A DNA stretch of 64,000 nucleotides. Source: Rhodococcus sp. SMB37 (lineage in GTDB: Bacteria > Actinomycetota > Actinomycetes > Mycobacteriales > Mycobacteriaceae). Positions 1 through 64,000 of the stretch are shown piece by piece (the stretch's first letter is position 1; every line of letters begins with the position of its first letter). Where the stretch lies: contig NZ_SLVY01000011.1 in assembly GCF_004345605.1 (NCBI RefSeq), positions 62,001 to 126,000 of the forward strand, in the 5' to 3' direction. The translations under genes were made by a program, and so were the position numbers. A model generated the notes under the pieces. That model worked only from the letters and a program-made list of their open reading frames with translations, was not told the DNA's origin and searched no databases.

Positions 1-1
1 C

Positions 2-388
2 GAGCACCGTGACGAGCTGAGCCCTCAGATTCGGGACCTGCTGCAGCAGGGCCGCGAGATTTCCGGTTCGGCATGTTCTGCCGCCCTGATCCGTCGCGAT
101 CGCTCGCGCGAACTTCTGCGCGAGATCCTCGACGGTCCGGCTGTGATCGTCGGCCCCGCCGCGACCGGTCCGGCACCGAAGGGGTTGTCTGCGACCGGCT
201 CACCGATTCTGAGCCGCCCGTGGCAGCTGCTCGGCGTGCCCGTGGTGGTCGTGCCGGGTGCCCGCACGGTGCAGGGGCTCCCGCTGGGGCTGCAGGTGAT
301 CGGATCGGCAGGCGACGAGGGGTATCTGTTCGACGTGGGGGAGAAACTCGAGGCGGCACTCCGTGATCTGCCGCCGCTGGCCGGATGA
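2..388 (+). CDS. iacH: Amidase, C-terminal part (IacH-like), truncated by window edge
   Basis: The reading frame is open from the window edge to a TGA at 386-388, giving about 128 residues that match the C-terminal part of an amidase-signature enzyme. The ending has the usual amidase pattern: a stretch near VIVGPAATGPAP, then LLGVPVVVVPG, and then GLPLGLQVIG, which precedes the last helix. The catalytic Ser-Ser-Lys region would lie upstream, outside the window. Amidases of this kind are IacH in indole-3-acetate (iac) clusters. Its position next to iacA-F homologues supports that name, but the amidase fold alone would fit many substrates. Confidence 0.75.
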   Translation, partial: EHRDELSPQIRDLLQQGREISGSACSAALIRRDRSRELLREILDGPAVIVGPAATGPAPKGLSATGSPILSRPWQLLGVPVVVVPGARTVQGLPLGLQVIGSAGDEGYLFDVGEKLEAALRDLPPLAG

Positions 389-480
389 CGATGTCTGCAC
401 CACTGAAAATTTGGGGAACGCAGTGATTTCGGGAGGCACAGTGAATTCGGGCGACACAGCGATTTCAGGAGATACCGGGA

Positions 481-800
481 TGCTGACACCTCGACCGGTC
501 AACCATCATCGGATGTTCCTCACCTGCTACGAGGACACCTTCAACTACGGGTGGCATCACGTCGACCTGTTCGTGCACGACGAGTACGGCCGCGAGGTCA
601 ACTGGGTGCACTGGACGGTGGAGGCGGACGGTCCGGAAGCCGCCGACGAGTCGGTGCGCGGGGAGGAACCACTGCTGAGGCGCATCACGCCGTGGGAGCC
701 CCAACTCAGTGCGGTGGGAGCGCGGTACTGGACCGCTGAGGCCGGGTGGGGAGACAGCACCGGGCCGGAAGACAACGTCGGGGTGGGAGGCGACGCCTGA
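481..800 (+). CDS. Unknown small protein between amidase and response regulator
   Basis: This 106-residue protein starts at ATG 481 behind AGGAGA (467-472). The frame stays open upstream, but no better start is seen there. It is acidic and rich in Trp, Tyr and His in its first half (FNYGWHHVDLFVHDEYG, then NWVHWTVE), with a Gly/Asp-rich tail. I recognise no family. Its stop overlaps the start of the response regulator (TGATG at 798-802), so the two are translationally coupled. They probably belong to the same transcript as the amidase. A role in the indole-acetate pathway or in its sensing is inference from position only. Confidence 0.6.
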
Positions 801-1453
801 TGACCACCGCGCGCGCCACCGACGATGCGCCGGAGACAACGGTGTACGTCGTCGACGACGACCCTGCGCTGTGCGATTCCGTCGACTGGATTCTCGAGAG
901 CATCGGTATCAAGCCGGTGATCTGCCACAGTGCTGATGCCTTCCTCGACGTGTACGACGGTTCGACACCGGCCTGCATCGTGCTCGATGTGCGGATGCCC
1001 GGGATGAGCGGCACGCGGCTACAGGAGAAAATCAACGAATTCGCCCCGCACGTCGTGATCATCTTCGTCTCTGCACACGGCGACATCAGGATGTCCGTCG
1101 GGGCGCTGCAGAAGGGGGCGATGGACTTCCTCGAGAAGCCCTACGACCCGCAGCGACTGCTCGACGCCGTGCAGTCCGGTGCGGAGAGAGCCAGAAGCCG
1201 TTTCGCCGAGCATGTCTCGCGTACGGTCGTGCAGGAGAAGCTCGAGTGCCTGACTCCGAGGGAGCGGCAGATCCTCGCCCTGGTCGTCGAAGGACTACCC
1301 AGTCAGAACATTGCCCGCAGGCTCGGCATGAGCGTGAAGACGGTCGACGTTCATCGCGCCCGAATCAAGAGCAAGACCGATTCCGACAGCATCGGAACCT
1401 TCGTCCGGGACCTCCTCCGGTACGGAGTGGAAGTCCCGGACGCCGATCGGTAA
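800..1453 (+). CDS. FixJ-type response regulator of the iac region
   Basis: This is a 217-residue two-domain regulator. The receiver domain spans about residues 14-130, with an acidic pocket at VVDDD (18-21), phospho-acceptor Asp63 (IVLDVRMPG) and Lys113 (LEKPY). A LuxR/FixJ helix-turn-helix (about 148-205) has the typical LTPRERQ and SVKTVDVHRARI elements. The start at 800 is set by overlap with the upstream gene, although the frame opens earlier. Its likely partner is the PAS kinase at 7250. The pair flanks the leftward iac operon and probably switches it on. Two-component control of iac genes is reported in Paraburkholderia/Caballeronia; the pairing here is inferred. Confidence 0.85.
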   Translation: MTTARATDDAPETTVYVVDDDPALCDSVDWILESIGIKPVICHSADAFLDVYDGSTPACIVLDVRMPGMSGTRLQEKINEFAPHVVIIFVSAHGDIRMSVGALQKGAMDFLEKPYDPQRLLDAVQSGAERARSRFAEHVSRTVVQEKLECLTPRERQILALVVEGLPSQNIARRLGMSVKTVDVHRARIKSKTDSDSIGTFVRDLLRYGVEVPDADR

Positions 1454-1461
1454 CAGTCCGA

Positions 1462-2412
1462 TCAATAGTAGTCCAGCACGAGCCGGGGGCTCTTCGTGCG
1501 CGACACGCATACGGCCATGACCTCGCCGGATTCCTTCTCGGCCTTGGTGAGTACGTTGTCGCGGTGCTCGGGCGACCCTTCCAATACCTGCATGATGCAG
1601 GTGCCGCAGATCCCTTCCTGGCAGGAGGTGTCGACGTCGCAACCGTTCTCCTGGAGCACGTCGACGATGCTCTTGTCGGCGGGGATCTCGTAGGTCTCGC
1701 CTTCCAGTTCCACTTCGAAGGCCGCGTTCTCGGCTGCGTCGGGCTGTTCGGCGGCGTGGAAGTTCTCCAGGTGGACGGCATCGGGCGAGACATGCCGGCC
1801 TGCGACCGCGACGACTTTGTCCATGAATCCGTCCGGCCCGCACGTGTAGACGTGCGTACCTGCCGACAATGTCGTGAAGGCCGCGTCGAGCACCTGCTCC
1901 TGGCTGTCGCGGGAAACTCCGATGTGTGCGTGGAGCTTCTCGGGGCAGCGGTCGTTCAGCAACGGCAGGAACGCCGCTTCGGCTTCGGTTCGGGCGAAGT
2001 AGTGCAGCTCGAAGCTGATGTCGTGGACATCCATGTAGCGGGCCATGCTCAGCATCGGGGTGATGCCGATGCCTGCGGCGACAAGTACGTGGTGTCGTGC
2101 GTCGGTTGCGATGCCGAGGAGGTTCCGGGGCTCGCTGATGCGGAGTCTGTCGCCGACCGCGAGTTCGTGCAGGGCGGCAGACCCGCCGCGGGAGTTCGCC
2201 TCACGTTTGACGGCGAAGGCGAACGAGTCCGCGGAGTCGGGGGTGCTGCAGAGCGAGTACTGGCGGGTGATGGCCGTCGGCCCTTCCACGTCGATGTGCG
2301 CACCCGGAAGATATGTACCCAGCGGCGACCCGTCGGGCTTCTCCAACCTGATCGACTTGATGGTCGGAGTTTCCTGGGTGATATCGGAGACGATGACGTC
2401 GATGAGTGCCAT
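1462..2412 (-). CDS. iacF: Phthalate-dioxygenase-reductase-type oxidoreductase (IacF)
   Basis: This 316-residue electron-transfer reductase starts at ATG 2412 behind AAGGAG; the frame extends further upstream without a useful start. It has an FMN/FAD domain with the RQYSLCS motif, an NAD-binding domain (VAAGIGITPML, then YTCGPDGFM) and a C-terminal plant-type [2Fe-2S] ferredoxin domain with CQEGICGTC and a last Cys in AVCVSR. That order is typical of class IA phthalate dioxygenase reductases. It would pass electrons from NAD(P)H to the Rieske oxygenase encoded by iacC/iacD. It is the last gene of the leftward operon and converges on the response regulator with only 8 bp between their stops. 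Confidence 0.9.
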   Translation of the reverse strand: MALIDVIVSDITQETPTIKSIRLEKPDGSPLGTYLPGAHIDVEGPTAITRQYSLCSTPDSADSFAFAVKREANSRGGSAALHELAVGDRLRISEPRNLLGIATDARHHVLVAAGIGITPMLSMARYMDVHDISFELHYFARTEAEAAFLPLLNDRCPEKLHAHIGVSRDSQEQVLDAAFTTLSAGTHVYTCGPDGFMDKVVAVAGRHVSPDAVHLENFHAAEQPDAAENAAFEVELEGETYEIPADKSIVDVLQENGCDVDTSCQEGICGTCIMQVLEGSPEHRDNVLTKAEKESGEVMAVCVSRTKSPRLVLDYY

Positions 2413-2453
2413 GTCCGTTTCTCCTTGTGTAGCAACAGTGGAAGGGGAGGACG

Positions 2454-3203
2454 TCAGCGGACGTACAGTCCGCCGTTGACGTCCCAGCAAGCGCCGGTGA
2501 CGAAGAAGGCGTCGTCGGAGGTCAGCAACGCGACCGTGTCGGCGATGAACGACGGGCTTCCGAGGCGCCCCACCGGGATGCCCGCGATGATGCCTTCGAG
2601 CTTGTCTGCGGGCACCGTCCTGCGCACCACGGGCAGGTCGTGCGGGCCAGGGGAGACGGCGTTCACCGTCACGCCCCGGCTCGCCAGCTCACGTGCGAAC
2701 ACCTTGGTGGTGGTGAGGATGGCGCCCTTGGACGCGGCGTAGTGGCCGCCGGTGGCGGTGCCACCGTTCTGGCCCGCGAGTGATGCCATATTGACGATCC
2801 GTCCGAAACCCTTGTCGGCCATGGCAGCACCGAACACCTGGCATCCGAAGAAGATGCTGTTGACGTTCGTGTTCAGGACGCTGGTGAAATCGTCCTCGGC
2901 GAGGGTCATCAGATCGGCGGCCTGGGTGACCGCAGCATTGTTGACGAGGATCGTAGGTGTGCCCCAGATTTCCTGACACACCGCGAGACCCTCCTCGAAC
3001 CCGGCCTTGTGGCCCACGTCGAGCTTGACCCCGCGCGCGGTGGATCCGTCCGCGGACAATTCCGATGCGAGCGCATCGACCGCGCCGCCGTCGAGGTCGG
3101 CAAGAAGGACGCGGCGGCCGTCGGTGTGCAGTTTCCGGGCGATGACGGCGCCCATTCCGCCGGCGGCGCCGGTGACGATCGCGATGCCGTTGGTGGTGGT
3201 CAT
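2454..3203 (-). CDS. iacE: Short-chain dehydrogenase/reductase (IacE)
   Basis: This is a 249-residue classical SDR. The NAD(P) motif TGAAGGMG lies near residue 11, followed by NNAAV, a catalytic Ser in MASLAG, and YAASK. The start is set by AAGGAG six bases before ATG 3203. It lies between the dioxygenase small subunit and the reductase, the place expected for IacE, which is thought to oxidise a reduced or dihydroxylated indole intermediate. The exact substrate cannot be read from the sequence. One local feature is a Pro-rich loop after the active site (SPGPHDLPVV). Confidence 0.85.
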   Translation of the reverse strand: MTTTNGIAIVTGAAGGMGAVIARKLHTDGRRVLLADLDGGAVDALASELSADGSTARGVKLDVGHKAGFEEGLAVCQEIWGTPTILVNNAAVTQAADLMTLAEDDFTSVLNTNVNSIFFGCQVFGAAMADKGFGRIVNMASLAGQNGGTATGGHYAASKGAILTTTKVFARELASRGVTVNAVSPGPHDLPVVRRTVPADKLEGIIAGIPVGRLGSPSFIADTVALLTSDDAFFVTGACWDVNGGLYVR

Positions 3204-3212
3204 ACCAGCTCC

Positions 3213-3707
3213 TTACAGCAGGTAACCGGAGGCGCTGACCGCGTCCTCGCTGTCGACGAGACGGATCACCTTGAGGGAGATCTTGTCGTCACCCTCGTCG
3301 TCCAAGACAACGGTGTGCGTCAGGTTCGCGCCGAGTGTCAGGAACTCGTTCCGCTTGAACGCATTGAGAATCTGGGCCGAGCGAACGGTGACGGAGGTGT
3401 CGGTGAGCTCGCGCACGGTGAAGCGGGAGATGACCCGGACGGTGCGTGCCGCCGCCACCGCAGACGGCGAATAGCCCTGCAGCATGCGCTCGACGCGAAG
3501 CCGCCGCATGCGCTTGTCGTCGTACACCAGGTTGAGCGACGACCCGAAATCGTCGGTATCCGGGTCGATCGGGACGACGTAATGGGCGTCGTCGGTGTAC
3601 ATCTGCTCCCACGACTTGTAGTCCTTGTCGTCGAGCGCTTCGGCTTCCTTCCAGATGAGCTCGATCGCGCGCAGGACGCGGGGGTCCGTCAGGGTGAGGT
3701 CAGTCAT
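3213..3707 (-). CDS. iacD: Rieske dioxygenase beta (small) subunit (IacD)
   Basis: This 164-residue protein has the cone-like NTF2 fold of ring-hydroxylating dioxygenase beta subunits, recognisable from WEQMYTDDAHYVVP, then RVERMLQGYSPSA, then a closing strand near KISLKVIRLVDSE. The beta subunit has no metal of its own and shapes the alpha3beta3 complex. Its start overlaps the 3' end of the alpha-subunit gene by 8 bases, so the two should be made in equal amounts. In iac pathways IacC/IacD act on an oxidised indole-acetate intermediate. Confidence 0.88.
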   Translation of the reverse strand: MTDLTLTDPRVLRAIELIWKEAEALDDKDYKSWEQMYTDDAHYVVPIDPDTDDFGSSLNLVYDDKRMRRLRVERMLQGYSPSAVAAARTVRVISRFTVRELTDTSVTVRSAQILNAFKRNEFLTLGANLTHTVVLDDEGDDKISLKVIRLVDSEDAVSASGYLL

Positions 3708-4980
3708 CGCTCATCAACTTCTTCCACATCGCGTAGGCCTCACGCATTCCCGTTTCGTCGGTGACATGTGAAGTGGGCCAGCCTTCTTCGGTGAGATATT
3801 CGCGTCCCTCGCCGCGGTTGACGAGGATCGGCATGTTGGGATTGCCGCCGGCACCGATCTGCACCCGGGTCCAGCCTTCGGCATCGTCGGGGCTACCGAA
3901 TCCGAACGGTCCCTGGAAATGTTCGTGGATGCGCAGTCGTTCCCGGTTGACGCTCTCGGGTCCGCCGTCCATGCCGATGGCCATGTGCCAGATCTCGGTT
4001 TCGTCGACGGAAATGGGGATGAGCACGCGGAAGAACGACGACGACATCGCCACGTTCGGGAACGTGTTGAGGTTGAACCCGCATCCGTGCATCGAGCGCA
4101 TGTAGCGGCGGATCCGCTCGGGACTTTCGCCGGCTTCGGCGAGTTCGTCGACGAGATGCTGGAATCGAGGCTGGATCTCTTCGGTGCCGTCGTCGATGTC
4201 GAGGTCCATGTGGGCGGCCGCCATGATCGCGACACTGTGCCCGTTACCGAGCGAGTGTGTTTCAGCGCTCGGATCGTCCATGAACGACATCATGTTCGCG
4301 GTTTCCGCATCGACCGAGGCCATCCACGACTTGTGGACCATCGGGAAGTGGTAACCGTCGGTGGTGTTCTCGAGCTGGATCTTCCAGTTTCCTTTGAAGC
4401 GGAACTTGTGTACGCCGATGACCTTGGTCGGTACACCGTTGCTCTGTTTGAAGAACCGCTCCATCCAGATCTTGGCGTCGCCCAGGAAATCCTCGAGCGG
4501 CTCGGCGTCCTGGTTGAACGTCGCCCAGATCATCCCCATGTAGCTTTCGGTGCGGAGGGTCTGGAGCGGGTAGTCCTTCTTGTCGATGACACCCTCGTAC
4601 CCGTCCGGGTAGGGGATGCCGCGCAGGCGACCGTCGAGTGCGTACGACCAGTTGTGGTAGGGGCAGGTGAAACCGTTCGCCTTGCCGCTGCGCTGGTCGC
4701 ACACGGTCGCGCCGCGGTGGCGGCACCGATTGAGCAGGGTGTTGAAATTGCCCTTGCGGTCGCGGGTGACGATCACCGGCTGATCGCCCACCTGGGTGGT
4801 CTTGAACGATCCGGCCTCGGGGATCTCGCTCTCATGCGCGACCCACACCCACGTACGGTAGAAGATCTTCTCCATCTCCACGCGGAAGATCTCCGGATCG
4901 GTGTAGAGCCGGCCGGCGACACGATCGGTGCCGACGAGGTCGCCGTAGTTCTCTTGGATCGAATGCTCGACCGTTGTCAT
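3700..4980 (-). CDS. iacC: Rieske dioxygenase alpha (large) subunit (IacC)
   Basis: This is a 426-residue oxygenase component. The Rieske [2Fe-2S] ligands are Cys86-X-His88 and Cys106-X2-His109. The mononuclear iron site is visible as Asp208, His211 and His216 (TTDGYHFPMVH), with the third ligand further downstream. The start at 4980 fits the normal family length; the frame opens 222 bases earlier, which I regard as spurious. It is encoded with the beta subunit and the reductase, forming a complete three-part dioxygenase. In characterised iac systems this enzyme opens the path toward catechol after the first oxidation of the indole ring. Confidence 0.92.
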   Translation of the reverse strand: MTTVEHSIQENYGDLVGTDRVAGRLYTDPEIFRVEMEKIFYRTWVWVAHESEIPEAGSFKTTQVGDQPVIVTRDRKGNFNTLLNRCRHRGATVCDQRSGKANGFTCPYHNWSYALDGRLRGIPYPDGYEGVIDKKDYPLQTLRTESYMGMIWATFNQDAEPLEDFLGDAKIWMERFFKQSNGVPTKVIGVHKFRFKGNWKIQLENTTDGYHFPMVHKSWMASVDAETANMMSFMDDPSAETHSLGNGHSVAIMAAAHMDLDIDDGTEEIQPRFQHLVDELAEAGESPERIRRYMRSMHGCGFNLNTFPNVAMSSSFFRVLIPISVDETEIWHMAIGMDGGPESVNRERLRIHEHFQGPFGFGSPDDAEGWTRVQIGAGGNPNMPILVNRGEGREYLTEEGWPTSHVTDETGMREAYAMWKKLMSDD

Positions 4981-5021
4981 GGTGCTCTTCTTTCGGAATT
5001 CGTGTCGTGCGGGCGTCCGCA

Positions 5022-5519
5022 TCAGTGCAGGTGGGCCATTGCTTCGGTGGGCAGCGGTGTCGCGAACATCCGCTGCGTACGGAACCGGCTCATCCGGGCG
5101 GTGGGATGGGGGAGTCGTTCGATCTCGAAGTCGATTTCGAGCCGGGCGCACAACAACTCGGCGGTGCCGTCCGTGTGGAGCGAGAGTTGCTGCATGATCC
5201 AACGGCCCCGAGTATCGTCACCCTCGACCCGGATCTGCTCGCTGCCGAGCAGATGAGCATTGCGGACGAAGTGCTCTGCCGGTGGGAGATACTGCGAGAC
5301 GAGCGCAACCACCTCGGCGCGCCCTCGGGCGATTCCGAACTTGCCGGCGTACTCAGGGCCTACCCCCTCCCAGGTCGCGTCGGCGGTGAACAGCAGTCCG
5401 ATCTCGTCGGCGCTCTCCAATGGCCCGGGCACGTCGCACAGGTCCATGTAGCGGGTCAGGCAGTCGCGGACGGCGTCCTTCGCTTCGAGGACTGCCAGAC
5501 GGCGTTCGAGGGCGGTCAT
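5022..5519 (-). CDS. iacI: SnoaL/NTF2-like protein (IacI)
   Basis: This 165-residue protein has an NTF2-like fold: an N-terminal helix (LEAKDAVRDCLTRYMDLCD), then FTADATWEG, then alternating strands ending near MSRFRTQRMFATP. It resembles the small SnoaL-like proteins called IacI in indole-acetate clusters. Such folds act as small hydrolases, isomerases or beta-like subunits. No catalytic residue is certain. It sits between iacB and iacC on the same strand, 4 bp after the iacB stop, so it is co-transcribed. Confidence 0.75.
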   Translation of the reverse strand: MTALERRLAVLEAKDAVRDCLTRYMDLCDVPGPLESADEIGLLFTADATWEGVGPEYAGKFGIARGRAEVVALVSQYLPPAEHFVRNAHLLGSEQIRVEGDDTRGRWIMQQLSLHTDGTAELLCARLEIDFEIERLPHPTARMSRFRTQRMFATPLPTEAMAHLH

Positions 5520-5523
5520 CGGA

Positions 5524-5883
5524 TCACAACTCCACGTCGTCCCGAATGGTCAGCTCACGACCCATCCGCGCTTCGATCTTGAAGAACTTCCACAGTGCGT
5601 ATTCGCCGATCATGGTGGTGCGCAGCAGGTTGCATGCGTTCTTCACCGTCTCTTGATCCCGAGCATCGGCGAGGACGTAGCAGGTCCACGGCCAGCCATC
5701 GGACGGCCCGACCATGTGGGCGTCGTCGTCGAAGGTGCCGATGATGTCGATGCCGTCCATGTTCTTCAGGTTCGACAGCATGGTGGAAATGCCGACCCAG
5801 ACCGGGCCGATCTCCGCCTTGGGCAGATCGAAGAAATTCTGGTTGTTGCCGATGCAGAACAGTGTGCGCAGCGGTTCGGCCAT
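5524..5883 (-). CDS. iacB: IacB-like protein of indole-acetate degradation
   Basis: This is a 119-residue protein opening with LFCIGNNQNFFDLP and containing FDDDAHMVG, PWTCYVLAD and the ending GEYALWKFFKIEARMGR. I recognise this layout as IacB, a small protein found only in iac-type clusters, with a probable ferredoxin-like alpha/beta barrel shape. It is thought to act early, with IacA, on the first oxidised indole product. An AAAGGA site precedes ATG 5883. It follows iacA at once in the operon. It is the most diagnostic gene for naming this cluster. Confidence 0.8.
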   Translation of the reverse strand: MAEPLRTLFCIGNNQNFFDLPKAEIGPVWVGISTMLSNLKNMDGIDIIGTFDDDAHMVGPSDGWPWTCYVLADARDQETVKNACNLLRTTMIGEYALWKFFKIEARMGRELTIRDDVEL

Positions 5884-5915
5884 GACGGCGTCCTTTCGTT
5901 GGGGTGCGAGCCCGG

Positions 5916-7088
5916 TCAGGGGAAACTGGGGATACCGGCGTCGAGCCCGAGCAGGATCGAACCGGCGGCCTCGAAGGTGTTGGTCTGGAGCATCGCGTGC
6001 TGGGCAGGAACGAGAGCGTCCTGCAGATATCTCTGGAGCGGATGGCTCTCGTAGATCGCACCGGTGCCCGCGAGATCGAAAGCGGTGAGCACCACATCGC
6101 GGCCGACATGCGCAGCCTGGGTCGCACCCAATCGGAGCAATGCCTTGTGTTCGTCGGTGATGTCGGCGCGCGATACGGCGAGCTTCCAGACCTCGTCGGT
6201 GACCTCGTAGAAGAACGCCCGCGCCGAGCGCAGATCGGCCTCCGCCTTTGCGAGGCCCGTCTTGTAGGCGGGGCGATTCCCCTTGGCTGTGCCGCCGGTG
6301 ATGCTGGAACGGGCCGAACCCACCTCACGCACGTAGTCGAGGGCGCCGCGTGCCGCCCCGAGTGTCACCACCGCAAGGACCTGCGCCGCGTAGGGAAGCA
6401 TCGGGTAACGGGTGATCGGCTCATCCACCTGCGGGACGCCGCCACGCACGAAGGTCATCTCTTCGGGCACGAAAAGCCTGTCTGCGCGGACGGCGTGGGA
6501 GCCGGTAGCCTTCATTCCGGCAACATCCCAGTTCTCCACGATCTCCACGTCGGCCGGATCCACGAGTGCGGTGAGTGGCATTCCGTTGGAATCCGGCCCG
6601 CCGGCGAGGCCGATGCCGAGAATGTCGGCGCCGCGGCATCCGCTGGCGAACTGCCAGAGCCCACTGCACAGGTAACCGCCCTCCACCTTCTCGGCTTCCT
6701 GCATCGGGAACAGGCCACCTGCGTAGGCGAGGTCCGGTCCCTCGGCGTAGATCTTCGCCTGCGTCGCGACCGGCAGAGCAGAGAAATACACCAGAGACGA
6801 CCCGAAGCTCGCAACCCAGCCCGTGGCAGGGTCCACCGCGGAGATCCGCTCGACGAGCTTCATGAACGACGACGGGTCCATCGGTTCGCCACCGAACTGT
6901 GCCGGTGTCGACGCCCGATACATCCCGGCGCGCTTGAGCAGGGCAATGTACTCGGGCGGAACGAAGTGCTGCTTGTTGAACTCGTCGCGTCGGTCGCGCA
7001 GGACTTCGAGCGCATCGTCGAATGCACGGTCCCGTGCCGCGCCCACAGGCTCGGCCGCGATCCGTTCGGTGGTGCTGGGGATCGTCAT
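5916..7088 (-). CDS. iacA: Acyl-CoA-dehydrogenase-fold flavin monooxygenase (IacA)
   Basis: This 390-residue protein has the acyl-CoA dehydrogenase fold of group D flavin monooxygenases. It has an N-terminal helical domain with ISAVDPATGWVA, a middle beta domain (GLWQFASGCRGAD) and a C-terminal four-helix bundle. The usual dehydrogenase catalytic Glu is not evident, as in HpaB/indole-oxygenase relatives that use free reduced flavin. IacA starts indole-3-acetate breakdown by oxidising the indole ring. The start at 7088 is set by GGAGA; the longer frame to 7175 lacks a site. Such an enzyme needs a flavin reductase (IacG), and none is in this window. Confidence 0.87.
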   Translation of the reverse strand: MTIPSTTERIAAEPVGAARDRAFDDALEVLRDRRDEFNKQHFVPPEYIALLKRAGMYRASTPAQFGGEPMDPSSFMKLVERISAVDPATGWVASFGSSLVYFSALPVATQAKIYAEGPDLAYAGGLFPMQEAEKVEGGYLCSGLWQFASGCRGADILGIGLAGGPDSNGMPLTALVDPADVEIVENWDVAGMKATGSHAVRADRLFVPEEMTFVRGGVPQVDEPITRYPMLPYAAQVLAVVTLGAARGALDYVREVGSARSSITGGTAKGNRPAYKTGLAKAEADLRSARAFFYEVTDEVWKLAVSRADITDEHKALLRLGATQAAHVGRDVVLTAFDLAGTGAIYESHPLQRYLQDALVPAQHAMLQTNTFEAAGSILLGLDAGIPSFP

Positions 7089-7249
7089 GTCGTCTCCGTT
7101 CGCTCGTGTTCGCGCTGATGAACACGCTATGGAGGACGGGGCTACGGCGGTATCGGGGTTTTCTCCCGAGGTCATAAAGTAATTACCGATGGCGGTGGTG
7201 ACGGGCTGCGTTCCATGATGGGCCGTCCTGTTCTCGGAGGTGCTGATCG

Positions 7250-8728
7250 ATGTTCCCGACCCGACGCGACTTCCAGGCGATGGCGGAACACACTCGGACG
7301 GGCATCCTGATTCACGAGGCCGCGTCGAAGAACATCCTGTGGGCGAATCCTGCAGCGTGTCGGATGTTCGGATTCACGCTCGAGGAGTTGCGTCCGCTCA
7401 AGGCGCACCACATGAGCAGCCAGGAACGGCAGTACCGTCGAGCGCTCGGTGTCGCGTGGCTCCAGTCCGCCGTCGTCCACGGGTCGAGTCGCCGGCAGTG
7501 GAAATACCGGACCAAGGCGGGCGTCGACTTCCTCACCGATGCCACCGCGTCGCACATCCAGTTCCAGGATGGTCCGGTGGTGATGGTCGAGTTCCGCAAC
7601 ATCTCCGAGGAGGTCGAGATCCAGCAGGAACTCAGCTGGGTGTCGCAGTCCTTGCAGCGGATCATGACCCACACGTCGGCAGGAATCCTGGTGCTCGACG
7701 ACGACAATTGCATCGAAGACATCTCTCCGCTCGCCGCGCGGCTGTTCGATTCCACACCCGATCGGCTGACGGGTGTCCATCTCGAAGACCTGGGCCGGTG
7801 CGACCCAGCACTGAACTCCGAGCAGGTGGTGGCAAAACTCGCGTCCGGAAACGGATCCGTCAAGATCACGCAGAGGATCACGAAGGTGGACGGGAGCATC
7901 ACGTGGCTGGCCGGTGAGCTCGAGGACGTCGTGCACGACGGCATCGTCTCGCGCGTGCTGGCCTTCCGGGACGTCACCGAACGCGTCGAACTGGAACTGC
8001 GGCACGAGTACCAGGAGGCCAATCTCCAGTATCTGAGCCGCTACAACGCGATGGGTGACATGGCGATGATCCTGGCCCACGAGCTCGGACAGCCCCTCGC
8101 CGCGTCGTCGAACTATCTGAGCGGACTGAAGGCGCGTGTCGCGGGAGGCACCCTCGACCGTGAGCAGCTCTCGTACGGATTGGATATGGCAGAGAGACAG
8201 TTGAGCCGCGCAGCGGAGATCGTGGCGTCCGTCAAACGGTATGTGCGACGTATCGAATCGACGATGTCTGCACTGGATCTCGATGAGGTGGTCGACGAGA
8301 GCCTGTATTTCGTGCGGCTGCGTGCGGCGGAGCGCGGTATCCGCGTCGATGTGCATTCGACGCCCGAACCGCTGCCGGTTCAGGGCGAGAGTGTGCTGAT
8401 CGGACAGGTGATCATCAACTTGTGCTTCAACGCGATCGACGAGATCGTGCTGCCGACCACCGAGGTCAAGGAACTGACGGTGAGCACTTCGCGCGACGGG
8501 GAGTGGGCCTGTGTCTCGGTCGCGGACCAAGGTCGGGGGATGGAGAGCGCACCCGAGAACCGCCTGGCGTCAGGAGTGTTCTCGGCGAAACAGGATGGGT
8601 CGGGGCTCGGGTTGATTCTGTCGGAACACATCGTCGAACGGCATGGCGGCGACATCCGGTTCCTTGCGAACGAACCGCGCGGCACCGAGGTGCGGTTGCG
8701 TCTGCCGATCACGAGGACGAGTCGGTAG
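7250..8728 (+). CDS. PAS-PAS sensor histidine kinase
   Basis: This is a 492-residue kinase with no membrane segment, so it is probably cytoplasmic. Two PAS domains (about 8-125 and 135-255) are followed by a histidine-kinase core with the phospho-acceptor His277 in AHELGQPLA. The ATPase domain shows the N box (NLCFNAIDEI), DQGRG and SGLGL. The layout is that of FixL-type sensors, and the regulator at 800-1453 is FixJ-type, so the two probably form one pathway. The gene is divergent from iacA across about 160 bp that should hold both promoters. The first PAS domain could bind indole-acetate or a product; this is inference. Confidence 0.88.
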   Translation: MFPTRRDFQAMAEHTRTGILIHEAASKNILWANPAACRMFGFTLEELRPLKAHHMSSQERQYRRALGVAWLQSAVVHGSSRRQWKYRTKAGVDFLTDATASHIQFQDGPVVMVEFRNISEEVEIQQELSWVSQSLQRIMTHTSAGILVLDDDNCIEDISPLAARLFDSTPDRLTGVHLEDLGRCDPALNSEQVVAKLASGNGSVKITQRITKVDGSITWLAGELEDVVHDGIVSRVLAFRDVTERVELELRHEYQEANLQYLSRYNAMGDMAMILAHELGQPLAASSNYLSGLKARVAGGTLDREQLSYGLDMAERQLSRAAEIVASVKRYVRRIESTMSALDLDEVVDESLYFVRLRAAERGIRVDVHSTPEPLPVQGESVLIGQVIINLCFNAIDEIVLPTTEVKELTVSTSRDGEWACVSVADQGRGMESAPENRLASGVFSAKQDGSGLGLILSEHIVERHGGDIRFLANEPRGTEVRLRLPITRTSR

Positions 8729-8799
8729 ATCAAGATGTGGTCCTGGTCCGAAACGTCGGGTCCGGCACGTTCACATCGCCGGCTTTCCGGGCTGATCGA

Positions 8800-8997
8800 C
8801 CCCGCGCTTCCGTGTTGATCGAGAACGTCGAGCATCATATCGACGAGGAAGAGCAGGAGTGGTTTCCGAAGGTGCGTGAAGCATTGGGGCGCAAGAAGCT
8901 CCAGGAAATCGGTGAGCGGATGATCGAATTGGAGAAGGAGGCCCCCACCTCCCCTGCGCAGCCGTCGGCGTTGAGAAGCCGGTCGATGCCGTCCTGA
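8800..8997 (+). pseudogene. Hemerythrin-like (HHE) protein remnant, C-terminal part only
   Basis: In the frame containing GTG 8812 the translation ENVEHHIDEEEQEWFPKVRE is the C-terminal helix of an HHE/hemerythrin cation-binding protein, followed by a typical tail with APTSP. The first two-thirds of the domain, including its other iron ligands, are absent. Upstream the frame runs back into the kinase gene, where it is only a shadow. I therefore read this as the stump of a deleted gene rather than a functional protein. Confidence 0.6.
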
Positions 8998-9064
8998 AAT
9001 AGAAAAGCATCGCCTGCGGTGTAATTCCCCTGATGCTCCCCCTCTTCAAGGCCGACCTGATCTT

Positions 9065-9103
9065 TGGTGTTCTCGACTGCGATATTCGCTGTCGAGAACA
9101 CCA
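9065..9103. repeat. Hairpin element, copy 1 (long inverted repeat)
   Basis: GGTGTTCTCGAC at 9066-9077 pairs perfectly with GTCGAGAACACC at 9091-9102. The inner GCG/CGC also pairs around an ATATT loop, with one T-T mismatch, giving a stem of about 16 bp. A close copy lies at 21768-21804. There is no T-run, but long GC-rich stems without T-runs often end transcription in actinobacteria. Confidence 0.75.
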
Positions 9104-9181
9104 GATGCGTGCCCTGGCTGTGGCACATGACTACCTCGACCCCAGGAGTAGCACTCGTGTTCCTCCGGAACGGAGAGTGAA

Positions 9182-9290
9182 ATGACAACCGACGGAATCG
9201 AAGCCGTGTTTCTGACGACCCGCGACTGCGGAAGGTCGGTGAAGTTCTTCCAACAGACGGGCTTCACCTCGGAGGTCGAGACCGCCCATC
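9182..9290 (+). pseudogene. Glyoxalase/VOC protein remnant, N-terminal part
   Basis: From ATG 9182 the frame begins with a typical VOC-family start (MTTDGIEAVFL, then the beta-alpha-beta element around VKFFQQTGF). It loses family resemblance after about 35 residues, where the sequence switches to the methyltransferase remnant in another frame. The metal-binding and C-terminal repeats are missing. It reads as the 5' end of a gene joined by deletion to an unrelated 3' end. Confidence 0.6.
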
Positions 9291-9293
9291 GGT

Positions 9294-9653
9294 CCGGGCG
9301 TCTCCACAGGTGTGTCGCACTATCTGACCAGGGACGCGACCGCGGCGACACTTCGGCAGGCCGCCGGGCTCGCAGCCGGGTCGACGCTGGCAATGACCTT
9401 CCTGTTGCCCGCCGAGCTGATCGGCGAGATCGACCGCGCAGGCCTCGAGACCGGTGGAAAGGGGGCCGAGGTCTCCGGAACACCCTTCGTCAGCTTCTAC
9501 ACACCCTCTGAAATACTGACTCTCGCCGGGGAATCGGGCCTCACGCAAGTCCGGCACGTCGCGGGAACATCGCTGGGAGCACGCTACTTTGCCGACAGGG
9601 CCGACAGTCTGCGCCCGTCGAGCGGGGAGGACATTCTGGTGGCCACCATCTGA
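9294..9653 (+). pseudogene. SAM-dependent methyltransferase remnant, C-terminal part
   Basis: The frame ending at 9653 encodes VSHYLTRDATAATLRQAAGL, then STLAMTFLLPAELI, then a last block with GTPFVSFYTPSEI. This is the C-terminal third of a class I methyltransferase of the leucine-carboxymethyltransferase-like (TIGR00027-type) family. The SAM-binding Rossmann N-terminus is absent, replaced by the VOC start in a different frame. A GTG at 9312 could begin translation, but the product would lack the cofactor site. Confidence 0.65.
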
Positions 9654-9794
9654 CGGCCGCTCGTAGGGCGAGCGAGTGAATCCGTCGTCTCATCCGTCGA
9701 ACCCCTCGCCGCGGACGGGATGGGCGAACCAGCGGGATTCGTTGAACCTCGATGGGTCGGGTGTTACTGTCTCGCGTGTAGATACCGAGATATG

Positions 9795-9813
9795 GTGTGT
9801 ATATAACGCACAC
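9795..9813. promoter_or_regulatory. Operator motif A, site 1 (upstream of mhpB)
   Basis: The sequence GTGTGTATATAACGCACAC is an inverted repeat. Its reverse complement matches site 3 (19876-19895) at nearly every base. It lies 35 bp before the mhpB start. Related sites lie before mhpA, the flavin monooxygenase at 19936 and the desaturase pair near 25.1 kb. The likely binder is the IclR protein encoded at 11674-12375. Confidence 0.6.
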
Positions 9814-9847
9814 GGTCCTGCTCGCTCGGTCGACGAACGGAGTGACC

Positions 9848-10822
9848 ATGCCGCTTGCTCTCTGCGCTTCGTCGCACTCGCCGCTGATCGGCCTGCACGA
9901 CCCTCCGGCAGACATCGCCGACGAGGTGCACGCCCAGCTTGCGGGGGCACGCGCGTTCGTGGAGGAGTTCGATCCCGAACTCGTGCTGGTCTTCGCTCCC
10001 GACCACTACAACGGATTCCTGTACGAGCTGATGCCGTCATTCTGCGTGGGCACGGCAGCCGCATCCGTGGGTGACTACGGGCTGCCGAAGGGTCCGCTTC
10101 CCGTCGACCGCGCCGCCGCCTATGCCCTCGCGCGACACGCACTCGAGTCGGGCGTCGATGTGGCGCTGTCCGAGTCGATGCAGGTGGACCACGGTTTCGT
10201 TCAGCCACTTCTGTTTCTGTTCGGTTCCATGGAGAAGCTTCCACCTCTGGTTCCGGTGTTCATCAACTGTGTGGCCGAGCCGCTCGGCCCGGCAAGTCGA
10301 GCGCGTCTGCTGGGGGAGGCTGCAGGACGATCGGTGGCGAAGTCGGGGAAGCGAGTGCTGATCGTCGGGTCGGGTGGCCTCTCGCACGACCCGCCGGTTC
10401 CCCGCATGGAAAACGCCACCCCGGAAGTGGTCGAACGAATTACACACGGGCGCAACCCTACTGCCGAACAGCGTAGGGTGCGGGAGTCTCGCACGGTCGC
10501 GGCAGCGGGCGCGTTCGCGTCGGGCTCAACCGAGTTCCACGACCTCAACCCCGAATTCGACGCATTCGTGCTCGACGCGTTCGAGTCGGGCGCCACCACT
10601 GCGTTCGACGATAAATCGACCGACTGGTTCGTCGAGGAGGGCGGCCATTCCGCCCATGAGATCCGCACCTGGATCGCCGCCTACGCTGCGCTGTCCACTC
10701 AGGGCGACTACGAGATGACACGCCGTTACTACCGACCGATCAAAGAGTGGTTCGCCGGATTCGCCGTCACCACTGCAGTACAGAAGGCCGCCGTAATACC
10801 GAAGGAGTGTGCTGCGCAATGA
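9848..10822 (+). CDS. mhpB: MhpB-like 3-carboxyethylcatechol 2,3-dioxygenase
   Basis: This 324-residue class III extradiol dioxygenase starts at ATG 9848 behind CGGAG. It has the family start ALCASSHSPL, a buried acidic/His region in FAPDHYNGF, QVDHGFVQP and the GSGGLSHDPP turn. These match MhpB/HppB, which cleaves 2,3-dihydroxyphenylpropionate next to the side chain using Fe(II), giving 2-hydroxy-6-ketonona-2,4-dienedioate. The next gene begins inside its stop (ATGA), so cleavage and hydrolysis enzymes are coupled. Operator motif A lies just upstream. The later genes of the pathway (MhpD/E/F) are not in the window. Confidence 0.9.
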   Translation: MPLALCASSHSPLIGLHDPPADIADEVHAQLAGARAFVEEFDPELVLVFAPDHYNGFLYELMPSFCVGTAAASVGDYGLPKGPLPVDRAAAYALARHALESGVDVALSESMQVDHGFVQPLLFLFGSMEKLPPLVPVFINCVAEPLGPASRARLLGEAAGRSVAKSGKRVLIVGSGGLSHDPPVPRMENATPEVVERITHGRNPTAEQRRVRESRTVAAAGAFASGSTEFHDLNPEFDAFVLDAFESGATTAFDDKSTDWFVEEGGHSAHEIRTWIAAYAALSTQGDYEMTRRYYRPIKEWFAGFAVTTAVQKAAVIPKECAAQ

Positions 10823-11667
10823 CTATCTGGGACGACCTCGGCACGGTGGCACACACGATCGAGTACCGCGAGATCGACGGGTGGCGGACCCGGGTGCTGC
10901 GCGCGGGTTCCGGTCCTGCGCTGGTGCTCATGCACGGTACGGGCGGACATCTGGAAGCATTCTCGCGGAACATTCCTGCGCTCTCCGAGCTTTTCACCGT
11001 CATTGCCTACGACTTCCCCGGGCAGGGTTACACGACTCCGACCGAGCATGATCTCGAGATCGACGCCTACGTCGGGCATCTCGCCGCGCTACTGGATGAT
11101 CTGGATCTGGATCGCGTGCACCTGTCAGGCGAGTCACTCGGTGGTTGGGTGGCAATCAAATTCGCTGTCGAGCACCCCGAACGGCTGGACCGCGTCGTGC
11201 TCAACACACCCGGCGGAACCATGGCCGCCCCGGAAGTGATGGCGCGGATCAGAGACTTGAGCCAGTCCGCCGCCGACGACCCTTCGGAGGAACGCATCCG
11301 GGCGCGTCTCGAGTGGCTCATGGCCGATCCTTCAAGTGTCACGGACGAACTCGTCGGGTGCCGCCGAGCGATCTATTCGCGACCCGGGTTCGCCGAGTCG
11401 ATGCGACACGTCCTGTGCCTACAGGATCCCGAGGTGCGGCGGCGCAACATGGTCACCGACGCAGACCTGGCCGCAGTGGCGGCACCCGCGCTGGTGATCT
11501 GGACCAGCGATGACCCGTCCGGCCCTGCGGGGGCAGGCATGGACATGGCCGACAAGATGCCGAACGGGCAGTTCCTCTTCATCGACGGAGCCGGGCACTG
11601 GCCGCAGTGGGAGCAGCAGGAGATCTGCGACAAGGCCGTGATCGGTTTCCTCTGCAGCGACGCATGA
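10819..11667 (+). CDS. mhpC: MhpC-like meta-cleavage product hydrolase
   Basis: This is a 282-residue alpha/beta hydrolase. The oxyanion region is HGTGGH (39-44), the nucleophile is Ser106 in GESLGG, the acid is an Asp in the WTSDDPSG segment, and the His lies in GAGHWPQWE near the C-terminus. It belongs to the carbon-carbon hydrolases that split ring-fission products. Coupling to mhpB (ATGA at 10819) indicates the nonadienedioate product as substrate, releasing succinate and 2-hydroxypentadienoate. Its stop is 6 bp from the stop of the convergent IclR gene. Confidence 0.88.
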   Translation: MTIWDDLGTVAHTIEYREIDGWRTRVLRAGSGPALVLMHGTGGHLEAFSRNIPALSELFTVIAYDFPGQGYTTPTEHDLEIDAYVGHLAALLDDLDLDRVHLSGESLGGWVAIKFAVEHPERLDRVVLNTPGGTMAAPEVMARIRDLSQSAADDPSEERIRARLEWLMADPSSVTDELVGCRRAIYSRPGFAESMRHVLCLQDPEVRRRNMVTDADLAAVAAPALVIWTSDDPSGPAGAGMDMADKMPNGQFLFIDGAGHWPQWEQQEICDKAVIGFLCSDA

Positions 11668-11673
11668 CGGCGC

Positions 11674-12375
11674 TCAGCCCTCGAGCACTGCCGATGCGAT
11701 CTCCTCCGCGGCCCGCACGACCTCCGGCGCAGCCGTGGCCAGCTGGTTCTCACGATGGCTCATGAGCGTCAGGCACGCCGCGGGGTGTGAGTTCGCGATC
11801 GGGGCCGCGACCGCGTAGGCGCCGGACTCGACCTCACCCGAGCTCGTAGCGTATCCGCGCCGCCGTGCCTCGACGACTACCTCGGGCTCGCCCGGAAGTG
11901 CCGGCCCCGCTGCAAGCAGCGCGTAACCGGCGGCGCCGCGATCCAGCGGCGTCCGCATTCCGGCGCGGAAAGCAATGTGCTGGAGCACCGTCACGGGCTC
12001 CACCACCTCGATCGAGACTGCTTCCTCGCCCTCGACGACGAACAGGTGCACGGTGCAACCGGCCTGGTCGGCGAGGCGACGCATCACCGGGGTGGCGATC
12101 TCGCGCAGCGCCGGTAGGTAGGACGTCGAGAGGGCGGCGAGGAGCGCTCCGGGGCGGTAGCTGCCGTCGGATCCGTGCGTCACGAATCCGAAGTCGCGCA
12201 ATGTCTGCAGGATTCGGTACGCGATCGAGCGGTGGACGTCCAGTTCGGCGGCGAGACGCTGAACGGTCATGCCGTCGGGGGAGTCCACGACGGCAAGCAG
12301 TGCGGTGAGTCCGCGAGCCAGCGTCCGGCTGCCGACCTGGGGTGCAGGCTGCTGGCGCCCGTTCGACGTCGTCAT
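11674..12375 (-). CDS. IclR-family regulator
   Basis: This 233-residue protein has a winged helix-turn-helix (about 18-75, with VQRLAAELDVHRSIAYRIL) and an IclR effector domain (about 85-230: PVMRRLADQAGCTVHL, then a late ESGAYAVAAPI). It is divergent from mhpA and convergent with mhpC, the usual place for the regulator of phenylpropionate genes (compare MhpR/HppR). Four copies of motif A stand before mhpB, mhpA, the 19936 monooxygenase and the desaturase pair. That makes it the obvious candidate regulator of this set (inference). Confidence 0.88.
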   Translation of the reverse strand: MTTSNGRQQPAPQVGSRTLARGLTALLAVVDSPDGMTVQRLAAELDVHRSIAYRILQTLRDFGFVTHGSDGSYRPGALLAALSTSYLPALREIATPVMRRLADQAGCTVHLFVVEGEEAVSIEVVEPVTVLQHIAFRAGMRTPLDRGAAGYALLAAGPALPGEPEVVVEARRRGYATSSGEVESGAYAVAAPIANSHPAACLTLMSHRENQLATAAPEVVRAAEEIASAVLEG

Positions 12376-12477
12376 TCAGCGCACGCCCGTGAGCGAAAAG
12401 TACAACATGAAGCTCATTATATGCACTTCGGCCGCGATGGCGGTGTTGACACTATAGCTCCGCATTCGACATAGTAC

Positions 12478-12516
12478 GTGTGGATATAGAAGCTCGGTGT
12501 TCGATAAATACAACAC
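12478..12516. promoter_or_regulatory. Operator motif A, site 2 (mhpA/IclR intergenic)
   Basis: GTGTTCGATAAATACAACAC (12497-12516) is an imperfect inverted repeat. It is preceded by a second element, GTGTGGATATAGAAGC, starting near 12478. The same pair of elements recurs before the monooxygenase at 19936. It sits just before the mhpA ribosome site, within the divergent promoter region. Confidence 0.62.
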
Positions 12517-12536
12517 ACTGATGCAAGGGAGTGCCC

Positions 12537-14186
12537 GTGACCGACGGTCGAGAACGATCTGCTTCGGAGCCTGCTGCCGTCGATGTGCTCATCGTGGGAG
12601 CTGGGCCCGTGGGGCTCACCTTGGCGAACATTCTGGGAGCCCGAGGGCTGCAGGTTCTCATCGCGGAGGAGCGAGACGTCCTCATCGACTACCCGCGCGG
12701 TGTGGGACTGGACGATGAGTCCATGCGCGCATTCCAGGGCATCGGTCTGGCAAGAAACGTTGAACAGCACCTCATTCCGAATCAGATCCTGCGATTCGTC
12801 AACGGCAATGGTGAGCTTCTCGCGGAGATGGCGCCGAGTCGGGCGCAGTTCGGCTGGCCGCGGCGCAACGGGTTCGTCCAGCCACTCGTGGATGCCGAGC
12901 TCCTCGAAGGCCTCGCGCGTTTCGACACCGTCGACGTGTGCTGGTCCACCCCGATGCAGTCCCTGCGAGAAGACGGGGACGGTGTCGTTGTCGAACTCCG
13001 CGACCGCGGCGCACCTCGCGAGGTGCGCGCGCGATACGTGGTCGGATGCGACGGCGGTAAGAGTCGAACCCGCCACATCATCGGGACCGCGTTCGACGGT
13101 GTCACGTCGTCCACCCGTTGGCTCGTTGTGGACCTCGCCCATGACCCCCTCGGCTCGCCGAACAGCTACGTCGGCGCCGACCCCGAGCGGCCCTACGCGT
13201 CCATTTCCATCGCCCACGGCATCCGGCGCTTCGAGTTCATGCTCATGGACGACGAGCACGACAGCGAGGTCGACGACATCGGCTTCGTGCGCGCTCTTCT
13301 CGGCCTGCACATCCCGCGCCCGGAGGACGCCGAGATCATTGCCTACCGCATCTACACCCATCACTCGCGGATCGCGGGGGAGTTCGGTCGCGGACGCATC
13401 TTCATCGCGGGCGACGCCGCCCACCTCATGCCCGTCTGGCAGGGGCAGGGATACAACAGCGGCATGCGCGACGCGGTCAATCTCGGCTGGAAACTCGCCG
13501 CAGTGTGCTCCGGACAGGCCGACCCCGACCTGCTGACCACCTACGATGCGGAGCGGCGCGGACATGCCCGGGCCATGATCGATCTGTCGACCATGGTCGG
13601 GCGGGTGATCTCGGTGCGTGACAAGCGCCTTGCCTGGCTTCGCGACCGGGTGCTTCGCTCGGCGTCGGCGCTCCCCGCCCTCAAGCGCTACATCCTCGAG
13701 ATGCGGTTCAAGCCGATGCCGCGATACGAGACCGGGGCGGTGGTGCCCCTCCCCGGCAAGGACTCGCCGGTCGGCCGGATGTTCATTCAGCCCGAGGTCG
13801 TCACCGAGAACGGCCGGTGCCGTCTCGACGAGGCGCTCGGAAGCTGGTTCGCGGTGCTTTGCTGGAACAACGACCCCACCGCGGTGCTCGACAAGCCCAG
13901 CGTGGAGGCGTGGCGCAAGATCGGTGCGCGGCTCGTCACCGTCGTTCCGGCTGCCCAGGTGGGGCGGACCTCGTACGGAGACGACGTGACCGTGGTCGGC
14001 GACCCGGGGCAGCTCAAGGCCTGGTTCGACGCTCACCGCGAGTCGGTCCTGTTCCTGCGACCCGATCGGTTCGTCGCCGCTGCCGGCATCGCGCAGGACG
14101 CGAGCCTGCTGTCGACGCAGCTGTTGAGTGCTCTGCGCATGGAGAAGTACGTCGCCGACAGCCCTTCTGGTGCCACCGCGGGCTGA
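12537..14186 (+). CDS. mhpA: MhpA-like 3-(3-hydroxyphenyl)propionate hydroxylase
   Basis: This 549-residue class A flavin hydroxylase uses NADH, FAD and oxygen to add the ortho hydroxyl that makes 2,3-dihydroxyphenylpropionate. The FAD Rossmann motif GAGPVG is at residue 21. The middle CDGGKS(R) element and the [14 protein letters not shown] motif that holds the FAD ribityl chain are all present. GTG 12537 is preferred because AAGGGAG (12525-12531) lies five bases ahead; GTG 12531 is the alternative. The substrate name rests on the family and on the mhpB/mhpC neighbours. A related resorcinol-type substrate cannot be excluded. Confidence 0.87.
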
Positions 14187-14264
14187 CGAGCGCCGACACT
14201 TCGCTGGAGAATCCGACCATTTGCTTGACGATCCCCCCTGTGCTGAGGAACAGTGTCCAATAAC

Positions 14265-14285
14265 GAGACACATCGTCTAGTGAAC
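14265..14285. promoter_or_regulatory. Operator motif B, site 1 (upstream of CoA-transferase)
   Basis: GAGACACATCGTCTAGTGAAC shares the core GACRCATYGTCTA with sites at 26822 and 32453. The core is a loose palindrome (AGAC, five bases, GTCT). It lies about 40 bp before the CoA-transferase start. The TetR-type protein at 17750 is the likeliest ligand. Confidence 0.5.
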
Positions 14286-14324
14286 TGGGTTGGCTGCTGA
14301 TCCGACGGGCGTGAGGAATCTCGA

Positions 14325-16733
14325 ATGTACAAAGGTCAGGACAGCCGGATCGAAGAGCTTCCGCTCGAGGGCTTCGTCGTCGTCGACCTGTCCATCGGCG
14401 TTGCCGGAGGCTACGGGACGAAGCTCCTGGTAGACGGTGGTGCCACGGTCCTGAAAGTGGAAGCGACGGACGGCGACCCGTTGCGTCGCTGGTCCGGCTC
14501 GGGTGCTGAGATCGGCGACGAAGAGAGCGGTCCGTTCTTCCAGTTCTTGGCGGGCGGCAAGGAAAGCCTCGTCCTCGATCCTGAATCCGCGGACGTCGCA
14601 ATGCAGGTCGGGCGGCGGCTGGCGAGCGCCGATGCGGTGATCTGGTCAGCGGATTCCCCCTTCGCGAGTATCGCCGAACTGCATCCGAAGCGGTTGGAAG
14701 CCGACTACCCGCACCTCGTCATCGTATCGATCAGCCCGTTCGGACTCGATGGCCCGTGGAGTGGCAGGGCTGCAACCGAATTCACACTTCAAGCGTGGTC
14801 AGGCGCGATCGTCGGCCTGGGCCGTGGCGCGCCCGATCGCGCGCCTGTCCAGGTGGGCGGCCGGGTTGGACAGTTCGTGACCGGCACCTACACCGCCATC
14901 GGGGCCCTGACCGGACGTGTGAATTCACGCCTCACGGGTCGCGGGTGCCTCATCGACCTGTCGATGCTCGAGGCGATCGTGTTGAGTCTGACGTATTACC
15001 CCGTCACCTACCACGATGTGATGGAGCGACCGTGGCGCACCGAACGGGCGCTCGTGCTCCCAGGCGTGCAGCAGGCTGCCGACGGTCTGGTCGGAATGGC
15101 TTGCGGGACGCTGCAACAGCGCCAGGACCTCTACGTGATGATGAACCACGCGGAATGGATCGAGGACGACGCCATCATGTCCCGTCCGGCGGAGGTGGCG
15201 CCCCTGATCGCCGAATGGGTAGCCGAGCGCACCGTCGACGAAATCCGCGAACTGGCGATCGCCTTCCGAATCCCGAACGCTCCCGTCGCAGATCCCAGCA
15301 ACGTCGCCACACTCGACCACTTCGAAGCGCGCAGGGTGTTCGTCGAGAACCCGTACGGGAAGTTCCTGCAGCCGCGCCAACCTTTCCAGGTGTCGTCGTT
15401 CACTTGGGCTGCACCGCAACCATCTCCAGCTCTCGGTGCGCATCGCGACCGGTTCGGTCCCGTGCGCGCACACAGCGACGGCGCTAGTGGCACCTTGCCG
15501 TTCGCCGGGTTGCGGGTGCTCGACATGACGGCCTTCTGGGCCGGCCCCACCTCGACCCATCTGCTCGCCCTGCTCGGCGCCGACGTCATTCATCTCGAGT
15601 CCGTTGTACGCCCGGACGGCGGTCGGCTCGTCGGTGGAGTGTCGGGTGACGTCGACATGTGGTGGGAACGTTCCCCCATTCATCTCGGTGGAAATGCCGG
15701 CAAGAAGAGTGTCACGATCGACTTCACCACCGACGAGGGGCGCACACTGCTCGAGCGTCTCATCGAAACCTGCGACGTGCTCGTAGAGAACTTCACGCCG
15801 CGGGTGCTCGATCAAGCGGGGCTGAACTACGAGCGGGTACGCGAGATCAGGCCCGACATCGTGATGGTGCGTATGCCGGGCTTCGGACTCGACGGTCCCT
15901 GGCGCGACATCGCCGCATTCGCCTATTCGATCGAGGACGCCGCGGGCCTGACCTGGATGACGGGCTACCCGGACCGGAACCCACTCGAACCCTCCTGTAT
16001 CGGCGACCCGAACGCCGGCATGCACGCGGTGTACGGTCTGCTACTCGCGCTCGAACACCGCACGGCCACAGGCGAAGGTGCGCTCGTCGAAGCGTCGATG
16101 ATCGATGCGGCACTGAGCATCACCGCTGAGCAGATCATCGAATACACCGCGACCGGGTCGATTCTGACGCGACAGGGAAACCGAGGGCCGGACGCCGCTC
16201 CGCAAGGGTTGTACCGGACGAAGGACGTCGACGAGTTCGGCCGGCCCGACAGTTGGATTGCACTCGCCGTCGAGAACGACGCCCAGTGGGGTGCGCTCGT
16301 CGACGCCTCGAAGGAGGTCCCGGAGTTCCGGGACGCCCGCTTCGCTGCCGCTGCAGGGCGTCTCGAGTATCATGACGAGATCGACAAGCTCATGCAGGCC
16401 TGGTGCGAAGGCCGGAATGCCGAGCACATCGTCGACCGGCTGTGGAGCGCCGGTGTCCCCGTCGCGAAGGTGATGCAGCCGCACCGCCAGATCGAGATCG
16501 AGCAGCTGATCGCGCGGAAGTTCTTCGAGGACATGGAACACCCTGTCGCCGGCCGTTATCGGCAGAGCACCCTGCCGTTCACCATGACCGGACTCCCCGA
16601 GCGTCTGACACAGCGCCCGGCGCCGTTGCTCGGGGAACACAACGACGACGAACTGAAGGCGCTGGGCGTCACCGACGACGACCTGCGTGCACTGGAAGCA
16701 GACGGAGTGATCGGCCGGGCTCCCGCTCGGTAA
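14325..16733 (+). CDS. Two-module class III (CaiB/BaiF) CoA-transferase
   Basis: This 802-residue protein contains two consecutive CaiB/BaiF modules. The first (about 10-375) begins GFVVVDLSIGVAGGYGTKLL. The second (about 385-795) begins GLRVLDMTAFWAGPTSTHLL and carries the usual catalytic-Asp region around GNAGKKSVTIDF. Class III enzymes move CoA between acids and work as dimers of interlocked rings; here one chain supplies both halves. The second module looks more complete than the first. It probably activates a carboxylic acid of the pathway. Motif B lies upstream, and GAGGAAT precedes the start. The hydratase and TetR genes follow. Confidence 0.85.
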   Translation: MYKGQDSRIEELPLEGFVVVDLSIGVAGGYGTKLLVDGGATVLKVEATDGDPLRRWSGSGAEIGDEESGPFFQFLAGGKESLVLDPESADVAMQVGRRLASADAVIWSADSPFASIAELHPKRLEADYPHLVIVSISPFGLDGPWSGRAATEFTLQAWSGAIVGLGRGAPDRAPVQVGGRVGQFVTGTYTAIGALTGRVNSRLTGRGCLIDLSMLEAIVLSLTYYPVTYHDVMERPWRTERALVLPGVQQAADGLVGMACGTLQQRQDLYVMMNHAEWIEDDAIMSRPAEVAPLIAEWVAERTVDEIRELAIAFRIPNAPVADPSNVATLDHFEARRVFVENPYGKFLQPRQPFQVSSFTWAAPQPSPALGAHRDRFGPVRAHSDGASGTLPFAGLRVLDMTAFWAGPTSTHLLALLGADVIHLESVVRPDGGRLVGGVSGDVDMWWERSPIHLGGNAGKKSVTIDFTTDEGRTLLERLIETCDVLVENFTPRVLDQAGLNYERVREIRPDIVMVRMPGFGLDGPWRDIAAFAYSIEDAAGLTWMTGYPDRNPLEPSCIGDPNAGMHAVYGLLLALEHRTATGEGALVEASMIDAALSITAEQIIEYTATGSILTRQGNRGPDAAPQGLYRTKDVDEFGRPDSWIALAVENDAQWGALVDASKEVPEFRDARFAAAAGRLEYHDEIDKLMQAWCEGRNAEHIVDRLWSAGVPVAKVMQPHRQIEIEQLIARKFFEDMEHPVAGRYRQSTLPFTMTGLPERLTQRPAPLLGEHNDDELKALGVTDDDLRALEADGVIGRAPAR

Positions 16734-16773
16734 CAAGTCTCGGTAGCCAATACTGACTTCGAGGAGTACACAC

Positions 16774-17733
16774 ATGTCGAACAGCGAACCGCCGTCGGCG
16801 GAAGAGATCATCCTCTACGAGAAGGATCCGGCTTCGAAGATCGCGACCATCACGTTCAACCGGCCCGACCGCCTGAACGCTCCCACGGTCGAAGCGCGAC
16901 TACGCTACGCCGATCTGCTTCATCGGGCGAGCATCGACGACGACGTGAAGGTCCTGGTGGTGCGGGCCGAGGGCGACGATTTCGGAAGCGGGGTCGACCT
17001 ACCGGACTTCATGGCCGGTATCGACCACGGAGACTCCGCCGAGCGACTCGAGGAGTTCCGGATCGACGACCCCGACGTCGTCTATCCGCCGAAGGACTCG
17101 TACCGCAACATGGGCAACTACGGCTCGTGGTTCGCCGACGCCCGGTCCGGCTGCCGGAGTCTGCAGGAGTTCAACAAGATCAGCATCGTCGAGGTCAAGG
17201 GCTACTGCTACGGGTGGCACTTCTACCAGGCTGCAGACGCCGACCTCGTGATCGCGTCCGACGACGCACTGTTCGGGCATGCCGCGTTCCGCTACGTCGG
17301 CTGGGGTCCGCGCATGTGGACGTGGGCGATGACGATGGGAATCCGGCGTTTCCAGGAGATGGTGTTCACCGGCCGACCGTTCACCGCCGACGAGATGTAC
17401 GAATGCGGTTTCCTCAACAAGGTCGTGGCCCGCGACGACCTCGAGGATGAGGTGCAGACGTACGCGAAGGCGTGCGCGCGCAACCGCCCGACCGACACTG
17501 TCGTCATCCAGAAGATGTTCTTCCGGATGATGAAGCAGCATCAGGGCGAGTACATGGGCAGTCTCCTCACCGGTATGGTCGAGTCCATGGGGCGGCTCGT
17601 CCGCCCGGATGAGCAGGAGTTCCATCTCGACGCCGAGATGATGGAGGCGGGGCTGACCGATTCGGTGAAGGCGAACGACGAGAATTTTCCCCCCGAGTTC
17701 CGGCTCAGCAAGGCCGCCCGGAAGCGGTCCTAG
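16774..17733 (+). CDS. Enoyl-CoA hydratase/isomerase family protein, atypical
   Basis: This 319-residue crotonase-fold protein has FNRPDRLNAP near residue 29, the oxyanion stretch VKGYCYGWHFYQAADADL and a C-terminal trimerisation helix. Its length exceeds the usual 260 residues because of an insertion around DPDVVYPPKDSYRN. The first catalytic Glu of hydratases (in the FGxPE position) is replaced: the sequence reads FGHAAF. The second Glu is kept in RFQEMVFTGR. It may therefore hydrolyse, isomerise or cleave a ring rather than hydrate. It lies 40 bp after the CoA-transferase, in the same operon. Confidence 0.82.
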   Translation: MSNSEPPSAEEIILYEKDPASKIATITFNRPDRLNAPTVEARLRYADLLHRASIDDDVKVLVVRAEGDDFGSGVDLPDFMAGIDHGDSAERLEEFRIDDPDVVYPPKDSYRNMGNYGSWFADARSGCRSLQEFNKISIVEVKGYCYGWHFYQAADADLVIASDDALFGHAAFRYVGWGPRMWTWAMTMGIRRFQEMVFTGRPFTADEMYECGFLNKVVARDDLEDEVQTYAKACARNRPTDTVVIQKMFFRMMKQHQGEYMGSLLTGMVESMGRLVRPDEQEFHLDAEMMEAGLTDSVKANDENFPPEFRLSKAARKRS

Positions 17734-17749
17734 TTAGGATCACCGATTC

Positions 17750-18328
17750 ATGAGCACTACTCCACGACTGTCCATGCGCGAGCGTCAACGCAACCTGACC
17801 CGGCAGAGCATCCTCGATGCCTCCCTGGAGGCATTCGCAGACCGCGGATACTTCGCGACCACGGTCGACGACATCGTGCAGCGGGCCGGCATCGGGCGGG
17901 CAACCTTCTACCTGCACTTCGACGGCAAGGCCACTGTGCTGCGAAACCTCCGCGACGCGCGGATGGTCGAGTGGCAGGCCCAGGACGGCTTCAACTGGGG
18001 GCATGGGCAGGCTGCCTCGGTGCGGAAGTTCTTCGAGCGGATGGTCGACTTCTATCTGGAGGCTCCGATCCTGTACAAGACGCTGCACGAGGCGCGCGCG
18101 GCCGATCCGGAGTTCGCCGCAGAGCACATGCGGACCATGGAGGAACTGGTCGTCGAATGGTCACGCACCAAGACGTCGGCCACCAGGGAGCAATTGCGTC
18201 TCAGCGCCGCGATGCTCTACTCGATGCTCGACTACTTCATGCATCTCTGGTTGATCCAGGGGTGGGAGATCGAGCGTGAACGCGCGATCGACGCGATGTC
18301 GGACGCGCTGCTGGCCGCGATGCGCTGA
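17750..18328 (+). CDS. TetR-family regulator
   Basis: This is a 192-residue regulator. The N-terminal helix-turn-helix (about 14-60) contains ILDASLEAFADRGY, TTVDDIV and RAGIGRATFYLHF. The C-terminal domain is helical and ligand-binding. It follows the hydratase gene by 16 bp and is probably in the same transcript, which would allow feedback control. Its downstream neighbour, the esterase, converges on it with 3 bp between stops. Motif B, present at three promoters of the block including the one starting this operon, is its likely operator (inference). Confidence 0.87.
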   Translation: MSTTPRLSMRERQRNLTRQSILDASLEAFADRGYFATTVDDIVQRAGIGRATFYLHFDGKATVLRNLRDARMVEWQAQDGFNWGHGQAASVRKFFERMVDFYLEAPILYKTLHEARAADPEFAAEHMRTMEELVVEWSRTKTSATREQLRLSAAMLYSMLDYFMHLWLIQGWEIERERAIDAMSDALLAAMR

Positions 18329-18331
18329 AAT

Positions 18332-19729
18332 TCAGTCGCCGGCCTCGAAGGTCCTGCGCAGGACGGCGTAGACGTCGTCGAGGAAACGCTGGGTCTGTTG
18401 TGTACGAGGGCGGGCGACGAACCCGCCGTGTATCACCCCGGGGTAGACATGGAGTTCGACCGGAGTCCCGGCCCGGGACAGTTTCGCGGCATAGCGCAGG
18501 TTGGAGTCGAGCAGCGCGTCCACGTCGCCGATACCGATGAATGCGGGTGCGGTGCCGCGCAAGTCGTCGGGAGTTGCTCGTCCGGGTGCGGCTGTCGCCG
18601 GGAGGACTGTGCCGTGGAGTTCGCCGAGATACGCCAGCCACGAGTGACGTTCGGCCTCGAGTCGCCACAGACCCCAATGTCCGGCACCGCCCTCGAGTGC
18701 CCGGAGGGAGCCGTGCTCACGGTCGTCGAGCATCGGATAGACCAGGAGTTGGAGCGCGGGCTGGGGAAGACCCACCTCGGCGAGACGGATGCACAGCGCG
18801 GTGGCGAGCCCGGCACCGGCGCTGGCGCCGCAGATGACGAGACGAGACAGGTCGACGCCGAGACCGTCGGAGTGTGTGAGGATGTGGCGCCAGACCGTCT
18901 CTGCATCGTCGAGCCCGGCGGGGTAGGGATTCTCCGGTGCCAGGCGGTAGTCGACCGATACGACTGCGCAACCGAGGTCGGCGGCGATGAGATCGAGCCG
19001 ATCGTCGTTCTCGTCGAGCCCACCCATGATGAAGGCACCGCCGTGGAAGTACACGATGGCAGGGAGTGGACCTCTGGCATCCCGAGGCAGGTACCAGCGG
19101 ACGGGTACGCTCGGCTGTTCCTCGGTGCCGGGGACGACGTCGTCGACCCGCTCGACTCGTTCGTTCGCCGGGGCCGGAGGTGGAGTGATCTTGGCGTAGG
19201 CCGCACGAATGGTGTCGATGCTCGTGGTGTCCCACCGGGTCAGGTGGTCGAGCTGGGCGAGTGTTGCCGATTCGACCCTGCGGTGGACCGCGACGGCGGG
19301 CTCGGTGGGGCCCGCGAACTCCGGGAGTGCCGCGATGCGAGCGTGCAGATCGTTCTCGGTGGAGTGGAACGTCTCGGCGAGGATCGGGGGTTCCTTCCGA
19401 ACCTGTACTCGCTCGGCGAGTTCGGCGGCCAGGGGCTGCGTTTCCGGCGTATCGAGAACGGCGATGCGGCTCGGGTCTGCTTCGAAGAGAGCGGTGGCCA
19501 CCGAGCGGGCCCATTGCAGGGCGCGGTCGCAGTCGTCGAGCGCACTGCCGGCACGGGTAGGAACCTCGACGATCACCAGCCCGTCGACGGCAAGCTCCCG
19601 ACAGCTGTCCGAGTGGTCGCCGTTCAGGACCAGGGCCAGGACCAGGTATGGGCTCGTCGCAGTCTGTGGCGATGTGAAGGTTCGGACGGTCAACCCGGCC
19701 CCCACCTTATGGGAGTCGATGCCTACCAT
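18332..19729 (-). CDS. HSL-type esterase with an extra N-terminal domain
   Basis: This 465-residue protein starts at ATG 19729 behind GGAGG. Residues about 185-465 are a hormone-sensitive-lipase-type esterase: HGGAF oxyanion motif (229-233), nucleophile Ser303 in GASAG, an Asp in the GIGDVDALLD segment and a His in VIHGGF. Residues 1-180 are unusual. The part at about 46-109 runs parallel to residues 251-316 of the catalytic domain but has no serine motif, which suggests a degenerate duplicated hydrolase domain. It could cut an ester made by the Baeyer-Villiger enzymes nearby. Regular family members are about 310 residues. Confidence 0.85.
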   Translation of the reverse strand: MVGIDSHKVGAGLTVRTFTSPQTATSPYLVLALVLNGDHSDSCRELAVDGLVIVEVPTRAGSALDDCDRALQWARSVATALFEADPSRIAVLDTPETQPLAAELAERVQVRKEPPILAETFHSTENDLHARIAALPEFAGPTEPAVAVHRRVESATLAQLDHLTRWDTTSIDTIRAAYAKITPPPAPANERVERVDDVVPGTEEQPSVPVRWYLPRDARGPLPAIVYFHGGAFIMGGLDENDDRLDLIAADLGCAVVSVDYRLAPENPYPAGLDDAETVWRHILTHSDGLGVDLSRLVICGASAGAGLATALCIRLAEVGLPQPALQLLVYPMLDDREHGSLRALEGGAGHWGLWRLEAERHSWLAYLGELHGTVLPATAAPGRATPDDLRGTAPAFIGIGDVDALLDSNLRYAAKLSRAGTPVELHVYPGVIHGGFVARPRTQQTQRFLDDVYAVLRRTFEAGD

Positions 19730-19856
19730 CCTGGCCTCCGTCTCAAATAGTGCACATCGACGTGTAGGAAATGCACTTCGACGGTAGCTGATGGTGCTGG
19801 GCCCCACAAGGTTCCGTTCCGGACTCTTGACGAGAAGTGGAGCGTTCGACCAGTAT

Positions 19857-19895
19857 GTGTGTATATAGAACCAAAGTGTGCGTTAAATACACAAG
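19857..19895. promoter_or_regulatory. Operator motif A, site 3 (upstream of flavin monooxygenase)
   Basis: GTGTGCGTTAAATACACAAG (19876-19895) follows the paired element GTGTGTATATAGAACC (from 19857). The layout is the same as at site 2 before mhpA, with the two GTGT blocks about 20 bp apart. It sits 40 bp before the monooxygenase start in the divergent region shared with the esterase gene. Confidence 0.62.
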
Positions 19896-19935
19896 CCTTC
19901 GGATCATGCATCACACCGAGAAGGAGCCGCAACCC

Positions 19936-21732
19936 ATGACGGATGCTCGGCGCAACTCAACCTCTGAGATCGACACTCCGAATGCGGCACAGGTCTTCAC
20001 GGCCTGGCTCGCGGAATTCGCGTCCGCGCTCGAGAAGGGCTCGGAGGTCGAGCTCGGGGCATCCCTGCACCCCGACGCCACGTGGCGCGACTTCATGGCC
20101 TTCCCATGGGACTTCCACCACGCCGTAGGCGGCGCGCAGACCGCCGGTCGTCTGATCGAGCTCGCCAAGGAATGGAGCGCGTCCGGCTTCGCTGTGAGTG
20201 CAGAGCAGGAGCCCTTCGTCTCCGGCGACGACATCATGGGGTTCTTCGACTTCACAACCAACGACCGGATCGATCGCGGATTCGCGCGACTCGTACGCGA
20301 CGGGTCGCGCTTCGTTGCGTTCACGCTGCAGACCCAGGTCGAAGGGCTCGAAGCATTCCCCGAGGGAACCCGTCACCGTCGCCCCGAAGGAAAGGTCTAC
20401 GGCGTCGTCCCGGGCCGCACGCGCTGGGCCGACGACCGGCGCAACGAGACGTCGTTCGAGGACCGCGACCCCACCGTGCTCGTGCTCGGCGCTGGCCACA
20501 ACGGCCTGGCTCTCGCAGCGAGGCTGGGTGCCCTCGACGTCGACACGCTCGTGATCGACCGGGAGGCACGCATCGGCGACACGTGGCGCAAACGCTACGC
20601 CTCGCTTGCGTTGCACAGCACCGTCTACGGCGACCACCTGCCGTATCTCCCCCTTCCTGCTACATGGCCGGCGCACACTCCGAAGGACAAGTTCGCGAAC
20701 TGGCTCGAAACGTACGCCACCACACTCGATCTCAATGTATGGACAAGCACGACCTTCCTCAGTGGACACTACGACGAGGAATCCGAGCGCTGGACGGTCC
20801 GCGTGCAGATGGGCGACGGCTCGATCCGCGACCTGCACCCGCGCCACTTCATCGTCGCGGGCGGAATGTTCGGTTCGCCGCGCATCCCCGAGATCGAGGG
20901 ACTCCAGGAATACCGCGGTGTCGCAGTGCACTCCGACGAATTCCAGGACGGCGACCGTTATTCCGGCAAGAAGACGCTCGTCATCGGGTCGGGGGTCAGC
21001 GGTCACGAACTGGCGCACGACCTCTGGGAACACGATGCCGACGTCACGATTGTGCAGCGCACCTCGACCTACGTCGTCACCTACCCGAGTTACCACAAGT
21101 ACTGGTCGACGCTGTTCACCGAGGACATGACGCTGACACCCGACCTCGCCGACCAGATGACCTACGCCCTGCCCAACGAGCGGGTCGACGAGTTCAACAA
21201 GGAACTCGTGCAGCTCGCGAAGGCGGCCGACAAGGAACTGCTCGACGCACTCGAATCTCAGGGGTTCAAGCTCAACTGGGGCCCGGACGGTACAGGGATC
21301 ATCGGTGCGCACATGTCCGGCAAGGACAGCTACCAGATCGACATCGGCGCATCCCAGTTGATTGCCGACGGCCGAGTCCGCCTGAAGCAGGGCGTCGAGG
21401 TCGCGGAGATCAAGGGCGGCACAACGGTGGTATTCACCGACGGGTCGGAGATGTACGACGTCGAACTGATCGTCTTCGCGACCGGCTACCACCAGTTCTG
21501 GGGCCATTTGAAGCCGGTCCTCGGCTCCGCCGCAGCGAAGATCGACAAAGCGTACGGTCGCGCCGCCGACGGCGAGTACGCGAACACCTGGCGCCGATCG
21601 GCGCAGCCCGGGCTCTGGTTCGGCACCGGCTTCATCCGGATGGCGCGCTTCTACACCCGATTCACTGCCTTGCTGATCAAAGCGATCGAAGAGGGCATCG
21701 AGCCGATGGATCCGGAGACCCGCAAGCCGTAG
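19936..21732 (+). CDS. Flavin-containing monooxygenase with NTF2-like N-terminal domain
   Basis: This is a 598-residue protein. ATG 19936 follows GAAGGAG, while the longer frame to 19837 runs through the operator and is unlikely. Residues about 15-165 form an NTF2/SnoaL-like domain (TAWLAEFASALEKG, then TWRDFMAFPWDF). Residues 180-598 are a group B flavin monooxygenase with FAD motif GAGHNG (185-190), NADPH motif GSGVSG (351-356) and VFATGYHQF. The central fingerprint reads YRGVAVHSDEF, closer to FMO/YUCCA types than to classical Baeyer-Villiger enzymes. It probably oxygenates an intermediate of the block; the substrate is unknown. Confidence 0.85.
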   Translation: MTDARRNSTSEIDTPNAAQVFTAWLAEFASALEKGSEVELGASLHPDATWRDFMAFPWDFHHAVGGAQTAGRLIELAKEWSASGFAVSAEQEPFVSGDDIMGFFDFTTNDRIDRGFARLVRDGSRFVAFTLQTQVEGLEAFPEGTRHRRPEGKVYGVVPGRTRWADDRRNETSFEDRDPTVLVLGAGHNGLALAARLGALDVDTLVIDREARIGDTWRKRYASLALHSTVYGDHLPYLPLPATWPAHTPKDKFANWLETYATTLDLNVWTSTTFLSGHYDEESERWTVRVQMGDGSIRDLHPRHFIVAGGMFGSPRIPEIEGLQEYRGVAVHSDEFQDGDRYSGKKTLVIGSGVSGHELAHDLWEHDADVTIVQRTSTYVVTYPSYHKYWSTLFTEDMTLTPDLADQMTYALPNERVDEFNKELVQLAKAADKELLDALESQGFKLNWGPDGTGIIGAHMSGKDSYQIDIGASQLIADGRVRLKQGVEVAEIKGGTTVVFTDGSEMYDVELIVFATGYHQFWGHLKPVLGSAAAKIDKAYGRAADGEYANTWRRSAQPGLWFGTGFIRMARFYTRFTALLIKAIEEGIEPMDPETRKP

Positions 21733-21767
21733 ACGGCTGGTGCTGTTTACCGCCCGGGCCGAACCTT

Positions 21768-21804
21768 GGTGTTCTCGACAGCGATATGCGCCGTTGAGAA
21801 CACC
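21768..21804. terminator. Hairpin element, copy 2, between convergent genes
   Basis: GGTGTTCTCGACAGCG at 21768-21783 pairs with CGCCGTTGAGAACACC at 21789-21804, apart from one A-C mismatch and one G-T wobble, around an ATATG loop. It is a near copy of the element at 9065-9103. It lies in the 77 bp between the stops of the monooxygenase and the CoA ligase, the natural place for a two-way terminator. Confidence 0.7.
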
Positions 21805-21809
21805 GAAGT

Positions 21810-23393
21810 TCATCGTCCGCGCAACGTGCCTCGCTGGATCTTGCCGGTCGCGGTCTTCGGGAGCGCGTCGAGTACATGGACCACGCGGGGACGCTTGTAT
21901 GCAGCGAGGCGCGCGCCCGCGAAAGCGGCCAGTTCGACCGGGTCGGTCGTCTTGCCCTCGCGCAGTGACACATACGCGACGACCGCTTCACCTCGGTAGT
22001 CGTCGGGCACCCCCACCACCGCCACCTCGAGTACCGACGGGTGCTCGTACAACACGTCTTCCACCTCACGCGGCCACACCTTGTAGCCGGAGGTGTTGAT
22101 CTGATCCTTGATGCGATCGACGAGATAGACCCAGCCCTCGTCGTCGATGATGGCGACGTCGCCGGTGTGCAGACGTCCATCAGGGAGTGTGAGCTCCGTG
22201 GCTTCCTCGTTCTGCCAGTAGCCGGGAATCACCTGCGGCGCTGTGACGACGAGTTCGCCCTCCTCACCTGGTGGCTGTGGCCTGCCCGCGGCGTCGACCG
22301 TGATGACCTCGACGCCGCGTGTCGCCACGCCGACGGACAGCGTCCCGCTCGGCCCGTGCACCGGAGCCGCCACACCCGGCGGCACCGCGATACCCCCGCC
22401 CGTCGTCTCGGTCATACCCCAGATGTTGTGGAGGTAGACGCCGAACCGGTCGCGGAAGGCGTCGATCGTCGCCGGTGGGATCGGGGCTCCGCCGGAGTAG
22501 ACACGCTTCGCACTCGCGAAATGGTCGGCGCCCGCATCGGGAACGCCGAAGAACGCATTGAACGCGGTGATCGAGCCGACGGTGGTGGTGACCTCGTGCT
22601 CCCGGATCGTGTCGAGTGCGACCGAGGCTTCGAACCGTCCGCTCATGCTCAGTGTGACGTCGTTGAGCAGCGCGATTCCGGCGTTGAGCGAGAGTCCGGT
22701 GATGTGGAACATCGGAGCGATAGCGTAGGAGACATCGCCGGCAGCCAGCCGGATCCACTCGGCGTATCCCGAGACAGCGCAGAGGAAATTTCGGTGGGTG
22801 TTGAGCGCGCCCTTGGGCGGTCCGGTCGTGCCGGAGGTGTAGGTGATGAATGCGATGTCGTCGCCGTCATGCATGACCCGAGCCGGACGCTGACCGCGTC
22901 GTGCAGCGAGGATCGTGGCGAGGTCGCCGTCAGGGGAGGGCGCGGGGTCCGGCTCGGTGAATACCCGAGGGTCATCCCGCGTCTGGAAGTCCCGCGACGA
23001 CGCCGAGAGCAGCCACCGGACCGGGGTTTCCGCCAGCGCGTTGCGCGTCGCCTCGTCGGTACCACGCGCGACGATGATCCCCGTCGTGCCGGAATCCTCT
23101 ACCAGCCGCCGCAATTCGTCCCCGCGGTACATCGGGTTGAGCGGCACGGCGATTGCCCCGGACTTCCACACGGCCAGCAGGGCAACTGGGTAGTAGGGGA
23201 TGTTCTGTAGGTAGATGCCGATCCGGTCGCCCGAGCGCACACCCCGCGCCTGCAGCTCGGTGGCCAGCCCATCGGTCAGCGAATCGAGGGTGGCGGCGTC
23301 GATCGTGCCGTCGAAGTATCGGATCGCCGCGCGGCTCGGGTGGGCGGCGACCCGCTCGCGCCATGCCTCGACGATCGAGCCGGACATGCTCAT
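21810..23393 (-). CDS. AMP-forming acyl-CoA ligase
   Basis: This is a 527-residue ANL-superfamily ligase. The P-loop-like motif is TYTSGTTGPPKGA, the adenine region includes WGMTETTGG, HTGDVAIIDDEGW marks the hinge side, and PKTATGKIQR carries the C-terminal catalytic Lys. It activates a carboxylic acid as an adenylate and transfers it to CoA. The start at 23393 overlaps the stop of the upstream desaturase gene (ATGA, 23390-23393), so the two are coupled. An even longer open frame upstream is a shadow. The acid is probably a product of the ring chemistry in this block. Confidence 0.88.
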   Translation of the reverse strand: MSMSGSIVEAWRERVAAHPSRAAIRYFDGTIDAATLDSLTDGLATELQARGVRSGDRIGIYLQNIPYYPVALLAVWKSGAIAVPLNPMYRGDELRRLVEDSGTTGIIVARGTDEATRNALAETPVRWLLSASSRDFQTRDDPRVFTEPDPAPSPDGDLATILAARRGQRPARVMHDGDDIAFITYTSGTTGPPKGALNTHRNFLCAVSGYAEWIRLAAGDVSYAIAPMFHITGLSLNAGIALLNDVTLSMSGRFEASVALDTIREHEVTTTVGSITAFNAFFGVPDAGADHFASAKRVYSGGAPIPPATIDAFRDRFGVYLHNIWGMTETTGGGIAVPPGVAAPVHGPSGTLSVGVATRGVEVITVDAAGRPQPPGEEGELVVTAPQVIPGYWQNEEATELTLPDGRLHTGDVAIIDDEGWVYLVDRIKDQINTSGYKVWPREVEDVLYEHPSVLEVAVVGVPDDYRGEAVVAYVSLREGKTTDPVELAAFAGARLAAYKRPRVVHVLDALPKTATGKIQRGTLRGR

Positions 23394-25015
23394 CGGCCCG
23401 CGCCGACCGCGTGCCGTCCGGCGATCCAGGCGAATGTCATTCCAGGACCGAGTGTTCCGCCTGGGCCCCCGTACGACGCGCCGGTCGGCGACGAGACGTT
23501 GCCCGCCGCATACAAACCGCCGATCACGTCGCCGTCGAGATCGATGACGCGGGCATGTTCGTCGACTTTCGGTCCGCCCTTGGTGCCGATGACACCGGCG
23601 GTCAATTCCATGGCGTAGAAGGGGCCGTCCGTGATCGGTCCGAGGGTGCCTTCGATGCTCCCCTTCTTGTAGGGATCGCCCCACCACCGGTCGTGGGCGC
23701 TCTCGCCTCGGCCGAAGTGGGGGTCCTTACCCGCCGCGACGTTCGCGTTCCACTGTTCGACGGTGCGCTCGAGTTTGTCGCCGGGGATGCCGAGTGCAAG
23801 AGCGAGGTCGCGGAGGGTGGGCGCCTCCACCAGCCACGGGGGTGTGGTGCCTGTGTAGGGGCGACCGGTCGATCCGTAGGTGGTGAGATAGGTGTGGTCG
23901 AAGATCAGCCACGCGGGCAGGTTGGCGTACCGGAACGCGGTGACGTCCTCCTGATGGAAGGCGCCCACGACCGAGTTGTAGCTGACAGCCTCGTTGGTGA
24001 AGCGCCTACCGGTGCGGTTCACCATGATACTGCGTGGCCGCGTGCGGTCGCCGTTGATCATCTCGAGGTTCATGGCGTTGATGCCCTCGGGGAGTTCGGT
24101 GATGGGGATCCACCAGGCTTCGCGCATGTTCTGGAGTGCAGCTCCGGCACGCATCGCCATGCGTAGGCCGTCGCCGGTGTTCGTGGGGATCGAGGCGGGT
24201 TTGGTGACGTGGCCGCGCAGGAACGCCGTGCGGTATTCCTCGTTCCACTCGAATCCGCCGGTGGCCAGGATGACTGCACGTGTGGCATGGAGGGTCCGAC
24301 GTCCGTCGGTGGTCTCGACGACCACACCGGTCGCGCGGCCGTTCTCGATGATCAGATCGTGTGCCGCTGTCGACACCTCGATCGTGACGCCCACACGAAG
24401 GCACGCGTTCAGGAGGTGGCCGACGAGGCCTCCGCCCATGCCGCGCAGGTCTTCGGCCTCGCGGTGTGCTTTCTCCTCGTCGGTGGGTGCCTTGGGAACT
24501 GCGCAGCCGATCGCGGTCTCGTCCATTCGCAGGTAGGGGGAGTAGTAGGGGGTTACCTCGACCTTGTCCTGCCACTCACCGAGGGTGGGGAAGGGAAACA
24601 GTTCCTGCCCGAGTGTTCGGCCGCCGTCGGGTTTGCCGCCGGGATTCGACGGGTGGTAGTCGGGTAGGCCGGGCACCGCGAAGAACGCGACCCCGCCGTC
24701 GTCGGCAAGTGCGCGCACCATCTTCGGTCCGGCGTCCACGAAGGCACGTGCCAGGCGTTCGTCGAGGATGCCGCGTCCGAGAGACATCAGGTAGGTCATC
24801 GCGTCGTCGACACTGTCCTTCGCGCCGATGTCCTGCATGTACGGGTTGTTCGGGATCCAGACGTGGCCTCCGGACCACGCGGTCGTTCCACCCACTCGGT
24901 CGTTCTTCTCGAGGACCGCGACTCGTGCGCCTTCGTGTGCTGCAGTGAATGCAGCGGTGAGTCCTGCGGCGCCGCTGCCGAGGACGATGACATCGTATGT
25001 TTCGGGTTCGGACAC
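23390..25015 (-). CDS. KstD-like FAD-dependent desaturase, paralogue 1
   Basis: This 541-residue protein belongs to the 3-ketosteroid delta-1-dehydrogenase/fumarate-reductase flavoprotein family. It has the FAD motif GSGAAG near the N-terminus, ATGGFEWN in the middle and a C-terminal block GLYAAGNVSSP followed by YGGPGGTLGP, matching the family position of the catalytic Tyr/Gly. GTG 25015 is chosen because GGAGG precedes it; ATG 25069 has no site. Such enzymes remove hydrogens next to a ketone. With paralogue 2 they could turn a cyclohexanone into a phenol, as 4-oxocyclohexanecarboxylate desaturases do. A steroid substrate is less likely from context. Confidence 0.87.
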   Translation of the reverse strand: MSEPETYDVIVLGSGAAGLTAAFTAAHEGARVAVLEKNDRVGGTTAWSGGHVWIPNNPYMQDIGAKDSVDDAMTYLMSLGRGILDERLARAFVDAGPKMVRALADDGGVAFFAVPGLPDYHPSNPGGKPDGGRTLGQELFPFPTLGEWQDKVEVTPYYSPYLRMDETAIGCAVPKAPTDEEKAHREAEDLRGMGGGLVGHLLNACLRVGVTIEVSTAAHDLIIENGRATGVVVETTDGRRTLHATRAVILATGGFEWNEEYRTAFLRGHVTKPASIPTNTGDGLRMAMRAGAALQNMREAWWIPITELPEGINAMNLEMINGDRTRPRSIMVNRTGRRFTNEAVSYNSVVGAFHQEDVTAFRYANLPAWLIFDHTYLTTYGSTGRPYTGTTPPWLVEAPTLRDLALALGIPGDKLERTVEQWNANVAAGKDPHFGRGESAHDRWWGDPYKKGSIEGTLGPITDGPFYAMELTAGVIGTKGGPKVDEHARVIDLDGDVIGGLYAAGNVSSPTGASYGGPGGTLGPGMTFAWIAGRHAVGAGR

Positions 25016-25095
25016 TCCGGCCTCCGGTTCGAGTGGGCTCTTGTGGGGTTGTGTGATCCCGCTTACCATAGCGAACGTGCATCAATAGAGACCAG

Positions 25096-25115
25096 GTGTT
25101 CAATATATACAACAC
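25096..25115. promoter_or_regulatory. Operator motif A, site 4 (between the two desaturases)
   Basis: GTGTTCAATATATACAACAC is nearly identical to site 2 (17 of 20 bases) and is preceded by a TAGAGACC element like the others. It lies in the 112 bp between the divergent desaturase genes, so one bound protein could control both. Confidence 0.62.
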
Positions 25116-25127
25116 GCGCGGGGTGAG

Positions 25128-26789
25128 ATGGTGGGGCGAATTCCAATGCAGGAGACGTACGACGTAATCGTTCTCGGGTCGGGAGCCGCCGGCCTCACCG
25201 CAGCGCTCGCCGCCGCACTCGAGGGAGTCGACGTCGCGGTGTTCGAGAAGGCCGAGCTGATCGGCGGCACCACCGCACTGTCCGGTGCGGGAATCTGGGT
25301 TCCCGCCAACCCGGTCGCGGCAGGCAAGGGCGTCGAGGATTCCTTGGAGGAGGGCATGACCTATCTGTCGAGCCTGTCCAACGGGATGATCCTGCCGGAG
25401 CTGGCCGCGGCGTTGATCGCCGGCGGCCCCGGATTCGTCGACTTCCTCCACGAGCACACCGACCTACGACTCCAGCTCGTCGAGGGATATCCCGACTACC
25501 ACCCCGAACATCCCGGTGGGAAACCCGGCGGTGGCCGGACACTCGAACCCGGACTGTTCTCCTTCGCCGGGATCGAGGAGTGGATCGACCGCATTGCCGG
25601 CGACATCCAACGCATCGTGCTGGTCGAAATGCCACTCGGGGGCGGGACGGGTGTCGTCGCACCCGAGATTCTTGCTGCTCGTGAGGACGCCGCGGAAGAG
25701 GGGCTGGGCCGCGCGCTGGTCGGCGGCCTGCTGAAGGCGTGCCTCGAACACGGGGTCGACGTCGTAACAGAGACCAGGGCGCTGCGGCTGTGCACCGACG
25801 ACGGCGTCGTCGACGGCGTCGAGGTCCAGACCGACGGGGGCGTGAGAACGGTCGGAGCCTCCGCAGTCGTGCTCGCGACCGGCGGGTTCGAATACGACCC
25901 GGATCTGGTCCGCGACTTCCTGCGCGGACCGCTGACGCGCCCCATCGGCGCACCGACGAACACCGGCGACGGCCTGAAGATGGCCATGAGAGTCGGTGCC
26001 CGCCTGGGCAATATGCGTGAAGCGTGGTGGTCACCGTCGGTACCGTGCCCGGGTACCCGGCGCGACGGGGCGCCGGTTGCAATGCTGTCGTCGCGGGAGC
26101 GGGCGCTCCCCGGCTCTATCATGGTCAACCGCTACGGACGCCGCTTCGCCAACGAAGCGGCGAACTACAACGCCTTCGGTGGCGCCTTCCATCATCTCGA
26201 CGAGTCGCGACTCGACTACCCGAATCTCCCGGCATACATGATCTTCGACCAGTCCACCGTCGACCGGTTCGGTGTATTCGGTGCTCGCCCGGGGGATCCG
26301 GTTCCCGAGTGGGTCGTCCGGGCATCGTCCTTATCGGAACTGGCTGCAGCACTGAATCTTCCGATAGGCGCAGTGACGGACACCGTCACACGCTTCAATG
26401 GCCATGCGGCGGAGGGCGTGGACCCGGATTTCTCACGGGGCAGAAGCGCATTCGATCGTTTCCCCGGTGGGAGGATGGGCGATCCGGAGTCCCCTGGTGC
26501 CACACTGGGTCCGGTCGGGATGGCGCCGTTCTATGCCGTCGAGGTGAGCAGTTCGGCGCTCGGCACGAAAGGTGGGCCCCGCACCGACGTCGACGGGCGG
26601 GTTCTCGATGTCGACGGCGACGTGATCGAGGGGTTGTATGCCGCGGGCAACGTCATGGCCAACCCGAGTGGGATGGTCTACGGCGGTGCCGGTGCCACCC
26701 TTGCCGTCGCGGGAGTATGGGGGGTCGCTGCAGGTCGGGCTGCTGTCGCGGACCGGGTCCCGGCGCGTTCCGAAGCGAGGCAGACCTGA
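25128..26789 (+). CDS. KstD-like FAD-dependent desaturase, paralogue 2
   Basis: This protein of up to 553 residues is related along its whole length to the divergent neighbour. It has GSGAAGLTAALA near the N-terminus, ATGGFEYDPDL, the SIMVNRYGRRFANEA block and the C-terminal AGNVMANPSGMVYGGAGATL. The Tyr/Gly block is kept, but the following GP differs (AVAGVWG). ATG 25128 has only GGTGAG ahead; ATG 25146 is a plausible alternative giving the normal short N-terminus. Two non-identical desaturases side by side fit two successive hydrogen removals on one ring. Its stop is followed by a 130 bp promoter region. Confidence 0.87.
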   Translation: MVGRIPMQETYDVIVLGSGAAGLTAALAAALEGVDVAVFEKAELIGGTTALSGAGIWVPANPVAAGKGVEDSLEEGMTYLSSLSNGMILPELAAALIAGGPGFVDFLHEHTDLRLQLVEGYPDYHPEHPGGKPGGGRTLEPGLFSFAGIEEWIDRIAGDIQRIVLVEMPLGGGTGVVAPEILAAREDAAEEGLGRALVGGLLKACLEHGVDVVTETRALRLCTDDGVVDGVEVQTDGGVRTVGASAVVLATGGFEYDPDLVRDFLRGPLTRPIGAPTNTGDGLKMAMRVGARLGNMREAWWSPSVPCPGTRRDGAPVAMLSSRERALPGSIMVNRYGRRFANEAANYNAFGGAFHHLDESRLDYPNLPAYMIFDQSTVDRFGVFGARPGDPVPEWVVRASSLSELAAALNLPIGAVTDTVTRFNGHAAEGVDPDFSRGRSAFDRFPGGRMGDPESPGATLGPVGMAPFYAVEVSSSALGTKGGPRTDVDGRVLDVDGDVIEGLYAAGNVMANPSGMVYGGAGATLAVAGVWGVAAGRAAVADRVPARSEARQT

Positions 26790-26821
26790 GTGGACACGTA
26801 GACAAGCCAATTCGTCGAAAA

Positions 26822-26843
26822 GATGGACGCATCGTCTATTGAC
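26822..26843. promoter_or_regulatory. Operator motif B, site 2 (upstream of LLM monooxygenase)
   Basis: GATGGACGCATCGTCTATTG overlaps the -35 hexamer of the predicted promoter next to it. It shares GGACGCATYGTCTAT with site 3 (32453) and the core with site 1 (14265). A protein bound here would block the promoter. Confidence 0.55.
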
Positions 26844-26866
26844 TTGCCGAACCATCCATCTATAGC
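26839..26866 (+). promoter_or_regulatory. Predicted sigma-70 promoter for the LLM-BVMO-P450 operon
   Basis: TTGACT (26839-26844) and TATAGC (26861-26866) are 16 bp apart, a good match to a vegetative promoter. The LLM monooxygenase starts 58 bp downstream of the -10 element. Confidence 0.5.
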
Positions 26867-26923
26867 GTGTGACTGGGATTACAGGACGACTCTCGATGCC
26901 ACCTCTGATCTGAAGGACGGCCC

Positions 26924-28234
26924 ATGGCGACTCGGCGCTATCTCCACCTGAACCTCGTCGGCAACGACATCAATCTCCACATGGGGGCTCCCTCTTACGA
27001 ACAGAAGCACCACGCCGACTCGGCGCTCGTCGACCCGTTCGAGCGGCTGATGACTTACGGCCATCTCGGCGACGAGGGTCTCTTCACCGCGATCTTCCTC
27101 GGCGACGTACCCGGCATGCCGAACTCACCCGCCTTCGACGGCGGGCCCGCCGAACCGATCACCGCGCTGACCGCGATGGCCCGCGAGACCCAGCACGTCG
27201 GTCTCATCGCCACCGCGTCGACGACGTTCTACGACCCGTACACACTCGCGCGTCTCATCGCCTCGCTCGATCAGGCATCCGACGGCCGGGCCGGGCTCAA
27301 TGCAGTCACCACCGTCGGAGATGCGCTCGCGCTGAACTACAGCAAGACCAGTCACCCCGACCGCGAGACACGGTACCGCCGCGCAACAGAATTCCTCGAC
27401 GTGACCGAAGCTCTCTGGGCGAATCGTGAGGTGCGCAGAGACCCCGACGGCGTCACGCGGTATTACGCCTCGCCGATCAACCACAAGGGCGAATCCTTCA
27501 GCGTCATCGGACCGCTCAACGTCGCGCCGAGCCGCCAGGGCCGCCCGCTGGTCGCCCAGGCGGGTGGGTCCGGGCCCGGCATCAAGGTCGCCGCACGGCA
27601 CGCCGACATGGTGTTCACGGCCGCGTCCAACCGGGAACGTGCGGCCGCATACCGGGAGGACCTCGACAAGGCGCTCGCCGACGCGGGTCGCCCCGTCGGA
27701 AGCGTCCCGGCGGTCCCCGGCCTGATCCCCTACGTCGCACGTACCGCGAAGGAGGCCGAAGAGCAGATGCTCGCTCTGGACGAGTTCGTTCCGTGGGAGC
27801 TCCTCGCACCGAAGGTGCTGGTGCAATTCGGGTTGGAGCCGATTTCGTTCGACAGCGTCGAAGACCGGTTCCCGTTCGAGAAGATGCCGAAGCCGGCAGA
27901 CGTCGAGACGACCATCAAGAGCACATTCGGGAACTACGTGGGTCTCTACGACTGGATCGAGGCGCATCCCGGCGCCACCGTCCGCGAGGTCACAGCGCAG
28001 TCGCTCGGTCGGGGCGGTGCCCAGCACCGCAAATTCGTCGGCTCGTACGACGACATCGTCGACGATTTCGAGGCGTGGTTCAATGACGGCAACGTCGGAG
28101 GCTTCAACCTCATGTTCCCCGTCGGTCCGGCGTCGATCCGCGACTTCATCGATGAGGTGATTCCCCGCATGATCGATCGCGGGATCTACCGATCCAGCCC
28201 CGACGACCGGCCGCTGCGAGAACGCTTCGCATGA
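26924..28234 (+). CDS. LLM-class flavin-dependent monooxygenase (NtaA/SnaA/DszA type)
   Basis: This is a 436-residue bacterial-luciferase-like protein of the NtaA/SnaA subfamily: HLNLVGNDINLHMGAP at the start, FLGDVPGMPNSP, LIATASTTFYDPYTLAR, RAGLNAVTT and GRPLVAQAGGSGPG. These enzymes use reduced FMN supplied by a separate reductase to oxidise amines, sulfones or ketones. No flavin reductase gene lies next to it. It is the first gene of a rightward run with the Baeyer-Villiger enzyme, ferredoxin and P450, under the motif B promoter. Confidence 0.88.
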   Translation: MATRRYLHLNLVGNDINLHMGAPSYEQKHHADSALVDPFERLMTYGHLGDEGLFTAIFLGDVPGMPNSPAFDGGPAEPITALTAMARETQHVGLIATASTTFYDPYTLARLIASLDQASDGRAGLNAVTTVGDALALNYSKTSHPDRETRYRRATEFLDVTEALWANREVRRDPDGVTRYYASPINHKGESFSVIGPLNVAPSRQGRPLVAQAGGSGPGIKVAARHADMVFTAASNRERAAAYREDLDKALADAGRPVGSVPAVPGLIPYVARTAKEAEEQMLALDEFVPWELLAPKVLVQFGLEPISFDSVEDRFPFEKMPKPADVETTIKSTFGNYVGLYDWIEAHPGATVREVTAQSLGRGGAQHRKFVGSYDDIVDDFEAWFNDGNVGGFNLMFPVGPASIRDFIDEVIPRMIDRGIYRSSPDDRPLRERFA

Positions 28235-28268
28235 GCAGCAACCTGCCGACAGGTGAAAGGAACCGAGC

Positions 28269-30095
28269 ATGCCGGAGCCGTTGACGCCGCCGGGCCCGAA
28301 ACCCGAAGGCTTCGATCCGGATTGGGTGCGGGCAAAGCATGCCTACGAGCGGGCCAAGCGGCTGCGGCGCGACGGCATCGAGCAGTTCGTCGAAGTCACT
28401 GCCGAGTTCTCGCACTGGGAGGACGATCCCTACGTCGAACGGGTCGAGCGCGATCCGGTCAACGACGACGTCGAGATCCTGATGATCGGTGCCGGCCTCG
28501 GCAGTCTGATCGCCGCGGCACGGATGCGTGAGGCGGGACTCGACGGCATCAGACTGCTCGACCGGGCAGGCGGCGTCGGTGGAACCTGGTACTGGAACCG
28601 CTATCCGGGCGTCCAGTGCGACATCGAGTCGTATATCTACATGCCGCTACTCGAAGAACTGGGCTACGTTCCCACCCAGAAGTACGCGTACGGCGCCGAG
28701 ATCCGTGAGCACCTCACGGCGATCGCGCACGAGTACGACCTGATGCACGACGCGCTCTTCCACACCACGGTCACCGAGATGGTCTGGGACGAGGCGAGCG
28801 AATGCTGGATCGTGCACACCGATCGCGGCGACCGCATCCGCGCCCGGATCGTGGTGGTCTCGCCGGGCTCGCTCGTACGTCCGAAACTGCCAGGTATTCC
28901 CGGCATCAACGAGTTCGAAGGACACACCTTCCACACCGGCCGATGGGACTACAACTACACCGGGGGCAACGAGTCCGGTGAGCTGACCGGGTTGCAGGAC
29001 AAGTCTGTGGGCGTCGTCGGTACCGGCGCGACCGGCCTGCAGGTGGTCCCTCACCTCGGTCGATGGGCCGAGCAGCTCTACGTGTTCCAACGGACGCCGA
29101 ACGCCGTCGACGAACGGGGGAACAAGCCGACCGACCCCGACTGGGCCGCGAATCTCGAGCCCGGATGGCAGCGCGAGCGGATGGAGAACTTCACCCGCTA
29201 CACCGCGGGCATGGAGAGCCACACCGACCTCGTCGACGACGGCTGGACCCGCGTGGCGTCCGAGGTCACCAAGACTGCGATCCAACAGGAGAACGAACGC
29301 CGCGGCGCACCGATGACCCCCGAGGAGACCGGCGAGTTCCTGTTCGAGGCCGACTACAGATCGATGGAGCGGGTGCGTGCCAGGATCGACTCCGTCGTCA
29401 CCGACAAGGCGACCGCCGAGGCGCTCAAGCCCTGGTACAAGCGGCTCTGCAAGCGCGTCGGGTTCCACGACGAATTCCTGCCCACGTTCAACCGCGACAA
29501 CGTCGAGCTCGTCGACACCGACGGACGCGGAATCGAGCGGCTGACACGCGACGGGGTCGTCGTCGGAGGCACGGAATACAAGGTCGACGCGCTGATCTTC
29601 GCAACGGGATACGACGTCAGCAGTAGCTACACCCGCCGTGCCGGATTCGACATCATCGGTCGCGACGGCATACACCTGAGCGACAAGTGGAAGAGCGGAC
29701 CACGCACCTTCCACGGCCTGCAGTCCAACGGATTCCCCAACTGCTTCTTCCTCGGGTACACGCAGACCGGTATCGCGAACAACTACACGCACACCGCAGA
29801 GGAACGCGCTCGCCACCTCGTCTACCTGCTCCAGCAGCGCATCGAGCGGGGCGCCACCACGATCGAGGCCGACCTCGAGGCGGAGGACGGTTGGGTCGCC
29901 ACCATGAAGGAACTCGCCGGGCCGGGCCAGGCCTTCTACGCCGACTGCACCCCCAGTTACCTCGACAACGAGGGCGACAGTGGTAATCCCGACGGACTCG
30001 TCGCAGCCAACTACGGCGGTGGCCCGATCCAGTTCTTCGAACTGCTGGCCCGATGGCGGGACAGCGGACAGATGGACGGCGTCGCGCTCGCGTAG
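28269..30095 (+). CDS. Type I Baeyer-Villiger monooxygenase
   Basis: This is a 608-residue protein. The FAD motif GAGLGS begins at residue 74, the Baeyer-Villiger fingerprint FxGxxxHxxxW is exact at Phe216, Gly218, His222 and Trp226, and the NADPH motif VGTGATG follows. The first 65 residues form an N-terminal extension seen in larger family members such as cyclododecanone/cyclopentadecanone-type and steroid monooxygenases. It inserts oxygen next to a ketone, giving a lactone or ester that the nearby esterase could open. A GAAAGGA site lies 10 bp before the ATG. Confidence 0.92.
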   Translation: MPEPLTPPGPKPEGFDPDWVRAKHAYERAKRLRRDGIEQFVEVTAEFSHWEDDPYVERVERDPVNDDVEILMIGAGLGSLIAAARMREAGLDGIRLLDRAGGVGGTWYWNRYPGVQCDIESYIYMPLLEELGYVPTQKYAYGAEIREHLTAIAHEYDLMHDALFHTTVTEMVWDEASECWIVHTDRGDRIRARIVVVSPGSLVRPKLPGIPGINEFEGHTFHTGRWDYNYTGGNESGELTGLQDKSVGVVGTGATGLQVVPHLGRWAEQLYVFQRTPNAVDERGNKPTDPDWAANLEPGWQRERMENFTRYTAGMESHTDLVDDGWTRVASEVTKTAIQQENERRGAPMTPEETGEFLFEADYRSMERVRARIDSVVTDKATAEALKPWYKRLCKRVGFHDEFLPTFNRDNVELVDTDGRGIERLTRDGVVVGGTEYKVDALIFATGYDVSSSYTRRAGFDIIGRDGIHLSDKWKSGPRTFHGLQSNGFPNCFFLGYTQTGIANNYTHTAEERARHLVYLLQQRIERGATTIEADLEAEDGWVATMKELAGPGQAFYADCTPSYLDNEGDSGNPDGLVAANYGGGPIQFFELLARWRDSGQMDGVALA

Positions 30096-30135
30096 TGCCC
30101 TTGGTCCCCAGTCACGGTTACGGAGTGAATTGTCA

Positions 30136-30330
30136 ATGAGAGTCGAGATCATCGAAGAGCGATGCGTCTCTGCCGGCCAGTGCGCCGCGATCGCACCCGA
30201 GATATTCGACCAGCGTGACGAAGACGGCGTCGTAGTCCTGATGGACCCGAAGCCGTCCGAGGAACACTGGGATTCGGTTCGTCAGGCAGCAGCGTCGTGC
30301 CCCGCGGTCGCCATCGCATTCGAGGAGTGA
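30136..30330 (+). CDS. [3Fe-4S]-type ferredoxin for the adjacent P450
   Basis: This 64-residue acidic protein starts MRVEIIEERC. Its ligand pattern, CVSAGQC with a distant CPA, is that of single-cluster actinobacterial ferredoxins, and the Ala at the second position (QCAAIAP) favours a [3Fe-4S] cluster. It is encoded 5 bp before the P450 gene, the standard arrangement for a dedicated electron donor. No matching ferredoxin reductase lies beside it; one from elsewhere would be needed. Confidence 0.9.
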   Translation: MRVEIIEERCVSAGQCAAIAPEIFDQRDEDGVVVLMDPKPSEEHWDSVRQAAASCPAVAIAFEE

Positions 30331-30335
30331 AAGAC

Positions 30336-31574
30336 ATGACAGAGAATTCCACGACCGGGGTCGGCGAGGCCGTTCTGAGCTTCCCTGTCGAACGCGACGC
30401 ACGCTGCCCGTTCGACGTGCCCGCCGCACTCATCGGCTCGGCGGCCGATCAGCCTCTGAGACGAGCACGCATCTGGGACGGCAGCACACCGTGGCTGGTC
30501 ACGGGCAACGCCGAATTACGGTTGTTGGCACTGGATCCGCGCATCAGCACCGACGATCGTCTGACGGGTTTCCCGCACTGGAATGCCGGTCGGGCAGCGA
30601 TCGCCCCGATGCGGCCCGACAGCATCTTCAACACCGATGGGCCCGGGCATCTGCGACTACGCCGCATGATGACACGCACATTCTCGTACAAGCGTGTCGA
30701 AGCTCAACGCGAGAAGATCCAGCAGGTGACGGACAAGCTCATCGACGACATGCTCGCAGGGCCGAATCCGGTCGACCTCGTACCGGCATTCGGTCTTCCA
30801 CTTCCGTCGTTCATGATCTGTGAATTGCTCGGAGTCCCCTACGACAATCACGATTTCTTCCAGGAACACGCCTCGGCGGCGATGGATCGCTATGCCACAC
30901 CGGAACTGCAGGAACGGCTGTTCACGGCGATGCGTGGCTACATGCGTGAGGTCATCGAAGAGCGGCTCGCCTCGCAGGAGGAGTCGACGGGCGTGATCGC
31001 AGAGTTCGCCGACAACATTCGTGCGGGCGACATGACGATCGACGAAGGGGTCGCGCTGGCCAACGGTCTGCTGTCGGCCGGGCACGAGACCAGCGCCGGC
31101 ATCATTTCACTCGGGACCCTGGCTCTTCTGCAGAATCCCGAGCAGCTCGAGTTCCTGCGCAACAACGACGATCCCAAGGCCATCGCCAATGCGGTCGAAG
31201 AGCTCCTGCGGTACCTGAGCATTGTGCACAACGGCCAGCGTCGGATCGCCTTGGAAGACATCGAGATCGGCGACGTCGTGGTCCGTGCAGGCGAAGGTGT
31301 CATTCTCGACTACTCCGCGGGCAGCTGGGATGCGAGGACTTTCGACGAGCCGCGGCAGTTCGATGTGGCTCGAGTGGCGAACAAGCATCTTGCCTTCGGA
31401 TTCGGCCCGCACGGGTGCATCGGCCAGCAGCTCGCCCGCGTCGAACTTCAGGTCGCCTTCGCCACTCTCATTCGCCGAATCCCGACTCTGGAGCTCGCCG
31501 TTCCGATCGAGCAGATCGAGTTCAAGCACGACCGGCTCGCCTACGGTGTCTACTCCCTGCCCGTGAGTTGGTGA
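30336..31574 (+). CDS. Cytochrome P450
   Basis: This 412-residue soluble bacterial P450 has AGHET on the I helix (248-252), ExxR at Glu289-Arg292 and the heme Cys361 in FGFGPHGCIG. The N-terminus matches class I actinobacterial P450s (CYP105/107-like in feel; subfamily not assignable). It hydroxylates an unactivated carbon, receiving electrons from the ferredoxin just upstream. In a route that turns a cyclohexane acid into a phenol, this would be the first ring hydroxylation, followed by the SDR and the desaturases. Confidence 0.93.
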   Translation: MTENSTTGVGEAVLSFPVERDARCPFDVPAALIGSAADQPLRRARIWDGSTPWLVTGNAELRLLALDPRISTDDRLTGFPHWNAGRAAIAPMRPDSIFNTDGPGHLRLRRMMTRTFSYKRVEAQREKIQQVTDKLIDDMLAGPNPVDLVPAFGLPLPSFMICELLGVPYDNHDFFQEHASAAMDRYATPELQERLFTAMRGYMREVIEERLASQEESTGVIAEFADNIRAGDMTIDEGVALANGLLSAGHETSAGIISLGTLALLQNPEQLEFLRNNDDPKAIANAVEELLRYLSIVHNGQRRIALEDIEIGDVVVRAGEGVILDYSAGSWDARTFDEPRQFDVARVANKHLAFGFGPHGCIGQQLARVELQVAFATLIRRIPTLELAVPIEQIEFKHDRLAYGVYSLPVSW

Positions 31575-31593
31575 TGGGCAGGGAGTCTCGACT

Positions 31594-32403
31594 TCAGCTC
31601 TGACCCGGAGTCGTCATCGTGCTGCCCGCGGCTGTGCCGCCGTCGACACGGAGGACGGCGCCGGTGACGTAGCGGGCGCGGTCGCTGGCCAGGTAGACGG
31701 CGGCTTCGGCGGCGTCGTCGACCGTCCCCTCACGGTTGAGTGGTCGCTTCTTCGACTGCGTGGTGCGCACACTGGAGATCATCGCTTCGCGCTCCTCACC
31801 CTCGAGTTCGGTTGTCGACGACTCCAGCAACGTTGTCGGGATGCTGCCCGGTGCAAGGCAGTTCACGCGGATACCGTGGACGCCGAGGTCGATGGCTGCG
31901 GACTTCGTGAAGTGGATGACCGCGGCTTTCGACGCCCGGTAGGTGATCACTCCGCGGCCGGCCATGATGCCACCGATCGAGGACGTGTTGATGATCGAGC
32001 CGCCACCGTTCGCGGCCATGTACTTTGCTGCTGCTCGAGTCCCCACCATCACCGCGCGCAGGTTGATTGCGAAGATCTTGTCGAAGGCCTCGAGGTCGTC
32101 GTCGAGGAAACTGGCGTAGATCGGTCCGGAAATGCCGGCGTTGTTGACCAGCACGTCGAGGCCCCCGAACGTCTGTACCGCGAAGTCCACCAGTGCTCGT
32201 ACCTCGCCGATGTCGGATACGTCGGTTTCCCGGAACACTGCGGAGGCGTCGAGCGAGTCGGCCAGAGCCTTGCCTTCGTCGCGGTTGACATCGGCAATCA
32301 CCACCCGGGCGCCCTCGCGGACGAAATGTTCGACTGTCGCTCGACCTATTCCAGTGGCTCCACCTGTGACGATGGCGATCTTTCCGGTGAGTTCTGAAGA
32401 CAT
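31594..32403 (-). CDS. Short-chain dehydrogenase/reductase
   Basis: This is a 269-residue classical SDR with TGGATGIG near residue 13, NNAGI, a catalytic Ser in NTSSIGG and YRASK. ADVNRDE after the second strand suggests NAD rather than NADP. The start at 32403 gives a normal N-terminus; the longer frame adds a poor leader. It converges on the P450 and is transcribed from a region holding motif B. Oxidation of a ring alcohol made by the P450 to the ketone needed by the desaturases is a reasonable role (inference). Confidence 0.87.
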   Translation of the reverse strand: MSSELTGKIAIVTGGATGIGRATVEHFVREGARVVIADVNRDEGKALADSLDASAVFRETDVSDIGEVRALVDFAVQTFGGLDVLVNNAGISGPIYASFLDDDLEAFDKIFAINLRAVMVGTRAAAKYMAANGGGSIINTSSIGGIMAGRGVITYRASKAAVIHFTKSAAIDLGVHGIRVNCLAPGSIPTTLLESSTTELEGEEREAMISSVRTTQSKKRPLNREGTVDDAAEAAVYLASDRARYVTGAVLRVDGGTAAGSTMTTPGQS

Positions 32404-32452
32404 GTAAGCACTCTCGCATCTCGGACGGTTCGACATTCATTGCATCCAACTA

Positions 32453-32472
32453 CTGGACGCATTGTCTATCAG
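32453..32472. promoter_or_regulatory. Operator motif B, site 3 (upstream of SDR)
   Basis: CTGGACGCATTGTCTATCAG matches site 2 at 13 of 14 bases of the GGACGCATCGTCTA core. It sits 50 bp before the SDR start, in the region divergent to the SRPBCC gene. Confidence 0.55.
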
Positions 32473-32579
32473 TAGGCGTGATCTGCCAAGGGCTCGCCGT
32501 CGAGGGTGGGCGGTGATGGCCGATGATGAGAGCACACTGGAAATCGTCCGGCACCGGGATACCAACAACGGGAGAACAC

Positions 32580-33080
32580 ATGATCGGAGACAGGTGGGGA
32601 GTCACCGACGAGGAGGTCGCGCGCCGTTACCCGTGCGACGACATCGTCCCTGCGCCGAGCCTGTCGGCATGGCGAGGCGTCACCGTGAATGCTCGGCCCG
32701 AGGCGGTGTGGCCGTGGGTCGTGCAGATCCAGTGGGCGCCGTATGCGTACGACTGGATCGACAACCTCGGCAAACGCTCACCGCAACGATTACTGGGCTT
32801 CCCCCAACCAGTACCTGGCGACCACTTCACCAGCACGGCCGGTCGTCCGCAAGGACGGGTGTTGTCGATCGAGCCGCAGGTGCACTACACCGGTCGCATC
32901 ATGGGAGCAGTCCTGTCATACGTCCTCGTTCCCGTCGACGACCGCACCACTCGCTTGCTGATGAAGGTCGTCATGAGTGGGAATCGATGGCTTGCTCCTG
33001 TCATCTCCGTCGGCGACCTCGTGATGGCGCGACGCCAACTGCTCAATCTCGAGCGGCTCGCGGAGAGGGATCTGACGTGA
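32580..33080 (+). CDS. SRPBCC-fold protein
   Basis: This 166-residue protein starts at ATG 32580 behind GGGAG; the frame is open from 32523 without a good site. The segment WRGVTVNARPEAVWPWVVQI is the opening strand and helix of the START/polyketide-cyclase (SRPBCC) fold, and the chain ends in the long C-terminal helix (ARRQLLNLERLAERD). Such proteins bind small hydrophobic molecules. It has no catalytic signature. It is divergent from the SDR and shares its motif B region. A role in the block is uncertain. Confidence 0.7.
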   Translation: MIGDRWGVTDEEVARRYPCDDIVPAPSLSAWRGVTVNARPEAVWPWVVQIQWAPYAYDWIDNLGKRSPQRLLGFPQPVPGDHFTSTAGRPQGRVLSIEPQVHYTGRIMGAVLSYVLVPVDDRTTRLLMKVVMSGNRWLAPVISVGDLVMARRQLLNLERLAERDLT

Positions 33081-33140
33081 TGCGGTGACGTGCTCGAGCC
33101 GTCGGCACACGCATCGAGTCTGGGTACGCGTACTTCAAGA

Positions 33141-33350
33141 TTATGGACGTCGAGCGACGACGGCGAAGGTGAGAGGAATCCGCGGCGACCCCTCGGGAAG
33201 CGCCCATCCCTGGTCGCAAGGGGTGAGTTCGGCGAAGGCCGGCCAATCCATGTGGGGAAACTCGGCGAGGGTTTCGATCGTGAGCCCGGCGTCGCGCAGT
33301 GAACCGACAACCTCACTCAGACTGTGACGCCACTCTGCTCCGAGGAGGGG
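33141..33350 (-). pseudogene. SAM-dependent methyltransferase remnant, C-terminal end
   Basis: On the minus strand the translation WRHSLSEVVGSLRDAGLTIE, then LAEFPHMDWPAF, then IPLTFAVVARRP is the familiar C-terminal end of a class I methyltransferase. The frame continues upstream to 33683 without family resemblance, overlapping the signal-peptide gene on the other strand. No SAM-binding motif is present, so this is a stump left by deletion. Confidence 0.6.
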
Positions 33351-33573
33351 GTGATCGTCGCGGATGGAGTGAGCGATTCGATTGATGGGAACATGTGTTC
33401 GACTCGAGGTAGTGTGTGGACCGCGCGGGCCGATGAGGCGCCATGCCTGGGAAGCATCGGTCCGCGTCCAACTCGGCCGCAGTGAGATTTCCAGAACGAG
33501 GTCGACGTAACGATCCGGATGCGGTAGTCGATCGATAGCCGACCATGTAATCCGTTCGAAGGGTGTCTGTTTC

Positions 33574-33834
33574 GTGAAGCGTAAATTCGTCGCAGTTGTC
33601 ATGGGTTGCGCTGCAGTCGCACTGATCGTGCCGGGCGCCGCGAATGCGGTGCCGACCGGTAGCGCTGGCTCGGGAAGCGCCAATTCGGGCAGTGCTCAGT
33701 TGGTGCCCATTTACCTCGACATGCTGCCACGCCTCGCGCAAGCCGCAGTCAACTGCCTCATCGACGGAACTCCGATGCAGCAGTGCGGCTACACAGGAAT
33801 GGACCACGACTCGATGCCGGTCATCGGGGGCTGA
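33574..33834 (+). CDS. Small secreted protein with signal peptide
   Basis: This 86-residue protein starts at GTG 33574. It has a clear Sec signal peptide: KRK, a hydrophobic stretch (FVAVVMGCAAVALIV) and an AANA cleavage site, followed by a Ser/Gly-rich linker. The mature part is about 60 residues with two Cys (NCLIDG and QQCGYTG) that could form a disulfide. The family is unknown to me; small secreted proteins of this build are common in mycobacteria and rhodococci. No strong ribosome site is seen. Confidence 0.65.
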   Translation: MKRKFVAVVMGCAAVALIVPGAANAVPTGSAGSGSANSGSAQLVPIYLDMLPRLAQAAVNCLIDGTPMQQCGYTGMDHDSMPVIGG

Positions 33835-34006
33835 CTTCCGAACTTGGTTGTGAGTCAATAACTTCAGGTCTGGCTCATGTGCGAATCGAGCGATTGACCC
33901 GATTTTCACAGGTGGCCGAAATGGCGGTTGGTGCATCGATATTTCGTGCACCAACCGTCGTTTGGAACCCTTATGCCGCGTCAATTCGCAGCGACCCGGG
34001 GCGTCG

Positions 34007-34894
34007 TCACCGACGCGAGCCGAGTGCAACGTTGATGATCTCCGCACTGGGCGCGTGCAATGCGTCGGCCGCGCTCTTGCCTGTTTCGGCGAGATAGCGG
34101 TCGACGAGGCGGTTGCCCACCGCATAACCGGCTCCCATGGGAACACCGACCGGTTCGGCGCCGAACCGGGCCGCGGCATCATCCCCGATGACCCACGCGG
34201 CGAAGTTCTCCATACCCGAGACGTTCAGTCCCGACACGATCTTCTCGAACACTGCGTCGTCGTCGAGGTGGGGAACGCCGAACGGTGTGTATCCGAGTGC
34301 GTCGCCGTACAGCTGACGGGCGAATGCGTCGGCGAGTCCTTCTGAGACGATATGTTCGCCGACGACGACGGACGCGGGATCCCACACGACCCCACCGGGG
34401 GCGTACCGGAGGTTGTGGTTGAGTTCGTGCACGGCAGCAGCCTCCAGTCGGGCCAGGTTCTCGTCGGTCGGCCAAAGTGTGAGCGAGATGTAGCCCGTGG
34501 CGCTGCCGTTTCCGCTGAGCCCCCGTGCCGAGTTCATGAAGTAGTCGTCGTCGGGGTCGCCGAGGACGAGCAGGAACGTGATATCCGGAACCTGCGAATT
34601 GGGGGTAGCGAGCGATTGCACGGCGACGGCATCGACGAGTGCCCGCTCGATCCGGTTCCAGGCGTCCGCGGCCTCCAGGCGTCCGAGGGCTTCACGTGTT
34701 TCGTCCACGCGGCGATCGATCGGGAAGCCCATGCTCATGGTGTGCATGGCGAAGAGGTCGACGTCGCCGGGATAGTAGCGGAACATTCCTTCCATCGGTC
34801 GAAGCAGTGCGCGTACGAGTTCGGGGCGCTCGGCTTCGTCGGCGGTCAGTACGGCGTTCATTTCTTCGGCGGTGTCGAGCACTGTGATCGTCAT
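34007..34894 (-). CDS. DUF2268-type putative zinc peptidase
   Basis: This 295-residue protein has a zinc-binding HELNH motif at 156-160 and a downstream Glu pair in VVGEHIVSEGLAD (180-185). It matches the DUF2268 family (YjaZ-like, predicted gluzincin-type proteases). There is no signal peptide, so it probably acts in the cytoplasm. The chain starts MTITVLDTAEEM and has the family's N-terminal helical part. It stands alone: both flanks are intergenic and the next gene is divergent. Confidence 0.78.
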   Translation of the reverse strand: MTITVLDTAEEMNAVLTADEAERPELVRALLRPMEGMFRYYPGDVDLFAMHTMSMGFPIDRRVDETREALGRLEAADAWNRIERALVDAVAVQSLATPNSQVPDITFLLVLGDPDDDYFMNSARGLSGNGSATGYISLTLWPTDENLARLEAAAVHELNHNLRYAPGGVVWDPASVVVGEHIVSEGLADAFARQLYGDALGYTPFGVPHLDDDAVFEKIVSGLNVSGMENFAAWVIGDDAAARFGAEPVGVPMGAGYAVGNRLVDRYLAETGKSAADALHAPSAEIINVALGSRR

Positions 34895-35030
34895 GTCGGT
34901 GACGGTAGATCCTCACGTTGCGTGAGGTTCAAGTTCGGCGACGGAGTGACGAATCCTCGCAAACCCTTCCCCTGAGGTGAAACGTGTTCTAGATTTTGAG
35001 GGAGGGTTCGTCGGAGTGGAGGTATGCACA

Positions 35031-36638
35031 GTGGAGTTCAACCTTGCTGATGTCGTCGAGACGACCGCGTCCGCGGTACCGGACCGCATCGCACTCACCT
35101 ACGAAGATCTGAATCTCACGTATGCAGAGCTGGACGCGGAAGCGAACCGCTCCGGACAGCTCTTCGCCCAGGCGGGGATCTCCAAGGACGATCACGTCGC
35201 AGTGTTTCTCAAGAACTGCGTCGAACATGTCACCAGCATCCTCGGCCTCATCAAGGTCCGCGCCGTGCCGATCAATGTCAACTACCGCTACACGCCCACC
35301 GAACTCGAATACATCTTCATCAACTCCGATTCGGTGGCGGTGGTCGTCGAACTTCCCGAGCATCAGCAGGTCCTCGCGTCGTTGCTCGACGGCTGCCCGC
35401 TGATCCGCACGGTCTTCGTCGTCGGCGACACGACCGACGAGTTGAGGCGGGCAGCCGAACAGCGATCCGTCGCCGTGATCTCCTTCGCCGACGCACACGA
35501 TCTTCCGGCGACCGCAGAGTTCCCGGAACGCTCGGGTGACGACCTGTACCTGCTCTACACGGGCGGAACCACCGGATACCCGAAGGGTGTGATGTGGCGG
35601 CACGACGACTTCTTTCGCAAGCCGCTCTCCGGAGGCAACCCCTACGGTGATGAGCCGCGGAAGGATCTAACCGAAGTGGCCGCGGGAGCGAAGGAATTCC
35701 CCGGTCTCTCGTTCCTCATCGCGGCACCCCTCATGCACGGTGCGGCCCTGTACTCACTGTTCACGTTCTTCACGCTCGGAGCCCGGGTCGTCCTGAGGCG
35801 CGACTTCGACCCGAAGACGGTCGTCGAGGCCGTCGAGCAGGACAAGGTGCAGGTGATCCTCATCGTCGGCGACGGCATGGGATTGCCCCTGGTCGACGAG
35901 ATGGAACGACGGAAGGACGACGCCGACCTCAGCTCGCTGTTCTCCATCACCTCGGGCGGCGCCATCTGGTCGACGAGTGTGCGCGACCGCATGCTCGCCG
36001 TGAAGCCGGACCTGTTGCTACGCGACAACTTCGGTGCCTCCGAAACCGGCAACGACGGCGCGTTCAACGTCGACGAGGACGGAAACCTGCGAATGCCGCC
36101 GAGCCCCAACATGATCCTCGTCGACGAACGTCTCGAGCCCGTTCCGCCGGGTTCCGACGACGTCGGCTACATCGCCCGTATCGGAAATGTTCCGCTCGGT
36201 TACTACAAGGACGAAGAGAAGACCGCCCGGACCTTCCCGACTCGCGCCGACGGCACCCGCCTGTCGATCCTCGGCGATATGGGTCGGGTGGAGGCAGACG
36301 GCACCATCGTCTTCCTCGGTCGCGGCTCGCAGTGCATCAACACCGGTGGCGAGAAAGTCTTTGCCGAAGAGGTCGAGTCGGCGCTCCATGCACACCCGTC
36401 GGTCTCCGACGCTCTCGTTGTGCCGGTTCCGCACGAACGGATGGGTCAGGCCGTCGCGGCTGTCATCGCCATCTACCCGGACGCCGGCGAGCTGACTCTC
36501 GAAGAGGTTCAGGATCATTGCCGTAAATCATTGGCAGGATACAAGATCCCGCGCTCGATCGTTGTGGTCGACGAGGTGAAGCGAACCCCCGCCGGCAAGG
36601 CCGACTACCGGTGGGCCGCCGCTCAGGCTGCGCAGTAG
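35031..36638 (+). CDS. FadD-type acyl-CoA synthetase
   Basis: This is a 535-residue ANL-family ligase: LLYTGGTTGYPKGVMW is the phosphate-binding motif, FGASETGNDG lies in the adenylate region, LGDMGRVEADG marks the hinge, and KRTPAGKADYRW carries the catalytic Lys. GTG 35031 follows GGAGG by 8 bases; the frame opens at 34977. It resembles the FadD17/FadD19 group that activates branched or sterol side chains in mycobacteria and rhodococci. It is a single-gene unit closed by a strong hairpin at 36662. The substrate is unknown. Confidence 0.87.
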   Translation: MEFNLADVVETTASAVPDRIALTYEDLNLTYAELDAEANRSGQLFAQAGISKDDHVAVFLKNCVEHVTSILGLIKVRAVPINVNYRYTPTELEYIFINSDSVAVVVELPEHQQVLASLLDGCPLIRTVFVVGDTTDELRRAAEQRSVAVISFADAHDLPATAEFPERSGDDLYLLYTGGTTGYPKGVMWRHDDFFRKPLSGGNPYGDEPRKDLTEVAAGAKEFPGLSFLIAAPLMHGAALYSLFTFFTLGARVVLRRDFDPKTVVEAVEQDKVQVILIVGDGMGLPLVDEMERRKDDADLSSLFSITSGGAIWSTSVRDRMLAVKPDLLLRDNFGASETGNDGAFNVDEDGNLRMPPSPNMILVDERLEPVPPGSDDVGYIARIGNVPLGYYKDEEKTARTFPTRADGTRLSILGDMGRVEADGTIVFLGRGSQCINTGGEKVFAEEVESALHAHPSVSDALVVPVPHERMGQAVAAVIAIYPDAGELTLEEVQDHCRKSLAGYKIPRSIVVVDEVKRTPAGKADYRWAAAQAAQ

Positions 36639-36661
36639 GCGACAAATACAAACTCTACGCA

Positions 36662-36694
36662 CAGATACGCCCCTCTTCGCGAGGGGCGTATCTG
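36662..36694. terminator. Strong hairpin terminator after the acyl-CoA synthetase
   Basis: CAGATACGCCCCTC (36662-36675) and its exact reverse complement (36681-36694) form a 14 bp stem with a TTCGC loop. It lies 24 bp after the synthetase stop and 34 bp from the convergent gene's stop, so it can serve both. Confidence 0.85.
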
Positions 36695-36727
36695 CCCGTG
36701 GTGTAACCGGATTCTGATTCGCCGCGG

Positions 36728-37114
36728 TCAGAACTGAGCGCGGCGGGCACGACGCTCCGCTTCTGCGAGGGCACGTCGGACAACGCCTGACAGTGCGACG
36801 AATGATTCCAGCTGGCTGGATTCCACGGCCTTGACGTCGTCGAGTCTGGCTTCGATCGACTCGCTCTCGCTGCGGAGCTCAGTGGCGAGAGCGCACTGCT
36901 CGCTCAATGACTTCAGGTCGGCCACAGACCAACTCGCGTCGATGAGCCGGTAGTCGCTGCGTTCCTTCAACCGAACCCCTCGGGATGCGAGGAAGCGTCG
37001 AAGCGCTTCGTTGACCTCGATGGAGCGATCGGTGACCTCGATCCACCTCTGCATTGCGTCGAGCTGTGAGCGCTCGCTACGACGCCTGCCCAATCCGAAC
37101 AGTGAACGCTTCAT
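36728..37114 (-). CDS. Small charged helical protein after the tat genes
   Basis: This 128-residue protein starts at ATG 37114 behind GGGGG; ATG 37144 is less likely. It begins with a basic segment (MKRSLFGLGRRRSERS) and is otherwise alpha-helical, with heptad-like charged stretches (LSEQCALATELRSESESIEA) ending in an Arg/Ala-rich tail. No family is recognised and there is no membrane span. It lies 98 bp downstream of tatB on the same strand and may belong to that transcript. Confidence 0.6.
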   Translation of the reverse strand: MKRSLFGLGRRRSERSQLDAMQRWIEVTDRSIEVNEALRRFLASRGVRLKERSDYRLIDASWSVADLKSLSEQCALATELRSESESIEARLDDVKAVESSQLESFVALSGVVRRALAEAERRARRAQF

Positions 37115-37212
37115 TCGCGATATCCCCCTTTTACTGGGAATCATCGTAACGGTAACGCCGCGATCGTGTACGTGATTCGGCCGAGGTATTCGGATCCGCG
37201 GGTCGAATTGCT

Positions 37213-37638
37213 TCAGCCGGTAGCTCGGTCGAGTTCGGAACCGGACTGGACGGGTGCAGCCGCGATGCGGCGGGGATCGCCGTCGGGGAGCGATTCGATC
37301 AGGATACGTCGCGGGTGTGCCGCAGAGCCCGTCGTCAGATACTTCTGGCCAGGACGCACACGTCGGGCCTCGTCGGCTGTCTCGTCCGTGACCGGAGGAG
37401 CAGTGGGTTCGTTGAGTGCGTCGCGCACGACCCGTCGTGGGTCGTACTGCTTCAGGTCCAATGAAGTCGCGACCCCCATTTCACGTTCGGCTGCACCGCG
37501 CGTCGATTCGACGAAGTCGCGCAGTGCCCGAACAGTGCGGGCGAGCTGATGGGCGTACACGGGCAGCCGTTGCGGACCGAGCACGACCCCCGCGATGATG
37601 GCGACGAGGAAGAGTTTCTCGAAGGTCAGGCCGAACAT
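37213..37638 (-). CDS. tatB: TatB-like Sec-independent translocase subunit
   Basis: This 141-residue protein has the TatA/B layout: one N-terminal membrane helix (FEKLFLVAIIAGVVL), a GPQRLP hinge, an amphipathic helix (LARTVRALRDFVES) and a long polar tail. The long tail and the hinge favour TatB over TatA. Its start lies inside the 3' end of tatC. The order tatA-tatC-tatB is not that of the usual actinobacterial genome, where tatB stands alone and tatA-tatC are paired. This looks like a second, self-contained Tat set. Confidence 0.82.
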   Translation of the reverse strand: MFGLTFEKLFLVAIIAGVVLGPQRLPVYAHQLARTVRALRDFVESTRGAAEREMGVATSLDLKQYDPRRVVRDALNEPTAPPVTDETADEARRVRPGQKYLTTGSAAHPRRILIESLPDGDPRRIAAAPVQSGSELDRATG

Positions 37639-38396
37639 GTTGTGGATTCCTCATTTCGGGACGCTCGCCTGTCGTGCAGCGTCGTGATGACGAGTGCGGC
37701 GCCGAACAATACCGACATCGGCAACGCGACCAAGAACATGGACAGGACGTCGGCGGCCGGTGTTACCAGTGCACTGAACAGCGTGATGACGACGATGATT
37801 ACGCGCCAGCTGCTACGGAGCCTGGCTGCGGAGACGATCCCGATGTAGTTCAACATCACCAGGAACACCGGCAGAACAAAGGCAATCCCGGTCGCCAGAA
37901 CAACTTTCATCACGAAGTCCACGTAGTACGACGCGTTGAGGATCGTGCTGTCCTGGTCGGACGAGAATGCGGTGAGCACGCTCACCATCCGGGGGAAGAT
38001 CAGGAATCCGAACGCGCAACCGGCAGCGAAGAGCGGGGCGGCCGCCGCGGAGAACCCGAGGACGTACTTCTTCTCCCGGCGTGTCAGGCCGGGGGTGACG
38101 TAGGCGAAGAGCTCTCGCAGCCAGATCGGACTGGACAGGATCACGCCCGAGAACAGCGCGATCTTCAGCTGGAGGTCGAACGCACCGGTCACGGTATCGT
38201 AGTTGAGGCTGGCCTCCCGGGAGAGCGCCAGCTGCTCGACAGGTTCGCGCAGGACGTCGAGGATCTGATCCGAGAGAGCGAACCCGACGATCACGCCGAT
38301 GAGCAGCGACACCGCCGCGCGAACACCGCGACGTCGTGCCTCGCCCAGGTGTCCGGCGATCGGCATCGTGCCTCGCGTGGCGGTGATCGCGGTCAT
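37626..38396 (-). CDS. tatC: TatC-like translocase core protein
   Basis: This is a 256-residue membrane protein with six hydrophobic spans and the TatC markers: HLGEARRR at the N-terminus (where the signal peptide is bound), PIWLRELFAYVTPGL between spans, and FPRM. TatC is the receptor for twin-arginine signals. It is divergent from typical TatC in the HLxELRxR motif, reading HLGEARRR. It overlaps both tatA (ATGA) and tatB. This compact unit probably serves the lipoprotein encoded first in the operon. Confidence 0.85.
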   Translation of the reverse strand: MTAITATRGTMPIAGHLGEARRRGVRAAVSLLIGVIVGFALSDQILDVLREPVEQLALSREASLNYDTVTGAFDLQLKIALFSGVILSSPIWLRELFAYVTPGLTRREKKYVLGFSAAAAPLFAAGCAFGFLIFPRMVSVLTAFSSDQDSTILNASYYVDFVMKVVLATGIAFVLPVFLVMLNYIGIVSAARLRSSWRVIIVVITLFSALVTPAADVLSMFLVALPMSVLFGAALVITTLHDRRASRNEESTTCSA

Positions 38397-38593
38397 GACG
38401 CGCGGCGGTACGGAACCTGAGTGAGGTCCGCGGTCTGCGCGTCGGTGGTCGGCTCGTCACTCACCTCGTCCTTGAGGATGCGCATCGACTGGCCGACGCT
38501 CTTGGCGAGCGCCGGAAGCTTGGTCGAGCCGAAGACGAGGAGGACGATCGCGAGGATGATGAGGGCATGCCAGCCCGTGAGGTTGTTCAACAT
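38393..38593 (-). CDS. tatA: TatA-like pore subunit
   Basis: This 66-residue protein has one N-terminal span (WHALIILAIVLLVFG), an FGSTKLPALAKSVGQSM hinge and amphipathic helix, and a short acidic tail, all classical for TatA. AAGGA precedes the start. It lies 44 bp after the stop of the Tat-signal lipoprotein gene and overlaps tatC, so all four genes should share one transcript. Confidence 0.88.
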   Translation of the reverse strand: MLNNLTGWHALIILAIVLLVFGSTKLPALAKSVGQSMRILKDEVSDEPTTDAQTADLTQVPYRRAS

Positions 38594-38637
38594 GGTGTTG
38601 TCCTTGTGTGTTGGGTGAGTGCGTGTCGGGTGAGTGA

Positions 38638-39603
38638 TCAGTTGGGGGCGTCCGAGCCCATGCCCGGCATGCCTCCACGGGGAGGTTCGCCGCCCATCGG
38701 TGCACCCGCCGGGGGGACGCCGCCACTGCTGAGGGTGGGTTCGGTCGTCGTATCGACCGCGACGGCCAGCGACCCGACGTATCCGGAGTCGGTGTTCCCG
38801 GAGAACGTCCCCATCTGCAGGTCGTATCCGTCGCCGAAGACGTTGTCGTTGTCGAGGCTTCCGATCTGGGCAAGATTCTCGGCCGACCCCGAGTAGGTAT
38901 CCAGCAGGTAGACCTCGTCGAGCATGTCCTGGGGAAACGCGATCTGTGACGTCGCGATCGCATTCTCGACGTTGGTCGCGGAGTCGACGTCGGGGTAGAC
39001 CTCGAAGTGAATGTGGGTCCAGCGACCCGTGTAGCAGCCGGGCACGATCGTCTCGAAGGTTGCCTTACCGTCGGCGTCGGCCACCTGGATCCCGCGCAGG
39101 TAGGTCTCGTCCTCGACACCTTCGGTGTACATCGAGTACCGGCCCTGCGCGTCGCACTGCCAGGCGTACACGGCGACCCCTTCGAACGGGGTGTTGTCAT
39201 TCGCCATGTCGGTGACAGTGAAGGTGAGGGAAAGGGGAACACCGTCGGCGGTGGTGCCGCCGTCGAGGCTCGACGTGATCTCACTGCGGACGATCCCGGA
39301 TTCCTCGAGCACGTTGACCCCGTTCGTGCCATCGGCCGGATAGGGGCCGTTGGTTTCCTCGGGGATTTCGCCGGCGGGTGTGCTCACCGTGGCGGCAGTG
39401 CTGTCGTTGCTCGGGGAACACGCGGCCAGTGCCAGCGCCCCGGCCCCGGCACCGACGATGCTCAGCACTCGCCGGCGGGTGACCAGGGTGGCGATGTCGA
39501 AGCCTGCACCCTGATCGACGACATCCTCGGTGGGGCGGTCGAGCAGGCGGCCTTGGTATGCGGGTCCGTCCGGTGTATCGGTGGGTTCGGGAGCGGGGCT
39601 CAT
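38638..39603 (-). CDS. Tat-exported lipoprotein with intradiol-dioxygenase fold
   Basis: This 321-residue protein has an unusually long N-region, then a twin-arginine motif TRRRVLS (42-48), a hydrophobic stretch and a lipobox LAAC with Cys62. The body has the intradiol ring-cleavage dioxygenase fold: NGPYPADG, the strand VYAWQCDAQGRYS, and the iron-site motif CYTGRWTHIHFEV with the His-X-His pair. The tail is Pro/Gly/Met-rich (PPRGGMPGMGS). It would be folded with its iron in the cytoplasm, exported by Tat and anchored outside. The substrate is unknown. It is the first gene before tatA-tatC-tatB. Confidence 0.85.
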   Translation of the reverse strand: MSPAPEPTDTPDGPAYQGRLLDRPTEDVVDQGAGFDIATLVTRRRVLSIVGAGAGALALAACSPSNDSTAATVSTPAGEIPEETNGPYPADGTNGVNVLEESGIVRSEITSSLDGGTTADGVPLSLTFTVTDMANDNTPFEGVAVYAWQCDAQGRYSMYTEGVEDETYLRGIQVADADGKATFETIVPGCYTGRWTHIHFEVYPDVDSATNVENAIATSQIAFPQDMLDEVYLLDTYSGSAENLAQIGSLDNDNVFGDGYDLQMGTFSGNTDSGYVGSLAVAVDTTTEPTLSSGGVPPAGAPMGGEPPRGGMPGMGSDAPN

Positions 39604-39743
39604 TTTGTCTCCTCCGTTGGTCGCTCAGTGGTTCAGTGATAACCACAGTCCCAGCCGACGCAGGGGGAACCCTGTGTCGTCGCTGGGTGTTTGCTGTGAG
39701 CGATGCGGAGCGGAGGAGTGGGTGGCGCGGGTGGCTTTCGAGA

Positions 39744-40184
39744 TCAGGAGTTCAGGTCGGTCACCAGTACCGCGGTCAACGCAACTTCCACCGGCGCCCC
39801 GCCTGGGAGGGTGTACACCCCGATCGCACTGCGCGCGGGTAGGTGGTCCGGGCCGAGCTCTGTGGCAATCATCTCCGACGCTCCATCCGCCACCGCCGAC
39901 AACGCCGTGAAATCAGCGGTCGCTGCCACGTACACGACCATCTCGGCCGGGCGAAAGCGGTGACCGGCAGGAACCACCGACCGCACCGCGGCCAGTGCAT
40001 TGCGTGCGCCCAGGGACGCGGCCGCATGGGCCTGGGCGACAGTCACCTCAGCGCCGACCCTGCCGGTGACGGTGAGTACGCCGTCGACACGGGGCGTCAT
40101 CCCCGCTGTGCGGACGGTGTCGCCGGCGAGTACCGCAGCGACGTAACGACCTTGCGGTACAGGGGCTTCGATATCACTCGACAC
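39744..40184 (-). CDS. RidA/YjgF-family protein
   Basis: This 146-residue protein of the RidA superfamily has AGMTPRV near the start, a central ARNALAAV segment, and the ending ARSAIGVYTLPGGAPVEVALTAV. The Arg of the last block corresponds to the residue that binds the substrate carboxylate in RidA. GTG 40184 lies inside the gamma-glutamyltransferase gene's end, so translation is coupled. RidA proteins hydrolyse reactive enamines and imines. Placing one at the end of an amine-oxidising gene set suggests it clears an imine intermediate here (inference). Confidence 0.82.
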   Translation of the reverse strand: MSSDIEAPVPQGRYVAAVLAGDTVRTAGMTPRVDGVLTVTGRVGAEVTVAQAHAAASLGARNALAAVRSVVPAGHRFRPAEMVVYVAATADFTALSAVADGASEMIATELGPDHLPARSAIGVYTLPGGAPVEVALTAVLVTDLNS

Positions 40185-41763
40185 CGAGCACCACCCCTTC
40201 CTGTCGAGGATCGCTCCCCCCACTCATCACACCCTGCGTCATCGAGACGACTTGTGCGCTGCCCTCGGCACCGTAGGCGTCGAGCACGTTGACCTGGTGA
40301 CCCATATCCGACAGCGATCGAAGGACCTCACGGCCGACTCGTCCTTCGATACGCAGCTCGGGGGCGTGGCCGAGGGCGTTCGCATCGGACCCGGGGTACA
40401 CCGTGAACCGAGGCGCCTCCACCGTCTCCTGCGGATCGAGTCCGTGGTCCAGCAGATGGGACAGGAGTTGCATGTTCCACTGCACCTGGCCGTCACCACC
40501 GGGGGTGTTGCCGACATGCATGAGTTCGCCGTCGCTGCCGGTGACGATCCAGGCGTTGAGTGTGTGCAAGGGTTTGCGTCGCGGCGACACCTCGTTGGGA
40601 TGGCCGTCGATCAGGTATGCCCCACGACCGAGTCGGTTGTTGAGAGCCACACCGGTTCCGGGCACTGTGAACTTCGCGCCGAAGGTGAATGCGAGGGAAT
40701 GGATGAAGGAGACGGCTCGGCCCTCGGCGTCGACGGCGACGAACGACGTCGTATCTCCACCCGACACGGCAAATGCGCCTGCGGCTTCCCAGGAGGCGAG
40801 CCGAGCCCGTCCGTCGGCGATGTTCGTCGCGGAAAGCGCTTGTTCGACGCCGTCATTGTCCGAACCACACCACCGCAATCGGTCCTCGAACGAGAGCGCT
40901 GCGGCACGCGCCATACGGTCGATGGCCGGAGCGCTCAGCCAAGGCATCGTGCCGAGCTCTCCGTCGCACAACGCGGCCTGCTGCAACACCATCCACCCCG
41001 GTGTCGGCAGCGGGGTCTGGTGCACTGTCGTTCCCGCGTACGTCCCGGTCAGTGCGGATTCGACGGGAACCGAAGCACCCGCGACCCATTCGTCGCCTGT
41101 GAACGGCGCACCGGAATACTGCAACGCCGCGACACAGTGCTCGGCAATTGCCCCGGTATAGAACGAAGATGGATCCGACGCGAGGGCACGGATGGTACGC
41201 GCCAGGTCGACCTGCGGAAGCCGATCACCCACGCGCGGAACGGCCCCCGTCGGCGTGTATACCGAGGCGAGACCGACATCGGAGCGGATGGCGTGGAGTG
41301 CAGCCTGCACGTCGGCGCGGGTTTTCGCCGAACACGGTAGCCCGCGTTCGGCGATGCGCGCGGCGGGCTCCCACAACTCGAGCAACGACATGCTCGCCCC
41401 GTACGCATGCAGAGCGGCGAGTGCAGCGGGCGCGCCCGGCACGGCGACGGCGAGAGCGCCGTCCAGCGGGATCGCAGAGAGTCCCCGGTCCCGGTAGAAG
41501 TCCGGAATACCACCGTCCGGTCCGTAACCGCTGCCGTTGACAGTCCGGACGGAACCGTCCGGGTCGCGCACCACGGCGAATGCGTCGCCGCCGATCCCGC
41601 ATTGTCCGGGCAGTGTCAGCCAGGTGACCGCCGCCATCGCGAGGGCCGCGTCGACCGCGTTACCACCGTGCGCCAGTACTCGCGCTCCTGCCTGGCTCGC
41701 GAGTGGGTGACTCGACGCCACCATGCCGCCGGTCGCAAGAGTGGCGGGGCGCCGCGCGCTCAT
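40174..41763 (-). CDS. ggt: Gamma-glutamyltransferase-family Ntn hydrolase
   Basis: This 529-residue protein has the GGT proenzyme layout: GGMVASSHPLAS at the start, GNAVDAALA, CGIGGDAF, and the self-cleavage site before Thr in GGDTTSFVAVD, followed by the small-subunit motifs GVALNNRL and GTGVAL. There is no signal peptide, so it is cytoplasmic, unlike typical periplasmic GGT. Known cytoplasmic relatives act on gamma-glutamyl amides or other amides and lactams in catabolism. ATG 41763 overlaps the Rieske gene stop. Its partners suggest a role in releasing or making an amine. Confidence 0.85.
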   Translation of the reverse strand: MSARRPATLATGGMVASSHPLASQAGARVLAHGGNAVDAALAMAAVTWLTLPGQCGIGGDAFAVVRDPDGSVRTVNGSGYGPDGGIPDFYRDRGLSAIPLDGALAVAVPGAPAALAALHAYGASMSLLELWEPAARIAERGLPCSAKTRADVQAALHAIRSDVGLASVYTPTGAVPRVGDRLPQVDLARTIRALASDPSSFYTGAIAEHCVAALQYSGAPFTGDEWVAGASVPVESALTGTYAGTTVHQTPLPTPGWMVLQQAALCDGELGTMPWLSAPAIDRMARAAALSFEDRLRWCGSDNDGVEQALSATNIADGRARLASWEAAGAFAVSGGDTTSFVAVDAEGRAVSFIHSLAFTFGAKFTVPGTGVALNNRLGRGAYLIDGHPNEVSPRRKPLHTLNAWIVTGSDGELMHVGNTPGGDGQVQWNMQLLSHLLDHGLDPQETVEAPRFTVYPGSDANALGHAPELRIEGRVGREVLRSLSDMGHQVNVLDAYGAEGSAQVVSMTQGVMSGGSDPRQEGVVLGVE

Positions 41764-42116
41764 GCCGACCTCATCCTGCGCCGGCGTGGACCTTCCGGAG
41801 GCTCGCTGGGATCGATGCCGACGAAGATCTCACCGTCCCGTTCCTCACACGGGTAGGTCTTGATCGGCTCGGTCGCGGGCGGGCAGATCGGCTCGCCGGT
41901 CTCGAGGTCGAAAGCACTTCCATGGCAGGAGCATCCGATCCCGTCCTGCACAAGCTTGCCGGACGACAGCAGACAGTCTAGATGGGAACAGTAGTTGGAC
42001 GTCGCATACGCTTTGCCGTCCAGCCGTGAGATCGCGAATTCGTAGTCGTCGGCGTAGAACCGGCGAACGATGCCTTCGGTCACCTGCCCGGAACGGGCCA
42101 CTCGCTTGAACTCCAT
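41760..42116 (-). CDS. Rieske [2Fe-2S] ferredoxin-like protein (second copy)
   Basis: This 118-residue Rieske protein has the cluster ligands CSHLDC and CSCHGSAFD (Cys-X-His and Cys-X2-His). An additional Cys sits in each box, as in the disulfide-stabilised high-potential Rieske proteins. The ending is basic (RRRRMRS). It is coupled to the GGT gene. The locus has another Rieske ferredoxin at 44801, so the two may serve different steps. The extra Cys pair makes a disulfide possible, which is unusual for a cytoplasmic ferredoxin. Confidence 0.82.
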   Translation of the reverse strand: MEFKRVARSGQVTEGIVRRFYADDYEFAISRLDGKAYATSNYCSHLDCLLSSGKLVQDGIGCSCHGSAFDLETGEPICPPATEPIKTYPCEERDGEIFVGIDPSEPPEGPRRRRMRSA

Positions 42117-42144
42117 GGTCTTCCTCCAGGTAGGTGTGAAGCAG

Positions 42145-43581
42145 TCAGGCCTGCGGCGACAGGTACACGGTCTTCTCGGATTGGTAGAACTGCATCAGGG
42201 TCGGTCCGGCCTGTTCCTTGAACGTCTGGGTGCTCGACTGCTTGTAGCCGCCGAACGGCGCGTTCATGGCCATCCCGGTGGTGGGCTGGTTGACCTTGAC
42301 GAGACCGGTACGGGAACCTGCGATGAACCGATGAGCATCCGGCAGATTCTTCGTCACGATCGAGGCGCAGAGCCCGAACGCGGTGTCGTTCGCGAGGACG
42401 AGAGCTTCGTCGAACGACGTGGCGCGTTGGAATGCGAGGACGGGGCCGAAGATCTCGTCCGTCAGCAGTCGCATACCGGGGGTGGTGTCGGCGAAGACGG
42501 TGGGCCGCACGAACAGTCCGCCGATGCGCTCCCCACCGCACACGAGTCGTGCACCGCCGTCGATACCGATTGCGACGTACTCGAGATACTTGTCGAGTTG
42601 AGCCTCGGAGGCGAGTGGGCCCATGGATACGCCCCGGTCAGAGCCCGTCCCGACCGTGAGTGCTTCGGTCCGCGTGACCACCTTGTCGAGCAGTGCGTCG
42701 TGGATCTCGTCGACCGCGATGACGCGGCTGGTGCCGGTGCAGGCTTGTCCCGACAAGCCGAACGCGCCCTTGACGATGAGCGCCGCGGCGGCGTCGATGT
42801 CGGCATCGGCGAGTACGACGACAGGATTCTTTCCGCCCATCTCCAACTGCACGCGGCGTTCGGGGCCGATGCCGCGGTGGATTGCCCTGCCGACCTCGGT
42901 GGAGCCGGTGAATGTCACTGCCGCTACACGTTCGTCGCCGACCATGGCGGCACCGGCCTTGCCGTCGCCCTGGACGAGCGCAATCGCACCTGGAGGCAAT
43001 CCTCCGGCGAGCAATGCTTCGACAAGACGTTGGCCCATGAGCGGGGTGATTTCGGACGGCTTGAACAGCACCGTATTTCCGGCAGCAAGTGCGGGCCCGA
43101 GCTTGCGGGACGGAATGTTCAGCGGGAAGTTCCACGGAGTGATCGCACCGACTATCCCGATGGGCTCGCGCACCGTGTACACCGTGGTGGGACCACCGCC
43201 GGGGTAGACCGTGCCCGTCGCACGGTGGGCCTCGCCGGCGTAGAACCGGAGGTTCATCGGCGTGCGGCTCACCTCCATCGATGCTTCGGCGCGGGTCTTG
43301 CCCTCTTCGCGGATCAGCTCCTCGACGAGTGTGTCCGCGTGGGCTGCGAGGTGATCGGCGGCGGCCTCGAGGATGGCGGCGCGCCGCTCCGGTGGTGTGG
43401 CCGCCCACTCGGGGGCTGCCTTGTCGAGCGCATCGACGGCGTTCTGCACGTCGACTGTATCCGAATCGGGGAATGTTCCGATCAGGTCGGAATCGTCTGC
43501 GGGGTTGCGTCGTTCGAATACCTTTCCGGAGTTGGCCGGTACCCAGTTGCTGTCGATGAAATTCGATCCGGTGATCGTCAT
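42145..43581 (-). CDS. NAD(P)-dependent aldehyde dehydrogenase
   Basis: This is a 478-residue member of the ALDH superfamily: TPWNFPLNIPSRKLGPAL, FTGSTEVGRAI for the cofactor, general-base Glu in LEMGGKNP, and the nucleophile Cys in SGQACTGTSR. It resembles the vanillin/semialdehyde branch. It would oxidise an aldehyde released by the oxygenase of this cluster to an acid. Its start overlaps the ferredoxin reductase stop (ATGA, 43578-43581). Most of a longer frame on this strand is a shadow of the reductase. Confidence 0.9.
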   Translation of the reverse strand: MTITGSNFIDSNWVPANSGKVFERRNPADDSDLIGTFPDSDTVDVQNAVDALDKAAPEWAATPPERRAAILEAAADHLAAHADTLVEELIREEGKTRAEASMEVSRTPMNLRFYAGEAHRATGTVYPGGGPTTVYTVREPIGIVGAITPWNFPLNIPSRKLGPALAAGNTVLFKPSEITPLMGQRLVEALLAGGLPPGAIALVQGDGKAGAAMVGDERVAAVTFTGSTEVGRAIHRGIGPERRVQLEMGGKNPVVVLADADIDAAAALIVKGAFGLSGQACTGTSRVIAVDEIHDALLDKVVTRTEALTVGTGSDRGVSMGPLASEAQLDKYLEYVAIGIDGGARLVCGGERIGGLFVRPTVFADTTPGMRLLTDEIFGPVLAFQRATSFDEALVLANDTAFGLCASIVTKNLPDAHRFIAGSRTGLVKVNQPTTGMAMNAPFGGYKQSSTQTFKEQAGPTLMQFYQSEKTVYLSPQA

Positions 43582-44804
43582 GCCTGCTCCAACTCCTCGT
43601 ACATTTCCCACAGATCGGCGTCCTCGTCGCCGAGTAGTGCAGCGTCGACACGCTTCCCGACCAGTTCGCGTGCGGCCATGATGTCTTCGCCTCGATCCAT
43701 CGCGAATGCGGCGGTGAGTGTCTCGCCCGCAAGATAGAAGACGGAGAACTCGCCGGTGTCGATGTCGCCGCGCACAACGAAGTCTGTTGCACCGGATGCT
43801 GTACCCGCGAATTGGATGTTCGTGTCGTATTGATCGGACCAGAACCAGTGCGGGTCGTCGGAGAGGGTGTCGCGTCCGACGAGCGCGTTCGCCACCACAC
43901 CCGCCTGCCGGTTGGCATTGTCGAAATGCTCGACGCGGATGTGCCTGCCCACGCGCGGTGAATATCGACTGGCGACGTCGCCCGCGGCATACACGTGTGG
44001 CACCGAGGTACGACCGACTGCGTCGACCACGATCCCGCCGTCGACGGCCAATCCACTTGTCGCGGCGACCTCGACGTTCGGGATGATGCCGATCCCGACC
44101 ACTGCTGCATCCGCTTCCACGACGTCCCCTGTCGTCGTCGTGATTCGGACTCCGCGGTCGGAGGTGTCGACCGCGGAGACGCCCGTGCCGGTGCGTAGAT
44201 CGACGCCGCCGCGGCGATGCAGATCCGCGCAGTAGCCGCCGACCTGCCGGCCGAGGACGTTGCCGAGCAGGTGCTCGGACTGCTCGATCACCGTGACGTT
44301 CACCCCGAGGGAACGGGCGGTCGCGGCAATCTCGAGCCCGATGAATCCGCCGCCGACGATGGCGAGTGAAGAGTTGGGGGTGAGCCGCGCGGCGAGCGCC
44401 TGCGCGTCGTCGAGGGTGCGCAGGTAGTGAACCAGGTCGGTGCGAGTGCCCGTTGCAGGGACAGCGCGTGGGCGGCCGCCGGTCGCGAGGACGACGGCAT
44501 CGGCGGCGATGCTTCCGCCATCGAATTCGACGGTGCCTGTGGCGGTGTCGACTCGTCGGACCGCGACACCCGTACGGATGTCGATGTCGTTGGTCTCGAG
44601 CCATTTCGGAGTCAGAAGCGCCAGGGAGTCCACCCCTTCACGTCCTGCGAGGAACTCCTTCGAGAGCGGCGGGCGCTGGTACGGTGCGTGCAGTTCGTCG
44701 CCGAGCAGGATGATCCTGCCGTCGAACCCGCGGCGGCGGAGGGTACGGGCGGCGACTGCGGCGACCTGGCCGGCGCCGACCGTGACAACGGTGCGGATTG
44801 TCAT
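43578..44804 (-). CDS. FAD-dependent ferredoxin reductase
   Basis: This is a 408-residue NADH:ferredoxin reductase of the oxygenase-coupled type: VGAGQVAAVAARTLR for FAD, PYQRPPLSKEFL, VGGGFIGLEIA for NADH, and VYAAGDVAS with HWFWSDQYDTNIQ. The first FAD motif is GxGxxA rather than GxGxxG, a small oddity. It would move electrons from NADH to the Rieske ferredoxin encoded just upstream, which it overlaps (ATGA). The pair forms the redox chain for the diiron oxygenase of the cluster. Confidence 0.9.
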   Translation of the reverse strand: MTIRTVVTVGAGQVAAVAARTLRRRGFDGRIILLGDELHAPYQRPPLSKEFLAGREGVDSLALLTPKWLETNDIDIRTGVAVRRVDTATGTVEFDGGSIAADAVVLATGGRPRAVPATGTRTDLVHYLRTLDDAQALAARLTPNSSLAIVGGGFIGLEIAATARSLGVNVTVIEQSEHLLGNVLGRQVGGYCADLHRRGGVDLRTGTGVSAVDTSDRGVRITTTTGDVVEADAAVVGIGIIPNVEVAATSGLAVDGGIVVDAVGRTSVPHVYAAGDVASRYSPRVGRHIRVEHFDNANRQAGVVANALVGRDTLSDDPHWFWSDQYDTNIQFAGTASGATDFVVRGDIDTGEFSVFYLAGETLTAAFAMDRGEDIMAARELVGKRVDAALLGDEDADLWEMYEELEQA

Positions 44805-45148
44805 GAAGCACACTCTCTTCCGGACACCTCGCGCGGTGTGGGATCGATGTGGACGGTGTCGCCGTCGACGTGGACGGCGTACGTCGGCTGGCAGAGGTCC
44901 TGGTCGTCCTCGTACCCGGTGTCGAGGTCGAAACGCCATTGATGGCCCGGGCAGATGACACGGCCGTGCAGTAGCGTGCCCTTGGCGAGGGAACGGTCCT
45001 GGTGGACGCACAGGTCGGCGAAGGCGTAGATGCGGTCGTTGGCGTGGAACAGCGCGATCGCCACGCCGTCTACTTCCACGCGTAGCTTGCGGCGCCGAGT
45101 CACCTCTTTGACGGTGGCGACAGCGACCCAAGTCTGTGGGGTGGACAT
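44801..45148 (-). CDS. Rieske-type ferredoxin (first copy)
   Basis: This is a 115-residue Rieske ferredoxin with ligands in CVHQD (Cys-X-His) and CPGHQW (Cys-X2-His), without the extra disulfide Cys. It resembles the soluble ferredoxins that feed aromatic dioxygenases and is preceded by GAAGGAG. It stands 68 bp after the oxygenase gene and overlaps the reductase gene. The only oxygenase beside it is the diiron HDO enzyme, so it is its presumed electron donor. Confidence 0.88.
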   Translation of the reverse strand: MSTPQTWVAVATVKEVTRRRKLRVEVDGVAIALFHANDRIYAFADLCVHQDRSLAKGTLLHGRVICPGHQWRFDLDTGYEDDQDLCQPTYAVHVDGDTVHIDPTPREVSGRECAS

Positions 45149-45216
45149 GATTACTCCTTCGCTCGTGTGCTGCGGGGCGGGAGCCCGGTCGCGCTCCCGC
45201 CCCACGCTCGTCGGGG

Positions 45217-45936
45217 TCAGGCCGACGCCAACTCCAGGTCGGGAGCGACGTAGCTGTCGTACAGACCCTTGGTATACGAGAAGCGCATCTCCGCACCCCA
45301 CCGCACGAGCTGCAGGCAACGCTGCTGCAGCGCGGGAGTATCGGCGCAGTCGAGCACGATCTGGTAGCCGCGCTCGCCGTGGACGACGTCGGAGGTGATG
45401 TGCAGGTCGAAGAACTCGATCTCGTCCTCGGTGAACCCGTACACCTCGCGAAGCGGGATGATCTGCTTCTTGTAGATGCTCGGCACCTGGGATTCGAGAC
45501 CGACAACGAGCGCGGCAGTGGCGACCACGAAATGTTCGCGCTGCGAGACCGCGTAGCACCAGGCCTGCAGGCCTCGTGTGACGGCATTCATGTTGTTCGG
45601 GTCTTCGATGCGTTCCTTGGTGGTACCGCAGGCCTCGGCGAACTTGATGAGGAGATCGGTGTGCCGGATGTCGGCGAGTTCCTCCTCGTACATGTTCTGG
45701 AGGGTGAAGTCCTTGGCGTCGGTGTAGTGGTCGGGGGTGTTGGAGTAGATGTTGGCGAGGTAGTCGGCGAACGGGCCGACGTAGTGGTAGTGGTTTTCGG
45801 CCCAGCGGGCGAAGTGGTGCTTTTCGAGCTTGCCTTCGGCCCACGCCTTGCTGAACGATGCGTCCTTGGCCTCGCGGCCCTTGATTGCGTTTTCGAGTGC
45901 GGCGCGGAACTCGTCGCGTCCGAGCAGTTCGGTCAT
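45217..45936 (-). CDS. Heme-oxygenase-like diiron oxygenase (CADD/PqqC family)
   Basis: This 239-residue all-helical protein is of the TenA/PqqC/CADD type. It shows a full set of diiron ligands: Glu85, His92, Glu148, His179, Asp183 and His186. The last three follow the HxxxDxxH signature of HDO enzymes (UndA, SznF, BesC, CADD). The spacing matches what I recall for CADD. Glu47 with His49 and His51 lies in the first helices. PqqC itself lacks the metal site, so this is more likely an oxygen-activating iron enzyme. It heads an operon with its own ferredoxin and reductase. Amines, amino acids or amides are typical HDO substrates. Confidence 0.8.
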   Translation of the reverse strand: MTELLGRDEFRAALENAIKGREAKDASFSKAWAEGKLEKHHFARWAENHYHYVGPFADYLANIYSNTPDHYTDAKDFTLQNMYEEELADIRHTDLLIKFAEACGTTKERIEDPNNMNAVTRGLQAWCYAVSQREHFVVATAALVVGLESQVPSIYKKQIIPLREVYGFTEDEIEFFDLHITSDVVHGERGYQIVLDCADTPALQQRCLQLVRWGAEMRFSYTKGLYDSYVAPDLELASA

Positions 45937-46120
45937 GAGATGTACCTTTCACGTTGATCGTGCGGGCGATGCCGGGCTTGGGGTACGTCCGCGACGTTGC
46001 GGTCCGAAAAATGCCTGACGGCAGTTTGTTTCGGTGTCATCGACCTTAAGTTCGAGTAGGACCCGCTGCCATGGTCACAATGACCGGAGAATTCGGCCGG
46101 TCAGGGTCGATATGCACGAA

Positions 46121-46570
46121 TCATTGAGCGGGTGCCGAGACGAGCGCCTCGAACTCGGCGAGCATTGCGGCGCCGACCGCCTTGTCCTGTTCGCCGTTTC
46201 CGCCGCTGATGCCCACGGCACCGACGATCTGGCCGTCGTGGACGAGGGGGAACCCGCCGACGAAGACAGCGAACTTGCCGGGCAGCATGTGACTGATTCC
46301 GAAGGCCTCGTTGCCGGGGAGTGCCGGTCCGTTGGGCGGCTCGTTGAACAGGTGGGTGGCGCGCTCGTGGCCGGCGGCGGTGTAGGCCTTGGCGATGGCG
46401 ATGTCGACGCCGGTCAGTCGTGCACCGGGAATCCGATGCAGTGCAATGACATTTGCGCTCTCATCGCATACACACAGTGTCTGCTTGACGCCGAGTTCCT
46501 CGGCCTTGGCGCGCCCGGCGGCGAGCAGGGGGAGTGCGTCGTCGAGGTCGATCCGATGAATTCGATGCAT
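46121..46570 (-). CDS. GlcG/HbpS-family protein
   Basis: This is a 149-residue GlcG/HbpS-like protein: DDALPLLAAGRAKAEELGV, then CDESANVIALHRIPGA, DIAIAKAYTA, and the closing GQIVGAVGISGGNGEQDKAV. Members bind small ligands, heme or cobalamin, and are common in catabolic gene sets, but their role is rarely known. It precedes the oxygenase gene on the same strand by 185 bp and lies downstream of a motif C site, so it may be the first gene of this pathway's transcript. Confidence 0.83.
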   Translation of the reverse strand: MHRIHRIDLDDALPLLAAGRAKAEELGVKQTLCVCDESANVIALHRIPGARLTGVDIAIAKAYTAAGHERATHLFNEPPNGPALPGNEAFGISHMLPGKFAVFVGGFPLVHDGQIVGAVGISGGNGEQDKAVGAAMLAEFEALVSAPAQ

Positions 46571-46667
46571 TGGTTCCCACTTTCGAAGTCGGGGGCTGTG
46601 GGCTCATTTCTAACAGCGCGGAGACTCGACGGGGATAGCCAAAGTAACTCTGCTTATCGATCTATTA

Positions 46668-46686
46668 TGGACATTGTGCACATTCG
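46668..46686. promoter_or_regulatory. Motif C, site 1 (between GlcG and PucR genes)
   Basis: TGGACATTGTGCACATTCG contains the palindrome TGTGCACA and shares TGGRCAYTGTGCAY with sites at 49963 and 50098. It is placed between the divergent GlcG and PucR-type regulator genes, where a self-regulating activator would bind. Confidence 0.55.
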
Positions 46687-46775
46687 TGAGGGGCTTATGG
46701 CTCTGGTATCTGATGTAGGGAGTACATGACGTTCCGCTTTCGTGTGGCGTCGCCGTCCGAGGGAAGCAGGTTACT

Positions 46776-48431
46776 GTGGAACCGAGTCCGCGCCTGACCG
46801 TCCGTGGTCTTCTCGACGAACAACTCATGGAAGGTGCTCGGGTCGCGCCCGACAACGCTGATCTCGACAGTGCCCTCACGTGGGTACTGCCACTCGGCGA
46901 GGTCATAGGCCGCTACGACGATCTGTCCGGCGTCGCCGTATACACCCGACCGGAGGCGCTCGCGGCCAACGCACCGGCCGTATCGGCGATCGCTGCCCGT
47001 GGCGCCGCAGCGCTCATCGTCGACGGCGCAGCGCCGGCGTCCGACGCCACATGGCCCCTGGGCCTACCCGTGATCGAACTCGACCTCCCGGTCGGATTCG
47101 CCGCGCTCAACAGGCTTCTCGCCGAACGGTCACTGACACAGGAAGTGCACGTGATGCGCTATTCCGCACTTGTGCACTCCACTCTCGCCGGCCTCCTGCA
47201 TCGAGGTGCCGGCCTTGCGCTGTTGATCAAGGAGGTGTCGTCGCTCGCGCAACATCCCGCGCTCGTGCTCGACGCCCGCGGCCAGGTCGTAGCCCATCAC
47301 GCCATAGATCGGGTGGTCGTCGATGAGATTACGGAGCACCTCCAGGGTCCCCTCGCCGCCGCGCCGACGGCGAGCCGGCATCAGCATCACGACACCCGCG
47401 TCGTGGAGCAGACCGCGGGAGGGGTGCGCTGGACGTGCACTGCCGGCGCGATCCGCCTCGGCAAGAGGTTCGAAGGGTGGGTGGTGATTCTCGCCCCCGG
47501 CCCCGCGCCGGGCCCGCACGATCTCGCTCAGCACGCGGTGGTCACCGAGCAGGCATCTGCGATCATCGGTTCCGAGATGCTGCGCCAGAGCAGCGTGGAC
47601 GAGGCCGAGGAACGCGCGCGCGGTGATTTCGTCCAGGCGCTCGTCCACGGCAGCTTCTCCAGTCGCCATGATATGCAGGCCCGCGCCGAGTATCACGACA
47701 TTGACCTCACCTCGACATTCGCCGTGTTCGTCGCGCCCGGGTACAGCGGGAATCCTTCCGCGCCGGGCGGTGAGGGTCCGGGCGGATTGTTGCGACTCGC
47801 CCGGTACGCGGCCAGCGTTCTGCCGCACCCCTCCGTCCGGTCGTATGTCACCGTGATCGGCGACGCACTCGTCGTGGTGCGGTCGCTCCGATATCGCGAT
47901 GCCCCCGACATCGAAGCGGAGATCGACGAATTCGCGGAGGCCGTGTCGGCGGACCTGTCGCGGCGTCGAGGCCGGCCGGTACCTGTCGCACACGGAGTAC
48001 CCGCCGTCGGCGCCGATCAGATCCGCGAGAGTTACCGACAGGCGCGGGTGGCGCTCGGGATCGGGCAGCGGATGGACATGTCAGGCTCGGTGTCATACCA
48101 CGACCTGCGCGGATACGGTGTCCTCGAGCTCGTCGCCGACACCGACCGCAGCCGACGTTTCGTCGATGACGTGCTCGGCACCCTAAGGCCGGGAACCGAC
48201 CTCCACGACACGCTCGTCGCGTATCTCGGCGCCGGCGGCAACGTCAACGCTGCCGCACGCGAACTCAACGTGCACCGCAACACGATGCTCTCGAAGCTCG
48301 ACCGGATCTCGCGGGCGATGTCGATGGACGTACGGGTGCCGGAGAATCAATTCACTGCCTGGCTCGCCATCCGGCTCGAATTGCTCGATCGACTGCATAC
48401 CTCGGTGGATCGCGAGATCAACTACCGCTGA
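46776..48431 (+). CDS. PucR-family transcriptional regulator
   Basis: This is a 551-residue regulator with GTG start 46776. The N-terminal PucR ligand domain (about 5-125) is followed by a GGDEF-like CdaR middle domain (around 285-430). A C-terminal helix-turn-helix contains GNVNAAARELNVHRNTMLSKLDRI. PucR/CdaR proteins are activators of catabolic operons for purines, sugar acids, amines or polyethers. It is divergent from the GlcG/oxygenase run and converges on the MFS transporter with a 14-base overlap. Three copies of motif C make it the likely switch of the whole region. Confidence 0.88.
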   Translation: MEPSPRLTVRGLLDEQLMEGARVAPDNADLDSALTWVLPLGEVIGRYDDLSGVAVYTRPEALAANAPAVSAIAARGAAALIVDGAAPASDATWPLGLPVIELDLPVGFAALNRLLAERSLTQEVHVMRYSALVHSTLAGLLHRGAGLALLIKEVSSLAQHPALVLDARGQVVAHHAIDRVVVDEITEHLQGPLAAAPTASRHQHHDTRVVEQTAGGVRWTCTAGAIRLGKRFEGWVVILAPGPAPGPHDLAQHAVVTEQASAIIGSEMLRQSSVDEAEERARGDFVQALVHGSFSSRHDMQARAEYHDIDLTSTFAVFVAPGYSGNPSAPGGEGPGGLLRLARYAASVLPHPSVRSYVTVIGDALVVVRSLRYRDAPDIEAEIDEFAEAVSADLSRRRGRPVPVAHGVPAVGADQIRESYRQARVALGIGQRMDMSGSVSYHDLRGYGVLELVADTDRSRRFVDDVLGTLRPGTDLHDTLVAYLGAGGNVNAAARELNVHRNTMLSKLDRISRAMSMDVRVPENQFTAWLAIRLELLDRLHTSVDREINYR

Positions 48432-49839
48432 GCGTGTCTGCATCGGTGTCGCGTGCCGGCGGCGATGCGGCAGTGTCTTCGGGATCGCGTCCGAGGAACG
48501 AAGCTCCGAGCCCGATGCACACGACGGCCACGCATGCGACGAACACGATTCCCACCGACCACGCGGACAGCGCGATCGTCACCCATGCCGCGCCCACCGC
48601 GGAGCCTCCGAAGCGGATGAGATTGAAGACGCCGAGCCCGGTGCCCTGTGCACCGGCGGGGGAGCGCGTCGATCCGGCCGCGGCGGGTGTCTGCACTGCG
48701 GCGATGCCCGCTCCGGTCACCGCGAGAACACACGCGACGAGCCACAGGTTCGGTTCGTCGTTCGACAGAACGACCGCGAGCGCCCCCTGAGTCACCACCA
48801 GGACGGCCAGACCGAACCGCAGAACACGTCGCCCGCCGATCCGGTCGGTCGTCCGGCCCACCAGCGGTGCGAGGGCCGCCATGACGGCAGGGAGTGCGAA
48901 CAGGACCATGCCCGAAGTCGCGGTGGATTCACCCGTCGCCGTCAATCTGAGTGGAACGGCAAGCAGGGCAGTGCCGAGACAGAACATCTGCGCGAACGCG
49001 GCGACCGCGCTCCGAGCGAAACGACTCTCGACGAGCAGGCGCGCATCGATGAACGGCAGGGGAGCGCGCAGGCAGTGCGCGACAAACCATGCCAGTACGG
49101 CGGTCGATGCCACGAGTGCCAGTGGAGGAACAGCCGGCGCGACACCGGACTGACCGAACATGCTCAAGCCCAGCACGATTCCCGCGGATCCTACGGTGAG
49201 TGTCGTAGCGCCGAGCACATCGAGTCGAATGGGTCGGCCGGGGAACGCCGGTATCCATCGCAGTGTTCCGGCGAATCCGATCAGCGCAATCGGAATCAGA
49301 GGGACGAACACCCACCGCCAACCCCAACTGCCGGCCACGAACCCGCCGAGCGACGGTCCGATCGCCTGGCCGATCCCGTTGACGGTTGCCCACGCGCCCA
49401 CGGCACGCGCGCGGCGTTGTGAGTCGAAGAGCCACGCGATCAGTCCCATCACCGCCGGGGCGAACGCTGCGGCCGAGAGTCCACCGAGTGCGCGCCAGGC
49501 GATGAGCACTTCGAGGGCGGGGGCTGTGGCTGCGCCTGCCGCGCACACCGCGGTACCGAGGAGGGCGCCGCAGTACACGCGCCGGCGCCCGAAGCGATCG
49601 CCGATGTAACCCGCGATCGGCATCGCTGCCGCGAAGGTGAGGAGGAATGCGACGGCGAGCAGTGTGCCGTCCTCCAGCGACGCGTCGAAATCCGAGAGGA
49701 TCTGGACAAGCGGAACGTTGATGATGTTGTTGCTCAGTGTTCCGACGAGTGTGCCGGCGAGAAGCGCGGACAGCGCCAGTGGGGTGCCGGTGCCGGACGC
49801 GTCCGGAGACGCGGCGGGCACGTGTGTGGAGGTGGTCAT
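48418..49839 (-). CDS. MFS transporter (DHA2/EmrB-like)
   Basis: This is a 473-residue major-facilitator protein starting at ATG 49839 behind CAGGAG; a longer frame to 50220 is not supported. About twelve or more spans are visible. Motif A is GYIGDRFGRRRVY between the second and third spans, and a later RIGGRRVLRFG repeats it in the second half. GxxxGPxxGG (GIGQAIGPSLGG) is typical of drug:proton antiporters. It may export a toxic amine or import the substrate. Motif C lies about 125 bp upstream. Confidence 0.87.
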   Translation of the reverse strand: MTTSTHVPAASPDASGTGTPLALSALLAGTLVGTLSNNIINVPLVQILSDFDASLEDGTLLAVAFLLTFAAAMPIAGYIGDRFGRRRVYCGALLGTAVCAAGAATAPALEVLIAWRALGGLSAAAFAPAVMGLIAWLFDSQRRARAVGAWATVNGIGQAIGPSLGGFVAGSWGWRWVFVPLIPIALIGFAGTLRWIPAFPGRPIRLDVLGATTLTVGSAGIVLGLSMFGQSGVAPAVPPLALVASTAVLAWFVAHCLRAPLPFIDARLLVESRFARSAVAAFAQMFCLGTALLAVPLRLTATGESTATSGMVLFALPAVMAALAPLVGRTTDRIGGRRVLRFGLAVLVVTQGALAVVLSNDEPNLWLVACVLAVTGAGIAAVQTPAAAGSTRSPAGAQGTGLGVFNLIRFGGSAVGAAWVTIALSAWSVGIVFVACVAVVCIGLGASFLGRDPEDTAASPPARDTDADTLSGS

Positions 49840-49962
49840 CGAGCTCCTGAGCCAGTCGAACTGCACGGCACTGTGCGAGCCGTCGTTCCACTTTGTCACC
49901 GCACATCGAGCGCGTGCATCAGTGTCGCGGAGGCAAAGAGCACATTCTCTGGTGGACGGATG

Positions 49963-49978
49963 TGGGCATTGTGCACAG
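49963..49978. promoter_or_regulatory. Motif C, site 2 (upstream of MFS transporter)
   Basis: TGGGCATTGTGCACAG has the same core as site 1, differing by one base in the first ten (A to G). It lies 124 bp before the MFS start. Confidence 0.5.
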
Positions 49979-50097
49979 TGCGCGGTGGGAAACCCTGGCC
50001 GCGCGTGTGTCGACACATGTTCGTAGCAATTTGTCACATGCGAGCGGCCCGATGACACGAAATCGCAAAAGTGGAACACACTGCACACGTAACGTCC

Positions 50098-50113
50098 TGG
50101 GCACTGTGCATGG
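50098..50113. promoter_or_regulatory. Motif C, site 3 (upstream of second transporter)
   Basis: TGGGCACTGTGCATGG keeps the TGTGCA core and the TGGGCA lead. It lies 81 bp before the transporter start. Confidence 0.45.
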
Positions 50114-50193
50114 TTCTCGTTGACCAAGCATGGAGGAACGCGGAAAGTTCCACCAACAGCCCTCCGCTCCGCTCTCCTGTTGAAGGACATGCC

Positions 50194-51774
50194 TTGGACG
50201 TACAACTCACCGCCGCCCACTGGGTCTACCTGGTCGGCATACTCGTCATCCTGGCCACCATGGCGCTACGGAAGAACATCGTCGTTCCCGCCGTCATCGC
50301 AACGTTCCTGACCGCACTGGTTTTCTCCGGCAGTATCGTCACCGGACTGTCCGCCATCTTCAACGCCAGCCTGGTGGCGGCGAAGGAACTGTTCAACATC
50401 TTCCTCATCATCGCGATGGTCACCGCGATGCTCGGCGCACTACGCCAGCTCGGCGCCGATCGGATGATGGTCGCACCGTTCCGCCGCGTCATGCGTGCCG
50501 GAACCAGCAGTTTCCTGGTTCTCGCTGCCGTCACCTACGTGATCTCGCTGTTCTTCTGGCCGACTCCCGCTGTCCCGCTGGTCGGCGCGGTGCTCATTCC
50601 CGTCGCAATCCGGGCGGGCTTGTCTCCGCTGTCGGTGGGCATGGTCATCGCGATCTGCGGCCAGGGAATGGCGTTGTCGTCGGACTACATCATCAAGGTC
50701 GCACCGGGCATCTCCGCGTCCGCGGCGGGGGTCGACCCCGATGCGGTGGCGGACAAAGCACTCGTGTTGTCGCTCATCGTCGGTGGCACCGCCCTTGTGC
50801 TCACGTACCTCATGCAGAAGAAGACCTGGCGTACGCCGTCTCCCGAGCTGCTCATCGAATGGGAAGCCGAGGCCGATCGGGGGATCGGCGAATCACGTTC
50901 CGGGGGTGATGATTCTTCGGGTGGGGGTGGAGGATCGAAGCCGGTGCCGGCGGGTCCGGCCGGCGGGCCCACCGGTGGCGGTACGTCGGCAACCGCGGCG
51001 ACCGTTGTACTCGCCCCCGCGGCGAGCCCGTTCCCGGATGAGGTTGCCGAGGCGGAGAAGGAACGTCGCGGCACCGCAAAGGCTTTCGCGATGCTCGTGC
51101 CTCTCGCATACCTCGCGTTCATCGTCTATCTGATGCTGGGAAAGTTCACCGAGGTCGTGCCGCCACTGCAGGGTGGCGACGCCGCGGCGATCGTGGGTGG
51201 CATTGCGGCACTGGTCTTGTTCGCTGCTGCGGCATCGACCGATGGGGGCGGCTTCCTCGAGACGACTTCGGACCACCTCGTCGACGGCCTGGTGTTCGCG
51301 TTCAAGGCCATGGGTGTTGTGCTGCCCATCGCAGGGTTCTTCTTCATCGGCAATGCCGACTTCGCCGGTGCGATTCTCGGTGTTCCCGACAGTGGCGCTG
51401 CACCTGCGATCCTGTTCGACCTGGTCACCGCAGTGCAGACACACCTGCCACAGAACGCGTTCATCACATCGTTCGGGATCCTGCTCATCGGCCTCGTCGC
51501 AGGTTTGGACGGCTCCGGATTCAGTGGCCTGCCGCTCACGGGTGCGTTGTCGGGTGCGCTCGGTCCCGCGGTCGACGTCGACCCGGCGACGCTCGCCGCG
51601 ATCGGACAGATGGGCAACATCTGGGCGGGCGGCGGTGTGATCATCGCGTGGTCGTCGCTCGTCGCGGTCGCGGGGTTCGCTCGCGTGCCCGTCCTCGATC
51701 TCGCCCGGAAGTGCTTCATCCCGGTGATTTCCGGACTCGTCCTGTCGACGATCTTCGCGGTGCTCGTGTTCTAG
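50194..51774 (+). CDS. Multi-span membrane transporter, family uncertain
   Basis: This 526-residue protein starts at TTG 50194, six bases after AAGGA; longer frames to 50071 have no site. It has about a dozen hydrophobic spans in two halves, separated by a polar Gly/Ser/Pro/Thr-rich linker (about residues 225-285, including a run of Gly). Repeated features such as VPLVGAVLIPVAI and GLDGSGFSGLPLTGAL suggest the ion-transporter (IT) superfamily of anion/organic-acid carriers, but I cannot fix a family. Its motif C promoter and its position suggest it imports the substrate of the oxygenase pathway. Confidence 0.75.
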   Translation: MDVQLTAAHWVYLVGILVILATMALRKNIVVPAVIATFLTALVFSGSIVTGLSAIFNASLVAAKELFNIFLIIAMVTAMLGALRQLGADRMMVAPFRRVMRAGTSSFLVLAAVTYVISLFFWPTPAVPLVGAVLIPVAIRAGLSPLSVGMVIAICGQGMALSSDYIIKVAPGISASAAGVDPDAVADKALVLSLIVGGTALVLTYLMQKKTWRTPSPELLIEWEAEADRGIGESRSGGDDSSGGGGGSKPVPAGPAGGPTGGGTSATAATVVLAPAASPFPDEVAEAEKERRGTAKAFAMLVPLAYLAFIVYLMLGKFTEVVPPLQGGDAAAIVGGIAALVLFAAAASTDGGGFLETTSDHLVDGLVFAFKAMGVVLPIAGFFFIGNADFAGAILGVPDSGAAPAILFDLVTAVQTHLPQNAFITSFGILLIGLVAGLDGSGFSGLPLTGALSGALGPAVDVDPATLAAIGQMGNIWAGGGVIIAWSSLVAVAGFARVPVLDLARKCFIPVISGLVLSTIFAVLVF

Positions 51775-51807
51775 GGGCTACCACCGACCTCCGGGGAGGA
51801 ACGGAAG

Positions 51808-51840
51808 AAGCAGCACCGTGCTTTCGGCACGGTGCTGCTT
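51808..51840. terminator. Strong hairpin terminator after the transporter
   Basis: AAGCAGCACCGTGC (51808-51821) pairs exactly with GCACGGTGCTGCTT (51827-51840) around TTTCG. A pyrimidine stretch follows on the + side. It lies 33 bp after the transporter stop and 43 bp from the convergent gene's stop. Confidence 0.85.
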
Positions 51841-51883
51841 CCCTTCTGCTGGTCCGTGAGGAGTCGCCACATTCGACATTCGC

Positions 51884-52387
51884 TCATCGGACTCGTCCCC
51901 ACACCGTGCGGGTGGCCGCCAGCGAACCCAGCAGCACGATCACCACGACGGCAGCGCCGCCGTCGGTTACCAGCGACGGCAACACACCCACCGATCCGAA
52001 CCGTTCCCGCGCCGCGGTGAACATCTCCGGCGGCACCATGAGCAGCCCCGCGGCCTGGGTGGCGTTCACGCCGATGACCACCCAGAACAGCCACATCGAT
52101 GGCCGACGCCGTAACGCCCATACCCCGACAGCGTTTCCGATGATGTAGGCGACGCCCACAGCCCGGAAGATCGATAGGAACCCATCGACGCCGCCCGGGT
52201 CGGCACCGGCCAACACCATCATTCGTTCCAGCGTCTCCGGAGTTACGATCACGAACGCGTGCAGCGCGGTCCCGACGGTGAACACCGCCGAAGCAAGACC
52301 GACGAAGATCATCAACGGGCCGGTCGGCCGCCCCGGTACCAGCCCCCTCGACGTGCCACCATGTTCGACATTTGCGGCCACTGTCAT
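51884..52387 (-). CDS. Small membrane protein of unknown function
   Basis: This 167-residue protein has a polar N-terminus and about four membrane spans (around 24-48, 72-92, 96-116 and 138-158), with little sequence between them. The layout LASAVFTVGTALHAF and FRAVGVAYIIGNAVGVWAL is common to actinobacterial four-span proteins of no assigned role. It stands alone, with the LysR gene 70 bp further on the same strand. Function unknown. Confidence 0.65.
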   Translation of the reverse strand: MTVAANVEHGGTSRGLVPGRPTGPLMIFVGLASAVFTVGTALHAFVIVTPETLERMMVLAGADPGGVDGFLSIFRAVGVAYIIGNAVGVWALRRRPSMWLFWVVIGVNATQAAGLLMVPPEMFTAARERFGSVGVLPSLVTDGGAAVVVIVLLGSLAATRTVWGRVR

Positions 52388-52460
52388 GAACCATCCTTCG
52401 GTGCAGTCTTTTCCCGCGATCCTAGAATCGCCGACAATTCCTACACATCCGGGAATTCCC

Positions 52461-53363
52461 TCAGATCAACCCTGAAACACGATTGTCGCCGGCAGTTGCT
52501 CGCGGGAACTGGCCGAGCCGATCCACGTTCGCCAAGATCACCGCTCGCAGTTCGCGCTCCGGCTCGCTCAGCACGCTCCGCCTCGAGACCAGGACGAATT
52601 CGAGTTCACCGGCGTCGGGCAGGCGGCGACCAGCAGTGCGTACCTGTTCGAGTCCGGACGGCGGAAACCGCTGGGCATGAAGAACCACGCCGAGTCCGGC
52701 CATGGATGCGGCGCGTAATCCGTTCAAACTGTCTGCGACGCACGTGATGCGTGCACCGAGCCCGTCGCGTTGAAGTACGTCGAGTGCGATCTCACGGGTC
52801 AGGGACGGCGGGGGATAGGTCACCAGCGGCACCGGACCGGTCGGGTCGAGTACGAAGTCCGGGGCGGCGAGAAACGCCAGTTGATCACGGAAGATCAACT
52901 CGCCGTGTCGTTCACCGGGCCGGCGCTTTCCGAACATCAGATCGAGTTCGCCGTCGTCGAGTTTCCGATGCAGATCCTCGCTCAAGGCGACGGTGAGTTC
53001 GAAATCTATTCGGGGATGACTGCGCCGGAACTCGGCGAGTATCAAAGGCAGGTCGTGCAGAACCAGGTCTTCCGAGGCTCCGAATCGGAGCCGGCCACTG
53101 ACTCCCGATTCCTCGAAGTACCGCTGTGCGGTCTCGTGCCGGTCGAGGATCTCGCGAGCGAACCCGACCATGACGCTGCCATCTGCCGTCAGCTCGACCG
53201 AGTGGGTGTCCCGGAGGAACAGCCGGCGACCGACTGCCTGTTCGAGCTTGGCGACGTGCTGACTGACCGTCGATTGACGGAGGTCGAGTCGCCGAGCGGC
53301 GGCGCTGAAATTCCGATCGCGTTCGACAGCGAGGAAAGTTCGCAGGTGGATGGGATCGAACAT
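52461..53363 (-). CDS. LysR-family regulator
   Basis: This 300-residue protein has a winged helix-turn-helix (residues 4-62: HLRTFLAVERDRNFSAAARRL, then STVSQHVAKLE) and a periplasmic-binding-like effector domain (about 90-290). ATG 53363 gives the family's usual N-terminus; ATG 53375 adds four residues, and neither has a clear ribosome site. It is divergent from the BASS-type transporter, and LysR regulators usually control their divergent neighbour, so that transporter is the likely target. Confidence 0.87.
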   Translation of the reverse strand: MFDPIHLRTFLAVERDRNFSAAARRLDLRQSTVSQHVAKLEQAVGRRLFLRDTHSVELTADGSVMVGFAREILDRHETAQRYFEESGVSGRLRFGASEDLVLHDLPLILAEFRRSHPRIDFELTVALSEDLHRKLDDGELDLMFGKRRPGERHGELIFRDQLAFLAAPDFVLDPTGPVPLVTYPPPSLTREIALDVLQRDGLGARITCVADSLNGLRAASMAGLGVVLHAQRFPPSGLEQVRTAGRRLPDAGELEFVLVSRRSVLSEPERELRAVILANVDRLGQFPRATAGDNRVSGLI

Positions 53364-53447
53364 CCTCGCATTCAATCACGTTTCGTGATGACTGTAACCA
53401 CGGTGATCGACTTCCGCGGATGCAGGCCGGTGGATTAACGTCGAACC

Positions 53448-54437
53448 ATGCTCACGAAGGTCCCCCTACTGAACCGGCTCGACCCCTTCCTGGTCGGCAT
53501 CCTCGTCACGGTCGGCGTAGCCGCGCTGCTACCCGCCGACGGCGTGGTCCTGAGTGGATTCAGCTGGGCGTCCAAGATCGCGATCGGACTGCTGTTCTTC
53601 CTCTACGGCGCGAAACTGTCGACGAGTGAGGCTGTCGAAGGGCTCAAGCATTGGCGTTTGCACGTGGCCATTCTCGTCACGACGTTCGTCGTCTTCCCCG
53701 TTCTGGGTATCGCTGCGAAACTGCTCGTACCGTGGTTCCTCAACGACCCGCTCTATCTCGGCGTGCTGTATCTCTGCGTGCTCCCGTCGACAGTGCAGTC
53801 GGCGATCGCTCTCGTGTCGGTCGCGCGCGGAAACATCCCGGGCGCGATCGTGAGTGCCTCCGCGTCGAGCCTGCTCGGGATCGTGCTCACGCCGTTGCTG
53901 GTTGCGGCCCTGATGACCTCTCAGGGTGTGACGATGAGCGCGGGGGCGGTGATCGATATCGTGGTCATGCTGCTCGTTCCGTTCGTGGCGGGGCAGGTGG
54001 CTCGCCGCTGGATCGGTACGTGGATCAAGGAGCACAGCAGTCCCCTCAAGATCGTCGACCGAGGCTCGATCATGCTCGTCGTGTACGTCGCGTTCAGTCG
54101 CGGCATGAACGAGGGAATCTGGTCGAGCATCTCGATCCCTCGATTGCTCGCCCTCGTGGTGACGTGCTGCGTGCTCCTCGCGATCGTTCTTGCCATCACC
54201 TGGTACATGGCGCCTCGACTCGGATTCGATGCCGAGGACCGCGCGACGATCCTGTTCTGCGGGTCGACCAAGTCGCTCGCGACCGGCCTGCCGATGGCGA
54301 CAGTGTTGTTCGCGGGTCAGCCGATCGGACTGATCGTGTTGCCACTCATGCTATTCCACCAGCTTCAGTTGCTCGTCTGCGCTGCGATTGCCGGTCGGCT
54401 GGCCAAGCGTGCTCCCGAGGTCCCGGTCGCGGTGTAA
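53448..54437 (+). CDS. SBF/BASS-family sodium-coupled transporter (YfeH-like)
   Basis: This 329-residue membrane protein has nine or ten spans and belongs to the SBF-like (bile acid:sodium symporter fold) group. Markers are LLFFLYGAKLST after the first spans, the PSTVQSAIALVS crossing helix with its conserved Ser/Gln, and CGSTKSLATGLPM in the second repeat. Relatives carry organic anions, with sodium or protons. It is divergent from the LysR gene 85 bp away, which probably regulates it. Confidence 0.86.
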   Translation: MLTKVPLLNRLDPFLVGILVTVGVAALLPADGVVLSGFSWASKIAIGLLFFLYGAKLSTSEAVEGLKHWRLHVAILVTTFVVFPVLGIAAKLLVPWFLNDPLYLGVLYLCVLPSTVQSAIALVSVARGNIPGAIVSASASSLLGIVLTPLLVAALMTSQGVTMSAGAVIDIVVMLLVPFVAGQVARRWIGTWIKEHSSPLKIVDRGSIMLVVYVAFSRGMNEGIWSSISIPRLLALVVTCCVLLAIVLAITWYMAPRLGFDAEDRATILFCGSTKSLATGLPMATVLFAGQPIGLIVLPLMLFHQLQLLVCAAIAGRLAKRAPEVPVAV

Positions 54438-54461
54438 CGGAGAGTGCCCTACCTTTCTGAG

Positions 54462-54506
54462 TGAATGTGCCGTTCGTCTTCTTCACGACACTGAATGTGC
54501 CGTTCG
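54462..54506. repeat. Two direct 15-base repeats
   Basis: TGAATGTGCCGTTCG occurs at 54462-54476 and again at 54492-54506, exactly. Flanking CTGAG and CTCAG add an outer inverted pair, so a stem-loop is also possible. It lies just after the transporter gene, where it could act as a terminator or be a dispersed intergenic repeat. Confidence 0.6.
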
Positions 54507-54624
54507 CTCAGAGTGGGGGCGGGCGGGTGGCGCCGCCATACCGCAACCGACAGGTGCCGCTTTGTCGATGGGGATGGCCTTCATCTCGCGACAGTCCAGA
54601 ATGCCTACGGGTACCGTCTCGTTC

Positions 54625-55425
54625 ATGACGAACTTGGATCACGGAGGCCCCGGCGACGCTCCCACTGTGCCGCCGCCGTTGACGGAGATCGTGAACGCGA
54701 CTCGGCCCTCTGCTGCCGAGGAAGCGCGGACGGTCGCGGCGTCGACGAACATGGGTACTCTCGCGACTCTCACCAAGGAGGGCGATCCTTGGGCGTCGTT
54801 CGTGACGTATGGGCTGGTCGAAGGCTCGCCGGTGCTGTGCGTGTCGCACATGGCCGAGCACGGCCGCAATCTTGCGCGCGACCCCCGCGCGAGCATCGCG
54901 GTCGTGGCTCCGGGCCCGCAGTCCGACCCGCTGGCCAGCACGCGCATCACCCTTGCCGGGTATGTCGAGCGCCCGGAGGGTGAGGAGTTGGCCGCCGCGC
55001 GCGAGGCGCATCTGGCGGCTGTCCCCGCAGCACGCATCTACATCGATTTCAGCGATTTCTCGCTCTGGGTCCTTCGGGTTCAGCGCGTGCGCTGGGTCGG
55101 CGGGTACGGGCGGATGGATTCGGCCACGGCCGAGGCCTACGCCGAAGCGTTGCCGGATCCGGTCGCCCCGTCGGCCGGTCGCGCAATCGCCCATCTCAAC
55201 GACGACCACGCCGACTCGCTGTTGGCGATGGCCAAGAAGCTGGGTGGGTTCCCGGACGCCACGGAGGCCACTTGCGTCGGAGCCGACCGGTACGGCCTTG
55301 ATCTGGACGTCACCACGCCGCGCGGTCGAGCCATGACGCGCGCCGGATACCTGTCGCCGCTCGATTCCGCCGACGAGTTGCGCGCGGCCACAGTTGCTTT
55401 GGCTCGCGCAGCGCACTCGTCGTAG
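54625..55425 (+). CDS. HugZ-like PPOX/DUF2470 protein
   Basis: This is a 266-residue two-domain protein. Residues 25-165 form a flavin-reductase-like split barrel of the pyridoxamine-phosphate-oxidase type (NMGTLATLTKEGDPWASFVTY). Residues about 185-262 are a DUF2470 domain opening with HLNDDHADSLL. This fusion is known from HugZ-type heme-degrading and heme-binding proteins. ATG 54625 has no ribosome site, so it may be leaderless. The small PPOX gene follows after 5 bp. Confidence 0.83.
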   Translation: MTNLDHGGPGDAPTVPPPLTEIVNATRPSAAEEARTVAASTNMGTLATLTKEGDPWASFVTYGLVEGSPVLCVSHMAEHGRNLARDPRASIAVVAPGPQSDPLASTRITLAGYVERPEGEELAAAREAHLAAVPAARIYIDFSDFSLWVLRVQRVRWVGGYGRMDSATAEAYAEALPDPVAPSAGRAIAHLNDDHADSLLAMAKKLGGFPDATEATCVGADRYGLDLDVTTPRGRAMTRAGYLSPLDSADELRAATVALARAAHSS

Positions 55426-55430
55426 CCAAT

Positions 55431-55832
55431 ATGGATGTCCGCCGGCTCGTCGCCGAGGCTCGCGTGGCCCGGCTCGCCACAGCTGACGGGTCGGGCGTGC
55501 CACACCTGGTACCTATCGTGTTCGCCCTCGACGGCGATGCGATCCACACCTGCGTCGACGACAAGCCGAAGACGACCCGACGGCTGCGACGCTTGGCCGA
55601 CATCGCCGAGAATCCGCGGGTGAGTGTGCTCATCGATCACTACGACGATGACTGGTCGCAGCTGTGGTGGGTTCGCGTCGGAGGCGTCGCCACCGTTCAT
55701 GACGCGCACACCGATGCCGGCGCGACCGGACTCGACGCGCTGTCTCGCAAGTACGCGCAATATCGAGCGAAGCGGCCGACAGGGCCCGTGATCACCATCG
55801 ACCGGCTGAGCTGGCGCTCGTGGTCGGCGTGA
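55431..55832 (+). CDS. F420-dependent PPOX-family oxidoreductase
   Basis: This 133-residue split-barrel protein opens with ARVARLATADGSGVPHLVPI and continues with KPKTTRRLRRLADI and the DWSQLWWVRVGG strand. It matches the TIGR03668-type F420-binding family found in mycobacteria and rhodococci. It follows the HugZ-like gene by 5 bp and is in the same operon. The natural reaction is unknown. Its presence supports an F420-making actinobacterium as host. Confidence 0.83.
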   Translation: MDVRRLVAEARVARLATADGSGVPHLVPIVFALDGDAIHTCVDDKPKTTRRLRRLADIAENPRVSVLIDHYDDDWSQLWWVRVGGVATVHDAHTDAGATGLDALSRKYAQYRAKRPTGPVITIDRLSWRSWSA

Positions 55833-55912
55833 GCCACGACGACGGCGACCGATTCAGCGCAGCGCCGCGGCGGGGGGTTGAGGGAGCTCCGCTCAGTCGG
55901 TATACCGGTCGC

Positions 55913-56989
55913 ATGCGTATCGGAATCGTGGGCTTGTCGCGGGGTCTGTACATGGCCGAATCGGCACACCGGATCGGGATCGAGGTGATCGCACTCTGTG
56001 ATCGTGACTCCGAACGTATGGGCGCTGCACGCGCGGAATTTCCGGAGGCCCGGGCGACAGCGGACTGGTCCGAACTGCTCGACGCGGGCCTCGATGGCGT
56101 CGTACTGGCGAATGATTTCGATGCACACGCGGCACTGGCCATCGCGTTTCTGGACCACGGGATTCATGTGTTGTCGGAGACGGCGGCCTGCGCGTCCGCG
56201 GAAGAGGGGCTGCGGCTCATCGCTGCGGCCGAGCGGTCCACGGCAACCTATTCGTTTGCGGAGAACTACGTCTTCCATCCACACACTCGGATACTTCGGG
56301 AGTCGGTGGATTCTGGCGAGTTGGGCGCAATCACGTTGGTGGAAGCCGACTATCTGCACAGTCTGTCTCCCGACGACACGGCAGCCCTCATCGGCGATCC
56401 AGCACACTGGCGTGGCCGCATACCGCCGACCGCTTACTGCACGCACACCGTCTCACCGCTGCTCGACCTCACGGGAGCGTGGCCGGTGGAGGTCAGCGCC
56501 TTCCCTGTCGGTCCGGGCGACAACCGCCCCGCCGCCGTTGTTCTGGCGATCAGGCTCTCCGACGGAACGCTGGCCCTGACCCGCCACGGTTTCCTCGCCG
56601 GAGAAACGGGAAGCCATTGGAGCTGGGTGTCTGTGCGCGGTTCCCACGGTCTTGCCGAATCCGACCGCGCCACAGGCGAAGATGCCTGGTCGGTGCGAGT
56701 GCGCCTGGAAGGCTGGGCCCGGGCAGACGGGCAGGCACACGAGCAGATCCGCATACCAGGCCCCTACCTCGTGAACAACGAACCGATCGACCGCATGGCC
56801 GAGGGCACCGTCGTGGTGCTCGAAGGATTCCGTGCCACCGTCGAACACGGCGCGCCCCCGCTGATTCCGGTCCGTCCCGCCGTCGCAGCATCACTGGTGG
56901 GTGTGGCAGGTGCGGAATCGCTCCTGACGGGTTCCGGACCCGTTCACGTTCCGGATGTATCCGCCCAGGCTCCGTGTTTCAGGAGGTGA
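55913..56989 (+). CDS. Gfo/Idh/MocA-type oxidoreductase, atypical
   Basis: This is a 358-residue NAD(P)-binding protein of the Gfo/Idh/MocA family. The start MRIGIVGLSRGLYMAESA forms the Rossmann fold, CDRDSERMGAARAEFP is the second strand, and HVLSETAACAS is where the family has its EKP motif. The usual catalytic Lys of EKP is missing (SETAA), so it may bind rather than turn over a sugar-like substrate. The start has no clear ribosome site; the frame is open from 55820. It is 63 bp ahead of the homoserine-dehydrogenase-like gene and probably works with it. Confidence 0.8.
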   Translation: MRIGIVGLSRGLYMAESAHRIGIEVIALCDRDSERMGAARAEFPEARATADWSELLDAGLDGVVLANDFDAHAALAIAFLDHGIHVLSETAACASAEEGLRLIAAAERSTATYSFAENYVFHPHTRILRESVDSGELGAITLVEADYLHSLSPDDTAALIGDPAHWRGRIPPTAYCTHTVSPLLDLTGAWPVEVSAFPVGPGDNRPAAVVLAIRLSDGTLALTRHGFLAGETGSHWSWVSVRGSHGLAESDRATGEDAWSVRVRLEGWARADGQAHEQIRIPGPYLVNNEPIDRMAEGTVVVLEGFRATVEHGAPPLIPVRPAVAASLVGVAGAESLLTGSGPVHVPDVSAQAPCFRR

Positions 56990-57052
56990 GGAAACTCCAC
57001 CGAACTGACCCACGAAAATCCACGCCGCTGCGAAGATACGAAGGTCTCGGAA

Positions 57053-58066
57053 ATGAACGACCCGATCGCATTGCCGATCCTGTTGATCGGCTACGGGCCC
57101 GTCGCGCAGCAGTACGCTGCCACTGTCCGCGCACGACATGACGAATTCGGGAATCGGTACGGGGTGGAACCGCGCGTCGTCGCGATTCGGGGGCGGACCC
57201 AGCAGGTTCTCCTGCCTGACGGGAAAGCTCCGCCCGCCCGAGGTGGGTGGACTGCACGCACGCCATTGGCCGAACTGTTGACGCTGGCCTCGCCCCTCGT
57301 CGTCGCGCAGGCGGTTCCGTCCCATCCCGATGGGGCGGAAGAGGCGTTGAGTGACGGTCTCACAGCACTGTCCCACGGCGCTCATCTGGTGACGGCAACG
57401 AAGTCACCTTTGTTGACCGGATGGTCGCGACTGCGCGACACGGCTCTCGAACATGGTCGCGGGGTCCGCGTGTCAGGCGCAACCGGTGCCGCGTTGCCTG
57501 CCGGAGACATCGCACGCACCGGTTTACGCGGTTTCGACGTCCGCACCATCCGTGGGTGTGTGAACGGCACTGCAGGTTTCGTGCTCGATCAGCTCGGTGA
57601 CGGTGTCACGCTCCCCGAGGCCATCGCGATGGCTCAGAGTCGAGGCATCGCTGAGGCAGATCCGTCGGCGGACCTTTCCGGAGCCGACGCAGCAACGAAA
57701 TTGTGTCTGTTGGCCGGTCTGCAATGGGGATGGGACGTCACTGCCTGCACTGTTGAAGCGGAGCCGATCACCATCGCCGCCGCGGCTCGTGCCGTCCGTG
57801 TCAACGAACGCGGTGCGGTTCTGCGTCACGTCGGATCCGCGAGCATCGATGATCCAGGCCGTGTCGTCGTGGCACTGCGCGAGTTCTCGCGATCCGAGCC
57901 GCCCTTCGGAGTCTTGACCGGTCCGGAGAAGGCAGTCACATTCGGGTGCGGCGACGCGGGCGACATCACTGTCTCCGGTGGCCGTTCGAGCCCGCTCGGC
58001 GCAGCGTTGTCCATGGTCAAAGACACGTTGTCGCTGGTGATCGACCCTTCGCCCGGACTCGGTTGA
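57053..58066 (+). CDS. Homoserine-dehydrogenase-like protein without ACT domain
   Basis: This is a 337-residue protein with a Rossmann domain (LLIGYGPVAQQ) and the homoserine dehydrogenase catalytic domain. The key residues are kept: Lys117 in ATKSP, and Glu201, Asp212 and Lys216 in EADPSADLSGADAATK, with the same spacing as the yeast enzyme. The family's NGT turn is present (VNGTAG). It lacks the C-terminal ACT regulatory domain found in the usual actinobacterial enzyme and is about 100 residues shorter. Pairing with a Gfo/Idh protein rather than threonine genes suggests a special metabolite instead of biosynthesis of methionine and threonine. Confidence 0.8.
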   Translation: MNDPIALPILLIGYGPVAQQYAATVRARHDEFGNRYGVEPRVVAIRGRTQQVLLPDGKAPPARGGWTARTPLAELLTLASPLVVAQAVPSHPDGAEEALSDGLTALSHGAHLVTATKSPLLTGWSRLRDTALEHGRGVRVSGATGAALPAGDIARTGLRGFDVRTIRGCVNGTAGFVLDQLGDGVTLPEAIAMAQSRGIAEADPSADLSGADAATKLCLLAGLQWGWDVTACTVEAEPITIAAAARAVRVNERGAVLRHVGSASIDDPGRVVVALREFSRSEPPFGVLTGPEKAVTFGCGDAGDITVSGGRSSPLGAALSMVKDTLSLVIDPSPGLG

Positions 58067-58144
58067 GCGCTAGGCCGCCACTCCCTCGGCGGACGGCGAT
58101 GCAGCGGGCGCCTCCGCTGCGACGGGCCGAGCTGCGGCCTGCAC

Positions 58145-58711
58145 TCAGCGCTTCGTCTCGTATCTGGTCAGGACCACGCCGCCGGGGAATGTCTGTGTCT
58201 GCAGCAGGTTCAGGTCCACCCAACTGTCCAGCGTGGTGAAGAACGGCGTTCCGCCGCCCACGAGGACCGGATAGGTGGCGATCACGTACTCGTCGATCAA
58301 CCCGGCCCGCATGGCTGCCCCGGCGAGCGTCGCGCCGCCGATGGTCATGGGTCCGCCGTCCTCGGCCTTGAGCCGGGTGATCTCGGCGATCGCGTCGCCG
58401 TTGACCAGGCGGCTATTCCAGTCGACCTTGTCGATCGTCGAGGAGAACACCACTTTCGGTGTGTCCCGCCAGTTCCGTGCGAACTCGATCTCCGCCGGGG
58501 CGGCGTCGGGCTGCTGGTCGCCGGTCGGCCAGTAGGAACTCATCGTCTCCCACAGCTTGCGCCCGTACAGCGTCAGGCTGCTCGCTCGCTCGTGGTCGAG
58601 CCACCACTGGAACAGCTCGTCGCTCGGCGGCCCGCCCCAGCTGATGTCGTCGCCGGCCGCGCTGACGTAGCCATCCAAGCTCAGGTTCATGCCGTAGGTA
58701 AGTTTCCGCAT
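58145..58711 (-). CDS. DHFR/RibD-family reductase-like protein
   Basis: This 188-residue protein is of the RibD C-terminal/dihydrofolate reductase-like family: NLSLDGYVSAAGDD at the start, then TLYGRKLWETMSSYW, DGGPMTIGGATLAG and the closing VLVGGGTPFF. Such stand-alone proteins are common in actinobacteria and are called YyaP/YwjB-like. Reported relatives bind NADPH, but their true substrate is unknown. It is transcribed alone, convergent with the gene before it. Confidence 0.85.
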   Translation of the reverse strand: MRKLTYGMNLSLDGYVSAAGDDISWGGPPSDELFQWWLDHERASSLTLYGRKLWETMSSYWPTGDQQPDAAPAEIEFARNWRDTPKVVFSSTIDKVDWNSRLVNGDAIAEITRLKAEDGGPMTIGGATLAGAAMRAGLIDEYVIATYPVLVGGGTPFFTTLDSWVDLNLLQTQTFPGGVVLTRYETKR

Positions 58712-58820
58712 GGTGCCGCCCTTCTGTGAGTGGGTCTCGGTCGTATAGACCGGCGCGCCGCGGGAAAATCATCTCGAGTGAACACCGCTGCCGTCGCTGC
58801 TGCCGTCCGAAAGTGGGCAT

Positions 58821-59325
58821 CGGAGGGCGGATATTGTGGTCGGGATGTCGCTCGGCGGACTGACCGCGATCAGACTTGCCGCCGTCGCGCCCGAACTGGT
58901 GCGCCGCATGGTGCTCGTCGACGTCACCCCGGCCTCGATCCAGCGACATCAGGCCATGACGCAGGACCAGCGCGGCACCGTCGCGCTCGCCTCCGGCCCG
59001 GCCGTGTTCGACACCTTCGACGAGATCGTCGCGCTCACGACGGCAGCGGCACCGCACAGAAGCGCATCGTCGATCCGTCGCGGCGTCGTCCACAACACTC
59101 GGAAACGCGCCGACGGCCGCTGGGAATGGCGCTACGACCGGATGCGGGTGCTGCGCGACTTCACGCTGTTGTGGGACGAGCTCGCCCTAATCGAGGGGCC
59201 CGTGACTCTGGTGTGCGGTGGCGCGACGACGTGTCGCGGATCTGAAGGTGCACGTCGTGCCAGGGTCCGGACGCTCGGTGCAAAGCGATGCGCCACTTGA
59301 ACCTACAGAGACACTTCGAGTGTCG
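58821..59325 (+). pseudogene. Alpha/beta hydrolase remnant, truncated and frameshifted
   Basis: The reading frame begins at the nucleophile elbow (VVGMSLGGLTAIRLA), so the whole N-terminal half is absent. The body continues normally to VTLVCGGA near 59225. The missing C-terminal end then appears in another frame (RRVADLKVHVVPGSGRSVQS), showing a frameshift close to 59225-59240. The catalytic Asp and His regions are split. This gene has lost function. Confidence 0.75.
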
Positions 59326-59474
59326 CTCTGCCTCCTTTCGTTGGCATCAGATCTTGCGGAAGGTGATCATCCCGGCGAGACAGGACGGCTGCCCCTACCC
59401 CTCGGGACTCCGGATACAGCAGTGTGTCCGCAGGGTTCGGAGACGGAGCAGGATCGAGAATCGAAGGGGCAACG

Positions 59475-60130
59475 ATGAACACTCCGCGTATCAGGGAACA
59501 AACACCACCAGTTGAGGTGCCGCCCGGGCAAACCTGCCGAGTGCGTTGTGGGCGTGGGCGGGTGCTGTCGCCGGGCTCACCGGGGTGGTGGGATCCAGGC
59601 CAGCGTGGCGATGGGTGCCGCCTATGACGAGGACAATGCCGGCAACGCCGTGGCGATTACTGTCGCGTTCGCCGAGCAACGTACCGCGATGCTCGTGATG
59701 CACCTGAGTCTCACCGTCTCGACGCTCCTACTCTTGATCTTCGCAGCCGGTCTGCATCGGCAGTTGCGAGCGTCGCTACCGGAGTTCAGTATCCTGCCGA
59801 GCGTCGCCGCGTTCGGCCTGGTACTCACCTCGGCGGGGACCCTGCTCGGGACGGGCCTCGACACCGAGCTTCTGTTCGGTCTGTCCGACACCGACAAGAT
59901 GGTGCCGGAGGTCGCGGTGTTCGCCTCGCACTGGATGGGCACCATTCTTTGGCTCTGGGTGGGGGCGGGTCTGAGCGGACTTGTGGTTGCGGTTGCCGCA
60001 CTGCGTCACCGCGAGGTGCCCCGCTGGCTGGGATGGACGAGTCTCATGCTCGGCGGCCTGACGACCTTTTTCGGCATCTCACCGCTCCAGTACATGGCAG
60101 GGTTCGTCGGTCCGGTATGGGTCCTACCCG
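59475..60130 (+). pseudogene. Four-span membrane protein with two frameshifts
   Basis: A start at ATG 59475 (MNTPRIREQ) is followed by the expected next segment in a second frame (ALWAWAGAVAGLTGVVG) and by the remainder in a third frame (from GIQASVAMGAAYDEDN). This implies two small indels between about 59540 and 59600. The rest has four membrane spans and the family-like block LQYMAGFVGPVW at the end. The frame then continues without a stop into a kinase ATPase domain. An internal start could still give a membrane protein fused to that domain. Confidence 0.6.
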
Positions 60131-60522
60131 TACTCCACGAACTCGGGCTCACCCCTGCACTGAGCGAGCTCGCCGCGAATCACGCGCGAGGCGGGTTCCA
60201 CGTCGAGCTCGATGCCGATCTTCCAGCGGACATGGCGGAACCCCTCGCTGTCGCCGCGTACGGAATCGCGTTCGAAGCGATCCTCAATGCACGCCGTCAC
60301 TCCGGCGCGGGAGGGTGCCGCATACGGATCGTCAGCGACGGGAATGTTCTCGCCCTCGACATCTTCGACGAGGGAACAGGACTCGGGTCGGACACGCGCG
60401 CCGGAGTGGGAACGCAGAGTATGCGCGAGCGGGCCAGGGGTGTCGGCGGCACGCTCCGGATCGACAGCGGCGAGTATCGCGGCACTGTCGTGCGGGCCCG
60501 GCCCCCCTGGCGCGGGCCATGA
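60131..60522 (+). pseudogene. NarL-type sensor kinase ATPase domain, N-terminus lost
   Basis: The last 130 residues of this frame are a HATPase domain of the HPK7 (NarX/DesK) class: VLHELGLTPALSELA, EAILNARRHSGA for the N box, DEGTGLG and GTQSMRERARGVGGTLRI. The phospho-acceptor helix with its His is absent, since the frame joins straight to a membrane protein. It cannot phosphorylate itself. The response regulator gene starts inside its stop (ATGA), which shows that an intact kinase-regulator pair once stood here. Confidence 0.7.
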
Positions 60523-61169
60523 ACAACAGCGAGAGGATCCGAGTCGCTGTCGTCGACGACCATCCGGTCTTCCGGCTGGGCATGGCCGCATTGCTCGGCA
60601 CACTCGACAGCATCGACGTCGTATGCGAGGCCAGCTCTGTCCGAGAGGTCCTCGATGTGGTCACCGCCGACGTCGGCGTCGTGCTCATGGACATCGAACT
60701 GGGCGACGGGTCCGGCATCGACGCGACCCGCAGCATCGTCGAGAAGTTTCCTGAGACTCGTGTTCTCGTCGTGACGATGCACGAGGACGAGGACACGCTC
60801 GTCGCCTCGATACGTGCGGGGGCTCGGGGATATCTGGTCAAGGGCGCCGACCCGTCGGGTGTCGAGCGAGCTATCCGCGCGGTCGCGGACGGCGAGATGA
60901 AAGTGGGCGCAGCAGTTGCGGCGAAGGCACCCGGCGCTATGGCCGCGTCGCGAGCCCTGGCTCCGACGATGTTCCCGGAACCGACCGACAGGGAACGCGA
61001 GATCCTCGATCTGGTGGCGAGGGGACTCGACAACGCGACGATCTCCCGTCGTCTTGTGCTCACCCAGAAGACCGTGCGGAACCACGTGTCGAACATCTTC
61101 GGGAAGGTCGGTGCAGCGGATCGCGCGAGTGCAATCGTGCGGGCGCGGGAAGCCATAGAAGGCTTCTGA
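60519..61169 (+). CDS. NarL-type response regulator (orphaned)
   Basis: This is a 216-residue regulator. The receiver has DDH at 13-15, phospho-acceptor Asp58 (VLMDIELG) and Lys108 (YLVKGA). The LuxR-type helix-turn-helix (about 150-210) has TDREREILDLVARGL and TQKTVRNHVSNIF. Its partner kinase upstream has lost its phospho-acceptor, so this regulator is an orphan or takes its signal from another kinase. ATG 60519 overlaps the previous stop. Confidence 0.88.
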   Translation: MNNSERIRVAVVDDHPVFRLGMAALLGTLDSIDVVCEASSVREVLDVVTADVGVVLMDIELGDGSGIDATRSIVEKFPETRVLVVTMHEDEDTLVASIRAGARGYLVKGADPSGVERAIRAVADGEMKVGAAVAAKAPGAMAASRALAPTMFPEPTDREREILDLVARGLDNATISRRLVLTQKTVRNHVSNIFGKVGAADRASAIVRAREAIEGF

Positions 61170-61217
61170 AGTGCCCCTGGGTATCGGACTCACCCCGCGG
61201 GCGCTCAGGACGGCCGG

Positions 61218-62000
61218 CTACTTCTGTGCCAGTTGTGCTGCGGGCCTTTCTGCCCAAGCTGCTTCGACGACTTCGCTGAGCGCTTCGCCCTTCGCGAAAC
61301 CGTAGTAGGCAGAGAATTGGACGACTATCTCGTCCATTTCGGACTTGGTGATGTCACCGGAGTGGAGTGCGGCTCCGACATGACTTCTCATGGGAGTGAT
61401 GGCGTCGTTGAAAGACACGCAGGCGACCGTGATGATTCGACGCTCGCGACGGGTCAGTCCGGGGCGCTGCCAGACGTGTCCGAAGACGAAGTTGAGGATG
61501 CCCGCGTGCCGATACGGAGTGTTGTGAGGGGGCGCTGGAATGAGGTTGACGTCAGCGAACTCCCGCGCACCGGCCTCGAAGCGTTCGTCCCATTCCGAAA
61601 TGCCGAGAGTGCTGTGCGACAACGTGGGCCAGGGTGCGGGTTCCTCCCCGCGGTCGCGGTGGATCTGCGCCCATTGCCGCATGACAGCGCCTTCCAGATG
61701 GGATGCCTTCGGCCACCCGCTGTACACGGCGAAATGGAGTACGAATTCGAGCATTTCTTCCAGTTCGATGTCGCCGCTCTCGAGTGAGGCGCGCACATAT
61801 GCCTCGATGGGGCCCGGTGCGTCCGCGCCGGCGACGCAGGCCAGCGCAACCCACCGCCGGTCTTTGCGACTCAATCCAGGTCGCGACCACACCTCGCCGA
61901 AAACGAAGTCGCGTGAAACTTGTTGGAAGGGCGTGCTGATTTCGGTGGGTTCACGGCGCAGCACTGCACGGAAGGTCTCGTCGGCGTTGTTGTGGCTCAT
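61218..62000 (-). CDS. Double carboxymuconolactone-decarboxylase-domain protein
   Basis: This 260-residue protein contains two CMD-like helical repeats, about 30-110 (FGEVWSRPGLSRKDRRWVALACVA) and 168-250 (FGHVWQRPGLTRRERRIITVACVS). Each has the RPGLxxxxRR signature. The CxxC pair of peroxidase-type members (AhpD) is absent, so it belongs with the gamma-carboxymuconolactone-decarboxylase group. The active-site His is not certain. It is encoded downstream of the medium-chain dehydrogenase gene, 41 bp away, and is probably co-transcribed with it. Confidence 0.85.
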   Translation of the reverse strand: MSHNNADETFRAVLRREPTEISTPFQQVSRDFVFGEVWSRPGLSRKDRRWVALACVAGADAPGPIEAYVRASLESGDIELEEMLEFVLHFAVYSGWPKASHLEGAVMRQWAQIHRDRGEEPAPWPTLSHSTLGISEWDERFEAGAREFADVNLIPAPPHNTPYRHAGILNFVFGHVWQRPGLTRRERRIITVACVSFNDAITPMRSHVGAALHSGDITKSEMDEIVVQFSAYYGFAKGEALSEVVEAAWAERPAAQLAQK

Positions 62001-62041
62001 GATCGAGTTCCTGTCTTTCGGGATGGAGTGGCGCCTGATGT

Positions 62042-63076
62042 TCAGTTGAGGTTCAGTGCGACGCGGATCGAATCGCGTTGAGACGTGCGCTCGGCCAAGA
62101 GCGAGAATGCGTCGGCGAACTTGTCGAGTGGGAAACTGTCGCCCAAAAGGTCGGCGGTGGGGATCTTCCCAGCGTTGATGAGGTCGACTGCCTGCTCGGT
62201 GTCGAGGCCTGCGCCTGGGTGCAAGGTGATTCTCCTGGTGGGAATCCAGTCCGGATGGAAATCCTCCAGCGGCCCGTCCTTCATTCCCGCCAGGACCACA
62301 TGGCCACCTTTGCGTACAAGGTCCATGGCGAGGTTGACCGTCACCGAGCTTCCCGATGCGGCATCGATGACGACATCGGCCATCTGTCCGTTCGTGATCT
62401 CACGAACGCGATCGACGGCATCGTCGTTTTCGACGTCGATCGTGTGGTCTGCTCCGACCCGCAACGCGTGGTCGAGGCGAAAGCGGTCTCGCGCGGTCCC
62501 CGTCACGATAATTGTCGAGGCACCGGCAGCGCGTGCGGCCACGATGGTGGCCATGCCCATGTGGCCAGGACCCTCGACGACGACAACATCGCTTTGTCGA
62601 ACCGGTGCCACCCACGTTACGGCGCAACTCAGCGGCTCGAAGAACGTCAATTCGTCGGCGGGACGATCTTCGCGCAGCCGGTAGACCTTCGAGCCCGGCA
62701 GCAGTTCGAGATGCTCGGCGAACCCGCCGTACAGTCCGGACCCTTCGTGTATCGAGAAGTCGTGGCCGTAGATCCGGTTGCCCTCGGGTGTGATCAGGAG
62801 TTCGCGCACGGCGACCCGGTCGCCTTCGTCGACACCCCATTCGGCAGCGGTAGCCGGCCGAATCCTGTCGATGCGGCCGACGATCTCGTGGCCCGGGACG
62901 GACGGGAAGGCGCCTCCCCACGAGGTGTGGATGTTGCCACGAAAATGGTCGACATCGCTGTGGCACAGTCCTGTTGCTTCGATCCGCAGCACGGCGCCGT
63001 CGGTGGGCGGGTCAGGTTCCGCGAACTCGCGCTCTTCCCACGTCTCGTCACCGGAGAAGACGATGGCTCCGCTCAT
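62042..63076 (-). CDS. Medium-chain (zinc-type) alcohol dehydrogenase, no structural zinc site
   Basis: This is a 344-residue medium-chain dehydrogenase: GLCHSDVDHFRG and PGHEIVGRI supply the catalytic zinc ligands, a third Cys is in EPLSCAVTW, and VEGPGHMGMATIV is the NAD Rossmann turn. The cluster of four Cys that holds the structural zinc is missing, replaced by an ITPEGNRIYGHDF segment. ATG 63076 follows GAGAGGTG; the longer frame to 63100 is less likely. It is divergent from a TetR regulator, with a palindrome between them, and should be controlled by it. Confidence 0.87.
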   Translation of the reverse strand: MSGAIVFSGDETWEEREFAEPDPPTDGAVLRIEATGLCHSDVDHFRGNIHTSWGGAFPSVPGHEIVGRIDRIRPATAAEWGVDEGDRVAVRELLITPEGNRIYGHDFSIHEGSGLYGGFAEHLELLPGSKVYRLREDRPADELTFFEPLSCAVTWVAPVRQSDVVVVEGPGHMGMATIVAARAAGASTIIVTGTARDRFRLDHALRVGADHTIDVENDDAVDRVREITNGQMADVVIDAASGSSVTVNLAMDLVRKGGHVVLAGMKDGPLEDFHPDWIPTRRITLHPGAGLDTEQAVDLINAGKIPTADLLGDSFPLDKFADAFSLLAERTSQRDSIRVALNLN

Positions 63077-63180
63077 TACTACACCTCTCGGGTGGTGCAT
63101 TCGTGCGTCCCGGTCACGTGCTCGAGCGCACCTTCGTGACGGGCCATGAAGCGCTCGATCTCGTTCAGTGGACTGAATGG

Positions 63181-63196
63181 TAAGTCCATAGACTTA
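63181..63196. promoter_or_regulatory. Palindromic operator before the TetR gene
   Basis: TAAGTC-CATA-GACTTA is a perfect 6 bp inverted repeat in the 150 bp between the divergent dehydrogenase and TetR genes. It lies 30 bp before the TetR start, as is usual for a self-repressing TetR regulator. Confidence 0.6.
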
Positions 63197-63225
63197 ATTT
63201 GTCGAGGGGTGGTTACATTTGGTGC

Positions 63226-63906
63226 ATGTCAGAACAGCGGGGATACCCCATCGCTCCGTCGCCGAAGCAGCAGTTGGTGCTCACCGCTGAACGCCTCTAC
63301 GCCCTCCACGGACTTGATGGAGTCCCCCTTCGTCACATCGGCGTCGCCGCCGGCATGGCGAACAAATCCGCAGTGCAGTACCACTTCGGCAGCAAAGAGA
63401 ATCTGATCCAGGCGATCCTGATCAACCGGATCGACGGCCTGACGCATCGTCGTGAGCTACTCGAAGCACGGTTGTCGGACGGCAACCTGCGACAGATCCT
63501 CGAAGCACATCACCTCCCGCTGATCGAGCTTGCAGAAGATGAGGATTGCTACTACCTGCCGTTCCTGGAACTCCTCCTGCGGGAAAGTCACCCGATGGAC
63601 GACCTGACCGAGCGTCACCGTCAGTCCAGGCGCAGTTACTACGCCCACTTGGATCGGCTCCTTCGACACATACCGCAACCGGTTCGCGACATGCGGGTGC
63701 ATCAAGCGTCGGCGGTGTGCGTCCACATCTCCGCCGACCGACATCGGATGCGCATGCACGGGGTTACTGTGGCCCCATACGCCCTGCACGTGAGCCAACT
63801 CCTGGACCTACTCGTCAGCATCCTGACAACGCCTCCTTCGGAGGAAACGCTCGCAGCCCTCGAAAGTTCACCCCAGAAGGCGCCGGTGTACCGAGAGCTT
63901 CCCTGA
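63226..63906 (+). CDS. TetR-family regulator
   Basis: This 226-residue protein has an N-terminal helix-turn-helix (about 16-60: LTAERLYALHGLDGVPLRHIG, then MANKSAVQYHFGSKENL) and an acidic, His-rich ligand domain. The start MSEQRG at 63226 is preceded by no strong ribosome site; GGGGTGG lies 15 bases ahead. It is divergent from the dehydrogenase/CMD pair, its probable targets. Confidence 0.87.
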   Translation: MSEQRGYPIAPSPKQQLVLTAERLYALHGLDGVPLRHIGVAAGMANKSAVQYHFGSKENLIQAILINRIDGLTHRRELLEARLSDGNLRQILEAHHLPLIELAEDEDCYYLPFLELLLRESHPMDDLTERHRQSRRSYYAHLDRLLRHIPQPVRDMRVHQASAVCVHISADRHRMRMHGVTVAPYALHVSQLLDLLVSILTTPPSEETLAALESSPQKAPVYRELP

Positions 63907-63980
63907 GCTCGAGGCGCCGACCGGCGCCGGGTGGACCTGCAACGCGAGCCTCTGTGGGCCGGGTCGGGGTAGCCTCGGCT

Positions 63981-64000
63981 ATGGGCAAATTCAAGGATGC
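63981..64000 (+). CDS. Start of a further gene, cut by window edge
   Basis: ATG 63981 begins MGKFKD and runs off the window. A TAGCCT box lies ten bases before it, a spacing typical of leaderless actinobacterial promoters. Too little is seen to name the product. Confidence 0.35.

Follow-up and report, generated by a model that had tools for sequence, protein, structure and literature searches.

Heme-oxygenase-like dimetal oxygenases (HDOs) such as CADD, UndA, BesC, HrmI and PolF have in common a fold and a set of three histidine and three carboxylate ligands. According to the portion of a 2026 HDO review available to us, HDO sequences number in the thousands, function is known for about a dozen and the named HDOs are all biosynthetic; N-oxygenating members are known, and BesC acts on a lysine derivative, from which it sets free both formaldehyde and ammonia. 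Here we describe a gene cluster with an HDO that has this ligand set and, as modeled, this fold but, unlike CADD and the other HDOs, adjoins Rieske ferredoxins, a reductase, an aldehyde dehydrogenase (ALDH) and a hydrolase in a catabolic-type operon. One of the two ferredoxins (Fd1) and the reductase are of the same type as the HcaC/HcaD and AndAb/AndAa chains of ring-hydroxylating dioxygenases, although the Rieske oxygenase alpha subunit is missing here, the HDO would stand in for it, and a second, more conserved Rieske ferredoxin (Fd2) is added. EfgA, a formaldehyde sensor of the DUF336 family, has three formaldehyde contacts that are also present in the GlcG protein of the cluster; EfgA however has been described as almost exclusive to methylotrophs, and a formaldehyde function is putative here. 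Finally, Arthrobacter sp. 68b reportedly opens the pyridine ring with a flavin monooxygenase, an amide hydrolase and a semialdehyde dehydrogenase, the same logic as proposed here with the HDO in place of the flavin monooxygenase. Our literature search found no published description of this operon.

Organization and conservation of the gene cluster

The original prediction placed eight genes leftward in the window (the whole 64-kb stretch of DNA analyzed), seven of them in a run mostly linked by ATGA overlaps with GlcG upstream. All eight are present on the minus strand with open reading frames and plausible starts. The linkage holds for three of the six junctions in the run (4-nt overlaps at Fd1/reductase, reductase/ALDH and Fd2/GGT) and fails for the other three, where we found an 11-nt overlap (GGT/RidA) and gaps of 68 nt (HDO/Fd1) and 28 nt (ALDH/Fd2); another 184 nt separate GlcG from HDO. 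A promoter scan gave one promoter-like site with 1.1 expected, and a terminator scan found no terminator-like sites with 4.6 expected.

The operon is confirmed, and its genes recur as a set in actinobacteria. Among the best 80 of 501 HDO relatives, 48 loci had eleven genes together when counted inside each locus stretch: GlcG, HDO, Fd1, Fd2, reductase, ALDH, GGT-like hydrolase and RidA, along with a PucR-type regulator, an MFS transporter and a membrane protein. Taken one by one in these 80 loci, the reductase and Fd1 were each found in 79, Fd2 in 74, ALDH in 73, PucR in 72, MFS in 71, RidA and GlcG in 69 each, the GGT-like gene in 68 and the membrane protein in 62, while each of ten flanking reference genes from the window appeared in at most four. 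Gene order and orientation vary between loci while the set recurs. This recurrence bears out the proposal of a single, conserved catabolic-type operon, and the kinds of chemistry suggested for it (oxygenase, amide hydrolysis, imine removal and aldehyde oxidation) are supported as well. It had been overlooked that the conserved set also includes the regulator and the two transporters and, frequently, a DUF1275 protein.

HDO and the membrane protein occurred in exactly the same 5 genomes out of 394, the source genome among them, and on the same six plasmid records, besides one extra record with the transporter and without HDO and one weak HDO match that was PqqC. The distance matrices of each of the ten other genes correlated with that of HDO (r 0.56-0.89, with 0 of 999 permutations as high), values that shared descent alone can produce. 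In the 22 long loci with a missing gene the transporter was absent from 12; locus L079, where the gene begins at the edge, suggests that it may often lie just past the analyzed stretch. Cupriavidus and Caballeronia have retained HDO, ALDH, GlcG and the transporter, but with imine and electron-transfer parts from other families: an OCD-family imine-reductase-like protein, Fer2 ferredoxins and a Fer2-FAD-NAD reductase. In Caballeronia an alpha/beta hydrolase lies beside these retained genes. Such swaps would preserve the chemistry proposed below, and we have counted them in favor of it. No amide hydrolase was recognized in the Cupriavidus stretches read and GGT is absent from three loci (L081, L085 and L086); an amide step is therefore perhaps not required in every case. 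Clusters around this HDO occur in soil actinobacteria and Burkholderiaceae, and the eleven genes are a defined target for testing in laboratory strains of Rhodococcus, among which R. jostii NBRC 16295 carries the cluster (L034).

Active sites of the predicted enzymes

HDO (45217..45936, minus strand, 239 aa; Haem_oxygenas_2, 122.6 bits) has six candidate metal ligands, E85, H92, E148, H179, D183 and H186, invariant in 30 of 30 aligned sequences and aligned with the ligand positions of CADD. Its AlphaFold2 model (pLDDT 81.8) matched CADD (1rcw) with Z 20.9, rmsd 2.5 and 209 aligned residues at about 21% identity, followed by UndA (4wwj, Z 18.8), HrmI (Z 18.7) and, more distantly, BesC (7twa, Z 16.5). 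The nearest solved relatives are CADD and PqqC. We discarded the function of CADD, p-aminobenzoate synthase, for this protein: the presumed sacrificial residues Tyr27 and Lys152 correspond here to S29 and Q158, both invariant. The score against TIGR04305 was 94 bits (cut-off 200), and PHROGs gave no match for HDO or GlcG.

The electrons would be supplied by a reductase of the HcaD/AndAa type (43578..44804, minus, 408 aa; Pyr_redox_2 and Reductase_C; NF042949, 362 bits), Fd1 (44801..45148, minus, 115 aa; Rieske, 55.8 bits) and Fd2 (41760..42116, minus, 118 aa; Rieske, 63.4 bits), the last with a mean pairwise identity of 0.73 (n=69).

The ALDH (42145..43581, minus, 478 aa; Aldedh) is placed on the 2,5-dioxovalerate/2-oxoglutarate-semialdehyde branch. 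For all 9 cluster ALDHs tested, the top-ranking models were those of 2-oxoglutarate-semialdehyde dehydrogenase, which was the case for none of 10 further ALDHs from the genome. No such model reached its cut-off for the cluster proteins: 495.7 of 750 bits for NF052305 and 448.6 of 770 for NF042993 here, and 565.5 of 770 in Cupriavidus. This branch points to a 2-oxo-semialdehyde as the likely substrate, a clue that had been missed.

The GGT-like protein (40174..41763, minus, 529 aa; G_glu_transpept, 307 bits) would be an Ntn amidohydrolase. Its putative nucleophile Thr338 aligns with nucleophile position 391 of E. coli GGT (an alanine in 2e0w, which we take to be the T391A precursor); this threonine is retained and GDTT is conserved (n=67 sequences). 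The residues that presumably bind the gamma-glutamyl group in E. coli, R114, N411, D433, S462 and S463, are G, A, G, H and T, and the score against TIGR00066 was 247.3 bits (cut-off 357.85). The gamma-glutamyl role given to this protein in the original prediction is thus not supported, given the loss of these contacts, and we have rejected a gamma-glutamyl pathway.

RidA (39744..40184, minus, 146 aa, GTG start; Ribonuc_L-PSP, 43.8 bits) has 3d01, ACIAD3089 and PA0814 as its nearest solved chains. The arginine in its PARSAIG stretch, shared by at least 95% of 64 sequences, aligns with an arginine of ACIAD3089. An arginine equivalent to RidA Arg-105 is the mark of Rid imine deaminases in the part of PMC5619798 available to us, and by alignment the cluster protein has it, as expected of a Rid1-like imine deaminase.

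GlcG/HbpS (46121..46570, minus, 149 aa; HbpS-like, 108.6 bits) found its best solved match in EfgA (6bws/6c0z), and K61, S122 and D129 align with the formaldehyde contacts K57, S114 and D121. Reportedly, these contacts are largely shared throughout DUF336, so the match is not specific to an EfgA-type sensor.

Regulator and transporters

Divergent from GlcG is the gene of the PucR-type regulator (46776..48431, plus, 551 aa; HTH_30 and GGDEF_2). The palindrome TGTGCACA, the likely PucR operator, is found in the GlcG/PucR gap (46675..46682) and in the MFS/transporter gap (49970..49977), with a degenerate copy, TGTGCATG, before the transporter (50105..50112); a common motif ahead of the regulator and the two transporters had indeed been predicted. 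The window holds three copies, the third at 31223 inside an ORF. Over the 80 loci, TGTGCACA was the most frequent palindromic 8-mer in divergent gaps, with 22 copies versus 0.42 expected from mononucleotide shuffles, and only 4 copies in a total of 791 kb of cluster coding DNA. The exact form occurs in 19 of 119 divergent gaps, most having none or a degenerate form. No wider PucR regulon was seen among the 8 sites examined out of 16 with one mismatch outside the cluster; 7 of these 8 lie inside coding-like ORFs.

The MFS protein (48418..49839, minus, from its probable start; MFS_1, 194 bits) is EmrB/DHA2-like, with 153.8 bits against TIGR00711, below the cut-off. The membrane protein (50194..51774, plus, probable TTG start) had no Pfam match at E 0.01 and no NCBIfam match at 1e-10, and its profile gave no match below E 1.9 to solved structures. 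A GntP gluconate permease label, assigned by eye, was dropped, no family having matched at those limits. Its model, however, matched NaS1 (8y5u) with Z 22.7, rmsd 3.9 and 406 aligned residues at 9% identity, 8uve with Z 22.3 and ArsB (10tp) with Z 21.0. As modeled, it shares the fold of DASS, ArsB and TRAP transporters, which belong to the ion transporter (IT) superfamily, and is a probable organic-anion importer from a transporter family nameless in the libraries searched.

Proposed pathway and alternatives

These approximately eleven tightly linked genes of Rhodococcus-related soil bacteria probably import and oxidize an N-containing organic acid. We favor, with modest confidence, an inducible catabolic module in which HDO initiates the breakdown of this acid to a 2-oxo acid. 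The IT-fold protein would import the anion. The reductase would draw two electrons from NAD(P)H and pass them by way of the Rieske ferredoxins to HDO, which would activate O2 at a dimetal site with the three histidines and three carboxylates and break a bond to give an amide and an aldehyde. The GGT-like enzyme would then hydrolyze the amide, RidA would convert a 2-imino acid to a 2-oxo acid and ammonia, and the ALDH, from its family placement, would act on a 2-oxo-semialdehyde, with 2-oxoglutarate or something closely similar as the most likely product. Small reactive carbonyl compounds may be bound or buffered by GlcG, by analogy with EfgA. The MFS protein may rid the cell of substrate that is toxic or in excess, and PucR would control both divergent promoters through TGTGCACA. 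If true, this would add nutrient breakdown to the roles of HDOs, by a conserved member equipped with a dedicated electron chain, an importer and a regulator.

A more specific version, tentative and rather doubtful, has HDO as a Rieske-fed ring-cleaving oxygenase of a picolinate-like N-heteroaromatic acid. No HDO before it would have been catabolic or of this kind. Picolinate would react as C6H5NO2 + O2 + 2H to an N-formyl enamine-aldehyde (C6H7NO4), a sum that balances. Formate would be removed by the GGT-like enzyme (in Caballeronia, by the alpha/beta hydrolase), RidA would deaminate 2-imino-5-oxopentanoate and the ALDH would yield 2-oxoglutarate, with one step for each operon enzyme; the OCD-family reductase of Cupriavidus and Caballeronia would instead retain the nitrogen as an amino acid. 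Our literature search found no paper on homarine breakdown genes.

It seems unlikely that HDO fragments an aliphatic amino acid to an alkene or enamine, formaldehyde and ammonia, with GlcG sensing the formaldehyde, RidA clearing the enamine and the ALDH oxidizing a leftover semialdehyde. The chemistry of BesC on a lysine derivative, in the portion of the 2026 review available to us, is a precedent, and the three EfgA contacts are kept in GlcG; but those contacts are reportedly widespread in DUF336, the ALDH falls on the 2-oxoglutarate-semialdehyde branch and BesC (Z 16.5) is a distant structural match. The original prediction that HDO oxidizes an amine or amide, taken here as N-oxygenation or N-dealkylation with the remaining enzymes clearing the products, we also judge improbable. 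RidA and the ALDH would fit, and N-oxygenating HDOs are on record in the same portion of the review, with HrmI matching the HDO model (Z 18.7). The transporter fold, however, is of the anion-carrier type, and genes for hydroxylamine, nitro or N-oxide chemistry were not seen in the set. Synthesis of a natural product or cofactor, as with p-aminobenzoate by CADD or PQQ by PqqC, is quite unlikely: both are the nearest solved relatives and the HDO functions in that portion of the review are biosynthetic, but no synthetase, carrier, ligase or aminotransferase is among the eleven genes, the importer, ALDH, hydrolase, RidA and PucR are all of a kind typical of catabolism, and the CADD residues are replaced as described above.

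The only other transporter neighborhood with named genes was that of a related protein on an Arthrobacter plasmid, next to a luciferase-like oxygenase, an amidase, an ALDH, a Rid protein and CoA-type genes. This neighborhood suggested the ring-cleavage idea, although the CoA-type genes make its support weak and imply that the transporter substrate need not be the same. A paralogue of the transporter in genome G907 (contig 6, L119) adjoins an SDR and an ALDH, an uninformative setting.

Conservation and spread of the gene set

In the window, eight genes are transcribed leftward (46570-39744, minus strand) in the order GlcG, heme-oxygenase-like dimetal oxygenase (HDO), Rieske ferredoxin 1 (Fd1), ferredoxin reductase (FdR), aldehyde dehydrogenase (ALDH), Rieske ferredoxin 2 (Fd2), GGT-like Ntn hydrolase and RidA. 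Three junctions are ATGA overlaps and one an 11-nt overlap, the remaining gaps being 28, 68 and 184 nt. A PucR-type regulator gene is divergent from GlcG, an MFS transporter gene lies behind the regulator and converges with it, and a large membrane protein gene is divergent from the MFS gene. We examined the best 80 of 501 HDO relatives from one genome scan, all actinobacterial and all containing HDO by selection. Partners were counted by tblastn, with E no higher than 1e-6 and one alignment covering 40% of the query or more: FdR and Fd1 were found in 79 loci each, Fd2 in 74, ALDH in 73, PucR in 72, MFS in 71, RidA and GlcG in 69 each, GGT in 68 and the membrane protein in 62. The same tblastn screen with ten reference genes that flank the set in the window found each of them in four of the 80 at most. 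All eleven genes were present in 48 loci; of the 32 incomplete ones, 22 exceed 14 kb in length and the other 10 are shorter, cut contigs. Thus the set is conserved as a neighbourhood, the check that accompanied the original prediction of an N-compound catabolic operon. Gene order and orientation vary among genera, which means that the genes are linked by more than synteny alone.

Among these best 80, the nearest named HDO loci are from Rhodococcus (Rhodococcus sp. JCM 9791 at 99%). Within the set, conservation is highest for HDO, GlcG and Fd2 (mean identity 0.84, 0.79 and 0.73) and lowest for PucR (0.46). The system is sporadic, occurring in 7 of 200 genomes of the order and in 2 of 396 in the phylum sample. 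Among 394 genomes of the class, the five with HDO are also the five with the membrane protein. The source genome is included in all three counts. In Mycolicibacterium the locus ends (L042-L066, by eye) often place the cluster between sulfatase/formylglycine-enzyme-like and ribosomal protein genes; since many loci have these neighbours, the cluster appears to be long established in the chromosome of that genus. Often a DUF1275 membrane protein makes up a twelfth gene: one family was seen in 25 of 86 loci (Pfam) and a second, similar one in 18 (by eye). In Pseudonocardia nigra (L085, 12819-13586) an SDR-like gene, identified by eye, lies between Fd2 and RidA, and no GGT was found at that locus.

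A probable shared operator

TGTGCACA was the commonest palindromic 8-mer in the divergent gaps of the 80 loci. There were 22 copies in 119 gaps (pair types represented by at least four loci), 19 gaps having one, against 0.42 expected by shuffling; 791 kb of coding DNA held only four. Both divergent gaps of the window contain it. This excess in relatives, together with the two window copies, therefore confirms the motif noted upstream of the regulator and two transporters. PucR probably binds TGTGCACA.

Proteins and proposed pathway

The solved sequences nearest to HDO are p-aminobenzoate synthases, and none of its six ligand positions varies among 30 sequences. Its model (pLDDT 81.8, with low confidence at residues 74-88, a region holding one ligand) fits CADD, PqqC, UndA and HrmI (Z 18.6-20.9). 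The GGT-like protein retains the catalytic Thr and has lost, by replacement, the residues that we take to be the gamma-glutamyl contacts, so it is probably an amidohydrolase of other specificity. Models for 2-oxoglutarate-semialdehyde enzymes ranked first, below their cut-offs, for all nine ALDHs tested from the clusters (among them the 40%-identical Streptomyces/Pseudonocardia type and those of Cupriavidus and Caballeronia) and for none of ten further ALDHs encoded in the genome, the highest-scoring of its 39 Aldedh matches. RidA closely resembles the Rid1 proteins PA0814 and ACIAD3089, which deaminate imines (PMC5619798). The closest solved relative of GlcG is the formaldehyde sensor EfgA, whose three formaldehyde contacts are kept; PMC8153426 calls these contacts largely conserved among DUF336 homologues.

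For the membrane protein, a probable organic-anion importer, neither Pfam nor NCBIfam gave a family within the thresholds applied. Its predicted structure (pLDDT 78.2), an ion-transporter (IT) fold, matches those of sodium/dicarboxylate-sulfate, ArsB and TRAP transporters (Z 17-23, about 400 residues, about 10% identity). In many Mycolicibacterium loci, and in one from Rhodococcus, RidA is followed by a second copy of this IT-fold protein, 42-48% identical (L042, L044, L046-L048, L050, L051, L055-L057, and L029 near 16.3 kb); in L122 an amidase-like gene comes next after that copy.

For the observed gene set, families, conserved residues and operator, the most likely course, every reaction of which we infer, would start with import of an organic anion. 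HDO would then cleave a bond with O2 and electrons from the Rieske chain, an amide would be hydrolysed, an imine removed and a 2-oxo-semialdehyde oxidised to a 2-oxo acid. A picolinate-like acid whose ring is cleaved oxidatively would give each enzyme one use, a reading that we consider rather unlikely. Such a pathway would resemble what is reported of pyridine breakdown in Arthrobacter.

Relation to known systems

A full-text literature search, partly narrow and with most subscription journals outside it, returned no title or abstract opening describing the cluster. As far as could be searched, the single families are known, and their combination and likely role are undescribed. A 2026 HDO review counts about a dozen validated HDOs, mostly acting on fatty or amino acids, and a term search of it finds 'catabol' once, concerning heme (PMC13108848). 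There MboA, an HDO, is described as requiring its redox partner MboB for one step, so that an HDO with a partner protein is not without precedent.

Plasmids of Cupriavidus and Caballeronia group together HDO (66-70%), ALDH (45-46%), GlcG (53-55%) and the membrane protein (47-51%). An OCD-family protein, Fer2 ferredoxins and a Fer2-FAD-NAD reductase replace the actinobacterial RidA, Rieske proteins and HcaD-type reductase, and searches of these stretches gave no match to GGT or RidA. Caballeronia additionally has a BD-FAE/Abhydrolase_3-type alpha/beta hydrolase and an MFS gene. We read these clusters as having exchanged parts while keeping the same chemistry. A protein of 106-116 aa, encoded between two ferredoxin genes (L016, 8403-8720; L017, 11078-11428) and without a Pfam match, is possibly a specific partner of their HDO.

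Directly downstream of the operon in the window, after 140 bp, the stretch 37213-39603 (minus strand) holds an intradiol-dioxygenase-like gene, whose product has, by eye, an N-terminal twin-arginine lipoprotein signal, followed by TatA-like, TatC and TatB-like genes. These are perhaps a second Tat translocase adjoining one candidate cargo; neither the cargo gene nor TatC recurs beside the HDO cluster in the 80 loci. At 1462-5202 (minus strand) genes for a DmmA-like Fer2 protein, an SDR-like protein and a Rieske oxygenase alpha subunit are grouped, apparently a separate ring-hydroxylating or demethylating system.

Follow-up and report, generated by a model that had tools for sequence, protein, structure and literature searches.

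The window analyzed here, a 64,000-nucleotide stretch of the 6.2-Mb, 52-contig genome of Rhodococcus sp. SMB37, contains a gene cluster built around a predicted haem-oxygenase-fold diiron oxygenase (HDO) (Table 1). The genes on the minus strand are transcribed in the order GlcG, HDO, Rieske ferredoxin 1 (Rsk1), reductase, aldehyde dehydrogenase (ALDH), Rieske ferredoxin 2 (Rsk2), gamma-glutamyltransferase (GGT)-family hydrolase, and Rid. Three of the junctions, Rsk1/reductase, reductase/ALDH, and Rsk2/GGT, are 4-base overlaps, as in a translationally coupled operon. A preliminary description had recognized the Rieske ferredoxin and FAD reductase directly behind the HDO gene, as well as an ALDH and a RidA protein, and all of these are indeed present. 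The cluster also holds Rsk2, the GGT-family hydrolase, GlcG, PucR, and two transporters.

Table 1. Features of the HDO cluster (positions are those of the window)
Feature	Position	Strand	Remarks
Rid1-like imine/enamine deaminase	39744..40184	-	GTG start at 40184 inferred
GGT-family Ntn hydrolase	40174..41763	-	Pfam 3e-91
Rieske [2Fe-2S] ferredoxin 2 (Rsk2)	41760..42116	-	118 aa; Pfam Rieske 1.8e-17
Aldehyde dehydrogenase (ALDH)	42145..43581	-	
FAD-dependent NAD(P)H:ferredoxin reductase, HcaD/AndAa type	43578..44804	-	
Rieske [2Fe-2S] ferredoxin 1 (Rsk1)	44801..45148	-	115 aa; Pfam Rieske 4e-15
HDO (predicted haem-oxygenase-fold diiron oxygenase)	45217..45936	-	239 aa, ATG start; 3-His/3-carboxylate ligands
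Degenerate operator copy	46105..46118	-	2 mismatches; upstream of HDO
GlcG/HbpS-like protein	46121..46570	-	Pfam
Operator-like site TGTGCACAATGTCC	46669..46682	-	between GlcG and PucR
PucR-family activator	46776..48431	+	divergent from operon
MFS transporter of cluster	48418..49839	-	
Palindromic operator-like site centred on TGTGCACA	49964..49983	.	between MFS transporter and permease
Conserved permease	50194..51774	+	without Pfam model

Rsk1 has a complete Rieske motif, present in 87/87 orthologues, and the motif of Rsk2 is found in 72/72. The NCBIfam models closest to ALDH are 2,5-dioxovalerate dehydrogenase and alpha-ketoglutaric semialdehyde dehydrogenase, both below cutoff. The GGT-family protein, whose closest relatives of solved structure are GGT-related protein 2i3o and cephalosporin acylase 2nlz, is a probable amidohydrolase. 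No pointer to the substrate came from the ALDH, GGT, Rid, and transporter families, all of which fall below specific NCBIfam cutoffs or have no model, and a search of Rfam gave no matches. The permease matches nothing in Pfam or NCBIfam and resembles no solved structure convincingly; it represents a family for which no model exists. Elsewhere in the window, an intradiol-dioxygenase-domain protein with a leader-like start (38638-39603) adjoins apparent tat genes (37213-38593).

What kind of protein is the HDO? In profile searches, it matches Pfam PF14518 (Haem_oxygenas_2) at 2.1e-35 and TENA_THI-4 at 9e-10, and its closest solved sequences are those of 4-aminobenzoate synthase/CADD and PqqC. 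Six ligand residues had been read from this TenA/PqqC-like protein in the preliminary description, and all six (E85, H92, E148, H179, D183, and H186) were found where it had placed them. They are invariant in 83/83 homologues, from 80 actinobacterial and three Burkholderiales loci, and are kept in a distant actinobacterium whose HDO has 77% identity. According to the literature, most HDOs have this 3-His/3-carboxylate ligand set. The same description had suggested comparing a predicted structure with UndA and CADD, and an AlphaFold model (pLDDT 88, pTM 0.84) does have the haem-oxygenase-like helical fold of the HDO superfamily, with the ligands on the core helices, in predicted helices or at helix ends. 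The top structural match is CtCADD (Z 26.0, rmsd 1.8, 212 residues), followed by PqqC, HrmI, UndA, FlcD, and BesC; Z scores against CADD, HrmI, UndA, FlcD, BesC, and PolF range from 18 to 26. Sequence and model thus suggest that the protein is an HDO that would carry a diiron site and activate O2.

The sacrificial residues of CADD are, in the literature, Tyr27 and Lys152. They align with Ser29 and Gln158 of the present HDO, and Ser/Gln occupy these positions in 83/83 members and in the distant actinobacterium, so that the pair characteristic of a CADD-type 4-aminobenzoate synthase is missing. A wide gap separates the members, with identities of at least 77% in actinobacteria and 66-70% in Burkholderiales, from the next homologues found, at 31% or less. 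No Rieske motif occurs in the stretches examined around 12 of these distant homologues. The source genome itself encodes two further, stand-alone PF14518 proteins (L104:7100-8029 and L105:7340-8179), again with no Rieske motif in the stretch. Where both CADD positions could be aligned in distant homologues, Tyr/Lys was found in 6/7, the other (L136) having Leu/Leu. This contrast would agree with two groups, one of enzymes that sacrifice their own residues and one that turns over with external electrons; any evolutionary direction read into this split is our own inference.

How firmly is the putative electron chain linked to the HDO? Homologues were sampled as the best 80 of 493 encoding stretches from a scan of a genome collection, and their genes were called with a codon-usage script and then clustered; these 80 loci span many actinomycete genera and, being the closest relatives, form a biased sample. 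Of these 80, 75 have enough downstream sequence, and in 72 of the 75 the HDO gene is immediately followed by those for Rsk1 and the reductase. In two of the three exceptions (L019 and L092), tblastn still detects Rsk1 and the reductase, and in the third (L024) the reductase only. Of the 62 long-flank loci among these best 80, the reductase is present in 62, ALDH in 60, two Rieske proteins in 60, Rid in 59, GGT in 58, GlcG in 58, the MFS transporter in 58, PucR in 57, and the permease in 50; no other oxygenase is a conserved cluster member in the loci examined. Streptomyces, Pseudonocardia, and Actinomadura have a different gene order, yet Rsk1 and the reductase still follow the HDO. More distant actinomycetes conserve the HDO best of all cluster proteins (85%) and GlcG next (76%), with the reductase, Rsk1, and ALDH at 50-55%, as one would predict for an HDO that recognizes a specific substrate and a chain that is free to drift.

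The same linkage is seen across whole genomes. In a separate set of 151 genomes of the family, HDO, Rsk1, and Rsk2 each occur in an identical group of 12, representing 4 genera, and are absent from the other 139, among them three genomes of the window's own genus. The corresponding P value of 5e-18 presumes independent genomes, which these, sharing ancestry that the calculation ignores, are not. The dedicated electron chain proposed in the preliminary description is therefore backed by both gene order (72/75 loci) and exact co-occurrence (12/151). Homologues mostly lacking the chain were to have refuted the idea, and the opposite was found.

The chain is not specifically a Rieske chain, though it had been described as such. 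Plasmids or megaplasmids of Burkholderiales (three loci, from a plasmid collection) encode an HDO of 66-70% identity together with ALDH, GlcG, and the permease. No Rieske ferredoxin lies beside the HDO in these three loci; two plant-type [2Fe-2S] ferredoxins (Fer2) and a BenC-like reductase are found instead. The distant actinobacterium has one Rieske and one plant-type ferredoxin (Fer2), in a cluster that also holds GGT, a Rid protein, an OCD-family reductase, GlcG, and ALDH. We found no reductase next to this cluster, which counts against the electron-chain reading. Each of the three versions retains two small [2Fe-2S] carriers, of changing type, an observation from three lineages rather than a rule. 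In the plant-type ferredoxin of the distant actinobacterium (L124:9133-9498), Asp replaces the third cluster cysteine (CASGLCGTD), and a conserved protein of 106-116 aa with no Pfam match is encoded between the ferredoxins in Burkholderiales (L098:11078-11428 and L099:8400-8720).

Alignment of the promoter regions of cluster loci brought out a conserved element, TGTGCAnnnTGnCC. It has 107 exact matches in the 80 loci (best 80 of 493), of which 102, in 62 loci, are intergenic. Intergenic DNA makes up 12% of the locus sequence, and among 200 permuted motifs the intergenic matches averaged 0.3 and never exceeded 3; because the loci counted are those from which TGTGCAnnnTGnCC had been derived, the enrichment does not test the element independently. 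The MFS/permease promoters and those of the rearranged loci were left out when the element was read. Upstream of the HDO, exact copies are frequent in orthologous loci. In a separate, genome-wide check, the source genome has 18 exact sites, 15 inside genes and three intergenic, against 9 for a reversed control pattern, and sites outside the cluster are accordingly taken as chance. The intergenic three lie in the PucR/GlcG promoter, in the MFS/permease promoter, and in one hairpin-like sequence. A near-match to the operator palindrome, with 1 mismatch, inside a cytochrome P450 gene of the window (31216-31236) is likewise taken as chance. PucR, as the conserved regulator of the cluster, is the likely binder of TGTGCAnnnTGnCC, and the distribution of the element suggests that uptake and breakdown genes belong to one regulon. 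The shared operator could be used as a reporter for the substrate of the cluster.

How might these parts work together? The cluster is real, strongly conserved, and functionally coherent; the oxygenase role itself is predicted. We consider it likely that the HDO is a multi-turnover, NADH-driven oxygenase at the start of a catabolic pathway for a small nitrogen compound. In the electron transfer and the order of steps that we infer, the reductase would hand electrons from NADH to a small [2Fe-2S] carrier, and the carrier would re-reduce the diiron site of the HDO in each turnover. The HDO would use O2 to oxidize a small, probably nitrogen-containing substrate. The oxidation could yield an aldehyde, consumed by ALDH, and an imine or enamine, hydrolyzed by Rid or, in relatives, reduced by the OCD-family protein. 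Rid1 proteins are known to deaminate 2-aminoacrylate (PMC5619798). The GGT-family hydrolase would cleave an amide, and PucR would govern uptake and breakdown jointly through the TGTGCAnnnTGnCC sites. An amine may be the substrate, a class drawn only from the neighbouring genes. The loci examined share no conserved CoA ligase, hydratase, or aldolase in the cluster, which points to a probably small substrate whose breakdown would end in central metabolites.

Could the chain serve something else? Rieske non-haem oxygenases or monooxygenases are the usual partners of soluble Rieske ferredoxins and HcaD-type reductases, and most studied HDOs do without a dedicated partner (PMC13108848), so the HDO might be a partner-free oxidase and the ferredoxins and reductase might belong to another oxygenase of the pathway encoded elsewhere. 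This is unlikely, given that the cluster conserves no such oxygenase in the loci examined and that carrier type changes across phyla while the carriers stay with the same HDO. Moreover, the intergenic operators of the source genome lie only in this cluster, apart from the hairpin-like site, and the ring-hydroxylating dioxygenase of the window (4980-3213) has a reductase of its own (2412-1462). The genes of that dioxygenase form a separate group (1462-7088), and part of its reductase matches the DmmA-like domain of dimethylamine monooxygenase in Pfam. Two known kinds of system were also considered for the cluster itself and rejected. A Rieske non-haem oxygenase would have an alpha subunit, which the conserved cluster lacks, its Rieske proteins being of 115-118 aa with a Rieske domain only; for a bacterial multicomponent diiron monooxygenase, there is no ferritin-like hydroxylase or effector among the annotated conserved members.

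Less probable again is a role in stress or detoxification, in which the cluster would not support growth and the HDO, paired with GlcG as a haem binder, would clear a toxic amine or other reactive compound. The family name GlcG/HbpS does point to haem degradation, and Rid proteins remove reactive imines, but two conserved transporters, PucR, ALDH, and a hydrolase make up the usual uptake-and-breakdown set, and the patchy spread over family genomes is that of catabolic clusters rather than general stress genes. As CADD and PqqC are the closest solved structures, a 4-aminobenzoate synthase that sacrifices its own residues, as CADD does, or a biosynthetic enzyme of the PqqC type might also come to mind. 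It is very improbable and was rejected as an identity for the HDO: besides the Ser/Gln replacement, the protein scores far under the NCBIfam cutoffs, with 94 bits against 200 for CADD and 43.6 bits against the equivalog cutoff of 240 for PqqC, and its neighbours are transporters, an activator, and catabolic enzymes, with no folate or PQQ genes. The NADH-driven catabolic oxygenase remains our preferred reading.

An HDO with a redox partner would not be unique to this cluster: MboA/MboB of mangotoxin biosynthesis, described in 2026, is an HDO together with a dedicated NADH-dependent flavin-[2Fe-2S] reductase that it needs (PMC13185094). Both systems combine a 3-His/3-carboxylate HDO with a dedicated reductase, partner dependence being indicated here by linkage and co-occurrence only, and the reductases of the mangotoxin system and of the Burkholderiales version are both broadly BenC-like. 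MboA/MboB, however, is biosynthetic and has a single reductase without separate ferredoxins, whereas the present cluster is catabolic-looking and has a separate reductase and two small carriers, which are Rieske proteins in actinobacteria. The CADD/NePabS 4-aminobenzoate synthases are nearest in fold and sequence and share the six ligands, but the present HDO has Ser/Gln for the sacrificial Tyr/Lys and a redox chain and catabolic genes alongside. HamA (PDB 9vwb) was dismissed as a precedent, its neighbour HamB being a cupin and no redox partner.

The same electron-transfer logic is known on other folds. In toluene-4-monooxygenase and other bacterial multicomponent monooxygenases, a reductase, a Rieske ferredoxin, and a diiron hydroxylase work together, although their ferritin-like hydroxylase and effector protein are absent here. 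In Rhodococcus wratislaviensis, the diiron monooxygenase AibH1H2 receives electrons from NADH through a reductase and a Rieske ferredoxin (AibH1H2-AibG-AibF; PMC7782822). That system shares the logic, a catabolic cluster, and the bacterial group, but AibH1H2 has an amidohydrolase fold (TIM barrel), and both the catalytic protein and the reductase type are unrelated.

By the count of a 2026 review, about a dozen HDOs have been characterized, in a family framed there by natural-product biosynthesis (PMC13108848). Almost all studied members make natural products without an electron partner of this kind; the present cluster is probably catabolic and is carried by soil actinobacteria and some Burkholderiales. 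The earlier statement that no pathway with this gene set has been described still stands, on the weak evidence of a literature search that left out most subscription journals, except that an HDO with a redox partner is known from MboA/MboB. A catabolic-looking HDO with a reductase and separate, exchangeable ferredoxins is not described in the literature searched and is new here, as are the carrier exchange, the contrast of Ser/Gln with Tyr/Lys in chain-free homologues, and TGTGCAnnnTGnCC at the cluster promoters. Tentatively, and with rather less confidence than in the catabolic role, we propose a widespread, CADD-related multicomponent diiron monooxygenase on the haem-oxygenase fold, with an electron chain replacing the sacrificial residues and two separate, exchangeable one-electron carriers; it would open a so far undescribed route for breaking down a common small nitrogen compound. 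If the NADH-driven reading is true, the haem-oxygenase fold can run a multi-turnover oxygenase, a further unrelated fold joins the ferritin-like and amidohydrolase kinds of diiron monooxygenase, and genes annotated only as "iron-containing redox enzyme" gain a metabolic role.

About a dozen mycobacterial loci (L035, L037, and others) have a second copy of the permease and then an amidase (PF01425) downstream of RidA, and in some of them the operator precedes the second permease copy. The amidase copies found elsewhere in the source genome have only 35-41% identity to the amidase adjoining the mycobacterial clusters. The permease-amidase pair is a hint that an amide may be part of the pathway.
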